Assembly (NCBI RefSeq): GCF_031181385.1
Contig: NZ_JAPSKV010000003.1
Coordinates: 310,001-374,000, forward strand
DNA from: Fredinandcohnia onubensis
GTDB lineage: Bacteria; Bacillota; Bacilli; Bacillales; Bacillaceae_L
Direction: 5' to 3'
Length of the DNA stretch: 64,000 nucleotides
A program made the translations under genes and the position numbers. Below, piece by piece: positions 1 to 64,000 of this stretch. A model generated the notes under the pieces. That model was not told the origin of the DNA and did no database searches. It saw only the letters and a list, made by a program, of their open reading frames with translations. Position 1 is the stretch's first letter. Every line of letters starts with the position of its first letter.

Positions 1-1286
1 TCTGAAGTACCATGTACCAAAATCAATTTACCTCCGCTGTCTTTAAATTCGGAGATATCAGGGTTGGTTGCATCTAACAATTGAGAAGCTTTGTGAATGT
101 CTTCCTTATACTCATTTGGATCAAACTTTTGGGTATCCAAGTTAGGATCCTGCATAATCATATATCGAATAACGCGATCAGCATAAATTCCCATATAGCC
201 GTCTCCATTTTCCAGAGGAGTATCCGGTATTGGCTTTGAACCAAATAGTTTTCCTAAATCGGTTCCTTGCAGCTGCCAATATCCTGGCATCGAAGAAAAG
301 CCGTTAGCCAGCGGGAAGTCGAAATCCATTGAGCTATTGAATAGTTTTACAACCTCAATTTGTTTCTCCGAAAGGTCGAGTGTGTTCAGGATCTCATTCG
401 TTTTTCCAGTACATTCCGATACATTGCTAATTACCCCATCTTCTACGCCATCCAAGGAATCACATATATTAAGAACTGTTTTATTTATTAAATCGTTATC
501 AGCAGGACTAATCCACGCTTCTCCGTCATTTTTATACAGCGCTTGAGCATCTCGATTATCTTTAATCGCCTTCGGTATCCAATTTAAAACGGGATATAAA
601 GAGATAACTCCATCGTATTCATGCGGAAAACGCTGAGTGATAATTAAGCCTTCACGTCCGCCTTCAGAACCACCAGCAAAGTACACTTGTTCCGGTACAT
701 CATTATAATATGTCTTGACGAGAGCGAGGGCCGTATCCTTCGTCTTCTTAAGCTGATCAGCTGCAAAGTTGTTTAAAGCCTCGTCATTCACTGCCCAAGT
801 GGCATCCCAATTTTTTGGTCCGGAATGACCTGAATCACTGCCAAAGGTGACATACCCTTGGGCTAGGGGAGTATTTTTAGGCTGTTTATTACCCGCTACA
901 ATGTTTCCTAGTCCTGAAATTACGTTTCCATTAAATCCGCCGCCACCCATTTGAACAAACTTCTTGTTCCAGTTAGTTGGCAGATTGATTTGAAAGTTAA
1001 TATCTGGTGCCGTTGGATCGACTGGGTGGATTGCTCCCAAAACCTGACAATATTCCGCATCTTTAATGGCCAAGTCTTCGACTATTTCCAAGGATGCTGA
1101 TGTAATTGTAGCACCTGATGTTGGTAGGCCTATAACATCTGCCGGGATTACCATCCCAACCAGATTCGAGCAGGAATTTCCTGTTAAATCGGACGTTTGA
1201 ACCTGGGGTGTCTCTGCAAAGACTTGCCCAATAAAAAGTGAACTCATAAGCAAAAAAGTAAATAAGTAGACTAAAGGTTTTTTCAG
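1..1286 (-). CDS. Tannase/feruloyl esterase family protein, secreted, C-terminus beyond the window
   Basis: The minus-strand frame reads continuously from a signal peptide (LKKPLVYLFTFLLMSSLF, then cleavage near VFA) to the window edge, about 428 residues. The serine hydrolase elbow is visible as YFAGGSEGGREGL, preceded by an oxyanion-type stretch (KKFVQMGGGGFNG) and followed by the typical DGVEDGVISNVSEC region, as in the tannase/FaeB family that cleaves phenolic esters of plant material. The Cys that usually precedes the catalytic Ser (CS) is Gly here, so the CS-D-HC disulfide may be absent. The remaining acid and His lie outside the window. No ATG fits: a GGAGG box at 1295-1299 sits 8 nt before an in-frame CTG (1284-1286), which I take as the start; the ATA just before it and an ATG 17 codons downstream are alternatives. 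Confidence 0.82.
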   Translation of the reverse strand, partial: MKKPLVYLFTFLLMSSLFIGQVFAETPQVQTSDLTGNSCSNLVGMVIPADVIGLPTSGATITSASLEIVEDLAIKDAEYCQVLGAIHPVDPTAPDINFQINLPTNWNKKFVQMGGGGFNGNVISGLGNIVAGNKQPKNTPLAQGYVTFGSDSGHSGPKNWDATWAVNDEALNNFAADQLKKTKDTALALVKTYYNDVPEQVYFAGGSEGGREGLIITQRFPHEYDGVISLYPVLNWIPKAIKDNRDAQALYKNDGEAWISPADNDLINKTVLNICDSLDGVEDGVISNVSECTGKTNEILNTLDLSEKQIEVVKLFNSSMDFDFPLANGFSSMPGYWQLQGTDLGKLFGSKPIPDTPLENGDGYMGIYADRVIRYMIMQDPNLDTQKFDPNEYKEDIHKASQLLDATNPDISEFKDSGGKLILVHGTS

Positions 1287-1481
1287 TATGATTACCTCCC
1301 AACATAAATTTAAAACGCATTTTCCCTTTAATTGAATAAAAAATTTTTTTGTGAATTACGTTAAAATATAAATACCAGCCCCCCTATCTATTAAACATAC
1401 ATTAGCATGTAGTACTCCCCTCAAGAATGTGATTTGAGAAGGGAGTACTAACACTAATAGATTTATAGAATATGAGCTACT

Positions 1482-3083
1482 TTAATATTGAAATGCAGGA
1501 TTCGTATACACGATTTCTCCATTGAAAATCGTCATTAATGTCTTAGTTTCTTCAATTTCTTCAGCTGGAATTTCAAAAAGGTTGTTTTCAAGAATCACTA
1601 AATCGGCATTTTTACCTACTTCAATCGAACCGGTTTCATCTTCTGAGAAAATTAAATTTGCCCCACTTAGGGTGTGACTAATTAACATCTTGTCTAAAGC
1701 ATCATCATAAGTAGGTGAAAGATTCTTAACGCCTAGTTCAACTCTTGTTAGTGGCCAGTAATCTCTTACAGGATAATCACTAGAAGAAGTGATAACAGGG
1801 TTTCCTACGTCAAAGAACACCTTTGGAACTGGGTGTCCATCTGGAATAACTCCTAGCTCTTTAAATCTTTCAGCAACTTGTTGTGAATCACTTTGTACGT
1901 GAGTAATGGCATGGCGTGTGTCCACTTTATGATTTTGATTACGAGCATACTCATATGCGTCTAGCATTAAGTTATACTGTTCATCCGTTCCGCTTAGGTG
2001 AGTATAGACACGGAAATCTTCTTTTTCTAGTTCAGCAACTGTTTCTTTTAATACTTCCTGGTCCCAAACCATACCAGCATTTCCTTCAGCAAATATCTTA
2101 ATAGAATCGATTGTGAACATATCACCTTGATAAGTATCACGTAATTCTTTAAATCTCGCTATTTGTGAAGTACCTTTGTATTCATCTGCCCATAAAGCCA
2201 GATCAAATCTAACAGTCAATGCATTTTTACTATCTAACTCAGCAAAAGCTTGAAGAAGGGATTCAGTTGGATAGTGAATTGGTACCAGTACAGAAGTTAC
2301 CCCTCTTTCGGCAGACATTTCTTGGAAAGCTAAAATTGACTCTTTATATTCTTCTACTGAAAAATCAGGTTGTGGAAGTGCGTTAATAATAAGGTTTTGT
2401 GCTGAAAACTCATGCAGAATTCCACTAGGCTCGTTTGTTCCAGGAATACGCTCAATAATTCCCCCCTGTGGGTCTGGTGTATTTTCATCAACCTCAGCGT
2501 CTTCAAGAGCTTTCGAGTTAACCCATAATCCATGATGTCCGTTTGAAATAATTACAACAGGCATATCGCTAACATACTGGTCAATTAACTCTTTAGGGGA
2601 AACCCCTTTTTCTGCAGCTGTAGCTTTTACCATTGTTTCATCCCAACCAACCCCACGTAATTGTTTAATTCCTGGATTAGCTTCTAAGTATTCTTTAAAT
2701 GCTTGACCATATTCTTCAATTGTTTTGTATGGTCTAAGATTTACCCAAAAAAGCTCTTCAGACTTTAGGTATGAATGGCTATGTGTATCGATAAATCCAG
2801 GTACAACCATCTTACCTTTAAGATTAATTACTTCAGTATCTGGGCCTTTTAATGACATAACACTGTTGTTATCTCCAACAAATACTATCTCTCCATCACG
2901 TACTGCAACAGTTTTTGCAACACTACGTTCTTCATCAGCGGTGTATACATATCCATTCTTTAAAATTAAGTCAACTGGTTCTTTTCCAGTCTTTGGTGTC
3001 ATTACATTTTTTGCAGACGCTACTCCAGATAACACCGAGCCTAAAAGAAGAAACGCCAATAAAATAACAAAAGATTTTTTCAA
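1482..3083 (-). CDS. Secreted amidohydrolase family 3 protein (YtcJ-like)
   Basis: A metal-dependent amidohydrolase exported by a Sec signal peptide (LKKSFVILLAFLLLGS ... VASA). Family features in order are the N-terminal beta domain with ILKNGYVYTAD, the metal motif GFIDTHSHSYLK (HxH), GGIIER and GILHE, ITHVQS, SSSDYPV and the C-terminal GKNADLVILENN. The substrate cannot be deduced. A TTG at 3081-3083 has an AAGGTG box 9 nt upstream; the GTG at 3095 lies inside that box and is rejected. Between ELGVIPDG and KVFFDVGNPV the segment looks shorter than in typical YtcJ proteins. It is transcribed alone, divergent from the LuxR-type gene. Confidence 0.82.
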   Translation of the reverse strand: MKKSFVILLAFLLLGSVLSGVASAKNVMTPKTGKEPVDLILKNGYVYTADEERSVAKTVAVRDGEIVFVGDNNSVMSLKGPDTEVINLKGKMVVPGFIDTHSHSYLKSEELFWVNLRPYKTIEEYGQAFKEYLEANPGIKQLRGVGWDETMVKATAAEKGVSPKELIDQYVSDMPVVIISNGHHGLWVNSKALEDAEVDENTPDPQGGIIERIPGTNEPSGILHEFSAQNLIINALPQPDFSVEEYKESILAFQEMSAERGVTSVLVPIHYPTESLLQAFAELDSKNALTVRFDLALWADEYKGTSQIARFKELRDTYQGDMFTIDSIKIFAEGNAGMVWDQEVLKETVAELEKEDFRVYTHLSGTDEQYNLMLDAYEYARNQNHKVDTRHAITHVQSDSQQVAERFKELGVIPDGHPVPKVFFDVGNPVITSSSDYPVRDYWPLTRVELGVKNLSPTYDDALDKMLISHTLSGANLIFSEDETGSIEVGKNADLVILENNLFEIPAEEIEETKTLMTIFNGEIVYTNPAFQY

Positions 3084-3262
3084 GGACCACAACACCTTTC
3101 TTTTTCTTAAATTATTAATTTAGCGATACAAAATTTCTTTTGGTAGGTAATGCCTAAAATTGACATTTTATAGTCATTTAATGTAAATTAAGTAGTATAA
3201 GAGAATTAGCATTTAGGTTTTGAGTCGAAATTCTCTAATCGTATTCAGTTGCCTAATTCAAT

Positions 3263-3306
3263 AGTGCGGAATCCCTAAATTCCGCACTGTGGGTTGGGTT
3301 TTTTGT
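3263..3306 (+). terminator. Orphan terminator-like hairpin
   Basis: AGTGCGGAAT and ATTCCGCACT form a 10-bp stem with a 6-nt loop, then a short GT-rich stretch and a run of six T. It reads as a plus-strand terminator, yet no plus-strand gene precedes it. A TTGACA at about 3158 with an AT-rich -10 could start a short transcript that ends here. Confidence 0.5.
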
Positions 3307-3763
3307 ATTTCTATCATTTCCCGAATCATAACCACTTTTTAAACCTATCAATCGTAAAATGTTATGTTCTGATAAGATCCCTCCATTTTATGTAATTTTG
3401 TCACTGTGAGTATAGTGTTAAGCTAGTGATATCACCCCCTTTGTAGAAGTGGAAATAATGTTGGTTCGTTGAATCTATAATTTATTTAAAGCTACCTCTA
3501 TACGTTATAAGCAGCTTGTTACTATTTTTCGCGAGGAAATTAACTTTGTTTGGATCCCAATAGCTATAACTGTTGTAGCCCGGCCTTAATTCACCAATTA
3601 TTTTTATCCTCCTTATTGATTATTGTAAAATGCTAATATTAATAATATTATTAATCTTATAAATATTATAATGTCTATTAACTACTTGAACTATTACCCA
3701 AATAAGTGATTTTAAGCAGTAAAAGGTACTTTCTTTAGTACCTTTATCAAAGGGGGTCTTTCA
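3307..3763. other. Intergenic region upstream of the LuxR-type gene
   Basis: No convincing gene in either strand. The last 130 bases are very AT-rich and contain a palindrome, ATTAATAATATTATTAAT (about 3638-3655), followed by TATAAATATTATAATGT. These could be promoter or operator sequences for the regulator that starts at 3764. Confidence 0.4.
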
Positions 3764-4825
3764 ATGCTAACGGATGGTAACTTACCTAAATCGGAATATG
3801 AACGCATTATTAAGTTTAGTTCAGCCTTATCCACCGATTTTAAGAATGGAACTGATGGACTGCAACATTTGCTATCTGAATATTTCGGATATCGTTCGTC
3901 AATTTTTTGGAAAATTGACCAGGAAGGCAACTTATCTAATCCAATCAATCACTATCTTAGCGATTATTTAGTAGAAGATTATGTAAGTTATTTTTATAAC
4001 CATGATTTTTTGCACCCCAAAAAACATATGGATAAATACCGGAAAAATATGGCTTTACGATTAGAAGATGTAATTTCTTTAAACGATTACGATTATTCTG
4101 TTTACTACAAAGACTTTATGAAAAAGTACGGTCAATACCACAAAATGACAGCTGCATTTTATTCTCAAAATAAGTTTGTAGGTATCCTAGGGCTAGCTAA
4201 ACCCATGACAGAAAAGGGATTTACAAAAGTTGATCTTCAAAGATTCAGAATGCTAGTTCCAATCATATCGAATTTATTATATATGGAGACTGAATACGCA
4301 GAACTTCGACAAGAGAACAAAATATTGGAGGCTTTTGCTTTTAAAAGTGATACAGGCTTTATACTTCTTGACGAAAATTATAAAGTTATTTATATGAACC
4401 GCGCAGTCTGGGATATTTATAGAGAAACTGGAGTATATAAAAATGTAGAAGGTTTAGTAGAAGATCTAACTTCAGCCATGATAAACCGATTATCAAGTTC
4501 ATCTATGTTGAAGCTACTAGGATACAAAATTAATATTATTGGTCATCAGGAACTTTTTTTATCAAAGGTTAGCCGATTTGCGATTCTCATTGAACGAAAT
4601 AATGGGCAATCTGAACAGAGAAATGAGTTATTAGGACATTTAACTACTCGTGAAAAGGAGGTTTGTTTTTATTTAAGAAAAGGTTGTACTTATAAGGAAA
4701 TTGCCGAAAAACTTTCCATCAGTGTAAATACAGTGAATAAGCACATAAAAAACATTTATCGAAAATTAGGGGTAGATAACAGGTCTTCATTGCTAGCTCA
4801 GTTACATATTAATGAATCCTTGTAG
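3764..4825 (+). CDS. LuxR-family transcriptional regulator
   Basis: 353 residues. The C-terminal 60 residues are a classic LuxR/GerE helix-turn-helix: LTTREKEVCFYLRKGCTYKEIA, then LSISVNTVNKHIKNIYRKLG and VDNRSSLLAQL. The N-terminal 280 residues have no receiver-domain aspartate pattern; they look like a GAF/PAS-type sensory region (about 20-180 and 190-270), so a ligand rather than phosphorylation probably controls it. The start follows a GGGGGT box 7 nt upstream. It stands alone between the amidohydrolase and the polygalacturonase locus and may regulate either, but the sequence does not prove it. Confidence 0.85.
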   Translation: MLTDGNLPKSEYERIIKFSSALSTDFKNGTDGLQHLLSEYFGYRSSIFWKIDQEGNLSNPINHYLSDYLVEDYVSYFYNHDFLHPKKHMDKYRKNMALRLEDVISLNDYDYSVYYKDFMKKYGQYHKMTAAFYSQNKFVGILGLAKPMTEKGFTKVDLQRFRMLVPIISNLLYMETEYAELRQENKILEAFAFKSDTGFILLDENYKVIYMNRAVWDIYRETGVYKNVEGLVEDLTSAMINRLSSSSMLKLLGYKINIIGHQELFLSKVSRFAILIERNNGQSEQRNELLGHLTTREKEVCFYLRKGCTYKEIAEKLSISVNTVNKHIKNIYRKLGVDNRSSLLAQLHINESL

Positions 4826-5012
4826 CAACAATGACTAGCTCCCCCTATATTTACAACTCAAATGCTCTTTGACATTTGTACCAGAGATTAGTAAAAAATT
4901 GCAGTATAAATGAATAAATTTTACGTTCATTTATTTTTAACAGTAACAATCTATTTCGAAATTCTATTTACATATTTCTTTGCTATAATACAAAGATTCT
5001 TTAATAAGTTTC

Positions 5013-5051
5013 AGTCAAAAAAAGCCAACGTCAATAAAAATGACGTTGGCT
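5013..5051 (-). terminator. Terminator of the polygalacturonase locus
   Basis: AGCCAACGTCA (5023-5033) pairs with TGACGTTGGCT (5041-5051), 11 bp with a 7-nt loop. On the minus strand it is followed by seven T. It lies just after the stop codon at 5074. Confidence 0.85.
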
Positions 5052-5073
5052 AGGCAGAAATTTGCCACATATA

Positions 5074-7989
5074 CTACTTAGATTTACCTTGTTCGCTCTT
5101 TACTTTACCAGGAATCAGGTGGACATCGACACTTGGTCCAAATCCACTCCATCTGTAACCTGAGACTTCGACAAGACCGTTCGGTAGCACATCTGAGAGT
5201 CTTTCTCTCTTAGAATATTTAATACCGTGGCCTACTGCTTCCACTTTAAATGTGTAGCGTTTTCCTTGTTTTAGTCCAGTTACGGTATAGCTAGTTTCAG
5301 ATGTTGTCATTTCCGAATTAATCGGTGTAAAAGCCGCTCCCTCAGGTTTAATCGGTTGACCGTTCACATATACTCGGTATCCGATTACTTCTTGATTTTT
5401 TGCTTTAGCAGGATTCCACGAAAGAGAAACGCTTGTTCCATCTGTATTAATCTTTGCTTCTAAGTCCCCTTCAAATGAAGGTGCCCCTATTGGATAAGGT
5501 TTAGCAGTTTCAAACTCTAGAACACTATTATAAGGAGATTTGTTACCAGCAAGATCCACTGCTTCAACCTCAATTTTATATGCTGTGCCAGGTTGTAGAC
5601 CTGTTAGTGTGTACTTATTAGATGTTGCAAATCCATGTTGTTCTCCATTTGCGTAAATGTTATAACCAGCTATACCAGTATCATCATTAGCAGCATTCCA
5701 AGTGATGGAAGTCCACGTAAACCCTGTATACACAACGTCTACTGCTTTCCCGCTAAAAGTGTCACTAGAAGGAATTTTAGTTGTTGATTCTGAAATCTTT
5801 GTATTCTCAGGTAAAACTGGAGCTATTTGGTCAGCTTCACCACTTGTTTTTACTTTGATTTCTGGACCATTAGATGTTCGATTCCCGATAGCATCAGTAG
5901 CTTCAACTTTAAATGTATATTCTTTAGCAGGAGTGAGTCCCTCAACAGTAAAACTTGTTTGTTTAGTAGTTGTATAGTTTTCATTGAGCTTTTGGCCATC
6001 TTTAAAAATTGTATACCCCGTAACTCCTACATTATCAGTAGCTTCATCCCAAGTTAATGTTACACTTTTTCCATCAGGAGAAGATTCGGCTTGAATACCG
6101 GCATTCTCAGACCATACGGGTTGTTGAGCTGCATCTGCTGGAGCATCTGTCGTATTTTCAAAGATAAGTCCAGTAGAGTTTTTAATTCTCCACGGATTTC
6201 CACCATTATCTTTCACATTTGTAAAAGATACATTAATAAATTTGAAGCCTTTTGCGTAATTCATATTAACAGAATAAACATTATCGAATTTCACATTTTT
6301 AAAGGTAATATTTTCGTGATAAACTTCACCAGCATCATTATTACCATTAACTAGTATGGCTTGTTTTTTACTACCGCCTTGATTTCGAACGGTTGTATCT
6401 ACAATCTCCATATCTCTAAATTGCGAGATAATCTCTGCAGGTTCATATAAGATTGAAGCATTTGCATCCGTATAGGAAGATGTGAAGACAAATGGACCGT
6501 CTCCGTCAATACCCTCTAAGGCATTGTTTCTAAAGAGGATATTTTTTGCCCCACCACCCATTGGTGTATTTGTCTTACTACGTAAACCGACATCCGTTTT
6601 ATACATGATATTATCTTCTACTTGGAAGTCCTGGATCCAACCACCTGTATGACTACCGGTAACAACCCCACCGTGCCCTTCGCGAATATAGTTATTAAAA
6701 ATCCAAGCATTTCCTGTAGGTTCACTATTAGATGCTGCTTGTCCCATACCTGATGCGAAATTAATAGCATCATCACCAGTATCAACAAAGTTATTGAATA
6801 CCATGATATTTTGAGAGTCACCGAACTCGTAACCATCCGCATTATTTCCATCATAAGTTTTAGAAATGGTTCCATTTATAACGATATTTTTACTATGAAG
6901 GTTTACAATCCCGTGATTTGCAGGATTTAGCTGTGTAATGCCTTCATAGTACATGCCATCTACGCCACGAACAGTAATTAGATTTGAACGTGCAGCATAG
7001 GCGGATTTCACATTCATGCCTAATTCTTGTGCGGCATATGATTGGTTTGCAGCCAGGATGCCCAATGTACTTTCAGATTCAAGATCTAATGGGCTCATTT
7101 TCCCGTTCTCTACTATTACATTCCCGGTTACTTTTGAATTATTGCCAGCAACGTAACGTGGTAATTCATTCCCTAGTTCATCGATTGTAGGATGATTCTT
7201 ATCATACTTCCATCCGTTTCCATCAATGATCCCTTTGCCCACGATACGAATGTTTTTTAAACTTCCATAATCGTATGTATGTGCATTGATGAGTGAATAT
7301 GAGCGTTCATCTGTTGAATAATCATATAGCCAAAAATTCATACTATAATCTTCTGCATCTGGAGATCCAAGTAAATACCCATCGACTTGTAATGTCATAT
7401 CAGATTTAAGCCACAATTCCCCAGAGATAAATTTCCCTTCAGGAATTAACACCTTTGAACCAGGTGTAGCAGCGTCAATTGCTGCCTGAATAGCTTCCGT
7501 ATCTTTTGTTTCGTCATCTGGGGTTGCCCCAAAATCTACGATATTAAAAACCTCGGGTGCTTTTGTTGTTTTTCCTACAATTTTATTGGAAGGTGCTGAT
7601 TCCACCCCTTCAGCATTTACTGAAGTAACATAAAATTCGTAGGATTTATTTGGTTTAAGATTATTAACCTGAAAATTATGGATTAGTATCTTCTCGTGGA
7701 AATTGTCCTTATCAATATTTTCATAGAAATTATCAATATAGGCTTTCGCTGGTCCACTATTATCCTCTAAAGCGCTTCCAATTTTCTTCTTATTCATGTA
7801 GATATTAAAATCAACGTCACAAGAGAAATGCTGTCCTCATCATAAGCAAGCTTTGGGATCTGTAAATTTACAGGTGATGCAGGTGCATTTGGGGGTGTGT
7901 GTTTTGGTATTCGCCGCCACTACACTGAAGCTACTAAAAACTAATAACAAAATTAAAAACACAGTAAAAAAAACATTAATTCTCTTCAA
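5074..7989 (-). pseudogene. GH28 polygalacturonase with fibronectin type III repeats, N-terminus disrupted
   Basis: The long frame (5074-7797, 907 codons) carries a pectate-lyase-type beta helix with GH28 hallmarks: NADGYE (NTD position), TGDDAI, GHGGV and RSK, followed by three fibronectin type III domains. It hydrolyses polygalacturonan if active. It lacks any signal peptide and begins inside a fibronectin domain. Upstream, another frame has TTG at 7989 with a GGGAGGG box and a clear signal peptide (LKRINVFFTVFLILLLVFSS), then shifts near a run of five C (7888-7892) into the frame NAPASPVNLQIPKLAYDEDS. A second lesion near 7820 removes the middle of the first fibronectin domain before DVDFNIYMN. 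I infer one ancestral secreted enzyme with two disabling lesions. Translation from the internal ATG at 7797 would give a cytosolic protein. Confidence 0.72.
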
Positions 7990-8571
7990 ATACTGTTCCA
8001 CCCTCCCTAAAAAAATAAAAAAATATGAAACTACTTTCCCTCCTTTCTTTTAAAAATTATATAAACTTTTATAATGCTGAATTGCATTCAAAAGTTTATT
8101 AAAAGGGAATTTAGGATTTCAAAACTATGTTAATCTCTTCCATATAAGTACGTATACAATCATTTTGTTGAATGTTTTGATAATTGTGATTATATTTTCC
8201 TGCGCAAAAAGTCCTGTATGAGGAAATGATTACTACTCATGAAATGACTATCATTAACCGGTTGCATTAACATTGACATCATATGTAGGATGTATAATTG
8301 CATTCTCTTTTTCCTCAACTGGCTCCTTACCAGTAATCAAACTAAATCGAGTCTCCAATTAGAGTTCCCATGTCGAATTCCAGGAATAAAGTTTTTTCCT
8401 AGTTTTCTCAGCACTTACTTCAATACAATATTTAACAATTTATCTATTAAATTCTTGAAAGTTCCAAAAATTGACGTATAAATCAATTGCTTGTTATGAT
8501 AAGGGAATGTACATAGTGTACGGAAGGGACCTTTTTCGAGTCCTAATAACTATGCGAAAGGCGAGAACAAC
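7990..8571. other. Intergenic region between polygalacturonase locus and MFS gene
   Basis: No coding signal that I trust. It should contain the divergent promoters of the two flanking genes. Two GGAGGG-like boxes at 8001-8007 and about 8036-8043 lie upstream of the TTG start at 7989. The rest is AT-rich with no terminator or riboswitch that I can recognise. Confidence 0.35.
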
Positions 8572-9795
8572 ATGAACAAACCTACAGGAACGAAACGTTT
8601 GCAACTTGCATTACTTTTAGGGTCACTTGGACTCCTAGGACCATTCACGATCGATATGTATTTACCATCATTTCCTACGATTGTGGAGGATTATGAAACG
8701 ACTGCATCATTTGTCCAAGTCAGTTTAACGACATGTTTGTTAGGACTAGGATTGGGACAATTAATTATTGGTCCAATGAGTGATGTACAGGGTCGAAGAA
8801 AGCCATTGCTGATTTTTCTCATCATGTATTTGATTGCTTCCGTCATTTGTGCTTTTGCCCCATCTATTTATCTATTTATTGCAGGTCGTTTTCTACAAGG
8901 ATTTGCAGCAGCGGGTGGTCTTGTCATTTCAAGAGCCATTGTCCGGGATATCTATAGTGGCAGGGAATTAACCAAGTTTTTCTCTTTATTAATGTTGGTG
9001 GGTAACCTTGGGCCTATTGTTGCCCCAATAGTTGGTGGTGGCGTTCTTTCAATCACTGACTGGAACGGTGTTTTTATTGTATTAGCAGTTGTGGGCTTTG
9101 TGCTGTTTCTTATAATCTCTTTTAATCTGGAAGAATCATTACCTGTGGAAAAGCGAGTTCCAAGTAATCTAACTCAAGTATTAAGTAATTTTGGTTCGTT
9201 ATTTAAAGACCGAGAGTTTCTAGGTTATGCACTAACACAAGGCTTTATCATTGCTGGAATTTTCGCTTATGTATCGGGTATTCCATTTGTTTATCAGAAT
9301 ATATATGGGGTATCTCCTCAAGTATTTAGTTTGCTATTTGGGGTTAATGGTCTGGCGCTAATTATTGGAACTCAGTCTGTTGGACGTTTATCAGATATTA
9401 TCCCAGAAAAAACGTTCTTGAAATTCGGATTATTTCTTTCCGCTTCAGCAGGTACTTGTTTATTAGTAGCTCTTTTGTTAGAAGCATCACTTCTAGCTGT
9501 TGCGATTCCGATTTTCTTTTTAGTGTGTTCGATTGGTATGATTTCAACAACTTCCTTCGCGTTAGCTATTGAGAGCCAGGGACATATTGCCGGAAGTGCA
9601 TCCGCCCTATTAGGTTTACTACCGTTTGTTCTTGGTTCAATAACCTCTCCACTTGTTGGCGTGGCAGGAGAACATTCAGCCCTCCCTATGGGTATCGTTA
9701 TTTTATCAACAAGTTTACTAGCTCTATTTTCCTATTTTGGGCTAGTAAGGAGAGCATCATTACGTTTACAGACTTCTAAAAAGTATACAGGATAA
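8572..9795 (+). CDS. Bcr/CflA-type multidrug efflux MFS transporter
   Basis: 407 residues with 12 predicted membrane helices, in the inner membrane. The N-terminus GLLGPFTIDMYLPSFPTI is the signature of Bcr/CflA exporters, with Asp and Tyr in helix 1. The cytoplasmic loop 2-3 motif is GPMSDVQGRRKPLL (MFS motif A), and RAIVRDIYSGRE follows helix 4. Family members expel bicyclomycin, chloramphenicol or other drugs by proton antiport; the substrate here is unknown. A weak AAAGGCGAG box precedes the ATG. It is monocistronic. Confidence 0.88.
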   Translation: MNKPTGTKRLQLALLLGSLGLLGPFTIDMYLPSFPTIVEDYETTASFVQVSLTTCLLGLGLGQLIIGPMSDVQGRRKPLLIFLIMYLIASVICAFAPSIYLFIAGRFLQGFAAAGGLVISRAIVRDIYSGRELTKFFSLLMLVGNLGPIVAPIVGGGVLSITDWNGVFIVLAVVGFVLFLIISFNLEESLPVEKRVPSNLTQVLSNFGSLFKDREFLGYALTQGFIIAGIFAYVSGIPFVYQNIYGVSPQVFSLLFGVNGLALIIGTQSVGRLSDIIPEKTFLKFGLFLSASAGTCLLVALLLEASLLAVAIPIFFLVCSIGMISTTSFALAIESQGHIAGSASALLGLLPFVLGSITSPLVGVAGEHSALPMGIVILSTSLLALFSYFGLVRRASLRLQTSKKYTG

Positions 9796-10089
9796 TAAAA
9801 AAACGCAGAGATTAATTTGAACTGACCTGCAAAAATGGGACTTAGAAAAAACATCTATGCTACCTGGATTCCATATTCAATTGGAGCCAGGTAGTCAAAA
9901 TCCCTCCGAATTATTTGTGAGACATTTTTTATCCCTCAATTCATTCATAATTTTTGAGTTAGTAAATCCATCCTTTTCATTTTCTACTGCTTTTACTTTA
10001 ATCACTGATGGATAATGTACTTTTTCCCCATATAAAAACACCCTCCATACATATCGTATATCCTGAGTAACTTACTGTAAGTAAATAGT
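9796..10089. other. Intergenic region
   Basis: No gene seen. A hairpin formed by CTACCTGG (9860-9867) and CCAGGTAG (9887-9894) lies about 65 bases after the MFS stop but has no clear T run. Confidence 0.35.
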
Positions 10090-10140
10090 ATAAAAAAAGG
10101 CCTTACCATTAAATGAAAATTTAGTGATAAGGCCTTTTTA
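10085..10140 (-). terminator. Terminator of the FadR-type regulator gene, bidirectional
   Basis: AAAAAGGCCTTA and TAAGGCCTTTTT form a long stem about 20 bases apart, with A and T runs on both flanks. It sits downstream of the regulator (stop at 10190) and could also end plus-strand transcription from the MFS side. Confidence 0.75.
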
Positions 10141-10189
10141 ATCACCTTGAAAATAATTAGTGATTAAAAGGAATGTTTCATGCATTAAG

Positions 10190-10891
10190 TTATTCTTGAG
10201 TTAGGATCATGTTTCTAAAGGCATCTAAATGCTTTCCAATTCGTTTTATTGCTAAATCTGGATCTCGTGCAACAATAGCATCAAATATTTTTTGATGGGC
10301 AATAATAATTTCTTCTTGAGACCCCTCTTCGATTTCATGAAGAAGTGTGCTCTCATAAATAAATGGTTCAAGTACTTTCATTAATAGCATTAAAACACGA
10401 TTATGAGTAGCCATTACAATAGCCATATGAAACTCAAAGTTCTTTTCTTGAATATTACCTTTTTTATATTTCAAGGCCCTTTCTAAATCTTCTTTGACCT
10501 CTTCTATATACTCAAGGTCCTCTTGGTTTGCTTTTTCCGCTGCTATTCCAACACAAATTGTCTCCAAAGCAATTTGTGTTTCCATTAGTTCTGATAAATC
10601 AATATTATTAAAGTTAATCATAGATGAAAATGTTCTTATTATTAGTGAAGTATTAGGTTCACCGATAAAAACACCACCGCCTACCCCTTTTTTTGATACT
10701 ACGAGACCTTCAAACTCTAATAATAACAATGCTTCTCGAGCAGTTGCTCTGCTACAAGACCACTTCTCCATGATTTCTCGATCAGATAAAAAACGGGAAT
10801 TTGGATCTATTTTTTGTTCAAATATTATATTTCTTAACTCTTCTGCAATTGTGTTTGATAACTTTAAAGGATTTTTTTTCTCATCGATCAT
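10190..10891 (-). CDS. FadR/GntR-family transcriptional regulator with FCD domain
   Basis: 233 residues. The winged helix is at about 10-75 (LSNTIAEELRNIIFEQ, SDREIMEKWSCSRATAREAL, GGGVFIG), followed by an all-helical FCD ligand domain with the usual metal-site pattern (FHMAIVMATHN, a later HQKIFDAI). The ATG at 10891 has an AGGGGTG box; a TTG 18 codons upstream is less likely. It lies downstream of the TRAP/CoA operon in the same direction but after an AT-rich gap with its own candidate operator, so it is the likely local regulator, responding to an organic acid or acyl-CoA. Confidence 0.85.
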   Translation of the reverse strand: MIDEKKNPLKLSNTIAEELRNIIFEQKIDPNSRFLSDREIMEKWSCSRATAREALLLLEFEGLVVSKKGVGGGVFIGEPNTSLIIRTFSSMINFNNIDLSELMETQIALETICVGIAAEKANQEDLEYIEEVKEDLERALKYKKGNIQEKNFEFHMAIVMATHNRVLMLLMKVLEPFIYESTLLHEIEEGSQEEIIIAHQKIFDAIVARDPDLAIKRIGKHLDAFRNMILTQE

Positions 10892-10954
10892 AATTCCCAC
10901 CCCTAGTTTTACTCCCTTTCCATTTAATTTATTTTCTAAACTCAAACATGAAAT

Positions 10955-10972
10955 TTAGTAATTAATCACTAA
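10955..10972. promoter_or_regulatory. Candidate GntR/FadR operator
   Basis: TTAGTAATTAATCACTAA is an almost perfect 18-base palindrome, 64 bases upstream of the regulator's ATG. A related partial copy, TTAGTGATTAA, occurs at 10157-10167 just past the gene's 3' end. Autoregulation is inferred from position and symmetry only. Confidence 0.5.
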
Positions 10973-11050
10973 AAGGGAACTTTTTACTTTTATATTAATT
11001 TATGAAAGTATTAAAAATTATATTATACTTTATATAAATATAAAATATGC

Positions 11051-12076
11051 TTATTGGTATTCGCCAGTCCATGCATTTTTTTCTTCATACCATTTTACAG
11101 CGCCTGGATGGTATTTTAATTCCAAATCTTTAACTAAATAATCCGCCCCACGGAAAGAGTTTTCTACTGTGTACTCTGATCCAGTTGGGTGAATCTTTGC
11201 AATTTCATCCGTGTTTTCTTGAATTGCTTTAAGAAATTCATATATGAGTTGTTCTTCTATGTCTGCACGAACTGCAATGAAAGCAGCAGACCCAAACGTT
11301 TGAAATTCCTCTTCCATTCCTCTGTATGTTCCACCTGGGATATTTATTGGAAATGCATCTGGCTGATATTGTTTAAACTTCTCAATAAATTCATCCGTTG
11401 CAGGTAATACTTTTACATCAATTGAAGTAGAGACATCTGAAAGTGATGCCGTGGGAATCCCACCTACTAAAATTGCACCATCAATATTATTATCTTTGAG
11501 TGCATTAGCTTGCTCACTAGATGACAATGGAGCCTCTTCAATATCATCAAATGTCAGTCCATATATGTCAAGATATGTTTCTGCTTCTGTAACTATGGCA
11601 CTTCCTGGTGCACCCGTACCAATCTTTCTTCCTTTTACAAAAAGCTCATCCATACTAGTAATCCCTGAATCTTCGCGAACAACTATATGACGAATATTTA
11701 CATGCCCTGCAGTTAATAGTTTTATTTTAGATAAATCAACCGTTTCATCTTCGAGTGTTATGGCAAGGTCGCTCGAGGTAAATATTCCAAAATCCATATC
11801 ACCGCTACTAACACGACGTAAATTCTCGACTCCTCCAGCAGTCGATTGTGCCGTTACTTTTACATTAGACATATTTTTATTAACAACATCAGCTATACCA
11901 CTACCAACATAAAAGTAAGATCCTCCTTCACTACCTGTTCCAATTAACAGAGAAGTTGGCTTTGATGATGTGTCAGAAGATTCACTGCTAACTTGTTCTG
12001 TCTGGGTGTTGCATCCTATTAATACAATAAATAAACCGATGATCAAACTGCACATTACCAGATACTTTTTTGCCAT
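11051..12076 (-). CDS. TRAP transporter solute-binding protein, TAXI family (lipoprotein)
   Basis: 341 residues. The N-terminus has a lipoprotein signal (LIIGLFIVLIGC, Cys as the lipidation site), so the protein is tethered to the outer face of the membrane. TAXI-family features are LLIGTGSEGGSYFYVGSGIADVV, LRRVSSGDMDFGI and GAPGSA. It captures the substrate and hands it to the fused permease encoded immediately upstream (13 bases between). TAXI substrates are usually organic acids or amino acids; the operon suggests a carboxylate that is activated as a CoA thioester. A GGAGG box precedes the ATG. Confidence 0.9.
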   Translation of the reverse strand: MAKKYLVMCSLIIGLFIVLIGCNTQTEQVSSESSDTSSKPTSLLIGTGSEGGSYFYVGSGIADVVNKNMSNVKVTAQSTAGGVENLRRVSSGDMDFGIFTSSDLAITLEDETVDLSKIKLLTAGHVNIRHIVVREDSGITSMDELFVKGRKIGTGAPGSAIVTEAETYLDIYGLTFDDIEEAPLSSSEQANALKDNNIDGAILVGGIPTASLSDVSTSIDVKVLPATDEFIEKFKQYQPDAFPINIPGGTYRGMEEEFQTFGSAAFIAVRADIEEQLIYEFLKAIQENTDEIAKIHPTGSEYTVENSFRGADYLVKDLELKYHPGAVKWYEEKNAWTGEYQ

Positions 12077-12089
12077 GTTAAGAGTCCTC

Positions 12090-14072
12090 CTAATTAATAA
12101 TTTTTTCTAATCTGTTATTCTTATTGTCATACAAAGACTTTTTATTTCTTAAAAATTGAATTATGTGTATTGTAACAACGATGATTAATCCCAATATACT
12201 AAATTTAATATCTGGGATTATTAACATTAATCCGCTGCCAGCCATTACGATTCGCTTCCACCATGAAATAATGAGATTGGGTAAAATTATACCTTGTAAT
12301 GCACTCGCCACACAATAAGTTCCAATCATTGCAGTACAAAATGCTATTAATATATCAATAACACTTCCATTCAATAGGAGGACATCATTGTACACAAATA
12401 AAAATGGTACGATATACAGTACGTTTGCTATGCGCATTGCACTCCATGCGACTTTAAATGGTGGTGCTTTAGCAATTCCGGCTGCTACAAATGCGTCTGG
12501 TGCCGATGGAGGTGAGATTCCTGAAATTACTCCAAAGTAGAAAATAAACAAATGGGCAGCTAATGGATTAACACCCATACTAATTAGTGAAGGTGCAACA
12601 ATAACGGCTAATACTGAATAGGCAACTAAAATTGGCACACCAGTTCCGAGGATTATTGCTACAATAGCTGTTATTATCAGTAATACAAACAGACTACCAT
12701 TTGCCAAATTGATCATAATATTTGATAAATGAAGTCCTAAACCACTTACCGAGATAATGCCAGCCATTAAACTGGCTAAAGCTACGATGCCACCAATTAC
12801 AAGAGAATCAGTTGCACCTGATACCATTGCATTTTTTACCTTTAAAATCTTATTTCTTAAATTAGTAGTACGATCGAATATAAACATTACAAGAAGGCTT
12901 GATACAATTCCCCAAAACCCTGCTCGAGCAGGCGATACACCTGCAACTGCTATCATATAAAGTAACACCAAAATAGGGATCAAATTATACCAACCATTTT
13001 TTAAAGTTGTCTTAAACTTAGGTATTTCCTTTATGTCTACTCCACGTAGATTATTTTTTGTTGCTTCTAAATCAATCATGAAAAAAAGGCTAATATAAAA
13101 TAAGATCCCAACAATGAAGCTAGCTTTGGCTATGTCCCAATATGACATTCCTAGTAATTCCATCATAATAAATACCGTACTACCCATAATAGGGGGCATA
13201 ATTTGGGAACCTAAACTGCTACAAGCTTCCACACCGCCAGCAAATGTGCGATTAAAACCAGTTCTCTTCATCATTGGTATAGTGATCGACCCTACACTTG
13301 CTACATTTGCAATGCTACTTCCAGTTAACATCCCCATAAGAGAGCTTGCAACAACTGCAATTTTACCCGCACCTCCACGCCATTTTCCAAACAATATTAA
13401 TGCCAAATCGTGAAAGAATTCTGCTGTCCCGGATATGCGAATAAACGCTGCAAAGATTATGAAAAGCAATATAAAGTCTGCTGCTATTCCTGTTATTTGA
13501 CCAAACGGTCCATTTGTTGTTAAAAAGAACGTAGCAATAAATCTAGGAATATCAAAACCTGAATGTGTAAATGGCTCAGGTAACAAAGTTCCAAATATCG
13601 CATAACCGACAAAAAGAGAAACAATTATAACAAATCCCCATCCAGCAACTCGTCGTGCTACCTCAAACATGATTAAGAATGCAAGAATTCCAATAAGTAC
13701 ATCTTCAAATGTGGGAGGCAAACCAACTCGACTATTATAAGTTTGAAACGTTGAATAAACATAAATTCCCGCTATCACAGACATTATTGCTAGGAGGATA
13801 TCAAATCCTAAAACAACCCGATTATTTTTTAGTTTCGTAGAGATTGGATATAAAAGTAAAGTAAAAACTAATGCACCTGTCAAGTAGATTGACCGATGTT
13901 CAATCCCTGGTAATCCCTGAAATCCAGCAGCATAAATAAAATACAATACATAAACTATCATTAGTACTGTTAGTATCCGATTCCCTGTTTTCGAAAAAGA
14001 TCTAAAACGTAAAGAGGTGTCGTGCAGTTCAGTAGTAAGATCTTCGATTTGATCCTCCTTTTTATGTTGCAT
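12090..14072 (-). CDS. TRAP transporter fused permease (DctQM type)
   Basis: 660 residues with about 16-18 membrane helices. The first 170 correspond to the small DctQ subunit and the rest to the large DctM subunit, fused as is usual for TAXI systems. Motifs include GAGKIAVVASSLMGMLTGSS, GSQIMPPIMGSTVFIM and SGISPPSAPDAFVAAGIA. It imports substrate using an ion gradient, with the TAXI protein as receptor. An out-of-frame ATG-TAA dipeptide lies between the GGAGGAG box and the true ATG. Confidence 0.92.
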   Translation of the reverse strand: MQHKKEDQIEDLTTELHDTSLRFRSFSKTGNRILTVLMIVYVLYFIYAAGFQGLPGIEHRSIYLTGALVFTLLLYPISTKLKNNRVVLGFDILLAIMSVIAGIYVYSTFQTYNSRVGLPPTFEDVLIGILAFLIMFEVARRVAGWGFVIIVSLFVGYAIFGTLLPEPFTHSGFDIPRFIATFFLTTNGPFGQITGIAADFILLFIIFAAFIRISGTAEFFHDLALILFGKWRGGAGKIAVVASSLMGMLTGSSIANVASVGSITIPMMKRTGFNRTFAGGVEACSSLGSQIMPPIMGSTVFIMMELLGMSYWDIAKASFIVGILFYISLFFMIDLEATKNNLRGVDIKEIPKFKTTLKNGWYNLIPILVLLYMIAVAGVSPARAGFWGIVSSLLVMFIFDRTTNLRNKILKVKNAMVSGATDSLVIGGIVALASLMAGIISVSGLGLHLSNIMINLANGSLFVLLIITAIVAIILGTGVPILVAYSVLAVIVAPSLISMGVNPLAAHLFIFYFGVISGISPPSAPDAFVAAGIAKAPPFKVAWSAMRIANVLYIVPFLFVYNDVLLLNGSVIDILIAFCTAMIGTYCVASALQGIILPNLIISWWKRIVMAGSGLMLIIPDIKFSILGLIIVVTIHIIQFLRNKKSLYDNKNNRLEKIIN

Positions 14073-14253
14073 TACATTATCACTCCTCCTAAGAATAGAT
14101 GTTGCGGTTATTCATTTGTTAAGAAAACGCTCTCAATATTAGGTGAAAGATTATCGTATCTTACGAAGATACTGATAGTTTGTATCTCTTTTAATAGTTT
14201 TACTAAATAATAGATATATATTTAGAAATTCATATTATTTACAGAGCATTCGT

Positions 14254-14712
14254 TTAGTTCCTTTTTTTAAATGGAAGTTTTATTACTGCATTACCTGGTA
14301 CACATATAATCCCATTTTCATTTACCTCTTTCAAATCAATATAGACAATACCTTCATTATTAATAATTTCTTTGTTTACTATTTGCCCATAACAGGTCAA
14401 TGTATTACCTGGTACTGCAAACCTTCTTACACTTAACTCCATACTTTTAATCTCTCCGTTTACGCCCATCCAGTCCGTACATAATTGGGTCATAAAGGCA
14501 CCATGGAGATGGGATTGAACTAATACATCTGGGTATCCCTCCTCCTTTGCATATTTTTGATCAAAGTGAATTCTATGTGTATTCCATGTGATAGCACTAT
14601 ATCGAAAAAGTTGTAAGTGTGTAGGTTTTTTTACTAATGGTGGTATATTGTCACCAATTTTTACATCTTCAAAAAATGGAGATTGATAAGTACAGATAGA
14701 CTGTATTTGCAT
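14254..14712 (-). CDS. MaoC-like hot-dog hydratase subunit, catalytic type
   Basis: 152 residues forming a single hot-dog fold. The segment YSAITWNTHRIHFDQKYAKEE carries the (R)-hydratase/dehydratase signature (NxHRIHxD), followed by DVLVQSHLHGAFMTQL. It resembles the C-terminal half of HTD2 or mesaconyl-C4-CoA hydratase-type proteins. It probably pairs with the product of the gene directly upstream (22 bases away) to hydrate or dehydrate an acyl-CoA. Good AAGGAGG box before ATG. Confidence 0.82.
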   Translation of the reverse strand: MQIQSICTYQSPFFEDVKIGDNIPPLVKKPTHLQLFRYSAITWNTHRIHFDQKYAKEEGYPDVLVQSHLHGAFMTQLCTDWMGVNGEIKSMELSVRRFAVPGNTLTCYGQIVNKEIINNEGIVYIDLKEVNENGIICVPGNAVIKLPFKKRN

Positions 14713-14734
14713 AAAATGACCTCCTTGATATTAT

Positions 14735-15238
14735 TTAACGAGCAATATTCGTACGTATCGAAATGCAAATCACTTTATTATTTTCATCTGTATATGTGTT
14801 AGTTTCCTCCAAAAATGCTACTAATCCTTTCTTACCTTCCTTTATATATGCATTTGTTATCTCATTAGTAAGAGTTATTTTGGTTCCAGCAACCAGAGGT
14901 TTAAAAAACTGCTTTTTTTCTCCTCCACCCATAATTTTTATACCATCAAACTGTTTTGGTAAAAAACCTTCCTTTGGCATTCCATCTCGGTGAAGATGTT
15001 CCTCTTCTAGACCACGTCCCCATTCAATAATTGAGGCTAAAAGGTTAGGCGGCGCAACGACATCTTTATAGCCATATTTTTGAGCATATTCCTTATCATG
15101 GTATAAGGGATTCTGATCACCAATCGCTAATGCATATCTTCGGATTAATAAAGAATCGATTTGACCAATGACTTTCACTTTTTTTGTACCAACAATTGTC
15201 TGAAAATAGTTAGCCAATTGTTCTATTTTTGATGACAT
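14735..15238 (-). CDS. FAS1-like dehydratase domain protein (MaoC N-terminal-type partner)
   Basis: 167 residues with the signature YALAIGDQNPLYHDKEYA and then VVAPPNLLASI, typical of the FAS1-like dehydratase/MaoC N-terminal hot-dog. Such subunits lack the catalytic HRIH motif and act with a catalytic partner, here the next gene. In fused homologues both domains form one chain; here they are split. Start: ATG with GGAGGGATTCC upstream. Confidence 0.82.
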   Translation of the reverse strand: MSSKIEQLANYFQTIVGTKKVKVIGQIDSLLIRRYALAIGDQNPLYHDKEYAQKYGYKDVVAPPNLLASIIEWGRGLEEEHLHRDGMPKEGFLPKQFDGIKIMGGGEKKQFFKPLVAGTKITLTNEITNAYIKEGKKGLVAFLEETNTYTDENNKVICISIRTNIAR

Positions 15239-15250
15239 GGAATCCCTCCG

Positions 15251-16435
15251 TCATAATATAATTTTATTTTTGCGTAATTCCTCTAACTTATCTTGATTAA
15301 TCTCAACTAATTCTTTTAAAATCTCATTTGTATGTTCACCAAGTTTAGGAGAAACTCGAACATCCTCAAGTGGAGAATCTGATAGTCGAATAGGTGAACC
15401 TGGTACTCTAACTTTTCCGCGATTAGGATGTTCTACTTCACGTATCATTTTTCTATATTTCAAGTGTTTGTCGTCCGCAACCTCTGCTATGGATAATACA
15501 GGTGCACATGGGACATTAAATCCGGTAATAGTATTTAATACGTCCATCTTCTTTTGAGTTTTTGTAAATGACGAAATAATCTCATCTACCAAATCCATAT
15601 TGCGTACTCTATCCTGCTTAGTTATAAAGCGAGAATCAGTGAGTAACTCTTCTCTCCCAATACATTTTACAAGGTTTTCCCAATGCTTTTCAGACATGCA
15701 TAAAATAGCAATATATCCATCCTTGGCCGGGTACACATTATAAGGAGCTTCAGATAATCCGCTATGTCTATTCCCTGTACGTTGCGGTAATTCATCATCA
15801 CCGTCGTAATATGCACCTAGTGGTGATGCAAGTACCGGATACATAGTGTCATGCATAGATACTTCTACAAGCTGACCTCTACCTGTTCTTTCCCTTTGAT
15901 ATAGCGCAGTTAAAATACCACCAAATAAGTGAATACCACCCATAAAATCTACCACTGCTGGCCCCGCTTTTACAGGAGGTCCATCTGGATACCCAGTACT
16001 GGTCATTACCCCACCTATTGCTTGAATGGTTAAATCCATTGCAGGGAGATTTGCATACGGTCCTTCCAAACCGTATCCCTTTCCTGTTGCATATATGATT
16101 CTAGGATTTACCTCTTGTAGAATGTCATAATCCAAACCTAAGCGATTCATTACGTTAGGAGCAAAGTTCTCTACTACAACGTCTGCTTTTTTCACCATTT
16201 CCAAAAATAGGTCTTTACCCTCAGATTCTTTTAAATTAATCGCAACTCCATATTTATTAGAATTAACCATTAAGAATTCATGAGGCTCATTTCTTCTTCT
16301 TCTTAATACTTCTCCTTCAATAGGTTCTATTTTTATAACTTTAGCCCCCTGATATGCCAACATTAATGTACAGTAAGGACCATTATAGATTTGACCTAAG
16401 TCTAGAACAACAACATCTTCCAGTGCTTTCCTCAT
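15251..16435 (-). CDS. CaiB/BaiF family (class III) CoA transferase
   Basis: 394 residues. The family pattern is complete: VLDLGQIYNGPYCTLMLA, GAKVIKIEP near the N-terminus, NLKESEGKDLF, the catalytic Asp in MDLTIQAIGGVM, and the C-terminal RKMIREVEHP, GSPIRLS and LGEHTNEIL. It probably moves CoA from a donor thioester to the carboxylate imported by the TRAP system. ATG at 16435 has an AAGGGAG box 8 nt upstream; a GTG two codons earlier lies too close to that box. It follows the acyl-CoA dehydrogenase gene after 15 bases. Confidence 0.9.
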   Translation of the reverse strand: MRKALEDVVVLDLGQIYNGPYCTLMLAYQGAKVIKIEPIEGEVLRRRRNEPHEFLMVNSNKYGVAINLKESEGKDLFLEMVKKADVVVENFAPNVMNRLGLDYDILQEVNPRIIYATGKGYGLEGPYANLPAMDLTIQAIGGVMTSTGYPDGPPVKAGPAVVDFMGGIHLFGGILTALYQRERTGRGQLVEVSMHDTMYPVLASPLGAYYDGDDELPQRTGNRHSGLSEAPYNVYPAKDGYIAILCMSEKHWENLVKCIGREELLTDSRFITKQDRVRNMDLVDEIISSFTKTQKKMDVLNTITGFNVPCAPVLSIAEVADDKHLKYRKMIREVEHPNRGKVRVPGSPIRLSDSPLEDVRVSPKLGEHTNEILKELVEINQDKLEELRKNKIIL

Positions 16436-16450
16436 TATCACTTCTCCCTT

Positions 16451-17641
16451 TTAAAGTTTGACTTTTCCACTTAGCAAATCTCGTGCTATTACCATACGAT
16501 GCACTTCTGAAGGACCTTCTCCTATTCTCTTAATTCTTAATTCACGGTACCAGCGTTCAAATGGAAATTCTTTGGTTAGTCCCATTCCACCAAATATCTG
16601 TACGACTCGATCTATAACTCTATTTGCAGCCTCTGTTGCATAAAGCTTAGCCACAGATACTTCATATCTCGAATCTTTCCCTTGATCTGCTTTCCATGCA
16701 GCGTCATAGACTAACATTCGTGCTGCCCTGATTTCAATTTCTGAATCTGCAATCATCCATTGAATTGCCTGTTTATTAGCTAATTTGCTCTTATGCACCT
16801 CACGAATATTTGCATATTCAATTGCTTTTCTTAGAGCTGCTGTTGCAATTCCAACACATTCTGCTGCATATGGGATTCTTCTATTTATCAACCAATCTTG
16901 TGCAATAGTAAAGCCTTGACCTACTTCTCCTAAAACATTCTCTTCTGGGACCTCAACGTCTTCAAAAAAAACTTCACATGGTGACCAAGAACGAATGACT
17001 GGTATTAGCTTATATGACAGACCTGGTACCCCATTATCTACAATAAATGCTGTAATACCATTTCTACCTTCTCCTGTACGTGCAAAGACAATTCCGTAAT
17101 CAGCTGTGTCTGCACCTGAAATGAATACCTTTTGTCCATTTAATATCCATCGGCCACCTTTTTTTATCGCTCTTGTTTGAATCGTACGTGCAGGGTCTGA
17201 CCCTCCTCCTGTCTCCGTAACTGCAACAAATGCCTTTTTCTTTCCTTCGATAGATGGGATTGCATATTTTTTTATTTGTTCTTCTGTTCCTTTATATAAT
17301 ATATTAGGCACATCATTACCAAAGGCAAATAGAGCTGCACTATATGCACCAGCCCGATGTTGAGAAGATTCTTCTGCAACTATGGCATGTGCAAATAAGC
17401 TAAGATTTGCTCCCCCATATTCTTTTGGAGCGTTTAATGCCCATAGTCCCATCTTCTTAGCTTTAGCTTGCAATTTCTCTAACTTATCATCTGGCAAATA
17501 ATTAGCATCATAATCCATCTCATTTTCTAATGGAATGACTTCATTTTGAATAAAGTTTCTAACCGTTTCTTTCAACATTTTTAGCTCATCAGATAATTTA
17601 AATCCATCGTAGTATACTTGACTTTCAGATTCGCTTATCAT
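16451..17641 (-). CDS. Acyl-CoA dehydrogenase
   Basis: 396 residues with the full ACAD fold: an N-terminal helical domain, the FAD region AVTETGGGSDPARTIQTRA, VFISGADTADYGIVFART in the middle beta domain, and the C-terminal VDRVVQIFGGMGLTKEFPFERWYRELRIKRIGEGPSEVHR, where the Glu of GEGPSE is the likely catalytic base. It introduces a 2,3-double bond in the CoA-activated substrate, supplying the enoyl-CoA for the hot-dog hydratase pair. Substrate unknown. ATG preceded by GAGGTG. Confidence 0.9.
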   Translation of the reverse strand: MISESESQVYYDGFKLSDELKMLKETVRNFIQNEVIPLENEMDYDANYLPDDKLEKLQAKAKKMGLWALNAPKEYGGANLSLFAHAIVAEESSQHRAGAYSAALFAFGNDVPNILYKGTEEQIKKYAIPSIEGKKKAFVAVTETGGGSDPARTIQTRAIKKGGRWILNGQKVFISGADTADYGIVFARTGEGRNGITAFIVDNGVPGLSYKLIPVIRSWSPCEVFFEDVEVPEENVLGEVGQGFTIAQDWLINRRIPYAAECVGIATAALRKAIEYANIREVHKSKLANKQAIQWMIADSEIEIRAARMLVYDAAWKADQGKDSRYEVSVAKLYATEAANRVIDRVVQIFGGMGLTKEFPFERWYRELRIKRIGEGPSEVHRMVIARDLLSGKVKL

Positions 17642-17716
17642 ATATTGGTCACCTCAATTTCATTTTGTATTTCAAACATGTTAAACTGGAAAGACATACC
17701 CTATTTAGTTATTAAA

Positions 17717-18061
17717 CTAGGAAATTGTTAATAAAATATCGTCATTTACTTCAATTTCTACTCTCAGCAATATTGGACCCATCGTTTTACCTTGATGATC
17801 TCTTCTCAGTGAAGATGGTCCACCACCTCCAAGTGCATCTTTAAGATGATACTTTAATGCTAGTACATTTGGAACCTCATACCTTATTACATCTCCATTT
17901 ACTAATTCGCCGTAGAGTTTTTTCACCCTTTCAGCAGTAAGCTCTTTTTTCAATATCTCATAAACCACCTCATTGGGTGCAAAAACACTTATATCCGAAT
18001 CATTGCCCTTATCTCCACATCTAATTTGAACTAAATCCTTTAATAAAATCTTCATAATCAT
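17717..18061 (-). CDS. AtuA C-terminal-like ferredoxin-fold protein
   Basis: 114 residues. The motif IRCGDKGNDSDISVFAPNEVVYEIL matches the domain found at the C-terminus of AtuA-type proteins; ALGGGGPSSLRRDHQGKTMGPILLR follows. No enzymatic role is established. It overlaps the stop of the larger AtuA gene (TGATG), so the two are translationally coupled and probably form one complex. In other bacteria the domains are fused in a protein of roughly 590 residues. Confidence 0.8.
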   Translation of the reverse strand: MIMKILLKDLVQIRCGDKGNDSDISVFAPNEVVYEILKKELTAERVKKLYGELVNGDVIRYEVPNVLALKYHLKDALGGGGPSSLRRDHQGKTMGPILLRVEIEVNDDILLTIS

Positions 18062-19401
18062 CAACCCACCTTTATATGTTCATCAATAATTGCTTTAGGA
18101 ACTAATATCGGACAAATTCCTAGAAGACCTCTAGGTTTCCTCATACCACTCATACCGCCTGAAAATGGTGGACCGTTTAATCCTAATGGAGGCACTAATC
18201 TTCCTAATCGCGCAGCATCTTTCTTAGTTTTTGCATGAATCGCAATTCGAAGATCAACTTCGTTTATTTCTGGATCAGGTTTTGCTAACGGTCCATGAAA
18301 CGAATTGTACCCTTGATAGGAGATATGAATATCTTCATATTGAATATTTTCTAACTCCATTTGTGCGACTAGAATCTCTGCAGCTCTTTGGGCTTTTTCT
18401 AATGCATCCGGCCAACAGTATCCAAGAATTGCCTCACCGAGGTAACCGTTTTCAAAACCAATTAGAACTTTATAAGAATCTGGCGCTGGTTTACCTGTTG
18501 TACCAAATACTCGAACATGGTCCTTTTCTATTTCTTCAAACTGGGTATCTGCAAGGTTTACTATTACATCAGGCAATATATAGTTATAAGGGTCATGTAC
18601 CTCATATAGTAACTGCTCTTTTAGAGTATCCTTACTAACTAGACCACCAGAGTTCGGTGTTTTAGTCATGATGGCCTCACCATTTTCATCAACGATTGCA
18701 ATGGGATATCCAATATTAACCATATTAATTGAACGCCAATCCCCACTAAAATTTCCTCCAGTTGACTGTGCTGAGCACTCCATTAAATGACCTAAAGTCA
18801 TTGCGCGCGCTAATCGATCCCAGTCGTCCCATGCCCAACCGAATTCATAAATTAGCGGCGCTGCGAACTGGGCAGAGTCAGTAGTTCTACCTGTAATCAC
18901 AATATCTGCCCCTTTTTCTAATGCTTCTACTAAAGGTCTAGCTCCAAGATACGCATTTGCAAAAGAAATTTGATGCTCTTCTGGGTTAAATCTCTCACCA
19001 CTTTGCATATTTACAAGCAAGTTATTCTGTTTGAAGTATTCTAAATGATTAGTTACGTCATCGCCCACTACAACTGCTACTTTTAAATCGAGTCCTAATT
19101 CATTTACTACTTTATCTACTACTTTTTTAGCACCTAAAGGATTTATACCTCCTGCATTAGTTAGAATTTTCACTCTATTTTCAGCGCACAAAGGCAATAG
19201 CTGACGCATCATAGGCTCAAGGTCTTTTGTATACCCTAAGTCTGGATTTCTCTGTTTATCTTTTTGTAATATCGCCATTGTCAATTCTGCTAAGGCATCG
19301 AAACACAAATAATTAAGATTTCCTTCTTTAACACTTTGAATAGCAGGTCTTATTGTATCGCCGTAAAATCCAGTTCCTGCACCAATACGAATTTTTTTCA
19401 T
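18061..19401 (-). CDS. AtuA-family (acyclic terpene utilisation) protein, N-terminal part
   Basis: 446 residues. Motifs typical of the family include IGAGTGFYGDTIRPAIQSV, NYLCFDALAELTMAILQ, ILTNAGGINPLGAK, DIVITGRTTDSAQFAAPL and GGNFSGDW. AtuA is required in Pseudomonas for citronellol/geraniol catabolism, but its reaction is not known. Here it heads the operon, with the C-terminal domain encoded separately next door, and no geranyl-CoA carboxylase genes are present. The ATG has a GGAGG box. Confidence 0.85.
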   Translation of the reverse strand: MKKIRIGAGTGFYGDTIRPAIQSVKEGNLNYLCFDALAELTMAILQKDKQRNPDLGYTKDLEPMMRQLLPLCAENRVKILTNAGGINPLGAKKVVDKVVNELGLDLKVAVVVGDDVTNHLEYFKQNNLLVNMQSGERFNPEEHQISFANAYLGARPLVEALEKGADIVITGRTTDSAQFAAPLIYEFGWAWDDWDRLARAMTLGHLMECSAQSTGGNFSGDWRSINMVNIGYPIAIVDENGEAIMTKTPNSGGLVSKDTLKEQLLYEVHDPYNYILPDVIVNLADTQFEEIEKDHVRVFGTTGKPAPDSYKVLIGFENGYLGEAILGYCWPDALEKAQRAAEILVAQMELENIQYEDIHISYQGYNSFHGPLAKPDPEINEVDLRIAIHAKTKKDAARLGRLVPPLGLNGPPFSGGMSGMRKPRGLLGICPILVPKAIIDEHIKVG

Positions 19402-19577
19402 TGATTTACCTCCACGTTCTTACATTGCTTTTTAAAACTGCTTATTAAATATTATAATATTTAATTTAAATATTATTACAATTTTTATAATGTTTATAAT
19501 ATTAATTTTTCCATCAATTAAGATAATCGTTAAATCTAATTGTAAATGACTTAACGGTTATCAGTCAGAAAAACAAA
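19402..19577. promoter_or_regulatory. Promoter/operator region of the AtuA-TRAP operon
   Basis: Very AT-rich. It contains a palindrome around 19443-19464 (ATTAAATATTATAATATTTAAT, split here as ATTAAATATTA and TAATATTTAAT) and further upstream an inverted repeat, GATAATCGTTAA (19522-19533) and TTAACGGTTATC (19551-19562), with a 17-base spacer and one mismatch. The repeat lies about 120 bases before the atuA ATG and is a candidate regulator site. Confidence 0.5.
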
Positions 19578-19603
19578 ATAAAAGCAGAGAAATTTTTCTC
19601 TGC
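19578..19603 (-). terminator. Terminator of the NhaC-type gene
   Basis: GCAGAGAAA and TTTCTCTGC (19584-19603) form a 9-bp stem with a two-base centre. On the minus strand it is followed by CTTTTATTTTG. It lies about 105 bases beyond the antiporter stop at 19709. Confidence 0.65.
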
Positions 19604-19708
19604 ATAACAATTTATAAGACCCTAGAACTATTTAGTTTTCATTTATCCACTCAGAACCTCTTCCCCGCAAACATACCCGAATCTACAAGAAACTAATACA
19701 CCAATAAA

Positions 19709-21010
19709 TTAGGAAACCCTATGCAAATGTCCTGTTTTTTTATTCTTCTTAGATGTATACTGTATCGAAACCGAAACGACAATCGTAATAAAAGGTAAGC
19801 TCCATAAAAATATGGCAAAAGGTAAATAAGCGGTAACAGGTAGTCCCAATACCGTACTACACATGATCGTTAATACACTCCATGGAATCATTCCTGGAAA
19901 TAGCATGGTCGAGTCTGCCATAACTCTTGCTAAGTCAGCTTTCGTTTGGTTATTTATCCAATGTGGTAGCAACGTTCTTCCTGTAAGGATGATCGGTAAC
20001 GTCTGATTTGCAGCAATGAGGGAGATCCCAAAGGTTGCTATTATTGTTTTTATGGAAACTTCAACTAATGTTTTGGATTTATATAACCACCCATCGATTA
20101 ATGGCTGGATGACACGATATTCTTCTAATAACCCATTATATGCCCCAGCCAATGCTAAAAAGATAAGAAGCATATACATATTGATAAGTCCTCCGCCCAT
20201 TCCTTCAACGCCAAAAAATAGTGCATGAAAAAGCTGATAAAAGGTAGTTCCGTTAATTACTGAAATGATACTCGCAATGAAGATACTCGATAGAAAAGCA
20301 TACACAATTCCTTTCCGAAATAATACCACTGATATTAAAATAAGTGGTGGTAATAACTTCATTAAGGATAATTCTTCCCAGCTGAATGTTGGTAGTTCAC
20401 TTTGCTTTCCGCCATATTGAGTATCTAAATAACTGTAAAAAACTATACTAATTAAAATTGCTGGAATAGTAGTTAGTGACAATGAACTAAATTGCTTCTT
20501 ATTAGAAATCTCAACCGTGTGTGATAATAACTGAAAAGCACTTGAAAAAGGTGAGGTTCGATCCCCAACAAATGCTCCAGATAACAATGCTCCAGCTACT
20601 ATATGAGGTGCCAAATCAATCGAAATAGCACTACTCAAGATTGGAATCCCAACTGCACTTAGTGTTCCTATAGAAGTACCTAGTGTCATTGAAAAAAGCA
20701 TGGCAATGATAAAGGAGAGCAAAAAGAAATGATCAGGTGTAATAATTTGTAATGCAACAGAAACTAATACTTGAATTGTACCTGCTTCGTACCAAGTAGG
20801 AAGGATAAAACTAACTAGAAATAGAATGAGAATGACAGTCTGTGTTTTACTTATTCCGTTTCTACATATCTTCCATATTTCACGAAGAGATCTTCCTCTC
20901 CCTTTTATTAATGAAATGAGAAATACAAATCCAGGTAAAAATCCAATAAATAATGGGATATGAAAGCTTACAGACAATAAAACTCCTGTAAGTGTAATAA
21001 TTATGAGCAT
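19709..21010 (-). CDS. NhaC-family Na+/H+ antiporter
   Basis: 433 residues with 11-12 hydrophobic helices. The family pattern MLFSMTLGTSIGTLSAVGIPIL and GALLSGAFVGDRTSPFSSAFQLLS is clear; ADSTMLFPGMIPWSV near residue 370 is also typical. It exchanges Na+ for protons, or possibly malate/lactate like its relative MleN. No good Shine-Dalgarno sequence precedes the ATG at 21010; a TTG at codon 12 has an AGGAG box 6 nt upstream and could be the real start. Monocistronic. Confidence 0.82.
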   Translation of the reverse strand: MLIIITLTGVLLSVSFHIPLFIGFLPGFVFLISLIKGRGRSLREIWKICRNGISKTQTVILILFLVSFILPTWYEAGTIQVLVSVALQIITPDHFFLLSFIIAMLFSMTLGTSIGTLSAVGIPILSSAISIDLAPHIVAGALLSGAFVGDRTSPFSSAFQLLSHTVEISNKKQFSSLSLTTIPAILISIVFYSYLDTQYGGKQSELPTFSWEELSLMKLLPPLILISVVLFRKGIVYAFLSSIFIASIISVINGTTFYQLFHALFFGVEGMGGGLINMYMLLIFLALAGAYNGLLEEYRVIQPLIDGWLYKSKTLVEVSIKTIIATFGISLIAANQTLPIILTGRTLLPHWINNQTKADLARVMADSTMLFPGMIPWSVLTIMCSTVLGLPVTAYLPFAIFLWSLPFITIVVSVSIQYTSKKNKKTGHLHRVS

Positions 21011-21128
21011 ACATATCTGACTTATTGTAAATCTATCGTTGTTCAGTTTTTTTCACTCCTACTACTTTCTTACTTGTACTTTCCAAAAAGCATTATACCA
21101 TTCATTCATTTCCGTTAAAACTACAACT

Positions 21129-21158
21129 AAACCCCGTCCTAATCAAGGAACGAGGTTT
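21129..21158 (-). terminator. Terminator of the M32 carboxypeptidase gene
   Basis: AAACCCCGTCCT and AGGAACGAGGTTT pair imperfectly around a short loop, about 25 bases after the stop at 21184. The downstream T-rich stretch is weak on the minus strand. Confidence 0.55.
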
Positions 21159-21183
21159 AATATTTTTTCATACTTTTTGTAGC

Positions 21184-22719
21184 TTATAACTGGTAAACCT
21201 TTGAATATTTCTCTTCTAAGTAGTTCACTAGATAAGTAGCATTTAAGCTTTCGCCAGTGACTTTCTTAATTAATTCATCAGGTGTGTAAATAGCACCGTA
21301 TTGGTGTATTTTCTCTTTAAGCCAGTTTTGAATGACGGTAAATTCTCCTCTTTCAATATGACCGTAAAAGTCAGGGAGTTCCTTCTTAATAGTATTCAAT
21401 ATTTGGGCCGCATATAAGTTTCCAAGTGAGTATGATGGGAAGTATCCTAAACCGCCAAATGACCAATGAACATCTTGAAGTACCCCTAGTGTATCAGTTG
21501 GAGGTACAATCCCTAAATAGTCTTTCATCTTCTCATTCCATACATTCGGAAGGTCTTTAACGGCAATTTCCCCACTGATGAGTCCTTTTTCTATTTCATA
21601 ACGAAGCATGATATGTAGGTTATACGTTAATTCGTCTGCTTCAACTCGAATAAATGAAGGCTCAACAATATTAATTGCCCGATAAAAATCGTTCACATCC
21701 AGAGTTCCTAATTGGTCAGGGAAATGATTTTGGAGATCCTGATAGAAGAACTTCCAAAATTCTTCACTACGTCCCACCATATTTTCTAAAAATCTTGATT
21801 GTGATTCATGAAGTCCAAAGGATGCTCCATTGCAGATTGATGTTCCTTCTAGTTCAGGATTTACGTTTTGCTCATAAATACCATGTCCTGCTTCATGAAT
21901 TGTCCCAAAGATCGCAGAACGAACATTCTCCTCAAGATAGCGGGTTGTAATTCTGACATCCCCTGTATTAATCGATTGAGCGAATGGATGAACAGTTTCA
22001 TCAAGTCTTCCTGCATTCATATCAAATCCAATTCGCGGAAGTAAGAATTTATTAAACTCTTTTTGAATCTCAGGATTGTAAAGCTTTTCAAAAACCTCGC
22101 CACTTGGCTTAGAAGATGAAAGATTGATTCGATTTAATAAATCAATGCTGCTTTTACGTAAATCTGAAAAGAGTGGGTCCAGCACTTCAACTGTTAATCC
22201 TGGCTCAAATTCATTTAATAATGCATTATATGGATGCCCTTCATATCCATAATACTCCGTAAATTCCTTTTTAATTTCCACAATTCGTTCAAGATATGGA
22301 AGATAGACTTTAAAATTATTCTTTTCTCTCGCTTCCTCCCATGCATCATTTGCATTTGAAGTCAACACGATATATTCATTATACAGTTCTGATGGGATGC
22401 TTTTTGACTGTTTATAGAAGTTATTTCTTTCACGAACAGTTGCTTTTGTCACGTCATCTAGTTGCGTATACAATTTATCATCTGTTAATACATCTAATAG
22501 CTCACCCATTTCCTTCGAGATAGATAGCTTAAATATCTCAGTTGATAAGGTTCCGATGGAATTGGCAAAAAGGGAACGTCCTTTCTTCGGAGCCATGACT
22601 TTTTGATCCCAATCTGCTAGAGCAAGTACACTATTTAGATGTGTGATTTTTTCATCTAATTTTTTAAATTGATCTACCTTTTCTTGAAGTTCAGCATTTA
22701 TTACTTGTTGGTTAGCCAT
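21184..22719 (-). CDS. Metallocarboxypeptidase, M32 family
   Basis: 511 residues, the usual size for Taq/Bsu-type M32 enzymes. The zinc motif HEAGH is seen in IFGTIHEAGHGIYEQ, with the M32-specific HESQSR in GLHESQSRFLENM, the IRVEADELTYNLHIMLRYEIEK region and GYFPSYSLGNLYAAQ. It is a cytosolic zinc enzyme that removes single residues from peptide C-termini. The ATG follows GGGGGTATAGT. No operon partner. Confidence 0.93.
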   Translation of the reverse strand: MANQQVINAELQEKVDQFKKLDEKITHLNSVLALADWDQKVMAPKKGRSLFANSIGTLSTEIFKLSISKEMGELLDVLTDDKLYTQLDDVTKATVRERNNFYKQSKSIPSELYNEYIVLTSNANDAWEEAREKNNFKVYLPYLERIVEIKKEFTEYYGYEGHPYNALLNEFEPGLTVEVLDPLFSDLRKSSIDLLNRINLSSSKPSGEVFEKLYNPEIQKEFNKFLLPRIGFDMNAGRLDETVHPFAQSINTGDVRITTRYLEENVRSAIFGTIHEAGHGIYEQNVNPELEGTSICNGASFGLHESQSRFLENMVGRSEEFWKFFYQDLQNHFPDQLGTLDVNDFYRAINIVEPSFIRVEADELTYNLHIMLRYEIEKGLISGEIAVKDLPNVWNEKMKDYLGIVPPTDTLGVLQDVHWSFGGLGYFPSYSLGNLYAAQILNTIKKELPDFYGHIERGEFTVIQNWLKEKIHQYGAIYTPDELIKKVTGESLNATYLVNYLEEKYSKVYQL

Positions 22720-22983
22720 ACTATACCCCCATTTCGAGTTTCATCTCGAAGAAATAAAATCGACTGTTCAGTCTATTACCTATTATAAATAAAAATTTCG
22801 AAAATTAGTAATAAAAAAATAACTTTTTTTTACAAATATCGTCACTGTTCACTATTGCGAACATCTTGCTTTTACGTTTCGACAAACACTCGGGAAATAA
22901 AATAGTAGGTGTTATATTGTAATAGTTTTTAAGTTTCGTTACCATTATCCTACTAAATCAGACATCTACTATTAGAATAGAAA

Positions 22984-23014
22984 AAAGCATGAGGCTAATA
23001 ATCTCCTCATGCTT
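22984..23014 (-). terminator. Terminator of the ydjI-ydjG-ydjH operon
   Basis: AAAGCATGAGG and CCTCATGCTTT form an 11-bp stem. On the minus strand it follows the ydjH stop directly and is followed by six T. The remaining bases up to 22719 show nothing recognisable. Confidence 0.85.
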
Positions 23015-23016
23015 TC

Positions 23017-23835
23017 TTAAAACCCTCTTCCCCCACCGCCAGATCTGCCGCCGGAAAAAGATGATCCTCCACCATTATTTGAATTTCGTTGAATCTTTTG
23101 TTGTGTTACGCGTGTATTGTAATGTCGGTCCATTTTATTGGTTACAGTGAATGAATTAGATTCTAAATACGTATGGGCTGTTGTCGTCGAGCGCCCTCTG
23201 TTGTACATCGCCATTACCCCAACTGAAATAACGCCAACCCCGATTGCAATAGCAAAATAGATTAAAAATTCTTTAACTAGTTCTCCTTGAGAGGTACTTG
23301 ATGAATTGGAAGTAGAACTATCCGATTGTGCATATCCACCAGAAGAAGATGGTCCTTCAAGAATTCCTTTATTCATCGTAGTCTCAAGGTCAGACAAGAA
23401 TGCTTTCGCACTTTCACCATACGCTTCCTCTGTTAAATAAGGATAGACACGGTCTAGAATTTCCTCTACGGTTACGTCAGGAAAATAATCAACAATCCGA
23501 TCGCGTGTAAAGATATACACTTCCCGGTTATCCATGTCAATCAGATACAATATTCCATCATCTGTTCCCTCATAACCGAATCCATGAGTATCATAAAAAT
23601 CGCTGGCGTAATCTCTTGTTGATTTTCCTTCACTATCATCCGTTGTGACAATCCGGATATCCATTTGAAATTGTTCAGTTAATTGAATTGCCTGCTCCTG
23701 CAATTCAACTTTTTCAGTATCTGAGAATAAACGGGCCTGATCAAAAACATGTTCGTTGTCAGCAAATGCAACGGTCGCAAAAACTAACAACGTGATGAGG
23801 AAAAATGCGATAAAGAGAACTTTTTTCTTTACCAT
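23017..23835 (-). CDS. ydjH: TPM-domain membrane protein (YdjH-like)
   Basis: 272 residues from the ATG at 23835, which has an AGGAGGG box; an upstream in-frame GTG would add 20 unlikely residues. The order is a signal peptide/anchor (VLFIAFFLITLLVFATVAFA), a TPM_phosphatase domain (about 25-150: DQARLFSDTEKVELQEQ, DDGILYLIDMDNREVYIF), a Ser-rich linker, a second helix (LIYFAIAIGVGVISVGVMAM) and a Gly/Ser-rich tail ending GGGGRGF. It overlaps the ydjG-like gene by 7 bases. In B. subtilis YdjG/H/I work with PspA in envelope stress. Confidence 0.85.
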   Translation of the reverse strand: MVKKKVLFIAFFLITLLVFATVAFADNEHVFDQARLFSDTEKVELQEQAIQLTEQFQMDIRIVTTDDSEGKSTRDYASDFYDTHGFGYEGTDDGILYLIDMDNREVYIFTRDRIVDYFPDVTVEEILDRVYPYLTEEAYGESAKAFLSDLETTMNKGILEGPSSSGGYAQSDSSTSNSSSTSQGELVKEFLIYFAIAIGVGVISVGVMAMYNRGRSTTTAHTYLESNSFTVTNKMDRHYNTRVTQQKIQRNSNNGGGSSFSGGRSGGGGRGF

Positions 23836-24908
23836 ATAAATAACCCTCCTAACGACAGGACTGCAAAGACACTGGCTGAAATCATACCAAACCATTTACT
23901 AGCTCTTCCAATACTAATTGGCAAGTCCCCTGCAATTTTTCCGGTTTGGCCATTCATTGCAAATATATAGGTCTTCCCCTTATATTGGTAGGTAAACATC
24001 CAAACGGGTAATAAAACATATTTTGCTTTAACATTCGAGAGCTTTACGTTTGCATTATGGATTGAGACCGTACTATAGCCATGAATGGTACCTTCGAGTA
24101 AAGATCCTATATTATTTCGAAGGACGTTGGAGATTCTTCCGTATACATCATTTTGATTCATATCATACTTTTCGGCAAAAAAGCCTGACAAATAGGACAT
24201 TGAAAAATTGGTTAAATCGTTATAGTCATAAGGCTCGAGAATGGTCATGAGCTTATCATCCATTTTCTTCGAACCATCTGCTGGTACATCACGGAATATT
24301 GCTTTTCCTTCCCGCATCACCTTATAATATTTTGTTTCAGTATATCTGGTATCTCCTCTGGTATAGGTTCTAACTCTTCTAGCTTCGCCCTCAATTTTTC
24401 CAGAAGTGTTACTATCAAACAACCAAAATGGAACATAAATTCCTGAAAGTTTTTCGAGCTCTGAATTTGAAGTGAAGAACTTGGGAAGTAGTGGCTTCCC
24501 TTTACACCAATTTTTAAATAATTCTTCTGCTTTTTTTCGGTTAATTTTAAAAGGAATGACCATCTCTGGGCGATATTCTCCCTCTAGTTGTCTTGGGATA
24601 ATCGTAGGATTGTGGCAATAATAACAAAAAGTTGCCGCAGTCGTATCATCGGTTACAATTTCTGCACCGCAACTGCTACACGTATAGCCTGTAGCTTTTT
24701 CATCAAATTCCTGATCCAATTCCTTTGCCTGATCTAGGGATTCTTGACTTGCTTCTGCTTCTTCCTCTGCTTTTTCATTATTGATAAAATTCTTCACGTC
24801 TTCTTCTGTAAATTCACTCAAACAATAATCACAGGTCCAATTCTGGGTTTCAGCTTTGAATGCTAATGGTCCCCCACAGTTAATACATTTATAGACTACA
24901 ACCCCCAA
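23829..24908 (-). CDS. ydjG: Zinc-ribbon membrane protein (YdjG-like)
   Basis: 359 residues. Two zinc ribbons lie at the N-terminus: CINC...CDYC (about 8-33) and CSSC...CYYC (about 77-97), joined by an acidic helix. A central domain (IPFKINRKKAEELFKNW, FWLFDSNTSGKIEGEARR) is followed by one C-terminal hydrophobic segment (FGMISASVFAVLSLGGLFIW). The start is TTG at 24908, spaced 7 nt from GAGGTG; an ATG inside that spacer is out of frame and stops after five codons. It is coupled to ydjH. Confidence 0.82.
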   Translation of the reverse strand: MGVVVYKCINCGGPLAFKAETQNWTCDYCLSEFTEEDVKNFINNEKAEEEAEASQESLDQAKELDQEFDEKATGYTCSSCGAEIVTDDTTAATFCYYCHNPTIIPRQLEGEYRPEMVIPFKINRKKAEELFKNWCKGKPLLPKFFTSNSELEKLSGIYVPFWLFDSNTSGKIEGEARRVRTYTRGDTRYTETKYYKVMREGKAIFRDVPADGSKKMDDKLMTILEPYDYNDLTNFSMSYLSGFFAEKYDMNQNDVYGRISNVLRNNIGSLLEGTIHGYSTVSIHNANVKLSNVKAKYVLLPVWMFTYQYKGKTYIFAMNGQTGKIAGDLPISIGRASKWFGMISASVFAVLSLGGLFIW

Positions 24909-24952
24909 CCCATATCACCTCTTCTTCTGCGTATGCATGATTTGGCACATCA

Positions 24953-26239
24953 TTAGTGTTCAAAACGAGAGCCACACTCCGGACAGAATTTTGCATGTTG
25001 ATTTGCAGGTTTAAACCCACATTTTTGACATGTTAGTTCTTCAGGCTTGTTACTGCCACAGTTTGAACAGAATTTCCCGCTATTTTCTTGGCCACATTGA
25101 CATTTCCACGTCTCTTTATTTGCTTGTTGTTTGGGTGACCCACATTCTGAGCAAAAATTACCTGTGTTTGTTTGACCACAAGAACATTTCCATTGATTAG
25201 GATTCTCTACCTGTTGATTTTGCTGTTTTTGCGCTTGCTGCTGCATTTGCTGACGATTCGATTCAGAAGCAGCGCCCATAAATCCACTGCTACCTTGCAT
25301 CCCCATTCCCATGCCTAAAAATCCTTGCATCGATCCAGCATCATTGGAACCAGCGGCTTCTAGGCCTCTTGCAATGGCACCTTGGACATATCCTTCACGT
25401 ACTGAGGGGTCCTGAAGCATGGCACCTTGGTTTCTCATGTTTATCAGTTTTTGTGATTCATCATCATACGTAATACTGTTGATTCCCACAGATTCAACTT
25501 GCATTCCGCGCATCCGCGTCCAGTCTTCATCAAGGACTTCAGCCATATACTTTGCAAGTTCCATTCCTTTTGAGGTGACATGCGAAATTCGGATCCCATC
25601 TGCGGACATCTTATTGATTGCCGTTTGCAAAGCATTCATATATTCAGATAAGTATTGTCCATTAATGTCATTGATATCAACATTCGTTTTATTTCGAGGA
25701 ATGGCTTCCATGAAAAATTTGAGCGGGTCAACAATTTTAATAGAATAGCTCCCGTGAGTTCGTAAAAATAATTCCGCATTATAAAAATTGTCAAAGTAGT
25801 TTATCGGGTTACGTGTACCAAATTTAATCCCTTTTATTTCTTGAAGATTAATAAAATACACTTTTTGGGATGTAGAAGGAACACCACCAAACTTAAAACG
25901 ATTGAAGGTTTCGTATAAAGCTTCTTCAAATTGACCGTTAAATAAGGATGGTTGAGAAGAGTTTACAACTTGATAATAGCCTTCTTCTGCTGTATAATCC
26001 ACGATTTTTCCTCCATCAACTAAAAGCATAAATTGATTCGGATACACATGGATGATGGAACCATTTGAAATCGTGGAATCCGTTCCTCTAAAATTTTGAT
26101 TTCGACGATCTTTAGCTCGTACTTTTACACCAACCGACAAAACGGTTGTATCGCTCATCTCCTGTGGTTCAATTACCTCAAGCCATTGATCTGCTAAGTT
26201 TCCTTTTACCGCACTAACTGCTGCTTTAATAATTCCCAT
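24953..26239 (-). CDS. ydjI: SPFH-domain protein with C-terminal zinc ribbons (YdjI-like)
   Basis: 428 residues. The N-terminal 280 are an SPFH/band-7-type domain of the YdjI group (ending with GYVQGAIARGLEAAGSNDAG). A Gln-rich linker follows, then three zinc ribbons with CxC/CxxC pairs (CSCGQTNTGNFCSECG, CQCGQENSGKFCSNCG, CQKCGFKP...CPECG). B. subtilis YdjI is shorter (323 residues as I recall), so the tail may be expanded. It heads the ydj operon here. pspA (ydjF), which adjoins these genes in B. subtilis, is absent from this window. ATG with AAGGAGGGG. Confidence 0.82.
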   Translation of the reverse strand: MGIIKAAVSAVKGNLADQWLEVIEPQEMSDTTVLSVGVKVRAKDRRNQNFRGTDSTISNGSIIHVYPNQFMLLVDGGKIVDYTAEEGYYQVVNSSQPSLFNGQFEEALYETFNRFKFGGVPSTSQKVYFINLQEIKGIKFGTRNPINYFDNFYNAELFLRTHGSYSIKIVDPLKFFMEAIPRNKTNVDINDINGQYLSEYMNALQTAINKMSADGIRISHVTSKGMELAKYMAEVLDEDWTRMRGMQVESVGINSITYDDESQKLINMRNQGAMLQDPSVREGYVQGAIARGLEAAGSNDAGSMQGFLGMGMGMQGSSGFMGAASESNRQQMQQQAQKQQNQQVENPNQWKCSCGQTNTGNFCSECGSPKQQANKETWKCQCGQENSGKFCSNCGSNKPEELTCQKCGFKPANQHAKFCPECGSRFEH

Positions 26240-26381
26240 TTTAACCCCTCCTTACAAAACTAAAACCTTACTAACGAATATGGAAAATTCGTTTTTACAA
26301 TTTCCTCTGTTAGTAATGTACTACGATTTATTAGGCAATAAGTTTCATATTCAGTTTAATTAAGAAGTTTCTGACAAAGAA

Positions 26382-26409
26382 ACAACTGAGTGGAAAACCA
26401 CTCAGTTGT
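26382..26409 (-). terminator. Terminator of the aminotransferase gene
   Basis: ACAACTGAGTGG and CCACTCAGTTGT form a perfect 12-bp stem with a four-base loop, followed on the minus strand by TTTCTTTG. It lies 54 bases after the stop at 26463. Confidence 0.85.
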
Positions 26410-26462
26410 TATAATTTCCTATACTAACTAATTACATCAATAGGGTCTGGCAATTAAATCGT

Positions 26463-27620
26463 TTACTTCCTTAATGAGGCCAAGAATACATTTTGTGCTG
26501 CATTTACTCCAGCACCGGGCTCAAAGCTATAGGAAAAGTCTTGTAAACCTGCTTCCATTAGAGAAACTGCTTGAAGGATATCACTAGGGAAGCAATATCC
26601 CATATGTCCAAATCTGAAAATCTTGCCTTGGAGATGGCCAAGTCCCCCAGCAAAATCTAGGTGATATTCTTTCTTAAGATGTCCTAAATAGGCTGAAAGA
26701 TCCAATCCTTCTGGGGCACGGATTGCCGTAATTGTTGGTGATGCATACTCGTCACTCGTTAACAATTCTATTGATAAGGCTTTCATTGACTCCCGAACCA
26801 TGTTTTTCATGACATCATGTCGTTCAACCGTTCTTGAGAGCCCGCCTTCCTCTTCAATTAAATCGCACACAGCAGAAAGACCCATTATAAGCGAAATAGA
26901 AGGAGTATTAGGTGTCATTCCTTTTGCGGCCCACTCACGATAGCTTAATAGATTTAAATAATAAGCAGTGATGTTATTGGCCTCAATTACTTCCCAGGCT
27001 CTTTCACTAACGGCTACAAGTGCAAGTCCAGGTGGAAGCATCATCGCTTTTTGTGAACCTGTTACTAATATATCAATTCCCCATTGATCCATTTCAACAG
27101 GGGCTCCTCCAATACAGCTTACCCCATCTACTATAAACAGTGCGTCTGAGTGATTACGCACCACTTCAGCCAGTTGCTCAATCGGATTTAAAATTCCTGT
27201 AGAAGTTTCATTATAAGTAGCAAAAACAGCCTTAATATTAGATAACGGTTTCAAAAATTCATTGAGGTCTTCCTTTGTACAAGCTTCCCCCCAATTTTTA
27301 ACTAGTTTATGTACAGTTAAGCCATATTTTTCACAAATAGAAACGAAATAATCTCCAAAGGCTCCTACTGTGATGACGACTACTTCATCCCCGGGGGAAA
27401 CAGTATTTACTACAGCTGCTTCTAATGCTGCTGTTCCTCCAGAGGGAAGAAGTAAAATATCTTGCTCAGTTCCAAAGATAGGTTTCACACGTTGTGTTGC
27501 ATCTTTGTAAAGCTTGACAAATTCTTCAGTACGATGACTAAACATATCCTGAGCCATTGCCAGTTCAACTTTTTTCGGAATGGGAGTAGGTCCAGGATGT
27601 CTTAGAATAAGTGGATACAT
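26463..27620 (-). CDS. Class V aminotransferase (alanine-glyoxylate/purine-catabolism type)
   Basis: 385 residues, PLP-dependent. The N-terminus LRHPGPTPIPKKVELAM and HRTEEF are typical of the serine/alanine-glyoxylate branch. LLLPSGGTAALEAAV forms the phosphate-binding region, FIVDGVSCIGG carries the PLP-contacting Asp, and TGSQKAMMLPPGLA holds the Schiff-base Lys. Relatives transfer an amino group to glyoxylate (for example PucG-type ureidoglycine-glyoxylate transaminases); the exact substrate is uncertain as no purine genes are nearby. The ATG at 27620 has GGAGG 8 nt upstream; an earlier in-frame ATG at 27635 lies in that box. Confidence 0.87.
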   Translation of the reverse strand: MYPLILRHPGPTPIPKKVELAMAQDMFSHRTEEFVKLYKDATQRVKPIFGTEQDILLLPSGGTAALEAAVVNTVSPGDEVVVITVGAFGDYFVSICEKYGLTVHKLVKNWGEACTKEDLNEFLKPLSNIKAVFATYNETSTGILNPIEQLAEVVRNHSDALFIVDGVSCIGGAPVEMDQWGIDILVTGSQKAMMLPPGLALVAVSERAWEVIEANNITAYYLNLLSYREWAAKGMTPNTPSISLIMGLSAVCDLIEEEGGLSRTVERHDVMKNMVRESMKALSIELLTSDEYASPTITAIRAPEGLDLSAYLGHLKKEYHLDFAGGLGHLQGKIFRFGHMGYCFPSDILQAVSLMEAGLQDFSYSFEPGAGVNAAQNVFLASLRK

Positions 27621-27800
27621 ATTTATTACCTCCATTTTGACTTCGGCACTTATAATCGCTTTAGTTTATATGATGAAGCCAGACCCTGTATTGCTTTTCC
27701 ACATTATTCTAACACATTCGGATGAAATCCGGTGCTTTTTAGTGTTTATGAAAGGAATAATACACAGCCTAGTGCATTTTTGAAAATTGAGAATATCTTT

Positions 27801-28475
27801 CTACTTTCTATATAAAAGCTTTTGAACGATTTTCATAAAGTCATCAATTGAAGGGAAATATGTGCTCTGTTGGTTATACCACTTACGAACTGTATCCACG
27901 ACCCAAAACGGAACCGCTTTTCCATCTATCATATGATAATATTCTTCATATCCTTTTTTCAGGTGTTCCCATCTAAAATCATTACCCGGCTGAATATATT
28001 CGGAAACATCAAGGATTTTTGCTCTTCCATTTTGTAATAAAATATTCTTCAGATGGATATCGCGTGGGTTTAGCCCCTTACTCCGAACATAATTCCTTGC
28101 CTCCTCCACATCCTCTACAACTTGTTCCGGGATATGGATTCCTTGGAGTATACAATCATATAGAGTTACACCTTCTTCGTAGCTTAAAACAAGGCAATGA
28201 TCATCATAGGCAAAGCATTTAGAAAAGAAAGGAGATTCACCTAGGATCTGATAAACATTTGCCTCCACCTTAACCTTGTCAACTTTGTCCTTCGCATATT
28301 TCTTAAATGCATATTCTGGGGCATTAAGAGATTGAAAAACGGCTGCATCCGTGCCGACACCGATACAGTTTAAATCATCAGCATCACCAATGATGGTGAC
28401 TGGCTCGTTATTTGAATTTGATAGTACAGTTATTTTAGATAGTGAATTAAACGCAATTTCCCAATTTCGTTCCAC
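27801..28475 (-). CDS. Small protein-kinase-fold protein (YrzF-like)
   Basis: 224 residues starting at GTG (28475, GGAGAG box). A minimal kinase fold is recognisable: IGVGTDAAVF as a shortened glycine loop, the candidate ATP Lys in YAFKKYAKDK, the catalytic loop NPRDIHLKNILL (Asp and Asn present), and ILDVSEYI in place of DFG. Similar Bacillus proteins are annotated as Ser/Thr kinases; activity on proteins is not proven. No linked phosphatase or substrate gene. Confidence 0.72.
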   Translation of the reverse strand: MERNWEIAFNSLSKITVLSNSNNEPVTIIGDADDLNCIGVGTDAAVFQSLNAPEYAFKKYAKDKVDKVKVEANVYQILGESPFFSKCFAYDDHCLVLSYEEGVTLYDCILQGIHIPEQVVEDVEEARNYVRSKGLNPRDIHLKNILLQNGRAKILDVSEYIQPGNDFRWEHLKKGYEEYYHMIDGKAVPFWVVDTVRKWYNQQSTYFPSIDDFMKIVQKLLYRK

Positions 28476-28590
28476 ATAATCTCTCCAATCGTCACATGAA
28501 TAAAATGAAATATCCTTTTCGTGAGTATTTTTTTATTTTACTCCTTTTAAAAAGCGGATAGCAAGATATTGGTCTTATTCATTGCAAATT

Positions 28591-28619
28591 AAAAAGAGAG
28601 TCATTAATGACCCTCTTTT
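28591..28619 (-). terminator. Terminator of the esterase gene
   Basis: AAAAGAGGGTCATT and the complementary AATGACTCTCTTTTT form an almost perfect hairpin with one mismatch, immediately past the stop at 28635. Confidence 0.8.
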
Positions 28620-28634
28620 GCATAAATTAATCTT

Positions 28635-29450
28635 CTATAACCCTTTCACCCATCTTGCAGCCATCTCAATCCAATTCTTTACTTCAGGTTGAATGTGATT
28701 GTCTCTTCCTTTTGACTGCGTTTCCTCTGTACCAAGTGATAGTCCATGAACTCCTTCCGGATAAATATGCATTTCGAGCGGGACACTCTGTTTTAATAAA
28801 CTTTGTGCAAATAGGATGCTGTTCTCAACAGGAACAGACGCATCTGATACCGTATGCCATAAAAATGTTGGTGGGGTTTCAGAGGTTACTTGGTTTTCCA
28901 GTGATAAAAATTCTAGTAGCTCTTGGTCCTCAAACTTTTCTCCTAATAATGCCCGGAAGCTGCCCTCGTGCGCATGTGGACCAGAAGAAATAACTGGGTA
29001 ACTTAGGACTAATCCATTCGGTTTTATTTGTTCTTTTGAAAAGGATAATTGTTCTGTTAAAAACTCCTTGTCCCAGAACACTCCTAAGCTTGCAGTTAAA
29101 TGGCCGCCTGCTGAAAATCCCATGACAATAATTTTGTTGGGGTCAACATTCCAGTCTTCTGCATTGTTACGAATTAAGCCGACTGCATTTGCCAACTGGC
29201 AAAGGGCTGTCGGGAATACAGATGGTTCCACACTATATCTTAGAACACTTGCATGATAACCTTTACTTAGCATTTGAATAGCAACTGGTTCTGCTTCACG
29301 GTCAGACGTATGTACATAGCCACCCCCAGGGCAAATGACAATCATTGGTCGTTTACGGTCTGGGTCAATACTTTCCGAATTATTTAGAAGATACGTGAAT
29401 AATTCAGCTTTTTCGTTATTGTGTTTTAGTTCATGTTTTTCGTGAATCAT
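28635..29450 (-). CDS. Alpha/beta hydrolase, BD-FAE/acetylesterase type
   Basis: 271 residues. VICPGGGYVHTSDREAEP corresponds to the oxyanion-hole HGGG region of esterase-lipases; the nucleophile is in IIVMGFSAGGHLTASLG (GxSxG), with Asp in VSDASVPVENS and His in PEGVHGLSLG. Relatives remove acetyl or feruloyl groups from polysaccharides. It has no signal peptide, so it acts inside the cell. The ATG at 29450 has an AAGGGTGG box; an in-frame start ten codons upstream has none. Confidence 0.85.
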   Translation of the reverse strand: MIHEKHELKHNNEKAELFTYLLNNSESIDPDRKRPMIVICPGGGYVHTSDREAEPVAIQMLSKGYHASVLRYSVEPSVFPTALCQLANAVGLIRNNAEDWNVDPNKIIVMGFSAGGHLTASLGVFWDKEFLTEQLSFSKEQIKPNGLVLSYPVISSGPHAHEGSFRALLGEKFEDQELLEFLSLENQVTSETPPTFLWHTVSDASVPVENSILFAQSLLKQSVPLEMHIYPEGVHGLSLGTEETQSKGRDNHIQPEVKNWIEMAARWVKGL

Positions 29451-29526
29451 GTTTTCCCACCCTTTTATAAAGATTTCCACCTATATAAATTTTCGACATT
29501 TATTTTTGACTTCCTTCAGCCAAAAC

Positions 29527-29553
29527 AAAAAAGGAGGTCAGTCCCTCCTTTTT
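29527..29553 (-). terminator. Terminator of the MacAB-like operon
   Basis: AAAAAGGAGG and CCTCCTTTTT around a seven-base loop, 11 bases after the permease stop; minus-strand U tract present. Confidence 0.82.
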
Positions 29554-29563
29554 AGATCCATCC

Positions 29564-30775
29564 TTATTCGTAACGTAATGCTTCGATCGGACTAAGTTTT
29601 GAGGCTTTGTTTGCTGGTAAGATTCCAAAGATGATACCAATGAAAGCGGAGAAGCCTACGCCGATAATGACAATCATTGGACTTACGGTCGCAGTGATTG
29701 GTGCAAATTGAGATACAACAATGGTCCCTATCGTTGCAAGTCCGATTCCGAGCATGCCTCCTAATGAGGTTAATGTCGCTGATTCAATTAAAAATTGCAG
29801 TAAAATTCGCCCGCGCGTTGCTCCTAGGGCTTTTCGTAAACCAATTTCTCTCGTTCTCTCAGTAACGGAAACGAGCATGATATTCATAACACCGATGCCG
29901 CCCACTAATAATGAAATTCCTGCAATACTTCCAATGACTAAAGTCATAATTGTAATGACAGTATCAACTTCTTGTTCATATTCAGAAAAATCGTTTACGG
30001 TATACATCCCATCCTCAAGTTTTTTGGCCACCGTCAGGGTATCCGCTGCAGAACGCCCGATTTCAGATATTCGTTCTGGATCGTCAGCAATTATAGCTAA
30101 ACGTTCAATTTCTCGATTGCCAAACATCATTGAAATGACTCCTCGCGGCATGAGCATTTCTCCTGATTCATTATGCCGATATTGCTCAGGGATAGGTGAC
30201 TCGTAGACCCCTATTAACTTATAGGGATTACCATTCAAATCGACGATTTCACCGATAATGTTTTCTTTATCTTGAAAGAATTTTTCCCTCGCGACAGTAT
30301 CGATCATCACTACTCGGTTTCTTCCATCGTTATCTCTCGCATTGATTGGTCGTCCCTCAACTATTTGAATGTTTCGAGCTGTAAAGAACTCAGGTCCAAC
30401 TCCGGTAATTTCCATTTCTCCCTGTTGGTCATTGTAAATCAACGGCCCCCAGCCTTGGTTTGTAGCAATAACCGCTTTTACTCCTGGAACTTCGGTAAGG
30501 GTTTCGACGTCGTCGGAAGTTAGTTCAGGTTCCATCCAGAACATCTCTGATTCTTCTTCACCTTCTTTTGGCATCGGCTGATACCAAATATCGACTGCAT
30601 TTTTTTCGATACTAAATAATTCCTCTGTCATTTTCGTTTTGGCCCCTTGGCCAATTGCGACAATAATAATTACAGCCGCCACACCAATGATGATTCCCAG
30701 CATCGTCAAAATGGACCTAATCTTATGATTCCAGATCGAGGATAATGCTTCTTTAAAGCTTTCTAATAGACTCAT
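29564..30775 (-). CDS. MacB-like ABC transporter permease
   Basis: 403 residues with the four-helix MacB topology: one helix at the N-terminus (ILTMLGIIIGVAAVIIIVAIG), a large extracellular domain (about 45-270), then three helices in the last 130 residues (AGISLLVGGIGVMNIMLVSVTERTREIGLRKALGA is the diagnostic segment). It overlaps the ATPase gene by 4 bases. MacB-type systems are mechanotransmitters that expel peptides, antibiotics or lipoproteins. Confidence 0.92.
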   Translation of the reverse strand: MSLLESFKEALSSIWNHKIRSILTMLGIIIGVAAVIIIVAIGQGAKTKMTEELFSIEKNAVDIWYQPMPKEGEEESEMFWMEPELTSDDVETLTEVPGVKAVIATNQGWGPLIYNDQQGEMEITGVGPEFFTARNIQIVEGRPINARDNDGRNRVVMIDTVAREKFFQDKENIIGEIVDLNGNPYKLIGVYESPIPEQYRHNESGEMLMPRGVISMMFGNREIERLAIIADDPERISEIGRSAADTLTVAKKLEDGMYTVNDFSEYEQEVDTVITIMTLVIGSIAGISLLVGGIGVMNIMLVSVTERTREIGLRKALGATRGRILLQFLIESATLTSLGGMLGIGLATIGTIVVSQFAPITATVSPMIVIIGVGFSAFIGIIFGILPANKASKLSPIEALRYE

Positions 30776-31449
30776 AGCCTTCTCCTTTGGTCATCCGTTA
30801 TCAACCCATCTTTTAATGTGATAACCCTATTTGCGTATGCTGCAACTTCATCCTCATGCGTAACAATGATGACAGTTCTTCCCTCTTTATTTAGTTGAAC
30901 CATTAGCTCCATGATTTGCTCACTCGTCTTAGAATCAAGAGCTCCAGTTGGCTCATCCGCTAACACAATCGAAGGATTATTTACTAGGGCTCTCGCAATT
31001 GCAACCCTTTGTTTTTGTCCACCAGAGAGCTGATTTGGCAAATGTTTGACTCGGTCTCCAAGTCCGACCTTGTCTAGCATTTGATTGGCTCTGTCAATAC
31101 GTTCCCGCTTCGGAATTCCTGCATAAATAAGTGGAGATTCAACATTTTTTAGTGCATTATGACGTGGTAAAAGAAAGAATTGCTGAAACACGAAACCGAT
31201 ATGCTCGTTACGCAATTTTGCTAACTTTCGATCCTTTACTAGTCCTATTTTTTCATCGTTTAATTCAAACGAGCCCGAAGTTGGGGAATCTAGGAAACCA
31301 ATAATATTCATTAAAGTTGATTTTCCTGAACCAGATGGCCCCATGATGGCAATAAATTCCCCGTCCTCAATAGTTAAATCAATCCCGTGCAAAACGGGTA
31401 CCTCAAGAGCCCCATTTCCATATACCTTTGTAATCTTACTCAACTTCAT
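30772..31449 (-). CDS. ABC transporter ATP-binding protein (MacB/LolD type)
   Basis: 225 residues. Walker A GPSGSGKST, Q-loop FVFQQFFLLPRHNALKNVE, signature LSGGQKQRVAIARAL, Walker B IVLADEPTGALD and the switch His in VIIVTHEDE are all intact. The ATG at 31449 is one codon after a TTG and lies within the end of the adaptor gene, so translation is probably coupled. Partner of the adjacent permease. Confidence 0.93.
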   Translation of the reverse strand: MKLSKITKVYGNGALEVPVLHGIDLTIEDGEFIAIMGPSGSGKSTLMNIIGFLDSPTSGSFELNDEKIGLVKDRKLAKLRNEHIGFVFQQFFLLPRHNALKNVESPLIYAGIPKRERIDRANQMLDKVGLGDRVKHLPNQLSGGQKQRVAIARALVNNPSIVLADEPTGALDSKTSEQIMELMVQLNKEGRTVIIVTHEDEVAAYANRVITLKDGLITDDQRRRL

Positions 31450-32713
31450 CAAAGGAGGTCACTTCCATTCCATCGTACATTCCTTCATATGGTGTTAAAA
31501 CCACGAGATCATCCTTATGAACACCTTCAGTGACTTGGATAAACTCATCATTCATTGAACCCGTTTGAACTTCGCGTCTTTGTAAGATACCGTCTACTAA
31601 GACATACACAACTGCTAATCCACCTTCATCCAAAATAGCCGTATGCGAAATCACGGGAAGAATCTCAGTTCCAGGAATTCTAACCTCTAATGAAACGTGG
31701 AACCCATGACGAAGATCAGTTGTGTCGTCGGTAATTCCCACTTTGAATGGATACATGGTAACATTGCCACCACCCATTCCCTGAAATTCTCCACCAGATC
31801 CTCCGTCATCATTTGGAAAATGAGAAACGGATTCGACAACTCCCTTCCATTCTCGTTCCTTGAATACCTTAGGACGGACAATTACTTCTTGTCCCTGTTG
31901 AATTTTGACTGCATCAAATTCACTCATTGTTCCAATTACTTTATATGGTTTATTCGAAATGATATGTATGACCGGTTCTGATGCGCCTGCTTCAGTTGTT
32001 GCGATATTTTTATTTACTTTTACAATGATTCCATCAATTTTACTAACAACTGTCATTTCTTTTTTCTGATTCGTAATTTCCGCAATTCGTTCGTTTGCTG
32101 CTGTAATTTCTGATTTCGTATTTTCATATTGTAGCTCCATTTGAACCTTTTCACTTGTAAGTTGATTTACATCTTCAACTGGTGGTTCCTCTACTTGTTG
32201 TGGTTCTGTACCTTCTTCAGTCTTTTCAGGTGTCTCAGCAACTTTTGTTTTTGGTTTGTTTTTTTGTGCAGCAAGGGCTTTTTTTGCTTCTTCAATCCGT
32301 TTATTTAGGGCTGCGATTTGATTTTGTTCTGTCTTTGCTCTAGCTTGAATTAAGTCTCTTTCCCTAGTAGCTCGACTTAATTCTGTATCTAGCTTTGAAG
32401 AATCATAGACAAATAGCGGGTCTCCTGCTTTTACGGTTTTGTTTTCTTCTACCTTATATTCGCTAATCTCTCCTTGCTCTGGATTTAAGAATACTTTTTG
32501 CTCTCCTTCAGGTACGATTTCCCCAGTTACTAGGATCGTTTCGATTAATACTTGCTCTTTTGCTTTTTGTACGGTTACATTTACTTCCTCAATTTGTTCT
32601 CCAACAGATGCCACACTCCTTTCTTTTATGAAAAAGGCTGCTACACCACCCGCGATTACCAGGATTCCGATAATCGACAAGACCCATACTAAAACCTTCT
32701 TTTTCTTCAACAT
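31436..32713 (-). CDS. Membrane fusion/adaptor protein of the MacA type
   Basis: About 425 residues: one N-terminal anchor (VLVWVLSIIGILVIAGGVAAFFI), a lipoyl/biotinyl-like half motif (GEISEYKVEENKTVKAGDPLF), a long coiled coil (about 105-210) with a Pro/Glu-rich insert (KTEEGTEPQQVEEPPVED), the second lipoyl half (VVSKIDGIIVKVNKNI), then beta-barrel domains. In a single-membrane cell it probably gathers substrate for the MacB-like permease. ATG at 32713 has GGGGGA close by; a start seven codons upstream lacks a box. First gene of a three-gene operon. Confidence 0.85.
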   Translation of the reverse strand: MLKKKKVLVWVLSIIGILVIAGGVAAFFIKERSVASVGEQIEEVNVTVQKAKEQVLIETILVTGEIVPEGEQKVFLNPEQGEISEYKVEENKTVKAGDPLFVYDSSKLDTELSRATRERDLIQARAKTEQNQIAALNKRIEEAKKALAAQKNKPKTKVAETPEKTEEGTEPQQVEEPPVEDVNQLTSEKVQMELQYENTKSEITAANERIAEITNQKKEMTVVSKIDGIIVKVNKNIATTEAGASEPVIHIISNKPYKVIGTMSEFDAVKIQQGQEVIVRPKVFKEREWKGVVESVSHFPNDDGGSGGEFQGMGGGNVTMYPFKVGITDDTTDLRHGFHVSLEVRIPGTEILPVISHTAILDEGGLAVVYVLVDGILQRREVQTGSMNDEFIQVTEGVHKDDLVVLTPYEGMYDGMEVTSFDEVE

Positions 32714-32891
32714 ACTTCCCCCTATTGTTTTCATCTCATTAAATAGGTAATTTTTGAATCTCTCTATCTCTGTATCCTTGTTTAATCCAGTAGATTGCGA
32801 TTTTAAAAATATTCAAATTTTACCCTAACCATTAAGACGGCGAAGTTTGCAAAAAGGTTTCAATTTTTTACAAATTTTTTTAAATTTTTAC

Positions 32892-32925
32892 AAAAAAAGA
32901 CCACCCAGAGTAAATCTGGCTGATC
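32892..32925 (-). terminator. Terminator of the helicase gene
   Basis: GATCAGCCAGA and TCTGGGTGGTC pair across a five-base loop with one mismatch and one wobble, followed on the minus strand by seven T. Confidence 0.75.
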
Positions 32926-32980
32926 ATTTGAATTATTTTTTATTTGTGCGACATTCTTTATCGCTTTTATTGTCTAAATT

Positions 32981-35476
32981 TTATCTAGGTTGTCCACGTC
33001 TTGGTCGTTCGAAATAGCATTCATTACAGATAGCGAAGGAAAAGCCAATTGGTAAGTTCTTTCCACATCGTTTACATACTCTTTTAGTTGGCTGAATACC
33101 TGATTTTAAGTGTTCGTGTATTTTATCACTAATTTCTTCCCTTACTCGTTCCCAATAATGAGCTTCTGTCTGTTTTCCTAATTTATAAAGGAATAACAGA
33201 TGGAGGCCGACCGCTTTATAGGAAAGCTCAAGTTCTTCTAGTCCAGAATCTTTAAGGATTGGATCTGGCAGCGAGCAACCTTCGACAATCGCTTCGAGAG
33301 TTTTCTTCCATTGCGCACGTAGAGATGGTTCATTTGACGAAAATGGTAGATGCAAAAAGCCATATAGGTCAGGTAACGATAGCTTTGCCTCAATAATTGT
33401 ATCCTCAATTAACTCATAAAGCATACGTTCCTCATATAGACTTGCCTTTTTCGTCCCTTCTGGACTCTTGAATTGATCCCATAAATAGAAAAACATTCTC
33501 ATCTTTCGAGAATACTTTTGAAAACGTTCAAGAACTGCATTAGTTGGAGCAATCGCGAAGCCCTGAAGCGGGGGATCTTCTTGTTCTAATAAACGTGTCA
33601 TTGTTTTGATATCACTTGTAAAAGCGACTTTCCCGATATCATAAATTCCCCGTCTTCCCGCTCGTCCTGCTATCTGTTTTACTTCCTGAGAGGTTAGCAG
33701 CCTTCTTCTCGTTCCATCGAATTTATCATTTTCTAGAAACACAATCCGTCTAATCGGAAGATTTAAACCCATACCGATTGCATCTGTAGCCACAATAACC
33801 GTTGTTTCCCCATTACTAAAGCGTTGGATCTGCTTTTTTCGAGTTTCCGGTGGCATGCTCCCGTATATCATACTCACACGACGTCCACTACGTTGTAACT
33901 CAGAAGCTGTTTCAAGAACTCTTCTTCTTGAAAAACAAACCAATGCATCCCCTTGCCGTGTTTGATTCAAACGAAAAGCTTGTGGTTCCACCTCTAATGG
34001 TACATCACGATGATATTCATAAACTTCTACATTTGAATCGCCTAGAAGCTGTAATATCATCCATTTTGCATGAAAACTGCAAATGATATGAACCTCTTGT
34101 GCATTTGCAGTTGTTATCGCTTTATACCATGAAAAGCCACGGTCCTTATCGGAAATCATTTGAGCTTCATCAATTACAACTACATCGTAAAAATCCTTTT
34201 CTCTTAGCATTTCAACGGTTGCTGAGAGATGGTTAGCCCCTTCAACAAGCTTTTCTTCTTCTCCTGTTTTTAAATCACACGGTACCCCTTCCTCATTCAA
34301 GGTTTCATAAATTTCGAGTGCTAATAATCGTAATGGAGCTAAATAAACGCCACTATTCGCTTCCTTCATTCGTTGGATTGCTTGATACGTCTTTCCGGTA
34401 TTGGTTTCTCCTACATGTAGGACATATTGGATATTTCGGCCTGGTGATAAGTTATATGCACGTCCGAATATATCCTCGAGCATTCTTTGCTCTTCTTCTC
34501 TTTGTCGTCGTAATTCCTCTTTTTCCTTTTCGGAACGTTCTTTTCGCTCGGTAATGTCTTTTAAAAATAACTGTCTATGTGCGTCCAACTCAAAAGGAAT
34601 GTCAATAAGTTTAACTAGGTCTGACACATATTCCTCTAATATATCCTCAAATAAATCATCCCGAACATCGAGAAAATACTCATAGGCTATTTCTTGTAAA
34701 AATGCATCAGATAATGGTTCTTGAAAGCTATTTTGGCAATCTACGAATATATGTTCCGGTAAGTGTGACTTTAACCAATTTGGCCCGAAATCCATGAGCT
34801 GATGTAAAATGAGATCCTCATATTCCTCAATCAAATTTTCCTGATAAAAATAGCGGTTATGCGCGAGTTCAGTTTCTTTGTAAAGATAAGAAGCAAATGT
34901 CACATCGTCGGATGATAAAATTATCCCTTTTTGCTCAATCTCAATCGTTAAATGACTCCCCAGTAAATAACGAATCCTTAGATAAAGTTCTTCGTAATGA
35001 TCCCCAAGTATTTCGTTGAGGTAAAAGTTTAGCTTGAGAATAAATTTTCTCTTTGTTTCACGATCCTGTTGCTTCTTAATTCGAGCTTCATACTCGGCTC
35101 TTGCGGTTTGATATATTTGCTGCCAATCGTCAGGTTGTTTTGCGTATGTCTCTTCTAGCCAACCTATTAAATCATAAGGATGTATATTACGAATTTCAGA
35201 TCGAAATAGTTTATTCAGTAGTTTTTTACCAACATCCTCAACTTCAAATCCATGCTCCACTAAATAGGCTTTTTTCTCTGATATAGAAGCATGAACGGCT
35301 GTATTCAACCAAGCGTTGAGCCAAATTTGTTCGATAAACTGCCCTCGTTCGCGGACATACTGTTCAAATGAAGGAATCGTTTCTTTTGGCTCCATGTAAT
35401 GATTGATATCATCCAAAACCATCTGTTTTGCTCGATCGACTGCTTGATTATAGTATTGTTCAAGTTGAATGCTCAT
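32981..35476 (-). CDS. Suv3-like DEAD/DEAH-box RNA helicase
   Basis: 831 residues from an ATG with AAGGAG. The N-terminal 340 residues are charged and helical without a recognised domain. The helicase core follows: Walker A in HVGETNTGKTYQAI, VVIDEAQM (DEAQ), CSFHAKW, VIVATDAIGMGLNLPIRRIVF and QIAGRAGRRG. The GETNTGKT and QIAGRAGR pattern matches mitochondrial Suv3-type helicases. The last 40 residues carry a zinc ribbon (CKRCGKNLPIGFSFAICNEC). It probably unwinds RNA during decay or processing. Monocistronic. Confidence 0.85.
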   Translation of the reverse strand: MSIQLEQYYNQAVDRAKQMVLDDINHYMEPKETIPSFEQYVRERGQFIEQIWLNAWLNTAVHASISEKKAYLVEHGFEVEDVGKKLLNKLFRSEIRNIHPYDLIGWLEETYAKQPDDWQQIYQTARAEYEARIKKQQDRETKRKFILKLNFYLNEILGDHYEELYLRIRYLLGSHLTIEIEQKGIILSSDDVTFASYLYKETELAHNRYFYQENLIEEYEDLILHQLMDFGPNWLKSHLPEHIFVDCQNSFQEPLSDAFLQEIAYEYFLDVRDDLFEDILEEYVSDLVKLIDIPFELDAHRQLFLKDITERKERSEKEKEELRRQREEEQRMLEDIFGRAYNLSPGRNIQYVLHVGETNTGKTYQAIQRMKEANSGVYLAPLRLLALEIYETLNEEGVPCDLKTGEEEKLVEGANHLSATVEMLREKDFYDVVVIDEAQMISDKDRGFSWYKAITTANAQEVHIICSFHAKWMILQLLGDSNVEVYEYHRDVPLEVEPQAFRLNQTRQGDALVCFSRRRVLETASELQRSGRRVSMIYGSMPPETRKKQIQRFSNGETTVIVATDAIGMGLNLPIRRIVFLENDKFDGTRRRLLTSQEVKQIAGRAGRRGIYDIGKVAFTSDIKTMTRLLEQEDPPLQGFAIAPTNAVLERFQKYSRKMRMFFYLWDQFKSPEGTKKASLYEERMLYELIEDTIIEAKLSLPDLYGFLHLPFSSNEPSLRAQWKKTLEAIVEGCSLPDPILKDSGLEELELSYKAVGLHLLFLYKLGKQTEAHYWERVREEISDKIHEHLKSGIQPTKRVCKRCGKNLPIGFSFAICNECYFERPRRGQPR

Positions 35477-35617
35477 TGAATTGCTCCTTGTCAAAGACGT
35501 ATAGTAATTAGTTTATATAGGACTAAAAAAATATATGTATAGGATGATATTACCACATCTATATGTCACGACTATTTGATAAAATTTGAGGATAAACTTT
35601 AACAGGAGGACAACATC

Positions 35618-36769
35618 ATGAAAAAACGATCTATCTTCCTTAGTATTTTGGCGATTGTGATCTTTAGTGGTGGCTTATTAACAGGTTTGTGGCTATCAAA
35701 CCAAAATCAACATGAAACCAAATTCGGTAATGAAACACCACAATCGACAAAAAATCCAGAACAAAAAGCAAAACCTAAACTGGATAAAAAAACGTCAAAT
35801 GTTTTAGTCGGTTATATACAGGATTTTCGCGACCCCAATCAAATTGATTATTCTAAACTGACACATATTATCTTCTCCTTTGTTCATCCAACGAAGGATG
35901 GTCAACTCTTGTTTACGGGTGATCATGCAGTTAAAAACCTTAGAAATATGGTTGCCAATGCCCATAAACATGATACAAAGGCAATGCTTGCCGTTGGCGG
36001 TTGGTTCCATATGAATGGCGGGGAATCTTATGATTATTTTTCGGCAGCATTAGCGAACCCAACTTCACAGCAAAAGCTTGTGAATGAACTCATTGGAGTT
36101 GTTGAAAAAGAAAATCTAGATGGTATTGATATTGATTTCGAGCACCCTCGTACAGATGCTGATGCGAAACATTTACATCAATTTATTAAAACATTAGGTA
36201 ACAAGCTACGTGATCAAAACAAGGAATTATCAATTGCAGTTCACTCAAAAATTCATGGCCAAACCTTAACTGAACTAGCCTATGTGAAATATGAGCCAGC
36301 TATGTTTCAATATGTAGACTATGTAAATATTATGGCATATGATGGCCAATGGGACGGTGGTTACCATGCTGAGAATTTATCACCTTATCCGTTTACTGAA
36401 AACATCGTAGGTTACTGGGCAGATTTATTTGATAGTCGCAAGCTACCAAAGGAAAAGCTTGTCCTTGGTGTTCCGTTTTATGCGCAGCCAATAGACCCAA
36501 ACATCAAGCAGGTTTCCTATGAAGCAATAGTGGAAAGCAATCCTAATAATGCCGTAAAGGATACCGTCAATATGAATGGCACAACCTATTATTATAACGG
36601 CCAAACGATGATGACAAGAAAAACAAAGCTTGCACTAAATCATGGTTTTGGTGGAATGATGATTTGGGAATTAGGCTTAGATGCAAAAGGGGCAAATAGT
36701 CTAACGAACACTCTTTATGAATCAATCGCATCGACAAATATAGATGATTACTACACGTTAAAAAAATAA
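35618..36769 (+). CDS. Glycoside hydrolase family 18 protein, membrane-anchored or secreted
   Basis: 383 residues. The N-terminus is a signal/anchor (IFLSILAIVIFSGGLLTGLWL) followed by a Lys/Gln-rich linker. The TIM barrel starts at VLVGYIQDFRDP; AMLAVGGWF is the SxGG-type strand and LDGIDIDFEHP supplies the DxxDxDxE motif with its catalytic Glu. YVDYVNIMAYDGQWD and MIWELGLDAKG complete the fold. It cleaves beta-1,4-linked GlcNAc polymers (chitin, peptidoglycan-like or spore cortex-related glycans). Start: ATG with AGGAGGA. Confidence 0.9.
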   Translation: MKKRSIFLSILAIVIFSGGLLTGLWLSNQNQHETKFGNETPQSTKNPEQKAKPKLDKKTSNVLVGYIQDFRDPNQIDYSKLTHIIFSFVHPTKDGQLLFTGDHAVKNLRNMVANAHKHDTKAMLAVGGWFHMNGGESYDYFSAALANPTSQQKLVNELIGVVEKENLDGIDIDFEHPRTDADAKHLHQFIKTLGNKLRDQNKELSIAVHSKIHGQTLTELAYVKYEPAMFQYVDYVNIMAYDGQWDGGYHAENLSPYPFTENIVGYWADLFDSRKLPKEKLVLGVPFYAQPIDPNIKQVSYEAIVESNPNNAVKDTVNMNGTTYYYNGQTMMTRKTKLALNHGFGGMMIWELGLDAKGANSLTNTLYESIASTNIDDYYTLKK

Positions 36770-36823
36770 AAGTGTTATGTTATTTCATTTTCCATCCATC
36801 CTAACAGATGGAGGTGAAAAAAC

Positions 36824-36958
36824 ATGACAAATCGCAATCCAGTCGAATTTACAGGAAAAGTATTAGATAAAAGAAATACCTTAACAGGTCCAGATGACGA
36901 AGGTAAAAATGGACATCCGAATCGACCTCAAAATGTTTCAATCAAAGAAAACAAATAA
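36824..36958 (+). CDS. Small hydrophilic protein of unknown function (44 residues)
   Basis: ATG with a strong GGAGGTG box 7 nt upstream. The product begins MTNRNPVEFTGKVLDK, continues through TGPDDEGKNGHPNRPQN and ends in SIKENK. It is charged, with no Cys and no membrane segment. Composition resembles minor spore proteins, but I recognise no family. It lies 54 bases after the GH18 gene and may share its transcript. Confidence 0.6.
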   Translation: MTNRNPVEFTGKVLDKRNTLTGPDDEGKNGHPNRPQNVSIKENK

Positions 36959-37022
36959 GATTAGAAAATAAACAATTTTATTCCGGGGAATATTATTCCA
37001 TATAGGATTGGAGGATTTCCCT

Positions 37023-37160
37023 GTGATTGAGAATAATGATGAAAGATTAATCTCAAATGAAAACCCGATTCGTGAACGGGTGAAAAAAAGAAATGCAACT
37101 GATTTTAGCAGTTCATCGCTAAGACGAATTGCACTCACACAATTAGGTCGAAAACGATAA
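37023..37160 (+). CDS. Small basic protein of unknown function (45 residues)
   Basis: GTG start with GGAGGA 7 nt upstream. The product begins MIENNDERLISNENPIRERV and ends SLRRIALTQLGRKR. It is rich in Arg, Asn and Ser and has no hydrophobic stretch. The open frame ends three bases before a strong terminator, which supports a real transcript end. Family not recognised. Confidence 0.5.
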   Translation: MIENNDERLISNENPIRERVKKRNATDFSSSSLRRIALTQLGRKR

Positions 37161-37162
37161 AG

Positions 37163-37191
37163 ACGTTAGGGTGTGTCCCTAACGTTTTTTA
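37163..37191 (+). terminator. Terminator after the small plus-strand genes
   Basis: ACGTTAGGG and CCCTAACGT form a perfect 9-bp stem with loop TGTGT, followed by six T. It also faces the end of glgA on the other strand, where the U tract is poorer. Confidence 0.85.
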
Positions 37192-37193
37192 GC

Positions 37194-38630
37194 TTATACC
37201 AATGCAGATTGTAGTTCTTCATAAAGTGTTACATATTCCTTTGAAGAGGCTCCCCAACTGAAATCAAGCTTTAATGCTTTTTCAGAAAGCTCTTTCCATT
37301 TCTTTGGCTGGAACCGGTAGAACCAAATCGCACGTTCAATGGTATATAACATGTCATGTGCGTTGTAGTTCGTAAAGCTGAAGCCATTTCCTTGGTCTGT
37401 AAATTCATTGTATGGTTGGACTGTATCCTTGAGACCACCTGTTTCTCTTACAATTGGTAGTGTTCCATAGCGGAATGCAAGTAACTGACCAATCCCACAA
37501 GGCTCAAACTGTGACGGCATTAAAAACAGGTCGGAACCGGCATAGATTTTTCGAGAAAGTCCCTCGTCAAAAAAGATATTCGTAGACACTTTTGTTGGAT
37601 ACCGGTTTGCCATTTCACGGAATGCATCCTCATAATGACTTTCACCGGTTCCGAGTAAAACAAATTGCACGTTTTGTTTTAGGATTTCTTCAAATACGTG
37701 TAAAACAAGGTCAATTCCCTTTTGATCTACAAGGCGTGTAATCATGGAAACAACAGGTACTTGTTCGTTCACTGGAAGCCCAAGATGCTCCTGTAAAGCT
37801 CTTTTATTTTTCATTTTTCCTTCATATGAATCATAAGAGGTAAAAATTGCATTGTCTGTAGCGGGATCGTAAGCTTTATGATCAATTCCATTGACAATTC
37901 CATGCAATTCAAAATTCCGTTTTCGTAAATATCCATCCAATTGTTCTCCGAAATAAGGAGTCTGGATTTCATTGGCATAGGTAGGACTAACAGTTGTTAT
38001 TGTATCACTAAAGGCTAATCCTGCTTTCAGGTAGCTGACGTTACCGTAAAACTCCACTCCATCTATATGGAAATAGCGATCACTGACATCTAGTAATTCA
38101 CTTAAAACCGATTTTGGGAATACGCCCTGATATCGTAAATTATGAATCGTAAATACTGTTTTAATATCATGATAGTCAGGTTGATTCGAATAATGTGCTT
38201 TTAATAATAGTGGTATCGGTCCCGCTTGCCAGTCATGACAATGAATCACATCTGGCTTTTTGTCTAGATATGGGATTGCTTCAAGTACGGCTCTTGAAAA
38301 GAAAGCAAATCTTTCCCCGTCATCATAAAAGCCATAACTCCCATAGCGCTTAAAATAATATTCATTATCTAAAAAATAATAGCTAATTCCGTTGTGGACT
38401 AATTTTTCAATACCACAATATTGCCTACGCCAACCTAATGGCACCTCGATAATTCGTTCCAAAACTAGCTGTTCCTTGTATCTTTCAGCTAAATCTCCAT
38501 ATTTCGGAAGGATAACATTTACATGTACACCTTCCTGTAGGAGTGCATTCGGTAAAGCTCCTATTACATCCCCTAGTCCGCCTGTTTTAATAAATGGAGC
38601 ACACTCTGATGCTGCGAATAATACGTTCAT
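37194..38630 (-). CDS. glgA: Glycogen synthase
   Basis: 478 residues, GT5 family. The N-terminus MNVLFAASECAPFIKTGGLGDV carries the KTGGL ADP-glucose site; PDVIHCHDWQAGPIPLLLK and the C-terminal PSQFEPCGIGQLLAFRYGTLPIVRETGGLKDTV (E-x7-E region) are intact. It extends alpha-1,4-glucan from ADP-glucose. Last gene of the glgBCDA operon; no glycogen phosphorylase gene follows, unlike the B. subtilis operon. Start ATG with GGGGGA. Confidence 0.95.
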   Translation of the reverse strand: MNVLFAASECAPFIKTGGLGDVIGALPNALLQEGVHVNVILPKYGDLAERYKEQLVLERIIEVPLGWRRQYCGIEKLVHNGISYYFLDNEYYFKRYGSYGFYDDGERFAFFSRAVLEAIPYLDKKPDVIHCHDWQAGPIPLLLKAHYSNQPDYHDIKTVFTIHNLRYQGVFPKSVLSELLDVSDRYFHIDGVEFYGNVSYLKAGLAFSDTITTVSPTYANEIQTPYFGEQLDGYLRKRNFELHGIVNGIDHKAYDPATDNAIFTSYDSYEGKMKNKRALQEHLGLPVNEQVPVVSMITRLVDQKGIDLVLHVFEEILKQNVQFVLLGTGESHYEDAFREMANRYPTKVSTNIFFDEGLSRKIYAGSDLFLMPSQFEPCGIGQLLAFRYGTLPIVRETGGLKDTVQPYNEFTDQGNGFSFTNYNAHDMLYTIERAIWFYRFQPKKWKELSEKALKLDFSWGASSKEYVTLYEELQSALV

Positions 38631-38642
38631 GATTTTCCCCCA

Positions 38643-39749
38643 TTAGATAATATCAGCTTTTTTTATTACAGTTGGAGAAAGCTTTCCAACGATTACTTTT
38701 TCCGATGTGATATTTACTTGTTTATCTGTAATGACATTTTCAAGGTATGTACCTTCGTCAATGACACTTTTTTGCATGATAATACTATTTTTAACAGTCG
38801 CCCCTTTGCGTATTTTGACCCCACGGAAAATAATACTATTCTCAACTGTACCCTCAATATCACTACCGTTTGCAATTAGAGAATTGCTGACATTAGAAGT
38901 TGTCGAGTATTTGACAGGTGGCTCATGCTTTGTTTTTGTATAGATATCCCAGTTATCGAAAAAGAATTCCTTTGTCACTTGTGGGTTTAAGAAATCCATA
39001 TTTGTTTTATAATAGCTTGATATAGAATGAATAAATGGCATATAACCTTTAAAATGATAGCTGTTTACTTTAAGACGTTGTAAATTCGCTTTAACCACAT
39101 CTCGAATAAAATCATATTCCCCATTTTCATAACACTTCGTAATAAGTTCAATTAACAATTTCTTTGAAAAAACAAAGGTTTCGGTACAAACAGGTTCTCC
39201 CTGTTTTGGAGTTGTATAGAGTTCTAGGTTTCTCACTTTGTTATCAGCATCCAGGATGCATTTATGATAGATTGGTTTATCGACAGGCTCGCCATCATAA
39301 TCCTTATAAACGACTGTAATGTCTGCACCACTCTCTCTATGACTTTTGATGACATCATTAAAATTAATTTTATAAACATGATGACCAGGAGATAAAATCA
39401 CTGTGTCTTCATGGGATCGCTTGAAGAATTCAAGGTGATCATAAAATTGCTGGACATCACCAACTATACTTTTGTCCGGGTGGATTGGAGGTAAAATAAA
39501 CAATCCCCCATTTCGTCTGTCAAGGTCCCATTCTTTCCCATTACCGAGATGATCCATGATTGAACGATATTTGTCCTTTGTGAATACGCCAACCTTTTTG
39601 ATTTGAGCGTTAATAAAATTGGACATTGTAAAATCGATTAATCGATATCTTCCACCGAATGGTACTGCTGCCAAACAACGATGTTGTGTTAATTCTTTTA
39701 AATATTGTTTATCATTTACTAAGTTTATTACGCCAATTACTCGTTCCAA
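38643..39749 (-). CDS. glgD: Glucose-1-phosphate adenylyltransferase-like subunit GlgD
   Basis: About 368 residues. VPFGGRYRLIDFTMSNFINAQI matches the nucleotidyltransferase N-terminus, but the G-G-x-G-x-R-L loop seen in GlgC is replaced, as is normal for the GlgD regulatory subunit. A C-terminal left-handed beta helix is visible (IEGTVENSIIFRGVKIRKGATVKNSIIM). It forms a hetero-tetramer with GlgC. I prefer TTG at 39749 (GAGGAG 9 nt upstream) over the TTG two codons earlier. Confidence 0.92.
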   Translation of the reverse strand: MERVIGVINLVNDKQYLKELTQHRCLAAVPFGGRYRLIDFTMSNFINAQIKKVGVFTKDKYRSIMDHLGNGKEWDLDRRNGGLFILPPIHPDKSIVGDVQQFYDHLEFFKRSHEDTVILSPGHHVYKINFNDVIKSHRESGADITVVYKDYDGEPVDKPIYHKCILDADNKVRNLELYTTPKQGEPVCTETFVFSKKLLIELITKCYENGEYDFIRDVVKANLQRLKVNSYHFKGYMPFIHSISSYYKTNMDFLNPQVTKEFFFDNWDIYTKTKHEPPVKYSTTSNVSNSLIANGSDIEGTVENSIIFRGVKIRKGATVKNSIIMQKSVIDEGTYLENVITDKQVNITSEKVIVGKLSPTVIKKADII

Positions 39750-39773
39750 TCCCAATCGCTCCTCATGTGATAT

Positions 39774-40928
39774 TTAATTACTAACGGTTAAGGGTCTTAC
39801 AGTATTTTCATCTCCAATTAATGTAATGGCAGCGTCCGGGGCATCAGACCCAATATGAGCTCCATCAGGAATACATAGATCACTTGCGATTATTGCTTTG
39901 TGAATCGTCACATTTTTGCCAATTTGAACATTCGGCATGATTACAGAGTCTTTAATAACTGAATTTTCTCCAACCTGTACGTTGTAGGAAAGCACCGAGT
40001 GGTCAATCGTTCCTTGGACGATACATCCCTCATTGATCAAAGACTGAGAAATGTCTGCGGCTGCTGATATATATTGCGGTGGATGAGTCGCAATTCCCGT
40101 AAAGAATGGCCAGCTTGGATCATGTAGATCAAAGCCCGGAGCATCATCTAACAAGTCCATATGTGCTTCCCAAAGGCTTTCGATTGTCCCAACATCCTTC
40201 CAGTAACTATCAAACTGGTACGCATATAACTGGTTGTTGTCAGCAAGTAACTTAGGAATAATGTCCTTCCCAAAATCATTAGAAGAATGAATATTTCCTT
40301 CATCTTCATTTAAATACTGTTTTAAAAGTTTCCATTTGAATAAGTAAATTCCCATTGAAGCAAGATTGCTCTTTGGATTGGCTGGTTTTTCATCAAATTC
40401 AACAATTTGCTTTTCATCGTTTGTATTCATAATTCCAAAGCGACTCGCTTCTGCCCAAGGGACTTCGATAACTGCAATTGTAGCAGCAGCATCTTTTTCA
40501 AGGTGAAAGCGAAGCATCTTACTATAATCCATCTTGTAAATATGATCGCCAGATAAAATGAGTACATATTCTGGATCATATTGCTCGATATAATGGATAT
40601 TTTGGTAGACTGCGTTGGCAGTTCCTTTGTACCAATCCCCGCCGTGTTTACCAAGGTAAGGCGGAAGGACTGTTACACCCCCATTGTTCCGGTCCAAATC
40701 CCAAGGACGTCCATTACTTACATAATTATTGAGTACATGTGGACGGTATTGGGTAATGACACCAACTGTATCAATACCTGAATGAGTACAATTACTTAAA
40801 GGAAAATCAATAATTCGGTATTTCCCACCAAACGGAACAGCGGGCTTGGCAAGAGTCGTTGTTAATTCCCCCAATCTTGACCCTTGACCACCTGCTAATA
40901 CAACTGCAATCCACTTCTTTGACCTCAT
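39774..40928 (-). CDS. glgC: Glucose-1-phosphate adenylyltransferase
   Basis: 384 residues. The catalytic loop [33 protein letters not shown], the GDHIYKMDY metal site and [10 protein letters not shown] are all present, followed by the hexapeptide-repeat beta helix at the C-terminus. It makes ADP-glucose from ATP and glucose 1-phosphate for GlgA. Its start overlaps the glgB stop by 4 bases. Confidence 0.95.
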
Positions 40929-42868
40929 TTTTTGACGACACCTCTTTTTCTCTTTTTTGTCTCTTTTCTAAAGATACTAATTGCTAAAGGTGGAACTTTA
41001 ATTGTCATGCTGTATGGTTGATTATGAGCTGGCGTCTTATCAACTGATAAAGTTTCTGCATTAATCTGACCAGAGCCTCCAAATTCCACTGAATCACTAT
41101 TAAACAATTCTATATAACTCCCAGTTGATGGGACGCCAATACGATAATTTTCATAGACCTCTGTAGAGAAGTTGCAAACGATGATTGAATAATCACCCTT
41201 GCGCTTCCCATGTCTCATGAAGGTAATCACAGATTGGTCATTATTATCTGGGTCAATCCATTCAAACCCTTCTTGATCATGATCCAGTCTCCAAAGGCTA
41301 GAATTCATGCGATAAAAATGCTGAAGTTCTTTAAAATAGGTCTGAAGCTTAGTATGAGAATCATAGTTTAGAAGCATCCAATCCAGTTCCTCAAGCTCCT
41401 TCCACTCAGAAAATTGGCCGAACTCTCCTCCCATAAAGAGAAGTTTCTTTCCAGGATGGGTCATTAAGTACCCATATAATAATCGTAGATTGGCAAACTT
41501 CTGCCAGTAGTCACCTGGCATCTTATCTAAGAGGGATTTTTTCCCGTGAACAACATCGTCATGTGAAAAAGGTAAAACAAAATTTTCTGAAAACGCATAG
41601 AAGAAGGAAAAAGTTAATAAATTATGATGATAACGTCTATCAGACGGATGCAGACGCATGTATTTAAGGACGTCATTCACCCAGCCCATATTCCATTTAT
41701 AATTAAAGCCTAATCCACCCTCAGAAGTTGGTGCAGTTACAAGAGGATAATCGGTGGCTTCCTCTGCAATCATTAGTACACCTGGATGTCGTTTAAAAAT
41801 AGCTTCATTGGCTTTTTTAATAAATTCAATTGCCTCCAAATTTTCTTCGCCACCAAATTGATTAAATAGCTTTTCTTGTTGCGGGTTGTCGTGGTTAAGG
41901 AAAATTAATGAAGATACAGCGTCGATTCGAAAGCCATCAATATGATACATATCCATCCAAAAAGCAAGATTAGATAATAAGAAACTATGAATCTCCATTT
42001 TTGTAAAATCAAAACTATACGTCCCCCATAATGGTCGGTCAGCTCGTTTTGATTCAGTTGACTCATAAAGAGGAGTTCCATCAAATTTACCTAAACCGTG
42101 CTCATCACGGCAGAAATGTACAGGTACCCAATCGAGTATGACACCAATGCCTTTTTGATGACATTGATCCACAAAATACATAAAGTCCTCAGGACTACCA
42201 TGCCTACTGGTTACCGAATAAAACCCTGTTATTTGGTAGCCCCATGACAAATCAAATGGATGCTCCATAATGGGCATTAACTCGATGTGTGTAAACCCGT
42301 GTTCAACAACATAGTCAATCACATCATCAGCAAGTTCCCGATATGTATAAAAGCTGCCGTCCTCTTTCTTTTTCCAAGAACCCGTATGTAATTCATAAAT
42401 AAGCATTGGATTATTGTACGAATCAGCTTTATCTCGATTCTTCAACCATTTCTTATCATTCCACTCGTACTGGTCAAGCCTTGTTACAACAGATGCAGTG
42501 TTCGGTCTTAGTTCAGAAGAGAATGCAAAAGGATCGGATTTCAACTTCTTTTCACCATTCGCATTTGTAATTTCGTATTTATAAAGTTCACCTTCTTTTA
42601 ATCCCGGAATAAACCCGATCCATATCCCTGAATTCCGAATCTTTTCAAGGGCATGCTTACTGCCCTCCCAGTTGTTGAAATCTCCAACAACTGAAACGGA
42701 TTTTGCATGAGGTGCCCATACTGAAAAGCGTACTCCATCATCTCCTTTGTAGGACATGACGTGTGCGCCAAGCATATTATAGGCTTCTAATAAAGTTCCT
42801 TCGTGAAATAAATACAGTTCGAAGTCACTTGGAAAAAGTTCAACGTCTTTTTCAGCGATTGATTTCAC
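40925..42868 (-). CDS. glgB: 1,4-alpha-glucan branching enzyme
   Basis: 647 residues, GH13. The CBM48 domain at the N-terminus ([23 protein letters not shown]) precedes the barrel: [28 protein letters not shown] (nucleophile Asp), [10 protein letters not shown] (acid Glu) and [11 protein letters not shown]. It introduces alpha-1,6 branches in glycogen. GTG start with AAAGGAGGA. First gene of the glg operon. Confidence 0.95.
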
Positions 42869-43304
42869 TTTTGATATCCTCCTTTTGATATATGTATAGA
42901 GAACGCGTGTAATACCAAAAACTTATGTCATTTGTATGAAAATAAATTAAAAACAATAAAACCATAGTAGAAAACTGAATAAACACAATTTTGGTATTAT
43001 TTTTTCACTTTATTATATTAATTCGTTTCAAGGTTAAAATATTCCTTTAGCGAATAATGTTTTTTATTGTCGGATTAAGTAGAATCGGAAGAAAAATATT
43101 ATTTTCGTGAAGATAAAAAATCAACGAGATAATGAAACCGTTTACAAAAAGTACTGGTTTTTTGATAAATTTTCACATTTTTAAGTAAAATTTTGATATT
43201 GCAAAATAATGTAAATGTATATGTGGTTACCAGGGATTTTAATATTCTGAAATAGTATTTAATTGTAGTTCAAACGGGGTAGTCAAATCTATAAATAAAA
43301 ATAA
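42869..43304. other. Upstream region of the glg operon
   Basis: No gene seen; AT-rich. The one recognisable element is a cre-type site at 43133-43146. The long leader (about 265 bases from that site to glgB) may hold further regulatory sequence that I cannot identify. Confidence 0.4.
43133..43146. promoter_or_regulatory. Catabolite-responsive element (cre)
   Basis: TGAAACCGTTTACA fits the CcpA consensus TGWAANCGNTNWCA at every position. It lies between glgB and the GH15 gene and probably lets carbon status control glycogen synthesis. Confidence 0.65.
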
Positions 43305-43328
43305 AAAAAGCTGCAAACGCAGCTTTTT
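43305..43328 (-). terminator. Terminator of the GH15 gene
   Basis: AAAAAGCTGC and GCAGCTTTTT, 10-bp stem with loop AAAC. It begins at the gene's stop codon. Confidence 0.85.
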
Positions 43329-44340
43329 AAGAAATCATTTGTTGGGACATATCTTCTATTTTTGTGAGGAAAATAAAGGACATCGCAACTGACCATGCTA
43401 ATGGAGTGTTTCCATTCGGTCTATTCGTTCCTCCAACATATAGCTCAGGAACCTCCCAATTATCAGGAACAACTCTCTTTGTTTTAGCTATATATTCACT
43501 TGCTTTATGAAATTGCCCTAATTCAAGGTAGCAAAGTCCCAACCATGGGAATCCAAAGCACCACTCTGCTTCTTTGCCTTCATTATAATACTGATCGTTT
43601 TCATATCGAATGACACCATACGTCCGCTCTAATTTAGAGGAAACGGTTTCAACAATCTTAATGGCTGTATCACGATCAACCACTCGATATGGAAATACAA
43701 GGCTTAGCAACGCTAAATCAGTATCTTTTGTTTCGCTTTCACGAGGTAATAAATTTCGGAGCGCTTCCTCGCCTTTTTTTATAAGATCTTCATTTACGTT
43801 AACAAGTATTTTGACGGCGTTAAGACCAGCCACACAGGCTCCTAAACTTGAAGCGTGGACTTCCATGTTTTCTTCCCACATACCATTATCCTTTGCTTGC
43901 CAATATTGCAAACATTCTAGATAATCAACAAGTTTTTGTATAATCTCTATATCCTTTTTATCTCGGATTACTTTTTGTCCTAGACGGTATCCTTCTCCAA
44001 CACCCCATAGAAAGGCTCCAATCGCATCGTTTTGGGCATGCCCCCATTCCACAGGCATTTCTTTTAGATCTGTTGAATAGCGTGAATGGATATATTCAAA
44101 TAAATAAATTGGCTTCTTTTTCCGATGGATATCAATTTTCCACTCGTAGCTTTTAAACATATCTAATAAAGCATGATAGGCTTTTGCATATCTTTCCGAT
44201 GGTTCATTGATAAACGGTAGAACTGTATATACTATGTCTCGAATCCACACGTAGCTGTAATCATTCGATAAACTTGCTGTATAAGCACCATTTGATAATC
44301 GCATACGGTCAAGAACCTGAATTGCTTTATTGGTATACAT
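43327..44340 (-). CDS. Glycoside hydrolase family 15-like protein
   Basis: 337 residues, an (alpha/alpha)6 barrel. SNDYSYVWIRDIVYTVLPF is the substrate-binding WxRD segment, GHAQNDAIGAFLW is typical of GH15, and NGMWEENMEVHASSLG holds the likely catalytic acid Glu. GKEAEWCFGFPWLGL may hold the second acid. It is shorter than classic glucoamylases, with no signal peptide. It probably acts on intracellular glucan, which fits its place next to the glg operon. ATG with GGGGTGA. Confidence 0.85.
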   Translation of the reverse strand: MYTNKAIQVLDRMRLSNGAYTASLSNDYSYVWIRDIVYTVLPFINEPSERYAKAYHALLDMFKSYEWKIDIHRKKKPIYLFEYIHSRYSTDLKEMPVEWGHAQNDAIGAFLWGVGEGYRLGQKVIRDKKDIEIIQKLVDYLECLQYWQAKDNGMWEENMEVHASSLGACVAGLNAVKILVNVNEDLIKKGEEALRNLLPRESETKDTDLALLSLVFPYRVVDRDTAIKIVETVSSKLERTYGVIRYENDQYYNEGKEAEWCFGFPWLGLCYLELGQFHKASEYIAKTKRVVPDNWEVPELYVGGTNRPNGNTPLAWSVAMSFIFLTKIEDMSQQMIS

Positions 44341-44582
44341 TTCGTATCACCCCATTAGCTTATTTAATATACATTCATTCTTGACAGAAATCCTATTTAT
44401 AAAACATATCAAAGTCAATTTAGGGTTTTTTAATAAATTAATACTTAATATTAATTTATACTTTATAATATGTAAGCACAACCAAAATGATAACAATTGT
44501 CTACTTTTTGTGTGAAACGCCTACATTTTAGTGCATGCATTCCTGAATTTCTTGTTTCACAGAAAATGTTTCATAAAACAGC

Positions 44583-44618
44583 AAAAGACCAAATCAAGTT
44601 TAGGTGATTTGGTCTTTT
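44583..44618 (-). terminator. Terminator of the MltG-like gene
   Basis: AAAGACCAAATCA pairs with TGATTTGGTCTTT across a loop of about 8 bases; minus-strand T run present. The sequence from 44341 to 44582 shows nothing else I can name. Confidence 0.85.
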
Positions 44619-44631
44619 CATGATGGTCTAT

Positions 44632-45141
44632 TTATTTGTTAAAAATTGTTGCTATAATCTCATCCGTTGTCATATTGCTGTTTATTTCGTGTGAGCCAAG
44701 CTTTAGGTATTTTGCAACTCCTTTTTTCTCAACAAGATTTGCAAAATCCCAGGCATCTCCGCTTATGATTTTAGCTGAAATAAGTGCTTTTCCGACTTCA
44801 TAGCTAGTCATACCTTCGGAAACAGTGATGACTGTTTTATGGACAACCGGCTCAGCGGGCTCTTCTTTCTTCTCTTCCTTCACTTCTTCTTTGCCTTCTT
44901 CTTTAGGTTGTTCTTTGACTTTTTCTGTGTTTTTCGCTCCAGCAATTGCATTGTTCCATTCTTCCTCTGTATGAACAACGTAGCCTTCTGCAGCAAGTTG
45001 GCCTTTTAGCTCCTCAACAGTTGGTTTTTCCTCAGAGCCAGAACTAGTTGCTTGTTGTGGTCCGGTAAAATATACAACGGCACAAACCGCTGAAGCAAGT
45101 AAAAGTCCAGAAGCAAAGCTAGTTAATGTTTTAGCGGTCAT
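44632..45141 (-). CDS. Membrane-anchored protein with MltG/YceG-like LysM-type domain
   Basis: About 169 residues: an anchor (LTSFASGLLLASAVCAVVYF), a Glu/Lys-rich linker (about 70-100), and a C-terminal domain (VSEGMTSYEVGKALISAKIISG ... KLGSHEINSNMTTDEIIATIF) resembling the substrate-binding subdomain of the transglycosylase MltG. The catalytic Glu domain of MltG is missing, so it probably binds rather than cleaves glycan. ATG at 45141 with AAGGGAG; it overlaps the upstream gene by 11 bases. Confidence 0.68.
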   Translation of the reverse strand: MTAKTLTSFASGLLLASAVCAVVYFTGPQQATSSGSEEKPTVEELKGQLAAEGYVVHTEEEWNNAIAGAKNTEKVKEQPKEEGKEEVKEEKKEEPAEPVVHKTVITVSEGMTSYEVGKALISAKIISGDAWDFANLVEKKGVAKYLKLGSHEINSNMTTDEIIATIFNK

Positions 45142-45514
45142 TTGCTGCTTTTCTCCCTTCTTTTTGTTTTGTAAAAGGAGACAGCATACTTTGTACTTCG
45201 ATTTCACTTATGTTCTTTTCGTTTGCAATACTTGATACAGAGTATCCTCTTTTATACAAATCGAGTACATCACGAAGTAACTCGTGTTGTTCCATATCTG
45301 TTGTATCAATTCCTGCTTGATTTTTAAGGATTTCATTATCTAATTCGAGGTTTCTGATTTGCTGCTGAAGCTTATTAATTTCCTCCATAAAACTAATCGA
45401 ATATAATTCAAGCTCACGCTGTTCTGCCTTTTTTGCCTTCTTCGTAAGTGCATAAGATAAAATGAGCAATACCGCTGCTACACCGAATAATATGACTAAC
45501 GCCCATTCCATCAT
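45131..45514 (-). CDS. Single-pass coiled-coil protein with C-terminal HTH-like segment, unknown function
   Basis: 127 residues: a membrane helix at 4-23 (ALVILFGVAAVLLILSYAL), a coiled coil at about 28-70, and LLRDVLDLYKRGYSVSSIAN, which looks like a helix-turn-helix-type or SwrB-like tail, near the end. No enzyme motif. It is translationally coupled to the MltG-like protein, so both may sit in one cell-envelope complex. ATG with AAAGGATG. Confidence 0.65.
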   Translation of the reverse strand: MMEWALVILFGVAAVLLILSYALTKKAKKAEQRELELYSISFMEEINKLQQQIRNLELDNEILKNQAGIDTTDMEQHELLRDVLDLYKRGYSVSSIANEKNISEIEVQSMLSPFTKQKEGRKAANDR

Positions 45515-45738
45515 TGGACATCATCCTTTCAACTTTTTGTCTTACAACAGTCAATTATACAATGAAATAAGACAAATTTCGATTGGTTTCGATAAAATAC
45601 TTCCATAGTCAGTGCGAATGGAAGATTTTAACGAGGATAAAAGCAGGGTTTCCGGTCTTTGGACCTATGTACAATGGGGAATTGGAAATTTTTTGATTTC
45701 ATATATAACCATTAATTACTAGCTGCTAAAATAAATAG

Positions 45739-45764
45739 ATGCCCCGTTCTATCGAACGAGACAT
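45739..45764 (-). terminator. Possible terminator of the dioxygenase gene
   Basis: ATGCCCCGTTC and GAACGAGACAT pair with one or two mismatches around TATC. The T-rich stretch on the minus strand (TCTATTTATTTT) is modest. Confidence 0.45.
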
Positions 45765-45778
45765 CCTATATGCTGGAG

Positions 45779-46756
45779 TTATTCTTTTACAAATTCTTTT
45801 GTACTTCTTACGGTATCAATAGGTCGAACATAGCTTTCGATAGCGTCACGCTTTGGCTCAAGGAATGGAGGTAATGATAGCTTTTCTCCGAGTGTTTCAT
45901 AAGGTTCATCCCCCATAAACCCTGGGCCATCTGTCGCAAACTCAAATAATATTCCAGGAGCCACTCTAGAATAAAGAGAGCCGAAGAAGAAGCGGTCAAC
46001 AAAGCCTGAAGTTTGGAATCCGAAGCCGCGAAGATGTTTGTCCCATGCTTCAAGTACTGACTTATCCTCAACGCGAAAAGCAGCATGGTGGACTGTTCCA
46101 AAACCTTGTTGTCCTCCTGGAAGAATTGTGTTATTTTCAACGACAACTTGTGCCCCATTTCCACCTTCTCCTACCTCAAATAAGTGGAACGAGCCTTCTT
46201 GAGCAATTTCTTTAAATTGTAATACTTTTTCAAGCATTTCCTTAAAGAAATCAAAATGTGCAGTTCGTACAAATAACGGTCCCAAACCAGTGATCGCATA
46301 TTCTAAAGGAATAGGTCCTTTTTGCCATGGAGTTCCTGCTGGTACACCATTATTGTTTTCATCCGAAACCAATTGATATTGTTGATCATCAAAGTCAACG
46401 AAGGATAAAGTTTTCACTCCGAATTGCTCTTTTATACCGAAATGTTTAATATCTAAACGATTAAAACGTTTTTCCCAATATTCAATCGCAGCATCTGTTG
46501 GAACACGGAAAGATGTTTTTGAGATTTCATTTGTCCCATGAACCCCTTTTGGAATCCCTGGAAAATCGAAAAAGGTCATATCTGTTCCTGGGCTGCCTGT
46601 ATCATCCGCAAAAAACAAGTGATATGTTTGAATATCATCTTGGTTTACTGTTTTTTTGACTAATCTCATTCCTAATACATAAGTGAAAAATTCATAGTTT
46701 TTCTCCGCACTACTCGTAATTGCAGTGACGTGGTGTATTCCTTTTAAAGTGTTCAT
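45779..46756 (-). CDS. Ring-cleaving dioxygenase, VOC superfamily (MhqO/MhqA-like)
   Basis: 325 residues with two VOC modules. GIHHVTAITSSAEKNYEFFTYVLGMRLVKKTVNQDD is the hallmark N-terminus, with metal ligands likely in GIHHVTA, in GTVHHAAFRVED and in the Glu of GILFEFATDGPGF. B. subtilis relatives help detoxify quinones and hydroquinones. ATG at 46756 has GGGGG 8 nt upstream; an earlier in-frame start five codons up lies in that box. No MhqR-type regulator adjoins. Confidence 0.88.
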   Translation of the reverse strand: MNTLKGIHHVTAITSSAEKNYEFFTYVLGMRLVKKTVNQDDIQTYHLFFADDTGSPGTDMTFFDFPGIPKGVHGTNEISKTSFRVPTDAAIEYWEKRFNRLDIKHFGIKEQFGVKTLSFVDFDDQQYQLVSDENNNGVPAGTPWQKGPIPLEYAITGLGPLFVRTAHFDFFKEMLEKVLQFKEIAQEGSFHLFEVGEGGNGAQVVVENNTILPGGQQGFGTVHHAAFRVEDKSVLEAWDKHLRGFGFQTSGFVDRFFFGSLYSRVAPGILFEFATDGPGFMGDEPYETLGEKLSLPPFLEPKRDAIESYVRPIDTVRSTKEFVKE

Positions 46757-46922
46757 TCTATATGCCCCCATTAGTCTGTCTTAATACTAGTTTCTCCAAT
46801 GAGCAATAAACTAATATAGAGAAAATAATCTCTTAAGTTAAAATATCTTAAATTCAAGATAATTATATAATGTAATTTAGTATGTGTCAATAAAAGCATT
46901 GTTAATTCCATTGTAAAACAGA

Positions 46923-46950
46923 AAAGTCCCCACTATTTTGTAGGGACTTT
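46923..46950 (-). terminator. Terminator after larC
   Basis: AAGTCCC and GGGACTT with about a 12-base loop, followed by TTC on the minus strand. It starts 9 bases beyond the larC stop, leaving no room for a larC2 segment. Confidence 0.7.
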
Positions 46951-46958
46951 AAGTCACA

Positions 46959-47849
46959 TTATTCTCCAATAATAACGCGGAGGACATTAGGTCGATCTTT
47001 AAATGTTTTTGTACCAGCTCCGTAGCCAATCGATGTTACCTTCATTGAAGGAAAGCTACAAAATTCTTCAGTCAGGACGGAAACGATTCCTGCCCCTGTA
47101 GGAGTTGTGAGTTCAAAACGAATATCACTTTGTTCAATTGGAACTCCTTTTAGAATTTCAAGTGTGGCAGGTGCAGGAACTGGGTAGATACCATGATCAA
47201 TATGGATTTTACCTGTTCCCACTGGTACGGATGATGATTTAATAGTAGTTATTTCAAGTTGGTGCAATAAGATTGCGGCTCCTACTATATCAATAATGGA
47301 ATCAACAGCGCCTACTTCATGAAAATGAACTTTGTCCAAAGGAAGTCCATGAATAAGCCCTTCCGCTTCGCCAATTTTTCTGAATACTTTAAGTGATGTT
47401 TCCTTTACTTCGGGTGTAAGATCAGACTCTTCTATCATCTTCACAATATCCTTGTAAGAACGATGTGAATGGTGATGATGACCATGGTCATGACTGTGAT
47501 CATGGTCATGATGATGGTCGTGGCCGTGACTGTGACCATGTCCATGATGATGATCGTGGCTGTGACCATGACTGTGATCGTGTTCATGATGATGGTCGTG
47601 GCTGTGATCATGACTGTGATCGTGATCATGCGTGTGATTACTGCCATCGTTTTTTAAAATGACATCAAATTTTGTAGAAGTGATCCCATTTTTCACGACT
47701 TTTTTCCATTCTAATTCGTATTCATCTTCAAAATGAAGTTTCTTTAATTCCTGAACTAGTACTTGTGGATCAGCTCCTGCATCCAATAATGCACCAATTA
47801 CCATATCCCCACTAATCCCGGAAAAACAGTCAAAATATAGTGTTTTCAT
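46959..47849 (-). CDS. larC: Nickel-pincer cofactor synthesis protein LarC, N-terminal part only (LarC1)
   Basis: 296 residues. MKTLYFDCFSGISGDMVIGALLDAG opens the nickel-insertion domain; a His-rich tract of about 60 residues (roughly 70-130, repeats of HDHSHDHHH) is a nickel store or ligand region. VHFHEVGAVDSIIDIVGAAILL, PVPAPATLEILKG and ELTTPTGAG follow, and the chain ends at PNVLRVIIGE. In full LarC a C-terminal CTP-binding domain (LarC2) follows, made in Lactiplantibacillus plantarum by a -1 frameshift; nothing like it lies in the 40 bases before the terminator. The start directly abuts the larB stop. Confidence 0.88.
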   Translation of the reverse strand: MKTLYFDCFSGISGDMVIGALLDAGADPQVLVQELKKLHFEDEYELEWKKVVKNGITSTKFDVILKNDGSNHTHDHDHSHDHSHDHHHEHDHSHGHSHDHHHGHGHSHGHDHHHDHDHSHDHGHHHHSHRSYKDIVKMIEESDLTPEVKETSLKVFRKIGEAEGLIHGLPLDKVHFHEVGAVDSIIDIVGAAILLHQLEITTIKSSSVPVGTGKIHIDHGIYPVPAPATLEILKGVPIEQSDIRFELTTPTGAGIVSVLTEEFCSFPSMKVTSIGYGAGTKTFKDRPNVLRVIIGE

Positions 47850-48605
47850 CTATTTTACGTTCTCCTTCTGAGCAAGTTGATCAATTAATACTGCGCTGTA
47901 GGCACCGCCGAAACCGTTGTCGATGTTCACAACACTGATTCCTGATGCACAAGAATTAAGCATCGTAAGCAGTGCTGACAGACCTTGAAAATTAGCCCCA
48001 TATCCAATGCTAGTTGGGACTGCAATAATTGGATGGGATACGAGCCCTCCAACTACACTTGGCAATGCGCCTTCCATTCCAGCGACAACAACGGAAACAT
48101 TTGCGTTCCTAATTTCATCAATATTATCGAATAAGCGATGGATGCCCGCTACCCCCACATCGTAAAAACGTCGAACAGTACTACCTAATACTTCAGCGGT
48201 AATAGCAGCCTCTTCAGCAACTCTTAGATCAGATGTTCCAGCACAAACAATAGCAACATAGCCATCTCTTTGTTTGTGATCTTGCGTAGTGTCCGTCCAA
48301 TATAGAATTTGAGCTGTTTCATTATAAACAAACTCAGGATTTGATTGTAAAATAAAGTCCGCCTTGTCCTGTGAAATTCTTGTTACAAGGACATTGTCTC
48401 CACGTCCCTTTATCACATTGACAATGGTTTGAATTTGTTCTTTTGTCTTGCCCTCACCAAAAACAATTTCAGGGAAACCCTGCCTGTTTTTCCGATGATG
48501 ATCGATTTTTGCAAAACCTAAATTCTCATATGTTGCAAGCTGTTGCTTCGCATCATCAATACTTAAAGTTCCTTGTTTCACTTGCTTTAAAATTTCTTCT
48601 ACCAT
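47850..48605 (-). CDS. larB: Nickel-pincer cofactor biosynthesis protein LarB
   Basis: 251 residues. After an N-terminal helical part (LKQVKQGTLSIDDAKQQL and FPEIVFGEGKTKEQI), the PurE-like core shows YVAIVCAGTSDLRVAEEAAITAEVLG, RFYDVGVAGIHRLF, VVVAGMEGALPSVVGGL and the C-terminal NIDNGFGGAYSAV. LarB carboxylates and hydrolyses nicotinic acid adenine dinucleotide to the pyridinium dicarboxylate mononucleotide, the first step of the cofactor. ATG with AAGGTG. Confidence 0.93.
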   Translation of the reverse strand: MVEEILKQVKQGTLSIDDAKQQLATYENLGFAKIDHHRKNRQGFPEIVFGEGKTKEQIQTIVNVIKGRGDNVLVTRISQDKADFILQSNPEFVYNETAQILYWTDTTQDHKQRDGYVAIVCAGTSDLRVAEEAAITAEVLGSTVRRFYDVGVAGIHRLFDNIDEIRNANVSVVVAGMEGALPSVVGGLVSHPIIAVPTSIGYGANFQGLSALLTMLNSCASGISVVNIDNGFGGAYSAVLIDQLAQKENVK

Positions 48606-48663
48606 GTTGTTTCACACACCTTAATCGATTTGTCGATCGATTTTAGAATCTATGTATATCCTA

Positions 48664-48688
48664 AAGCGCCAGTATCAATCTGACGCTT
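48664..48688 (-). terminator. Hairpin between gntK and larB
   Basis: AAGCGTCAG and CTGGCGCTT pair over nine positions around ATTGATA, just after the gntK stop. No T run follows, so it may only attenuate or stabilise the transcript. Confidence 0.35.
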
Positions 48689-48692
48689 CCAT

Positions 48693-50165
48693 TTAGAAAT
48701 GTTTGATAATATCTTTTTCAATTGCTTCATATTTTGCGTATATGTTTTTGTATTTTTCATGGTTTTCCATATTTGGTACGACAGGATCACCCATTGGAAT
48801 ATTGTTTTTGATCTCTTCAAATGAGTTAGCTTTACCAATGCCAACTAGTGCTGTCCAAGCTGCACCCCATGCTGCACTATGATGGCTTTCTGGAACATAA
48901 ACCTCTTTACCAAATACATCAGCCAGCATTTGAAGCCATAATGAAGAACGTGCCATTCCACCGTTAACGTATAGTTTTTCGGTCTCTCCAGCTTGTTTTT
49001 CTAATGCTTGGCCGATTTGATATAGATTAAATGTAATTCCTTCTAGTACGGCACGTACAAAGTGCTCTTTTTTATGCGTAACAGACATTCCGAAGAAATT
49101 TCCACGTGCTTGCTGGTTCCATAAAGGAGCTCGTTCTCCATTTATATAAGGATGGAAAAACAAACCATCAGCACCAGGTCCTACCTTAGCAGCCTCTGCT
49201 GTAAAATGATCAAAGCTTTCCTGATAATTAAGAAGTTCTTTTAACCATTGAAGAGCGATTCCACCATTGTTTGTAGGGCCACCAACAATAAAATATTCTT
49301 CTGAAAAAGCATAACAGAAGGTTTCATGGCTTGTATTGGATTGGAATCCTTTTGTAAATTGACGAATAGCTCCGCTTGTTCCAACTGTTACAGCAACTTC
49401 ACCAGGAGATATCGCTCCAATTCCTAAATTTGCAAACTGACCATCAGCTGCTCCGATGATAAATGGCATCTCACTTGATATCCCCATTTCATCAGCAATT
49501 GTTGGGTTCATTTCGGTTAATTTATAGGTCGGTGGTACGATTTTTGAAAGCATGTTCTCTGAAATACCAGCTTTGTTAAGGACCTCTTCATCCCATTGGA
49601 ATGTGTTACCGTTAAACATTCCGGTTGCTGATGCCATTGCATAATCAATAACACGTTGATTAAACCATTTTAGAAGTAAATATTCTTTAATGGATAGGAA
49701 ATAGCTTGCTTGGTTATATGGAATATAATCATTTTCCCTCATCCAAATGAGCTTTGCTAAAGGTGACATCGGGTGAATCGGCATACCGGTTCTTGAAAAA
49801 ATTTCAAGGCCGTCTGATTCCATAAGTTCATTTGCTTGTTTTGTACTTCTACCGTCTGCCCAAATCAATGCTTGAGAAAGAGCCTCTCCATTTTCCCCCA
49901 TACAAATGAGGGAATGCATTGCCGCTGAAATACCTAAGCTAATAATTTCATCTTTGTTAACATTCGCTTGCCGAATAGCCATATTAATTGCTTTTACAGC
50001 AGAGCGCTCAATTTCATCAGGGTCTTGCTCAACCCATCCTTGCTTCGGATAGTAAGAGGTAACTAGATCCTCTGCTTCTGCAACTACCCTACCATCTAAG
50101 GTAAAGATTACTGCTTTTGCACTGGTTGTCCCAAGATCGAGACCAATAACGTACTCATGTGACAT
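48693..50165 (-). CDS. gntK: Gluconokinase (FGGY family)
   Basis: 490 residues. The ATPase fold is complete: YVIGLDLGTTSAKAVIF, GISAAMHSLICM, TGMPIHPMSPLAKLIWM (typical of gluconate kinases), IIGAADGQFANLGIGAI, VGTSGAIRQF and GGMARSSLWLQMLADV. It phosphorylates D-gluconate to 6-phosphogluconate. It lies between the larE and larB genes, and gnd, which uses its product, lies upstream, which supports gluconate as substrate. ATG with AAGGAAG. Confidence 0.88.
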   Translation of the reverse strand: MSHEYVIGLDLGTTSAKAVIFTLDGRVVAEAEDLVTSYYPKQGWVEQDPDEIERSAVKAINMAIRQANVNKDEIISLGISAAMHSLICMGENGEALSQALIWADGRSTKQANELMESDGLEIFSRTGMPIHPMSPLAKLIWMRENDYIPYNQASYFLSIKEYLLLKWFNQRVIDYAMASATGMFNGNTFQWDEEVLNKAGISENMLSKIVPPTYKLTEMNPTIADEMGISSEMPFIIGAADGQFANLGIGAISPGEVAVTVGTSGAIRQFTKGFQSNTSHETFCYAFSEEYFIVGGPTNNGGIALQWLKELLNYQESFDHFTAEAAKVGPGADGLFFHPYINGERAPLWNQQARGNFFGMSVTHKKEHFVRAVLEGITFNLYQIGQALEKQAGETEKLYVNGGMARSSLWLQMLADVFGKEVYVPESHHSAAWGAAWTALVGIGKANSFEEIKNNIPMGDPVVPNMENHEKYKNIYAKYEAIEKDIIKHF

Positions 50166-50240
50166 CCCTACATCTTCCTTCGTTCAATCGTATTTTCGTT
50201 AGTTTGCGACTTAATGTTACCATATTATTCTTTCAAATGA

Positions 50241-50270
50241 AAAAGCTTTGGAAAGATTCCCAAAGCCTTT
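50241..50270 (-). terminator. Terminator between larE and gntK
   Basis: GGCTTTGGG and CCAAAGCTTTTT form a clear stem on the minus strand with loop AATCTTT. It divides the larA-SDR-larE transcript from gntK-larB-larC. On the plus strand it also ends in CTTTTCTTCTT. Confidence 0.7.
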
Positions 50271-50286
50271 TCTTCTTATGATTCGT

Positions 50287-50429
50287 GTTCAAAAAGGAGG
50301 ATGAAAAGGACCGAGAATTTCAAAGCGGCGCAGTTTTGAGTAGCGGAACGTATGTACTTTATACGTGAGCAACGGAAAAACAAGCCAACGAAGAAATTCG
50401 AAGTGTCATTTTTACCGGACTTTTTGAAC
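50287..50429. repeat. 143-base intergenic structured element with inverted ends
   Basis: The ends are GTTCAAAAAG (50287-50296) and CTTTTTGAAC (50420-50429), a perfect 10-base inverted repeat. Between them lie further complementary stretches, including CGTATGTACTTTATACG as a central hairpin. It is non-coding. I recall similar elements in intergenic regions of several Bacillaceae, but copy number cannot be checked here. Confidence 0.6.
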
Positions 50430-50437
50430 ATCCTCTC

Positions 50438-51238
50438 TTAAGAAAGTACTTTATTCATACTTCCACTCTTATACCCTACTAAATCTAGTGTTATATACTT
50501 ATAGCCAATTGCATTTAGCTCTTTTGTAATGACTTCATGTTTTTCTAAGACAATTTTCATGTCGTTAGGTTCAACCTCAATCCTTGCAATATCTTGATGT
50601 GTGCGAACACGAACTTGGCGAATTTCAAGAGTTTTAAGGAATTCCTCTGCTCTTTCGACCTTCGTAAGTTTTTCGATTGTGATTTTTTCACCGTAAGCAA
50701 TTCGAGAAGATAGACATGCGAAAGATGGTTTATTCCAAGTAGGTAAATCGAATTCATGGGATAATTCCCTAATTTCGTCTTTAAAAAGATTTGCCTCTTG
50801 TAATGGTCCACGAATGCCTTTTTCCTTAGCTGCCTTCATTCCAGGTCGAAATTCATTCATATCATCCGCAATGACTCCATACACAACATTTTGATAGCCT
50901 TCACGTTCCATAACAGGAATGAGATGATCAAATAGACTGCTCTTACAGAAATAACAACGATTTTTGTCATTTTCTGTGTAGCCTGGAATGGCAAGCTCTG
51001 ATGTTTCAATCACTCGATGGTTGGCACCTATATGTCTTGCTAGAACTTGAGCTTCCTTAAGCTCAGTTGAGGGATATGTTTCTGAGTCAGCAGTTACCGC
51101 CAAAACATTTTCTTTCCCAAGAGTGTCGACAGCAACCTTAAGTAAAAAGGTACTGTCAACACCACCGGAAAATGCAACTACAACAGATTCCATCTCTCGG
51201 AGAATTGACACAAGCTTTTGATACTTTTCATCGATCAT
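50438..51238 (-). CDS. larE: Nickel-pincer cofactor sulfur-insertion enzyme LarE
   Basis: 266 residues, PP-loop ATP pyrophosphatase. VVAFSGGVDSTFLLKVAVDTLG is the SGGxDS loop; KNRCYFCKSSLFDHL, VVYGVIADDMNEFRPGMKA and KPSFACLSSRIAYGEKIT are typical of LarE. The Cys in SFACLSSR is at the position of the sacrificial sulfur donor Cys of L. plantarum LarE. It converts both carboxylates of the precursor to thiocarboxylates. ATG with GGGGGAG. Confidence 0.93.
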   Translation of the reverse strand: MIDEKYQKLVSILREMESVVVAFSGGVDSTFLLKVAVDTLGKENVLAVTADSETYPSTELKEAQVLARHIGANHRVIETSELAIPGYTENDKNRCYFCKSSLFDHLIPVMEREGYQNVVYGVIADDMNEFRPGMKAAKEKGIRGPLQEANLFKDEIRELSHEFDLPTWNKPSFACLSSRIAYGEKITIEKLTKVERAEEFLKTLEIRQVRVRTHQDIARIEVEPNDMKIVLEKHEVITKELNAIGYKYITLDLVGYKSGSMNKVLS

Positions 51239-51321
51239 TGTCTTCTCCCCCTTTTCTCCCGGTTGTAAATTAGATATCTACTTTATATATATAGCCTCAT
51301 GACGCATAAAAGAAGTTTGAA

Positions 51322-52092
51322 TTAGATGGTCATGCTTCCAAATCCGCCATCAACGCGAAGGAATGTACCAGTTACAAAGCTTGAAGCGTTCTCTGAAGCT
51401 AAGAAGACAGCTGCTCCTTTTAGCTCATCTGGATTACCGAAACGATTCATCGGAGTGTGACCCATGATGGATGCAACACGCTCTTCACTTAAGATTTTAC
51501 GATTTTGCTCAGCTGGGAAGAATCCAGGAATAATTGCATTTACACGAATGCCGTGTGGCGCAAATTCTCTAGCTAAGAACTGAGTCATGCTGTTAACACC
51601 AGCTTTTGAAACTGAATAAGTAAATACTTTAGATAGAGGTGTTGTAGAAGAAACGGAAGAAATATTAATAATACTTCCTTTGCGTTCTTGTTCAATCATT
51701 CTCTTTGCGAAAATTTGAGTCGCAACCACATAACCTTTTAGGTTAACGTCCATGATTTTGTCATACTCGTCCATGTCAAGTTCAAAGAATGGAGTAGGAC
51801 TATTCATACCTGGTGCATTTAGGAGGATATCAATTCCACCTGACCAAGCTACAATTTCATTTGCAGCATTTTCAAGTGATTCACGTGAAAGAACGTCTGC
51901 TGCGAAAGCTTTCGCAACGCCACCTTCTGCTTCAATTTCTTTTACAACTGCTTCTGCTTTTTCAAGGTTACGACCAACGATAGCAACTTTAGCGCCATGT
52001 TCAGCAAATCCTTTACAAATAGAAGAACCTAGGACACTATTTCCACCAATAGCTACAGCCGTTTTTCCAGTTAAGTCAAATAATTTAGTCAT
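51322..52092 (-). CDS. SDR oxidoreductase, probable fructuronate reductase/mannonate oxidoreductase (UxuB-like)
   Basis: 256 residues, Rossmann fold. The cofactor loop is GGNSVLGSSI, a variant of TGxxxGIG; NAPG stands where NNAG is usual; Ser, Tyr and Lys of the active site are in ISSVSSTTPLSKVFTYSVSKAG. IIPGFFPAEQNRKIL resembles B. subtilis UxuB (YjmF). The proposed reaction is D-fructuronate to D-mannonate with NADH. Gluconate 5-dehydrogenase is the main alternative. It lies between the LarA-like gene and larE. ATG with AAGGGGA. Confidence 0.75.
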   Translation of the reverse strand: MTKLFDLTGKTAVAIGGNSVLGSSICKGFAEHGAKVAIVGRNLEKAEAVVKEIEAEGGVAKAFAADVLSRESLENAANEIVAWSGGIDILLNAPGMNSPTPFFELDMDEYDKIMDVNLKGYVVATQIFAKRMIEQERKGSIINISSVSSTTPLSKVFTYSVSKAGVNSMTQFLAREFAPHGIRVNAIIPGFFPAEQNRKILSEERVASIMGHTPMNRFGNPDELKGAAVFLASENASSFVTGTFLRVDGGFGSMTI

Positions 52093-52166
52093 GTCTATTC
52101 CCCTTTTTTCTTATGTATTATACCGAAATCTGTTCATGGGGGCTTCCCCCCACATAACAAGAATTA

Positions 52167-53432
52167 CTATAGGTTTCCGTTTTCGTCAAAATCGAAATCG
52201 TAAAGATCTGAAGCCTGTTCCATGTTTGGATGTTGTTTAATGTAATCAAGTAACGCTTCCGATACTTCAATTTCGCTTACATGTAAGGTATCTTTAATAC
52301 GAACCATTTTAACTGTTGTAAAATCTAAGATATTACATGTTTTGATTGCTGCTTGGATTGCTTCTTTATCGTTTGGTAATGTTGTTGCAATTTTCGTTGG
52401 TGCAACAACCGTTGAAGTAAGTCCATTCGCATAAGTGAAATCGCGGTCCATTTTATCCACAAGGCGTTGTGTCGTGAAGTCGGCAGTACCAACACCGTTT
52501 GCATTACCTTCTGTTTCTGGAGTGAGATCAAGAACAACCATTTTGTTCACTTCAGGACCACCGTGTGCATATGGAGTAGGATAGCGACCTGTTATATTAG
52601 GATCCATACCGTCGCCGCTTATATTTTTACCAATTTGATCGATGACAAGGACATCGATTTGATCGAAGAATAACTTAGGTAGTAATTTTTTTGCTTGTGC
52701 TTGTAGTTCAGGTTCCTTTTCGACAATTTCATCTGGGAGCATAATATCAAGTACAGCAACTTTGTCAAATGCATTTTCGACAGTGGCTACACCAAAAAGA
52801 ATAGGCGTTTTTTCCATGATCATCTGCGCCATTGCTGGAACATTTTCTGCCATGTATTTAAATCCTAATTGATGGCAAGCTTCTGCTCCTTTTTGTTTTC
52901 CAAGGCCGATACTGATCATCTTCTGAATACCACTTTCTACAGAACCACGGAAGGCTGTATGTGGTTTAACGCGGTTAATAACTACAATACCGTCAGCTTT
53001 TGAGGCATATTTATCAATATAAACAGGTAATCCGTTTGCTAATTCGCCCAGCTTTACAACTTCCATTGAAGAGCGAATTTCACAACCAACACTTTCTTCA
53101 GTCACACCAAGATGCTTTAAAACTTCACGTTGTCCATCTCCTGTTGCACCACCATGGCTTCCCATACTAGGTACGATGAAAGGAGTACCACCTTGTTCTT
53201 TAATAAATTCAACTGTTGTTTTCGTGAGGTCAACTAAACGGTCAATACCACGGCTTCCTACTGCGATTGCAATTTCCATGCCTGGTTTAATTGTCTGTTT
53301 TACTTCTTCACGTTGTAGTTTATTTGTTAACTCTTCTACTAAATTTTCGATTTTTGAGTCATCGAAATTTTGTTTCACTTTGAGCATTTTTGGAACAGGA
53401 ATATCCCGTAGTAACTCTTGGAGAATACCCAT
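52167..53432 (-). CDS. larA: LarA-family nickel-pincer racemase/epimerase
   Basis: 421 residues, DUF2088 plus C-terminal domain. PSMGSHGGATGDG contains His93; INRVKPHTAFRGSVESGIQKMISIGLG has His158 and Lys171, the latter at the place of the Lys that binds the nickel-pincer nucleotide; His187 is in ACHQLG. It replaces the GGAKS-type loop of lactate racemase with SGIQKM, so it is a LarA homologue and may have another substrate. With the UxuB-like SDR, GntK and Gnd, C2 epimerisation of D-mannonate to D-gluconate is plausible; some LarA homologues have been reported to act on gluconate. ATG with AAGGAGGAG. Confidence 0.85.
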   Translation of the reverse strand: MGILQELLRDIPVPKMLKVKQNFDDSKIENLVEELTNKLQREEVKQTIKPGMEIAIAVGSRGIDRLVDLTKTTVEFIKEQGGTPFIVPSMGSHGGATGDGQREVLKHLGVTEESVGCEIRSSMEVVKLGELANGLPVYIDKYASKADGIVVINRVKPHTAFRGSVESGIQKMISIGLGKQKGAEACHQLGFKYMAENVPAMAQMIMEKTPILFGVATVENAFDKVAVLDIMLPDEIVEKEPELQAQAKKLLPKLFFDQIDVLVIDQIGKNISGDGMDPNITGRYPTPYAHGGPEVNKMVVLDLTPETEGNANGVGTADFTTQRLVDKMDRDFTYANGLTSTVVAPTKIATTLPNDKEAIQAAIKTCNILDFTTVKMVRIKDTLHVSEIEVSEALLDYIKQHPNMEQASDLYDFDFDENGNL

Positions 53433-53475
53433 GATAAAACTCCTCCTTATATAAGCGTTCCATCTATAAAATTAG

Positions 53476-53489
53476 TTTACGCGTTTTCA
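53476..53489. promoter_or_regulatory. Weak cre-like site upstream of the larA operon
   Basis: Read on the minus strand, TGAAAACGCGTAAA differs from the cre consensus at two positions. It lies 44 bases upstream of the larA ATG. CcpA control is only a possibility. Confidence 0.3.
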
Positions 53490-53590
53490 CAAAACTGTGT
53501 CTCTATTTAAACAAAGTTAAATGACAACAAAACAGTAGTGGCTCAAAAATATGTAATCCCTTACATGGGATGATGCAATTTTAACAAACA

Positions 53591-53619
53591 AAAGCCGGGG
53601 TTCCATTGATGAAACCCCA
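53591..53619 (-). terminator. Terminator of gnd
   Basis: GGGGTTTCATC and the complementary GGAACCCC region form a stem (GGGGTT/AACCCC core), followed on the minus strand by GGCTTTTGTTTG. Confidence 0.75.
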
Positions 53620-53629
53620 ACAATGTGTT

Positions 53630-55042
53630 TTATTCCATCCAGTTTGTATGGAAAGTTCCTTCTTTGTCTACACGTTGATATGTGTGAGCACCGAAGTAGT
53701 CACGTTGTGCTTGAAGAAGGTTTGCAGGTAATGTTTCAGTACGGTAGCTATCATAGTATGCAACTGCACTTGAGAAACTTGGAACAGGAATTCCGTTTTC
53801 AATAGCAAGTGAAATCACTTTACGTAATGAAGCTTGGTAACCTTCTGCAATTTCCTTGAAATATGGGTCTAATAATAAGTTTGGTAATTGGCCGTCACGG
53901 TCATATGCATCTTTAATTTTTTGTAGGAATTGTGCACGGATGATACATCCACCACGGAAGATCATTGCAATTTCACCGTAGTTTAAATTCCAATTATATT
54001 CTTCAGAAGCTACACGCATTTGCGCGAAACCTTGTGCATAAGAAATGATTTTACTTAAGTAAAGTGCTTTACGTACTGCTTCAATAAGTTCTTGTTTGTC
54101 TCCATTAAATCCTTCAGCAGATGGGCCTGAAAGAACTTGACTTGCTTTTACACGCTCATCCTTCATTGCAGAGATAAAACGAGCAAATACAGATTCAGTG
54201 ATAATTGGTAGTGGAACACCTAAATCTAATGCGTTTTGGCTAGTCCATTTACCAGTACCTTTTTGACCTGCAGTATCAAGAATAACATCAACAAGTGGTT
54301 TACCTGTTTCTTCATCCTTTTTAGTGAAAATATCTGCAGTTATTTCAATTAGGTAGCTATCTAGTTCACCTTTGTTCCATTCAGCAAATACTTCATGAAG
54401 TTCGTCAGTGCTTAATCCGAGAACATTTTTAAGAATGAAGTAGGCTTCGCAAATCAATTGCATATCGCCGTATTCGATTCCGTTGTGAACCATTTTTACA
54501 TAGTGTCCTGCACCGTTTGGTCCGATATATGTACAACATGGATCGCCTGATACTTTAGCAGAAATTGCTGTTAAGATAGGCTCAACAAGTTCATATGCTT
54601 CTTTTTGTCCACCAGGCATGATTGAAGGGCCTTTTAATGCTCCCTCTTCCCCACCAGAAACTCCAGTTCCGATGAAGTGGATGCCAGTTGATTCTAATTC
54701 TTTGTTACGACGAATTGTATCTTGGAAGAATGTGTTACCACCATCAATTAAGATATCGTTTTCTTCAAGATATGGTTTTAAAGATTCAATTGTTGCATCA
54801 GTTGCTGGGCCAGCTTTAACCATTAATAAAATCTTACGTGGTTTTTCTAGGGAATTTACAAATTCCTCAATCGTTTTTGCGCCAACAAAGTTTTTACCAG
54901 TTGCTTCATTATTAAGAAACTCTTCTGTTTTTTCATATGAACGGTTAAAAACAGCAACAGAGTAACCTCTGCTTTCTATATTTAACGCTAAGTTTTTACC
55001 CATTACTGCTAATCCAACTACACCAATTTGTTGCTTAGACAT
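53630..55042 (-). CDS. gnd: 6-phosphogluconate dehydrogenase, decarboxylating
   Basis: 470 residues. [23 protein letters not shown] is the dinucleotide loop with a following NR pair (FNRS) typical of NADP enzymes; [19 protein letters not shown] and [15 protein letters not shown] are the substrate signature with the catalytic Lys. It makes ribulose 5-phosphate, CO2 and NADPH. Its own terminator separates it from the larA operon, but it takes the product of gntK. ATG at 55042 with AAAGGTATG. Confidence 0.94.
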
Positions 55043-55296
55043 TTAAATCATACCTTTCTACTTATGTATTCAATGATAGAAAACACGTCATGATGTTATT
55101 TTGCGTATCTTTTAAAATGATTATGACAAATTATTTTTAAAAGATTATGTAGTACCCAAATAATTAATTTGTTTCCTAAACTAATTATTTATATATAGAA
55201 GAATATACTGTTTGCTCCAATTCGTCAACTGTTGAAATTTGTAGTTTCTATGAAGTTCTTAAACTACCTTTTTTATAAATCTCATAAATTTATTAA
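55043..55296. other. Divergent region between gnd and ilvD
   Basis: AT-rich; must contain the gnd promoter. I see no T-box or leader-peptide attenuator for ilvD. Confidence 0.35.
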
Positions 55297-55324
55297 TTGA
55301 TTATCTTAAAAATAGTGTTACAAT
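55297..55324 (+). promoter_or_regulatory. Probable SigA promoter of ilvD
   Basis: TTGATT (55297-55302) and TACAAT (55319-55324) are separated by 16 bases, about 55 bases before the ilvD ATG. Confidence 0.45.
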
Positions 55325-55379
55325 GAATAATAATTTAAATTTTTTGATTTTACGCATCACTTATATGGAGGTAACTTAA

Positions 55380-57059
55380 ATGGCAGAATTACGTAGTAAT
55401 ATGATTAAATCAGGGTTTGATCGAGCTCCTCATAGAAGCTTGCTTCGTGCAGCAGGAGTACAAGAAGAGGACTTTAACAAACCATTTATAGCAGTAGTAA
55501 ACTCATATATCGATATTGTTCCAGGTCATGTTCATTTACAAGAGTTTGGAAAAATTGTTAAGGAAGCAATTCGTGAAGCTGGTGGAGTTCCATTTGAAAT
55601 GAACACAATTGGTGTTGACGATGGAATTGCAATGGGTCATATAGGAATGAGATATTCCCTACCAAGTCGTGAGATTATTGCCGACTCAGTTGAGACGGTT
55701 GTATCTGCACACTGGTTTGATGGAATGGTTTGTATTCCGAACTGTGACAAAATCACCCCAGGTATGATGATGGCAGCAATGCGTCTAAACATCCCTACTA
55801 TCTTTGTTAGTGGTGGTCCAATGAAAGCTGGTCGTGACGCGGCAGGAAATCCCCTCAACCTTAATTCTGTTTTTGAAGGTGTTGGAGCTTATCAATCTGG
55901 TAAAATTGATGAAGCTAGATTAACAGAGATTGAACAATTCGCTTGCCCTACTTGCGGATCTTGTTCTGGTATGTTCACAGCAAACTCAATGAACTGCCTA
56001 GCTGAAGGACTTGGTCTTGCTCTTCCAGGTAATGGAACTATTCTAGCAGTTTCCGAAGAAAGAAAAGAATTTGTTAAAAAATCTGCTAAACAATTAATGA
56101 ATTTAATAGAAAAAGATATTAAACCACGTGATATTGTCACAGTTGATACAATCGACAATGCATTTGCTTTAGATATGGCAATGGGTGGCTCAACAAACAC
56201 AGTACTTCACACTCTTGCGTTAGCAAATGAAGCTGAAATTGAGTATTCTTTAGAACGTATTAATGAAATCGCAGCTCGTGTACCACACTTAGCAAAAATT
56301 GCCCCTGCTTCTGATCATCATATTGAAGATGTACACAATGCTGGTGGCGTTAGTGCAATTATTAATGAATTGCTCAAAAAGCCTGGTGCCATTAATGGAG
56401 ATTGCTTAACGGTTACAGGTAAAACCTTACGTGAAAACGTGGAAGGCTGTGAGATTACCGATCACGATGTTATCCGTCCACTTGAAAATCCACATTCTGA
56501 ACAAGGTGGATTAGCGATTTTATTTGGTAACCTAGCTCCTGAGGGTGCTGTCGTTAAGGTAGGAGCGGTTGATCCTTCGGTTGGCGGATACCACAGAGGC
56601 CCTGCTGTTTGTTATGATTCTCAAGAAGATGCTCTTTCTGGAATCATTGTTGGTAAAGTAAAAGAAGGCGATGTTGTTGTCATCCGCTATGAAGGCCCTA
56701 AAGGTGGTCCAGGTATGCCAGAGATGCTAGCTCCTACATCTCAAATTGTTGGTAGAGGCCTTGGTGCAAAAGTTGGCTTAATAACAGATGGACGCTTCTC
56801 AGGTGCATCTAGAGGAATCTCAATCGGACATATCTCTCCAGAAGCAGCTGAAGGTGGCCCGATTGCATTCGTTCAAGATGGCGACATGATTGAGTTAGAT
56901 TTAAATAATCGTAAAATCACATTAGAAATTTCTGATGAAGAGTTTGAAAGACGTAGAGCCGAGTGGAAGGGCTTTGAACCAAAAGTGAAAAAAGGCTATC
57001 TTGCTCGCTACTCAAAACTTGTTACAAATGCAAGTACTGGTGGGATAATGAAAATCTAA
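55380..57059 (+). CDS. ilvD: Dihydroxy-acid dehydratase
   Basis: 559 residues, the full length for Ilv[23 protein letters not shown] is nearly identical to the B. subtilis enzyme. Iron-sulfur ligands are in [17 protein letters not shown] and [23 protein letters not shown]. It dehydrates 2,3-dihydroxy-isovalerate and -methylvalerate in branched-chain amino acid synthesis. Sugar-acid dehydratases are relatives, and its neighbours use sugar acids, but the close match to IlvD favours the amino acid role. ATG with GGAGGT. Confidence 0.93.
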
Positions 57060-57080
57060 TCTAATAATCTATTAAAAAAA

Positions 57081-57109
57081 GCCTGGTTCAATCTGAATCA
57101 GGCTTTTTT
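57081..57109 (+). terminator. Terminator of ilvD
   Basis: GCCTGGTTCA and TGAATCAGGC pair with one mismatch around ATC, followed by six T. Confidence 0.85.
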
Positions 57110-57232
57110 CTTTGCGATACGTTGAGAATTGTGAAGTTAAGAACTTGCTGATAAAATAAGAAATATAATTATTTTTGTCTATCGATTTAGTGGTGACTCT
57201 GAAACAAAACCGCTTTAAATGGAGTGAATAAA

Positions 57233-57775
57233 ATGAGTGGAGATAAAAAATTACTAGGCGAACAACGAAGAGAAACGATTATTAAATGGTTAAAGGAAAG
57301 CCCCACCCCAATCATTGGTGAGGAGTTATCAAGACGAGCAAATGTAAGCCGCCAGGTCATTGTTCAGGATATCTCGTTATTAAAGGCGAAAAATGAACCA
57401 ATCGTTGCCACTAGCCAAGGCTATATTTATTTGCAAGAACAGCCCAAGCAAGAAAACTTTACACGCATTATTGCGTGTAAACACACATCTGAGGAAACCG
57501 CGAAAGAACTAAATATTTTGGTAGACCATGGAGTAATCGTTCGTGATGTAATTGTGGAACATCCTGTATATGGAGATATTACAGGTTCCTTAATGATAAA
57601 GAATCGATTCGAGGTAAAACGTTTTGTCGAAAGAGTATCTGAAACAAATGCCACCCTTCTCTCGTTGTTGACAAATGGTGTGCATCTACATACGATTGAG
57701 GCGGATTCCAATGAAAAAATCAATGCAGCCTGTGAAGCTTTACGTGAAGAGAATATTTTATTTAGTGACCAGTAA
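57233..57775 (+). CDS. niaR: NiaR-type NAD biosynthesis repressor (3H domain)
   Basis: 180 residues. A winged helix at about 5-65 (RRETIIKWLKESPTPIIGEELS, NVSRQVIVQDISLLKAKNEPI) is followed by the 3H ligand domain with its conserved His residues in ACKHTSEE, VEHPVYGD and GVHLHTIEA. It represses NAD synthesis and niacin uptake genes when nicotinic acid is bound. None of its usual targets is nearby. ATG at 57233 with GGAGTG; a GTG inside that box is rejected. Confidence 0.88.
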   Translation: MSGDKKLLGEQRRETIIKWLKESPTPIIGEELSRRANVSRQVIVQDISLLKAKNEPIVATSQGYIYLQEQPKQENFTRIIACKHTSEETAKELNILVDHGVIVRDVIVEHPVYGDITGSLMIKNRFEVKRFVERVSETNATLLSLLTNGVHLHTIEADSNEKINAACEALREENILFSDQ

Positions 57776-57783
57776 GATGAATT

Positions 57784-57816
57784 AAGCAACAGCCTTGTGA
57801 GGACTGTTGCTTTTTT
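57784..57816 (+). terminator. Terminator of niaR
   Basis: AAGCAACAG and CTGTTGCTT with an 11-base loop, then six T. It separates niaR from the convergent htpG. Confidence 0.85.
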
Positions 57817-57819
57817 AGA

Positions 57820-59700
57820 TCACACCATAATCTTACAGATATCATTTGTAAATTCTACTGGGTCTTGAATTGGTAGGCCTTCAATAAGAAGGGCTTGATT
57901 GTACAATAAGTGAGTATATAAATCTAACTTCGTTTGATCGTTTTCAAATGCATTTTTCAATGATTGGAAGACTTCGTGTTGTACGTTGATCTCCAGCACT
58001 TTATCAGCTTTAATATTTTGGTTATCTGGCATGGCATTTAGCACTTTCTCCATTTCAATGGAGATTTCACCATCTGTTGATAAGCAGACTGGATGTGTTT
58101 TAAGACGTTTTGAAATTCTTACATCGGTTACCTTGCCAGCTAATGCATTTTTCATGTATTCAAATAGCTCTTTGTTCTCGTTTTGTTCTTCTTCCGTTGC
58201 TTTGTCGTTTTCATTTGGTTCAAAACCTAGATCGCTGCTTGATACAGATTTGAATTCTTTTTCTTTGTAATTCATGAGCATTTTAATCGCAAACTCATCA
58301 ATATCCTCTGTGAAATAAAGGATTTCATAGCCCTTATCAGCCACTAATTCTGTTTGTGGTAGTTTATCGATTCGTTCTACTGAATCACCAGTTGCATAAT
58401 AAATATGTTTTTGATCTTCCGACATTCTAGATACATATTCATCTAATGTGACAAGCTTTTTCTCCTTGGAAGAATAGAAGAGTAACAAATCTTGTAATGT
58501 TTCCTTATTGCTTCCGAAATCACTATACACACCAAATTTTAATTGGCGACCAAAGCTATCATAGAACTTTTCATAGTTGTCGCGTTCATTCTTTAACATG
58601 CTTTGTAATTCGCTCTTTATTTTCTTATTGATGTTTTTGGCAATCAGCTTTAATTGTCGATCCTGCTGCAGCATTTCTCTTGAAATATTAAGCGATAAAT
58701 CCTCAGAATCTACCAACCCCTTAACAAAGCTAAAATAATCTGGAAGCAGGTCGGCGCATTTGTTCATTATTAAAACCCCGTTTGAGTAGAGCTCAAGTCC
58801 CTTCTCGTACTCCTTTGAATAATAGTCAAAAGGAATATTTTCAGGTATATATAATATTGCATTGTAACGGATCGTCCCATCAACACTAATATGAATATGT
58901 TTTAATGGCTTATCAAAACCATAGTGTTTTTCATTATAGAATTTTTCATAGTCTTCATCTGTTAGTTCGCTTTTGCTCTTTCTCCAAATTGGAACCATGC
59001 TGTTAATGACTTGTTCCTCTGTTACCTGCTCGTATTCAGATTCGCTTCCCTCTTTAAGTTTACTTGTTGTAACATCCATCTTAATTGGGTAGCGAATGAA
59101 ATCTGAATACTTTTTAATAATTGATTTTAAGCGGTATTCTTCTAAAAATTCATCATACGTTTCATCTTCTGTGTTTTCTTTGATTTTTAAAATGATATCA
59201 GTACCGACTGAATCTTTTTCCACAGTTTCAATTGTATATCCATCGGCACCCGTTGATTCCCATTTATATGCTTCTTCACTGCCCAGTGCTTTACTTACGA
59301 CAGTGACAACATCTGCAACCATGAAAGCAGCATAAAATCCAACACCGAATTGACCAATGATATCGTGACCATCTTTAATTTCCGTTTCCTTTTTAAAAGT
59401 TAAGGAACCACTTTTTGCAATTGTTCCAAGATTCGTTTCTAGCTCTTCCTTTGTCATACCGATTCCGGTATCAGAAATGGTAAGAGTTCTGTTATCCTTG
59501 TCGGTGGTAATTTTGATAAAGTAGCTATCTTTATCAAATTGATAACGATCATCGGTTAGCGCCTTATAGTAGATTTTATCAATCGCATCGCTTGAGTTTG
59601 AGATTAGTTCCCTTAAGAATACTTCTCTCTGTGTATAAATGGAGTTAATCATCATTTCTAATAACCTTTTAGACTCTGCTTTAAACTGTTTTTTTGCCAT
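57820..59700 (-). CDS. htpG: Hsp90-family chaperone HtpG
   Basis: 626 residues. The GHKL ATP site is intact: [13 protein letters not shown] (Glu and Asn), [24 protein letters not shown]. The middle domain has the arginine-bearing [10 protein letters not shown], and the chain ends without MEEVD, as in bacteria. ATG at 59700 has AAAGGGGA; 11 in-frame codons upstream are not needed. A SigA promoter and a CIRCE operator precede it. Confidence 0.95.
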
Positions 59701-59748
59701 ACTAAATCCCCTTTCCGTTAATAACTGTGACAATTATATTGTTCTACG

Positions 59749-59775
59749 TTAGCACTCTCAATCCCGGAGTGCTAA
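59749..59775. promoter_or_regulatory. CIRCE operator (HrcA binding site) of htpG
   Basis: TTAGCACTC, nine bases, then GAGTGCTAA: an exact match to the CIRCE inverted repeat. It lies between the htpG promoter and its ribosome binding site, so HrcA should repress htpG in the absence of heat stress. Confidence 0.93.
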
Positions 59776-59786
59776 CACCCAATTTT

Positions 59787-59815
59787 TTAATAACATATAT
59801 TTTTTTCTCTGTCAA
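59787..59815 (-). promoter_or_regulatory. SigA promoter of htpG
   Basis: On the minus strand TTGACA (59810-59815) and TATTAA (59787-59792) are 17 bases apart. The CIRCE element begins 11 bases downstream of the -10 box. The -35 box almost touches the 3' end of the patatin gene. Confidence 0.75.
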
Positions 59816-59823
59816 TCAAGTTG

Positions 59824-60738
59824 CTAGTTATCCTTTAAAAATGTGAGGATTTTCTCTTTATGATTTTTAAAGGATTGTTCTCCAAGTTTTACAAGGAAAT
59901 CGATATATTCTGGTGCATCAAATGGAACCTCTCGACCTAGGTCTTCATTAATGCGAACATAGTTATCACTTAGCAAATGCTGACAATGATAAGTTACCGA
60001 TTCCGATGACAAATGTAGGGCTAGATCAAGTAGCTTAGGAGTCATTTTCATCGATGGAAGATTAAATGGCAGCCATTTATTTACACCCCATTCTTTCTTT
60101 TTTTCAATAGAGAAATCAATTTTTTGTAAACCAGTCCCAATTGATAAAATTTGAATATCGGATAAATCCTTCTTAAAATAGTGCTGGGCTTCGGTAATAC
60201 AAACAAGCGAAGGATTATTGGCCCACAGTCCCCCATCGATGGCTAAATAGTGATTATTAATATTATTTGGTGGGAAAAAGACGGGCGCTGAACATGAAGA
60301 CAGAACGGCATCCCAAAGCTTTATGGAGTGATCGTTCTGTTCTGAATTCCCATAATTCGTTCGGTGGACAAAAGGTTTTCCATTGGTAATATCAACTGTT
60401 GGGATAAGCAAGGGTTTTTCTATATCAAATAAGGAAATTTCACCAAACGCCTCTTGTATATAGTGTCGTAAATATTGATCACTGTACACGCTTTTTAGAA
60501 GGCCTATTTTCGCCTGTCTGGTAAAAATCTTTTCCCCGTATTTGATATAGTTTTCCTGAACATCTTCCATATTTAGTTTCAGAGTTGCTGAAGCAGCAAT
60601 GATTGAACCAGTACTCGTTCCTGCAACCATATCAAACATCTCGGAGATGGGTTTTTTATATTCTTTTTCTATTAAGCGTAAAATGGCAACAGCAAAGACC
60701 CCGCGAATTCCGCCCCCATCAATGCATAAGATCTTCAT
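59824..60738 (-). CDS. Patatin-like phospholipase
   Basis: 304 residues. The oxyanion loop DGGGIRGVFAVAIL, the nucleophile elbow AGTSTGS and the catalytic Asp in AIDGGLWANNP are complete, so it should be an active lipid acyl hydrolase. No signal peptide or membrane helix. Similar proteins serve as CBASS effectors, but no cyclase or ubiquitin-like gene is next to it, so a housekeeping lipase role is as likely. ATG with a weak AGGTGAA box. Confidence 0.87.
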   Translation of the reverse strand: MKILCIDGGGIRGVFAVAILRLIEKEYKKPISEMFDMVAGTSTGSIIAASATLKLNMEDVQENYIKYGEKIFTRQAKIGLLKSVYSDQYLRHYIQEAFGEISLFDIEKPLLIPTVDITNGKPFVHRTNYGNSEQNDHSIKLWDAVLSSCSAPVFFPPNNINNHYLAIDGGLWANNPSLVCITEAQHYFKKDLSDIQILSIGTGLQKIDFSIEKKKEWGVNKWLPFNLPSMKMTPKLLDLALHLSSESVTYHCQHLLSDNYVRINEDLGREVPFDAPEYIDFLVKLGEQSFKNHKEKILTFLKDN

Positions 60739-60802
60739 ATTTTCACCTATTCCCCGTTTTTCCTACTAGTATTCCCTTGGGGGCATATAGGTATAAGCAA
60801 TA

Positions 60803-60829
60803 AAAAAGATGCCCGTAAAAAGGCATCTT
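60803..60829 (-). terminator. Terminator of the selB-selW-like operon
   Basis: AGATGCC and GGGCATCT pair around TTTTTAC; on the minus strand six T follow. The stem begins at the stop codon of the SelW-like gene. Confidence 0.8.
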
Positions 60830-61061
60830 ATGCTTGTTCCATAATTGATATGATTTCTTCTGATGTTGGAAATCTTCCTATTTCTTTTTTCGAGAAAACT
60901 TTTTCCCCATTTACAGTCACTTCAAACACGCCACCAGAAGCTGGAATGAGTTCAAGGTTTGTGATGTTTTGTCTAAAGTGTGTGATTAGTTTTTCCGCAA
61001 GACCTGCGGCTTTTGGTGCGTAATTTCACTGCATGCAAAACTCAATTGAGATTTTATACAT
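60828..61061 (-). CDS. SelW-like selenoprotein with in-frame UGA (CxxU)
   Basis: 77 residues if UGA at 61026-61028 is read as selenocysteine. The frame is MYKISIEFCMQ-U-NYAPKAAGLAEKLI, giving the CxxU redox motif of the SelT/SelW/SelH (Rdx) family at residues 9-12; the thioredoxin-like remainder has ELIPASGGVFEVTVNG and IGRFPTSEEII. A ribosome binding site (AGGAGG) is 8 nt upstream of the ATG. A hairpin with a GGTCT loop starts 17 bases after the UGA. It lies 12 bases after selB in the same direction. The probable role is a selenium-dependent redox reaction. Confidence 0.88.
60995..61009 (-). promoter_or_regulatory. bSECIS hairpin in the SelW-like gene
   Basis: On the minus strand CCGCA and TGCGG close a GGTCT loop. 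The position after UGA and the GGU in the loop agree with bacterial SECIS elements recognised by SelB, such as E. coli fdhF. The stem is short (5 bp). Confidence 0.7.
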
Positions 61062-61073
61062 TATATTTACCTC

Positions 61074-62945
61074 CTATTTTTTTATCCATACCCGATTCCC
61101 CTCTTCACGAAATGTTAATTGCTGTTCATCAAGTAACTCTAAGAAAGGAATGAGATATTTACGAGAAAGTGAAAGGATTTCTTTTGCTTCTGATAAACTA
61201 AAACGATCGCTTGTTTGAGCTTGTAGCCTAGAGACAGCTTTGTCAAAAGCATTTTTGTGGACCAATGTGTCTTCACCTAGAAAGAATGCCTGGTTCGTTT
61301 TAAAAAGGTAGGTCTTAAGCTCATTTGATACTTGATTCTTAATGGCAGATTCTTTTATATAATCTGCCCATTTTTTTGGTTCAATATCATCATTAAGTAG
61401 TGATGATACAATATTCTCCATTGGCCCTTTCGGTAAGCTTGGGTAAAAAGTTGCAACTGATAAATATTGTTCATCCTTTTTAATGGCTCTGTTTTGTACT
61501 AGTTCATTTATACAGTATTCTATTAGATTTTTATCTTGTTTAACTTCTTGAAGAAGTTCAGCCTTACTCATTCCAATTCGCAAAGGAAATTCTTCGTGAT
61601 AATTGGTTAATTTTTTGAGGATCACATCATTTAGTTTGGAAACGGTTCGTTTCAAACTGTAGCCCTTTTCATTAACTTTTATGTATTTTACCGATGATAA
61701 AATCTCTTCAACTTCTTTCTCTTGTATGGAAGATAGCTGAATCAGTCGAAGTTTTGGTAATAGCTTATGAGTATGAAGTAAATCATCAATGATTTCTGAT
61801 GGTGAACGTTCTATTTGTTTTTTGAGCATAGTTATGGTTTCTTCACCAAATCTGTATTTCTGAGCTTGTGGCTGAGTAATCCATCCACCACCAATTGTTT
61901 CAACCGGGGTAGGTCTTCTCAAAATGACCCTATCTCCACGACGTACAACAATTTCTTCATCTAATCGAATCTGACAAAGTATCTCATCCGTTGATTCCTG
62001 AACCTCATTCCGATCAAAAAAGATAATTTTTCCGTAAGCTTCAGTGGTACCTACATGTAGCTTGACGGGTGAACGTTGCTTTAGTGGAATTGCCAGTGAT
62101 GAAACAAGCTGCAGTGATACATCAATCGTGTTTGTTACTTGAAAGTTTTCTGAATCTACTAGCACATCACCACGTTTAATCTCGCCTTTAGTTGCTCCGG
62201 TAATATTAAGTGCCACCCGTTGCCCTGCCTGTGCCTGTTCTGTTTCTTGATTATGTACCTGAATTTGGCGTATTTTTATCTTTTTCTCTGATGGCAAAAG
62301 GGTTAATTGACTGTCTTTGGTCACAATGCCTTCAAACACTGTTCCCCTAACAACTGTCCCATGACCCTGTACTGTAAAAGCTTGGTCAATTGGCAAGCGA
62401 AATGATCCATTGCTATCTCTTTGGTGAAGATTATTAAGTTCCTTCTGAATAGCTTGCTTTAGCTCAGGTATTCCGTTTCCTGATAAGCTATCAACATAAA
62501 GGATTGGAGCATCCTTGTAATCCGTATCGGCGAGTAAATCATTTATCTCATCGACAGCGAGTTCGAGCAACTCTTTTTCTACCCTTTCAATCTTTGAAAC
62601 CACAATCATACATTTCTTAATTCCTAAAAATTTTAATATTTGCAGGTGTTCTTTTGTTTGTGGCATGACCCCTTCGTCCGCTGCAATCACAAGCAATACA
62701 AGATCAATCCCGGCGACACCGGCAATCATTTGTCTAATGAATCGTTCATGTCCAGGTACATCAACGATTGATACGTGAATTCCGTTGTCCAATATAAGGG
62801 GTGCATATCCTGGTTCAATCGAAATATTACGCTCTTTTTCTTCTTTTAACCGATCGGTATCAACACCTGTTAATGCTTTCGTGAGGGTTGTTTTCCCATG
62901 ATCAATATGCCCAGCCATCCCAATCGTGTAATAGACTTCAGTCAT
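61074..62945 (-). CDS. selB: Selenocysteine-specific elongation factor SelB
   Basis: 623 residues. The EF-Tu-like GTPase is at the N-terminus: [17 protein letters not shown] (G1), [25 protein letters not shown] (G3); the G4 motif reads SKIE instead of NKxD, which is unusual. Domains II and III follow (to about 340), then four winged-helix modules at the C-terminus (last one [24 protein letters not shown]) that bind the SECIS hairpin. It brings Sec-tRNA to UGA codons. Strong GAGGAGGGAGATA box before ATG. Confidence 0.95.
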
Positions 62946-63034
62946 TATCTCCCTCCTCTCATTTAATTTACCGTATTCTCTATCTTCTACTTTACTAGGA
63001 AGCCTGCAGTAAGTTCAAGCATGATGATTATTAT

Positions 63035-63064
63035 TTGCCTTAAAAATAGATTCCTGTATATAAT
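63035..63064 (+). promoter_or_regulatory. Promoter of tRNA-Sec
   Basis: TTGCCT (63035-63040) and TATAAT (63059-63064) with an 18-base spacer, 17 bases before the tRNA. Confidence 0.65.
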
Positions 63065-63081
63065 AAAAGTTGTTCCATTAA

Positions 63082-63178
63082 GGGGTTGGCTGGGTGACTG
63101 GTGTCCCCCTGGGTCTTCAAAACCCTGAGGGAGGCGCGTGTCGTCTCCGGTGGGTTCGATTCCCACACAGTCCCGCCA
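63082..63178 (+). tRNA. selC: tRNA-Sec (anticodon UCA)
   Basis: A 97-base tRNA with an encoded CCA. The anticodon loop CTTCAAA (63115-63121) gives UCA, which reads UGA. The long variable arm has a 7-bp stem (GGAGGCG with CGTCTCC), the T arm is GTGGG-TTCGATT-CCCAC, and the 8-base acceptor 3' strand is ACAGTCCC with G as discriminator. These features are diagnostic of selenocysteine tRNA. The acceptor has two wobble pairs and one mismatch in my folding, so the 5' end may be off by a base. Confidence 0.9.
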
Positions 63179-63228
63179 ATAATGTTTAAAAAAATGAAGT
63201 GATAAATAGTGTGGAAGGAGTGAAGTTG

Positions 63229-64000
63229 ATGTCTAAGAAGGAAGAAATCATTAAATTGACCTCCCTTTCAACAAAGGCTGGCTGAGGATGCAAAATCGGT
63301 CCTGAGGACCTGACGCAGGTTCTGCGTCATTTACCAAAAGCTACGCCAAATCCTAATTTATTAGTTGGTCTTGATACGCCTGATGATGCAGGAGTATATA
63401 AAATCAGTGACGAACTTGCACTTGTGCAAACGCTGGACTTTTTCACCCCAATTGTGGACAACCCATTTATGTTTGGGCAAATTGCTGCAGCAAATGCTTT
63501 AAGTGATGTCTACGCAATGGGAGGAAGACCAATTACGGTCATGAACATCGTTGCCTTCCCTATTAATACATTGGATAAAAGTATTTTAGCCAACATCCTT
63601 GCAGGTGCGGCGGAAAAAGTAAGAGAATCAGGAGCTTCCTTAGTTGGTGGACACTCCATCGATGACAAGGAGCCAAAATTCGGCTTATCAGTGACAGGTA
63701 CTGTTCATCCAAATCGAATTCGTGCAAATGTCGGCGCAAAGCCAGGTGACCGCCTTATTTTAACTAAGCCAATCGGCGTTGGGATATTAACAACTGCGAT
63801 TAAGAGAGATCTGCTAGAGGATAAAGATATCAAAAAAGTAACGGAAGTCATGGCAACATTAAATAAAAATGCTGCCGAGGTGATGGAAAACCATCACGTC
63901 CATGCGTGTACAGATGTTACAGGGTTCGGTCTTCTCGGTCACGCCATGGAAATGGCTGAAGGAAGCCGAGTTGGCATGACGATTCAATACGAAAATGTCC
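63229..64000 (+). CDS. selD: Selenide, water dikinase (SelD) with selenocysteine in the active site, partial
   Basis: ATG with AAGGAG 8 nt upstream. Residues 14-22 read STKAG-U-GCK, so UGA at 63283-63285 is the catalytic position (Cys17 in E. coli). Downstream: [59 protein letters not shown] and [18 protein letters not shown], all typical of SelD. It makes selenophosphate from selenide and ATP, the Se donor for Sec-tRNA and, in some species, tRNA modification. The gene runs off the window after about 257 codons. If UGA were a stop, the frame would end after 18 codons. Confidence 0.93.
63311..63329 (+). promoter_or_regulatory. bSECIS hairpin in selD
   Basis: TGACGCAG and CTGCGTCA form a perfect 8-bp stem with loop GTT, 26 bases after the UGA. 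The top, GCAGGTTCTGC, resembles the GCAGGUCUGC apex of the E. coli fdhF element. Confidence 0.75.

Follow-up and report, generated by a model that had tools for sequence, protein, structure and literature searches.

Thermotoga maritima carries, in the published accounts of its uronate genes, a gnd-uxaE-uxaD-gntE-gntK gene set together with a kdgAK-uxuBA operon (PMC3750489), and its GntE2, an epimerase dependent on the nickel-pincer nucleotide (NPN), is reported to have been shown to act on D-mannonate (PMC7583248). A Glu-Val or Glu-Ser pair directly after the catalytic histidine is described there as the signature of GntE enzymes (PMC7583248, PMC11770544). A related galacturonate pathway was described in Lactobacillus suebicus, in whose proteome, according to that account, UxuA, KdgK and KdgA were not detected (PMC6978723). 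As for the cofactor enzymes, a CXXC-C motif has been described in LarE, and the LarE of L. plantarum is reported to lack it (PMC9283937).

The block that we studied lies in a window of Fredinandcohnia onubensis DNA (the whole analysed stretch of 64,000 nucleotides). It resembles the T. maritima system in that the gene of a putative NPN-dependent C2 epimerase, here called larAH, accompanies gnd, an oxidoreductase gene and a likely gntK in what would be hexuronate catabolism, and in the proposed flow from mannonate through gluconate to the pentose phosphate pathway (PMC7583248, PMC3750489). The window genome also has two features of a T. maritima-type pathway, namely a uronate isomerase and a gnd linked to the epimerase. 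Unlike T. maritima GntE, however, the window enzyme belongs to another LarA group and has Thr-Ala in place of Glu-Ser/Val after its catalytic histidine. In the L. suebicus pathway, as in our proposal, an upper isomerase route meets 6-phosphogluconate through mannonate, but L. suebicus is reported to phosphorylate mannonate first (PMC6978723). With L. plantarum LarA and its LarB, LarC and LarE partners the block shares the cofactor genes and the catalytic histidine pair, whereas its LarA group differs, its LarE is of the CXXC-C type (PMC9283937) and its LarC halves are encoded at unlinked loci. Among the titles and abstract openings listed by our literature search, none assigned group 22 (the LarA group of the window enzyme) or this operon. 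The term 'group 22' does not occur in the main text of PMC7583248, PMC11770544, PMC12611868 or PMC11796402, though Table S1 of PMC7583248 may already name gene neighbours of the group.

The first-pass annotation had placed seven genes together on one strand, and all seven open reading frames are indeed found there, on the minus strand (Table 1). Its names for the LarA-family gene, larE, larB, larC1 and gnd were upheld by family models, and the UxuB-like short-chain dehydrogenase (SDR) held up by a narrow margin, passing the D-mannonate oxidoreductase model PRK08277 by 0.3 bit. Homologues of this SDR at three other loci (L042, L139 and L137) scored 268.8, 259.3 and 247.9 against the same cut-off of 281, and its best full-length PDB relative is 1vl8, named 'gluconate 5-dehydrogenase' (1.6e-44). 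The top family match of the FGGY kinase is gluconokinase; since its score falls under the curated cut-off, gntK is a likely name and not the confirmed one that had been given, although its best PDB relative, 3gbt, is named 'gluconate kinase' (8.9e-86). The identities of the SDR and the kinase are soft. Of the 4 matches to TIGR00873 that a profile search returned in the genome, the window gnd is the sole one over the cut-off.

Table 1. Features of the nickel-pincer block, in window coordinates
Feature	Position	Strand	Basis
gnd, NADP-dependent 6-phosphogluconate dehydrogenase (470 aa)	53630..55042	-	TIGR00873 777.3 bits, cut-off 426.7
Terminator-like stem-loop with T tail, between gnd and larAH	53594..53621	-	consensus match only
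larAH, group 22 NPN-dependent isomerase (421 aa)	52167..53432	-	NF052515 565.5 bits, cut-off 400
His93 codon, equivalent of catalytic LarA His108	53154..53156	-	two weak-score alignments
His158 codon, equivalent of catalytic LarA His174; Thr159-Ala160 next	52959..52961	-	two weak-score alignments
Lys171 codon, proposed equivalent of NPN-binding LarA Lys184	52920..52922	-	motif and 16-residue spacing to next His
His187 codon, proposed equivalent of NPN-binding LarA His200	52872..52874	-	spacing 16 from Lys171, as LarA K184-H200
SDR, proposed fructuronate reductase / D-mannonate oxidoreductase (UxuB function)	51322..52092	-	NF006132 (PRK08277) 281.3, cut-off 281
larE, sulfur transferase of NPN synthesis	50438..51238	-	TIGR00268 367.2 bits, cut-off 150
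FGGY kinase, proposed gluconate (or mannonate) kinase	48693..50165	-	TIGR01314 494.8, cut-off 648.55
larB, carboxylase of NPN synthesis	47850..48605	-	NF033503 305.6, cut-off 175
larC1, N-terminal part of nickel insertase	46959..47849	-	TIGR00299 221.9, cut-off 90; PF01969 positions 1-234 of 375
Terminator-like stem-loop after larC1	46923..46950	-	consensus match only

Because a terminator-like stem precedes larAH, gnd may form its own transcription unit in this window; such sites numbered 9 in the region, against 6.0 +/- 2.4 in shuffles. A shared operator of the larAH, uxaC and TRAP promoters was looked for by comparing palindromes and shared 14-mers, and nothing is claimed from it; one 14-mer, with one mismatch, is common to the regions upstream of larAH and the first uxaC. 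A catabolite-repression-like pattern has 21 matches in the window where 10.6 were expected, a number that 3 of 100 shuffles also attained; the sole such site at the larAH promoter is a palindrome with one mismatch at 53552-53565, and no claim is made from this pattern either.

The larAH product is a member of NCBIfam family NF052515, 'NPN isomerase group 22', whose name carries no substrate or activity, and it contains a Lar_N domain (PF09861, 38.1 bits against a cut-off of 23.3). Using its AF2 model as query, Foldseek returned 18 matches at E <= 0.001, all of them LarA-family chains and 4nar among them at rank 13, with a best E of 1.4e-10 and TM (query) values of 0.42-0.51, the C-terminal half of the model being of low confidence. 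The lactate racemase model NF033504 gave no match at E <= 0.001, phmmer against PDB chains found no relative at 1e-3, solved LarA included, and a profile of 30 larAH orthologues reached only 2yjg among solved chains, at an E of 0.35; hhalign against the genome's own LarA aligned 160 N-terminal columns with a probability of 11.5%. The link to the LarA family thus rests on Lar_N, group 22 membership and the Foldseek matches. Placement relative to characterised LarA homologues was judged by family models and signature residues, the tree having been built within group 22. GntE (groups 18-20) is marked by Glu-Val/Ser after the catalytic histidine and by Ala and His where LarA has W358/T359. In 30/30 larAH orthologues the histidine is followed by Thr159-Ala160, while alignments of the C-terminal domain, which bear on the second pair, were unreliable. 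By these family tests the larAH product is neither a lactate racemase, in agreement with the first-pass annotation, nor the known D-gluconate 2-epimerase GntE.

The four putative functional residues, His93, His158, Lys171 and His187, are invariant in 30/30 orthologues and in 20/20 diverse group 22 proteins; Lys171 itself is not paired by hhalign with the genome's LarA and was assigned by motif and spacing. The SGIQKM stretch in this part of the protein is real, but it had been taken as a sign of a non-lactate substrate, and that use of it did not survive: E166, S167, G168 and K171 are invariant in the same 20 group 22 proteins, which have unlike neighbours, so the stretch, as read from this alignment, is a group marker and not a substrate clue. 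In a sample of 398 genomes of the phylum, 85 have a group 22 protein over the cut-off. Elsewhere in the group the neighbours are DgoD-like enolases, proteins resembling KDG kinases or aldolases, or a D-threonate-kinase-like gene, and in view of this variety the group probably acts on several acids. A 63% identical protein, L099, has such a context and lacks the SDR; a group 22 paralogue in the window's own genome is flanked by genes for a D-threonate-kinase-like protein, PdxA and a GntP-family permease.

The genome holds a complete set for NPN synthesis, with LarB, LarE and LarC1 in the window and LarC2 on another contig (G000:C17:25522-25938), directly after uxaC. The larE product has the CXXC-C cysteine set (Cys95, Cys98 and Cys175), and a His-rich stretch is present in the larC1 product. 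Eight genomes of the genus, this one included, have larC2, and in 6 of them it is next to uxaC; where larC1 and larC2 are neighbours in relatives, the reading frames overlap in 1 of the 10 pairs examined. In the Fredinandcohnia genome the distance between larC1 and larC2 is too great for a frameshift to join their products; a literature search on frameshifting in LarC and nickel insertion turned up no paper.

We compared the neighbourhoods of close larAH orthologues at 39 named loci, limiting the partner counts to loci whose contig leaves room. The SDR lies within 300 bp downstream of larAH in 37/37 such loci, larE within 1.5 kb in 30/36, the kinase within 3.5 kb in 28/35 and larB within 5.5 kb in 28/34. 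On the upstream side gnd lies within 2.5 kb in 11/37 loci and uxaC within 300 bp in 12/38 (15/39 anywhere in the locus); larAH of the window genome has no uxaC next to it. The linkage of larAH with the SDR, larE, the kinase and larB is beyond chance, and its most constant partners include the SDR and the kinase. Gene order is widely kept, and in two distant genomes, which belong to a different family of the phylum (L139 and L142), uxaC, gnd, a Gfo/Idh gene, a TIM barrel gene, larAH, the SDR and the kinase stand in one row. UxaE-cluster genes occur in five larAH loci, one of them Pfam-confirmed. In a neighbouring lineage, four loci (L137, L138, L140 and L141) keep the larAH-SDR pair, but uxaC, the kinase and gnd are all missing from the sequence retrieved, which for L141 is just 3.6 kb.

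The check for uxaC and uxuA elsewhere in the genome, suggested by the first-pass annotation, revealed two UxaC proteins (763.3 and 721.4 bits, both over the glucuronate isomerase cut-off) and no UxuA, by a search that found UxuA in 5 of 14 control genomes. The idea that an enolase-type mannonate dehydratase stands in for UxuA was considered and set aside: of the enolase-superfamily proteins in the genome, three pass the PF13378 cut-off and none is a ManD, two being MenC over the cut-off (423.0 and 384.4 against 200.65) and the third scoring 142.8 against 550 for ManD and passing no cut-off among the families listed. The supposed bypass of mannonate dehydratase fits this genome but fails as a general rule, as 23 of the 37 genomes with a close larAH orthologue have uxuA; the other 14 all have uxaC. 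The genomes of F. onubensis strains 10J4 and 0911MAR22V3 show no uxuA. With no mannonate dehydratase detected, the larAH path would serve mannonate in the window genome, and in many relatives it would do so alongside UxuA. Having UxaC but no UxuA is not in itself proof of an epimerase route, since one genome of the same genus (G007) has this pattern and lacks a group 22 protein as well as LarC2.

From the genes and their families, their conservation and linkage, and the presence or absence of genes across genomes, we infer all of the substrates and reactions of the following pathway. The nickel-pincer block probably serves glucuronate catabolism via the pentose phosphate pathway, with its group 22 LarA homologue as a D-mannonate/D-gluconate C2 epimerase. 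LarB, LarE and LarC1 of the block, together with LarC2 from the second locus, would make the nickel-pincer nucleotide, which would be loaded into the group 22 enzyme; the chemistry would be that of LarA, with hydride passing to the NPN and two histidines exchanging the proton. UxaC, encoded elsewhere, would convert glucuronate to D-fructuronate, which the SDR would reduce to D-mannonate; the epimerase would invert C2 to give D-gluconate, the FGGY kinase would form 6-phosphogluconate, and Gnd would release ribulose 5-phosphate and CO2. The larAH product would thus most likely act like GntE. Speaking against this reading are the marginal score of the SDR, the kinase score under its cut-off, the Thr-Ala pair that departs from the GntE signature, and the uxuA genes in those 23 genomes. 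So do the sub-cut-off SDR homologues of L042, L139 and L137, the pattern of genome G007, the four loci with little more than the larAH-SDR pair, and the separation of uxaC from larAH in the window genome.

A kinase-first order, in which the FGGY kinase would phosphorylate D-mannonate and the group 22 enzyme would epimerise 6-phosphomannonate to 6-phosphogluconate, has a precedent in L. suebicus, extracts of which are reported to have turned mannonate into 6-phosphomannonate with ATP, to have formed no gluconate without it, and to have made 6-phosphomannonate from 6-phosphogluconate (PMC6978723); the low gluconokinase score of the window kinase also agrees with it. The NPN isomerases whose assays are described, however, acted on free 2-hydroxy acids (PMC7583248, PMC11770544), and the nearest solved relative of the kinase bears the name of a gluconate kinase. 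Moreover, the epimerase need not travel with this kinase, because 7 of the 35 loci lack it within 3.5 kb: in L038 it lies further off, as does a 41% identical FGGY kinase in L033, and L041, L042, L048, L049 and L056 have no kinase of at least 50% identity in the locus. We consider this order quite unlikely.

Another sugar acid, such as altronate, galactonate or a keto-uronate, is unlikely, if marginally less so, to be the substrate, with the gluconate genes as partly coincidental neighbours. The varied surroundings of other group 22 proteins, including the SDR-less L099, and the soft identities of the kinase and SDR would suit it, but these two are among the steadiest partners of larAH, and at L139 and L142 gnd is part of the row. 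The substrate of Gnd is 6-phosphogluconate. An ordinary lactate racemase operon, to which LarA homology and NPN synthesis genes might point, we regard as wholly improbable and rejected: besides the NF033504 and phmmer results, the genome has a separate LarA (NF033504, 558.1 against a cut-off of 460), and no lactate gene was recognised among the open reading frames of 43000-60000.

The D-mannonate/D-gluconate epimerase reading is thus retained, and the route from fructuronate through mannonate, gluconate and 6-phosphogluconate to ribulose 5-phosphate, as first drawn, remains the best one for this block. The pathway itself is not new, being that described around T. maritima GntE (PMC7583248, PMC3750489), which limits the surprise; what is new is the proposal of a LarA family without assigned function for the mannonate-gluconate step. 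A wider idea, to which we give an even chance, is that group 22 comprises a toolbox of aldonate 2-epimerases, within which a single clade completes the glucuronate-mannonate-gluconate-pentose phosphate route in Bacillaceae lacking mannonate dehydratase, a distant non-GntE enzyme replacing GntE; the paralogue in the window's genome would handle a four-carbon aldonate, and the nickel insertase would consist of two polypeptides from unlinked operons. For one group 22 clade, our analysis thus proposes a specific substrate within a widespread nickel enzyme family. It suggests that the mannonate-to-gluconate step was adopted by a further LarA group, and it predicts that some Bacillaceae would need nickel in order to use glucuronate.

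The seven genes that the first-pass annotation had read as a route from fructuronate to ribulose 5-phosphate were confirmed and matched to families. The LarA-like protein, product of larAH, scored 565.5 bits against NF052515, 'nickel pincer cofactor-dependent isomerase, group 22' (cut-off 400), and the SDR cleared the cut-off for D-mannonate oxidoreductase by 0.3 bit. Gluconokinase was the top family for the FGGY kinase, at a score below the cut-off, and Gnd was the sole match over its family cut-off in the organism's own genome (a 4.26-Mb assembly in 39 contigs). Two genes from gnd lies a protein with HTH_11 and 3H domains, the domain combination of the niacin repressor NiaR; a niacin derivative is the precursor of the nickel-pincer nucleotide (NPN).

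Gene order, which had been singled out as a check, proved to be conserved. A scan of named genomes yielded 39 loci with close larAH relatives (best segments 71-100% identical), and linkage was counted under preset identity thresholds, only at loci with enough contig to show the gene. The SDR lay within 300 bp downstream of larAH at 37/37 such loci, larE within 1.5 kb at 30/36, the FGGY kinase within 3.5 kb at 28/35 and larB within 5.5 kb at 28/34; gnd was found within 2.5 kb upstream at 11/37 and uxaC within 300 bp upstream at 12/38, and uxaC and larC2 were each present anywhere in the locus at 15/39. Five loci (L041, L042, L043, L046 and L056) encode a member of the protein cluster of UxaE (tagaturonate epimerase), which Pfam confirmed in L042 (655.6 bits vs 27.1). 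In another family of the phylum, loci L139 (genome G023) and L142 (G143) hold uxaC-gnd-Gfo/Idh-like-TIM-barrel-like-larAH-SDR-kinase in one row on one strand, the two '-like' genes being named by likeness to clusters of the named loci.

Of 67 group 22 proteins placed in a tree, 41 carried the operon label, which required one change (78% of bootstrap trees). Two of those labelled, L044 and L062, have a downstream gene that is past the contig end or was not seen. L067 went unlabelled but proved to have the operon (locus L139), and it falls within the same 42-row clade as the labelled set (support 99/92). Fredinandcohnia onubensis is the closest relative with a name in this tree. Adjoining this clade, L065, L066 and L069 (loci L137, L138 and L140) have larAH and the SDR, with no uxaC, kinase or gnd within the stretch fetched.

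In alignments with weak, concordant scores, the catalytic histidine pair of LarA matches His93 and His158. Both are invariant in 30/30 orthologues and 20/20 diverse group 22 proteins, as are Lys171 and His187, whose spacing of 16 residues equals that of LarA Lys184 and His200. The latter two interact with NPN (PMC7583248), and judging from sequence we infer that Lys171 and His187 would share these roles; the catalytic His to Lys distance is 13 in the window protein, against 10 for LarA. Modelling on the basis of 30 orthologues (mean pLDDT 76, with a poor C-terminal part) gave a structure with 18 matches at E <= 0.001, all LarA-family chains, 4nar among them. After His158 the window protein has Thr-Ala, whereas GntE, a D-gluconate 2-epimerase of another LarA group, has Glu-Val/Ser (PMC7583248, PMC11770544). 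Asp64 is constant in the 30 orthologues; of the 20 diverse proteins three have it, each of them belonging to this clade. The window's LarE carries the CXXC-C cysteines, linked to a [4Fe-4S] cluster in PMC9283937.

UxaC and uxuA had also been suggested as genes to look for elsewhere in the genome. Two UxaC, both over the glucuronate isomerase cut-off, were found on contig C17, among whose listed ORFs no uxaA- or uxaB-like genes were recognised. UxuA gave no match in the genome (the same search was positive in 5/14 control genomes, B. subtilis included), nor was an enolase-type ManD found there. The window's LarC is the N-terminal part only (PF01969 positions 1-234 of 375); the remainder, confirmed as LarC2, lies directly downstream of the second uxaC on C17, and this pair stands behind a transporter read from its sequence as TRAP-type. 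Since larC1 and larC2 lie on different contigs and no further LarC matched in the genome, LarC here would need to function as a pair of distinct polypeptides. LarC2 is present in 8/9 genomes of the genus, own included, with uxaC directly adjoining it in six of the eight, and the positions in G008, a three-contig genome, place larAH and larC2 truly far apart. Because a single row holds uxaC-larAH...larC1-larC2 in other genera (e.g. L035-L037 and L050), we infer, for this genus, a move of the larAH-larC1 block to a place beside gnd, with uxaC-larC2 staying behind. NPN synthesis is tied to the uronate isomerase across two loci. In a family relative (L097), the larC1 ORF runs to 400 aa (296 in the window) and includes a very long repeat rich in His and Asp; larC2 is a separate match downstream.

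The proposed bypass of mannonate dehydratase is compatible with the gene content of some genomes only. Among the 37 genomes behind the 39 named loci (L045, from the same MAG as L044, and L038 omitted), 14 lacked UxuA, one being a 2.1-Mb MAG that may be incomplete, and all 14 had UxaC (they were among 19 genomes searched for it, each with a match); UxuA was not found in the genomes of L139 and L142 either (completeness 93% and 92%). UxuA was present in the other 23/37, and in 5/15 of a further set that shares several genomes with the first, by contigs and coordinates, so that the counts are not additive. G007, of the same genus, has UxaC without UxuA, a group 22 protein or LarC2, which counts against a bypass. 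On these counts and G007, the distribution of the genes agrees with a bypass in some genomes and with an additional route elsewhere; it does not amount to proof.

A group 22 member over the cut-off was present in 85/398 sampled genomes of the phylum. In the 17 + 6 stretches inspected, neighbours, named by reading of sequences, vary: DgoD-like enolases, KDG-kinase-like and KDPG-aldolase-like proteins, IlvD/Edd-type dehydratases and FAD-linked oxidases. The neighbours of the own-genome paralogue on C26 (D-threonate-kinase-like protein, PdxA, GntP-family permease, LarE) suggest a possible four-carbon aldonate epimerase. From these differing contexts, group 22 seems to comprise sugar-acid C2 epimerases that vary in substrate. 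A second paralogue, on C9, adjoins a membrane protein read as NRAMP-type, with a BhcC-like protein, a threonine-dehydratase-like gene and a TRAP-type transporter in its vicinity. The genome's LarA, on C16, adjoins glycerate kinase and a galactarate-dehydratase-like protein and may racemise glycerate rather than lactate. In G011, of the same genus, one group 22 gene is split into two matches, perhaps by an insertion.

Coordinates of features in the window, the own genome (G000) and related genomes
Feature	Location	Score (cut-off) or basis
Seven-gene block	window 46959-55042, minus strand	
HTH_11 + 3H protein	window 57224-57775	
larC2 (PF01969 positions 238-375)	G000:C17:25522-25938 (L117 6498-6971)	151.5 (50)
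Group 22 paralogue and neighbours	G000 C26, L094 8597-16857	
D-threonate-kinase-like protein	G000 C26, L094	340.8 (below 450)
PdxA	G000 C26, L094	380.6 (290.35)
GntP-family permease	G000 C26, L094	316.4 (292.75)
larE-like gene	G000 C26, L094	reading of sequence
PrpR-like regulator	G000 C26, L094	
Second group 22 paralogue	G000 C9, L095 1-11949	
BhcC-like protein	G000 C9, L095	144.9 (690)
LarA	G000 C16, L096 7134-12272	558.1 bits (460)
Group 22 gene, two matches ~1.7 kb apart	G011 C3:388266-391156 (L021, L023)	
larAH	G008 C3:1138521	
larC2	G008 C3:4517811	
larC1 with repeat	L097 3310-5014	

GntE2 of T. maritima is active on D-mannonate (PMC7583248), and its gene is grouped with gnd, uxaE, uxaD and gntK (PMC3750489); in L. 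suebicus, mannonate is phosphorylated first (PMC6978723). PMC11770544 adds a GntE from Phytophthora, and LarAH10, which epimerises D-gluconate, lies outside typical GntE and is described in that paper as a possible case of convergent evolution. With GntE and LarAH10, at least two LarA groups are thus already known for the mannonate/gluconate step. The pathway of the first-pass annotation is probably right, given the linkage, the two UxaC and the UxuA not found, with modest novelty. What appears new, on genomic grounds, is the proposed use of a LarA family other than GntE at a step already described, here together with a LarC whose halves are encoded at two loci; group 22 would add one more LarA group for the mannonate/gluconate step.
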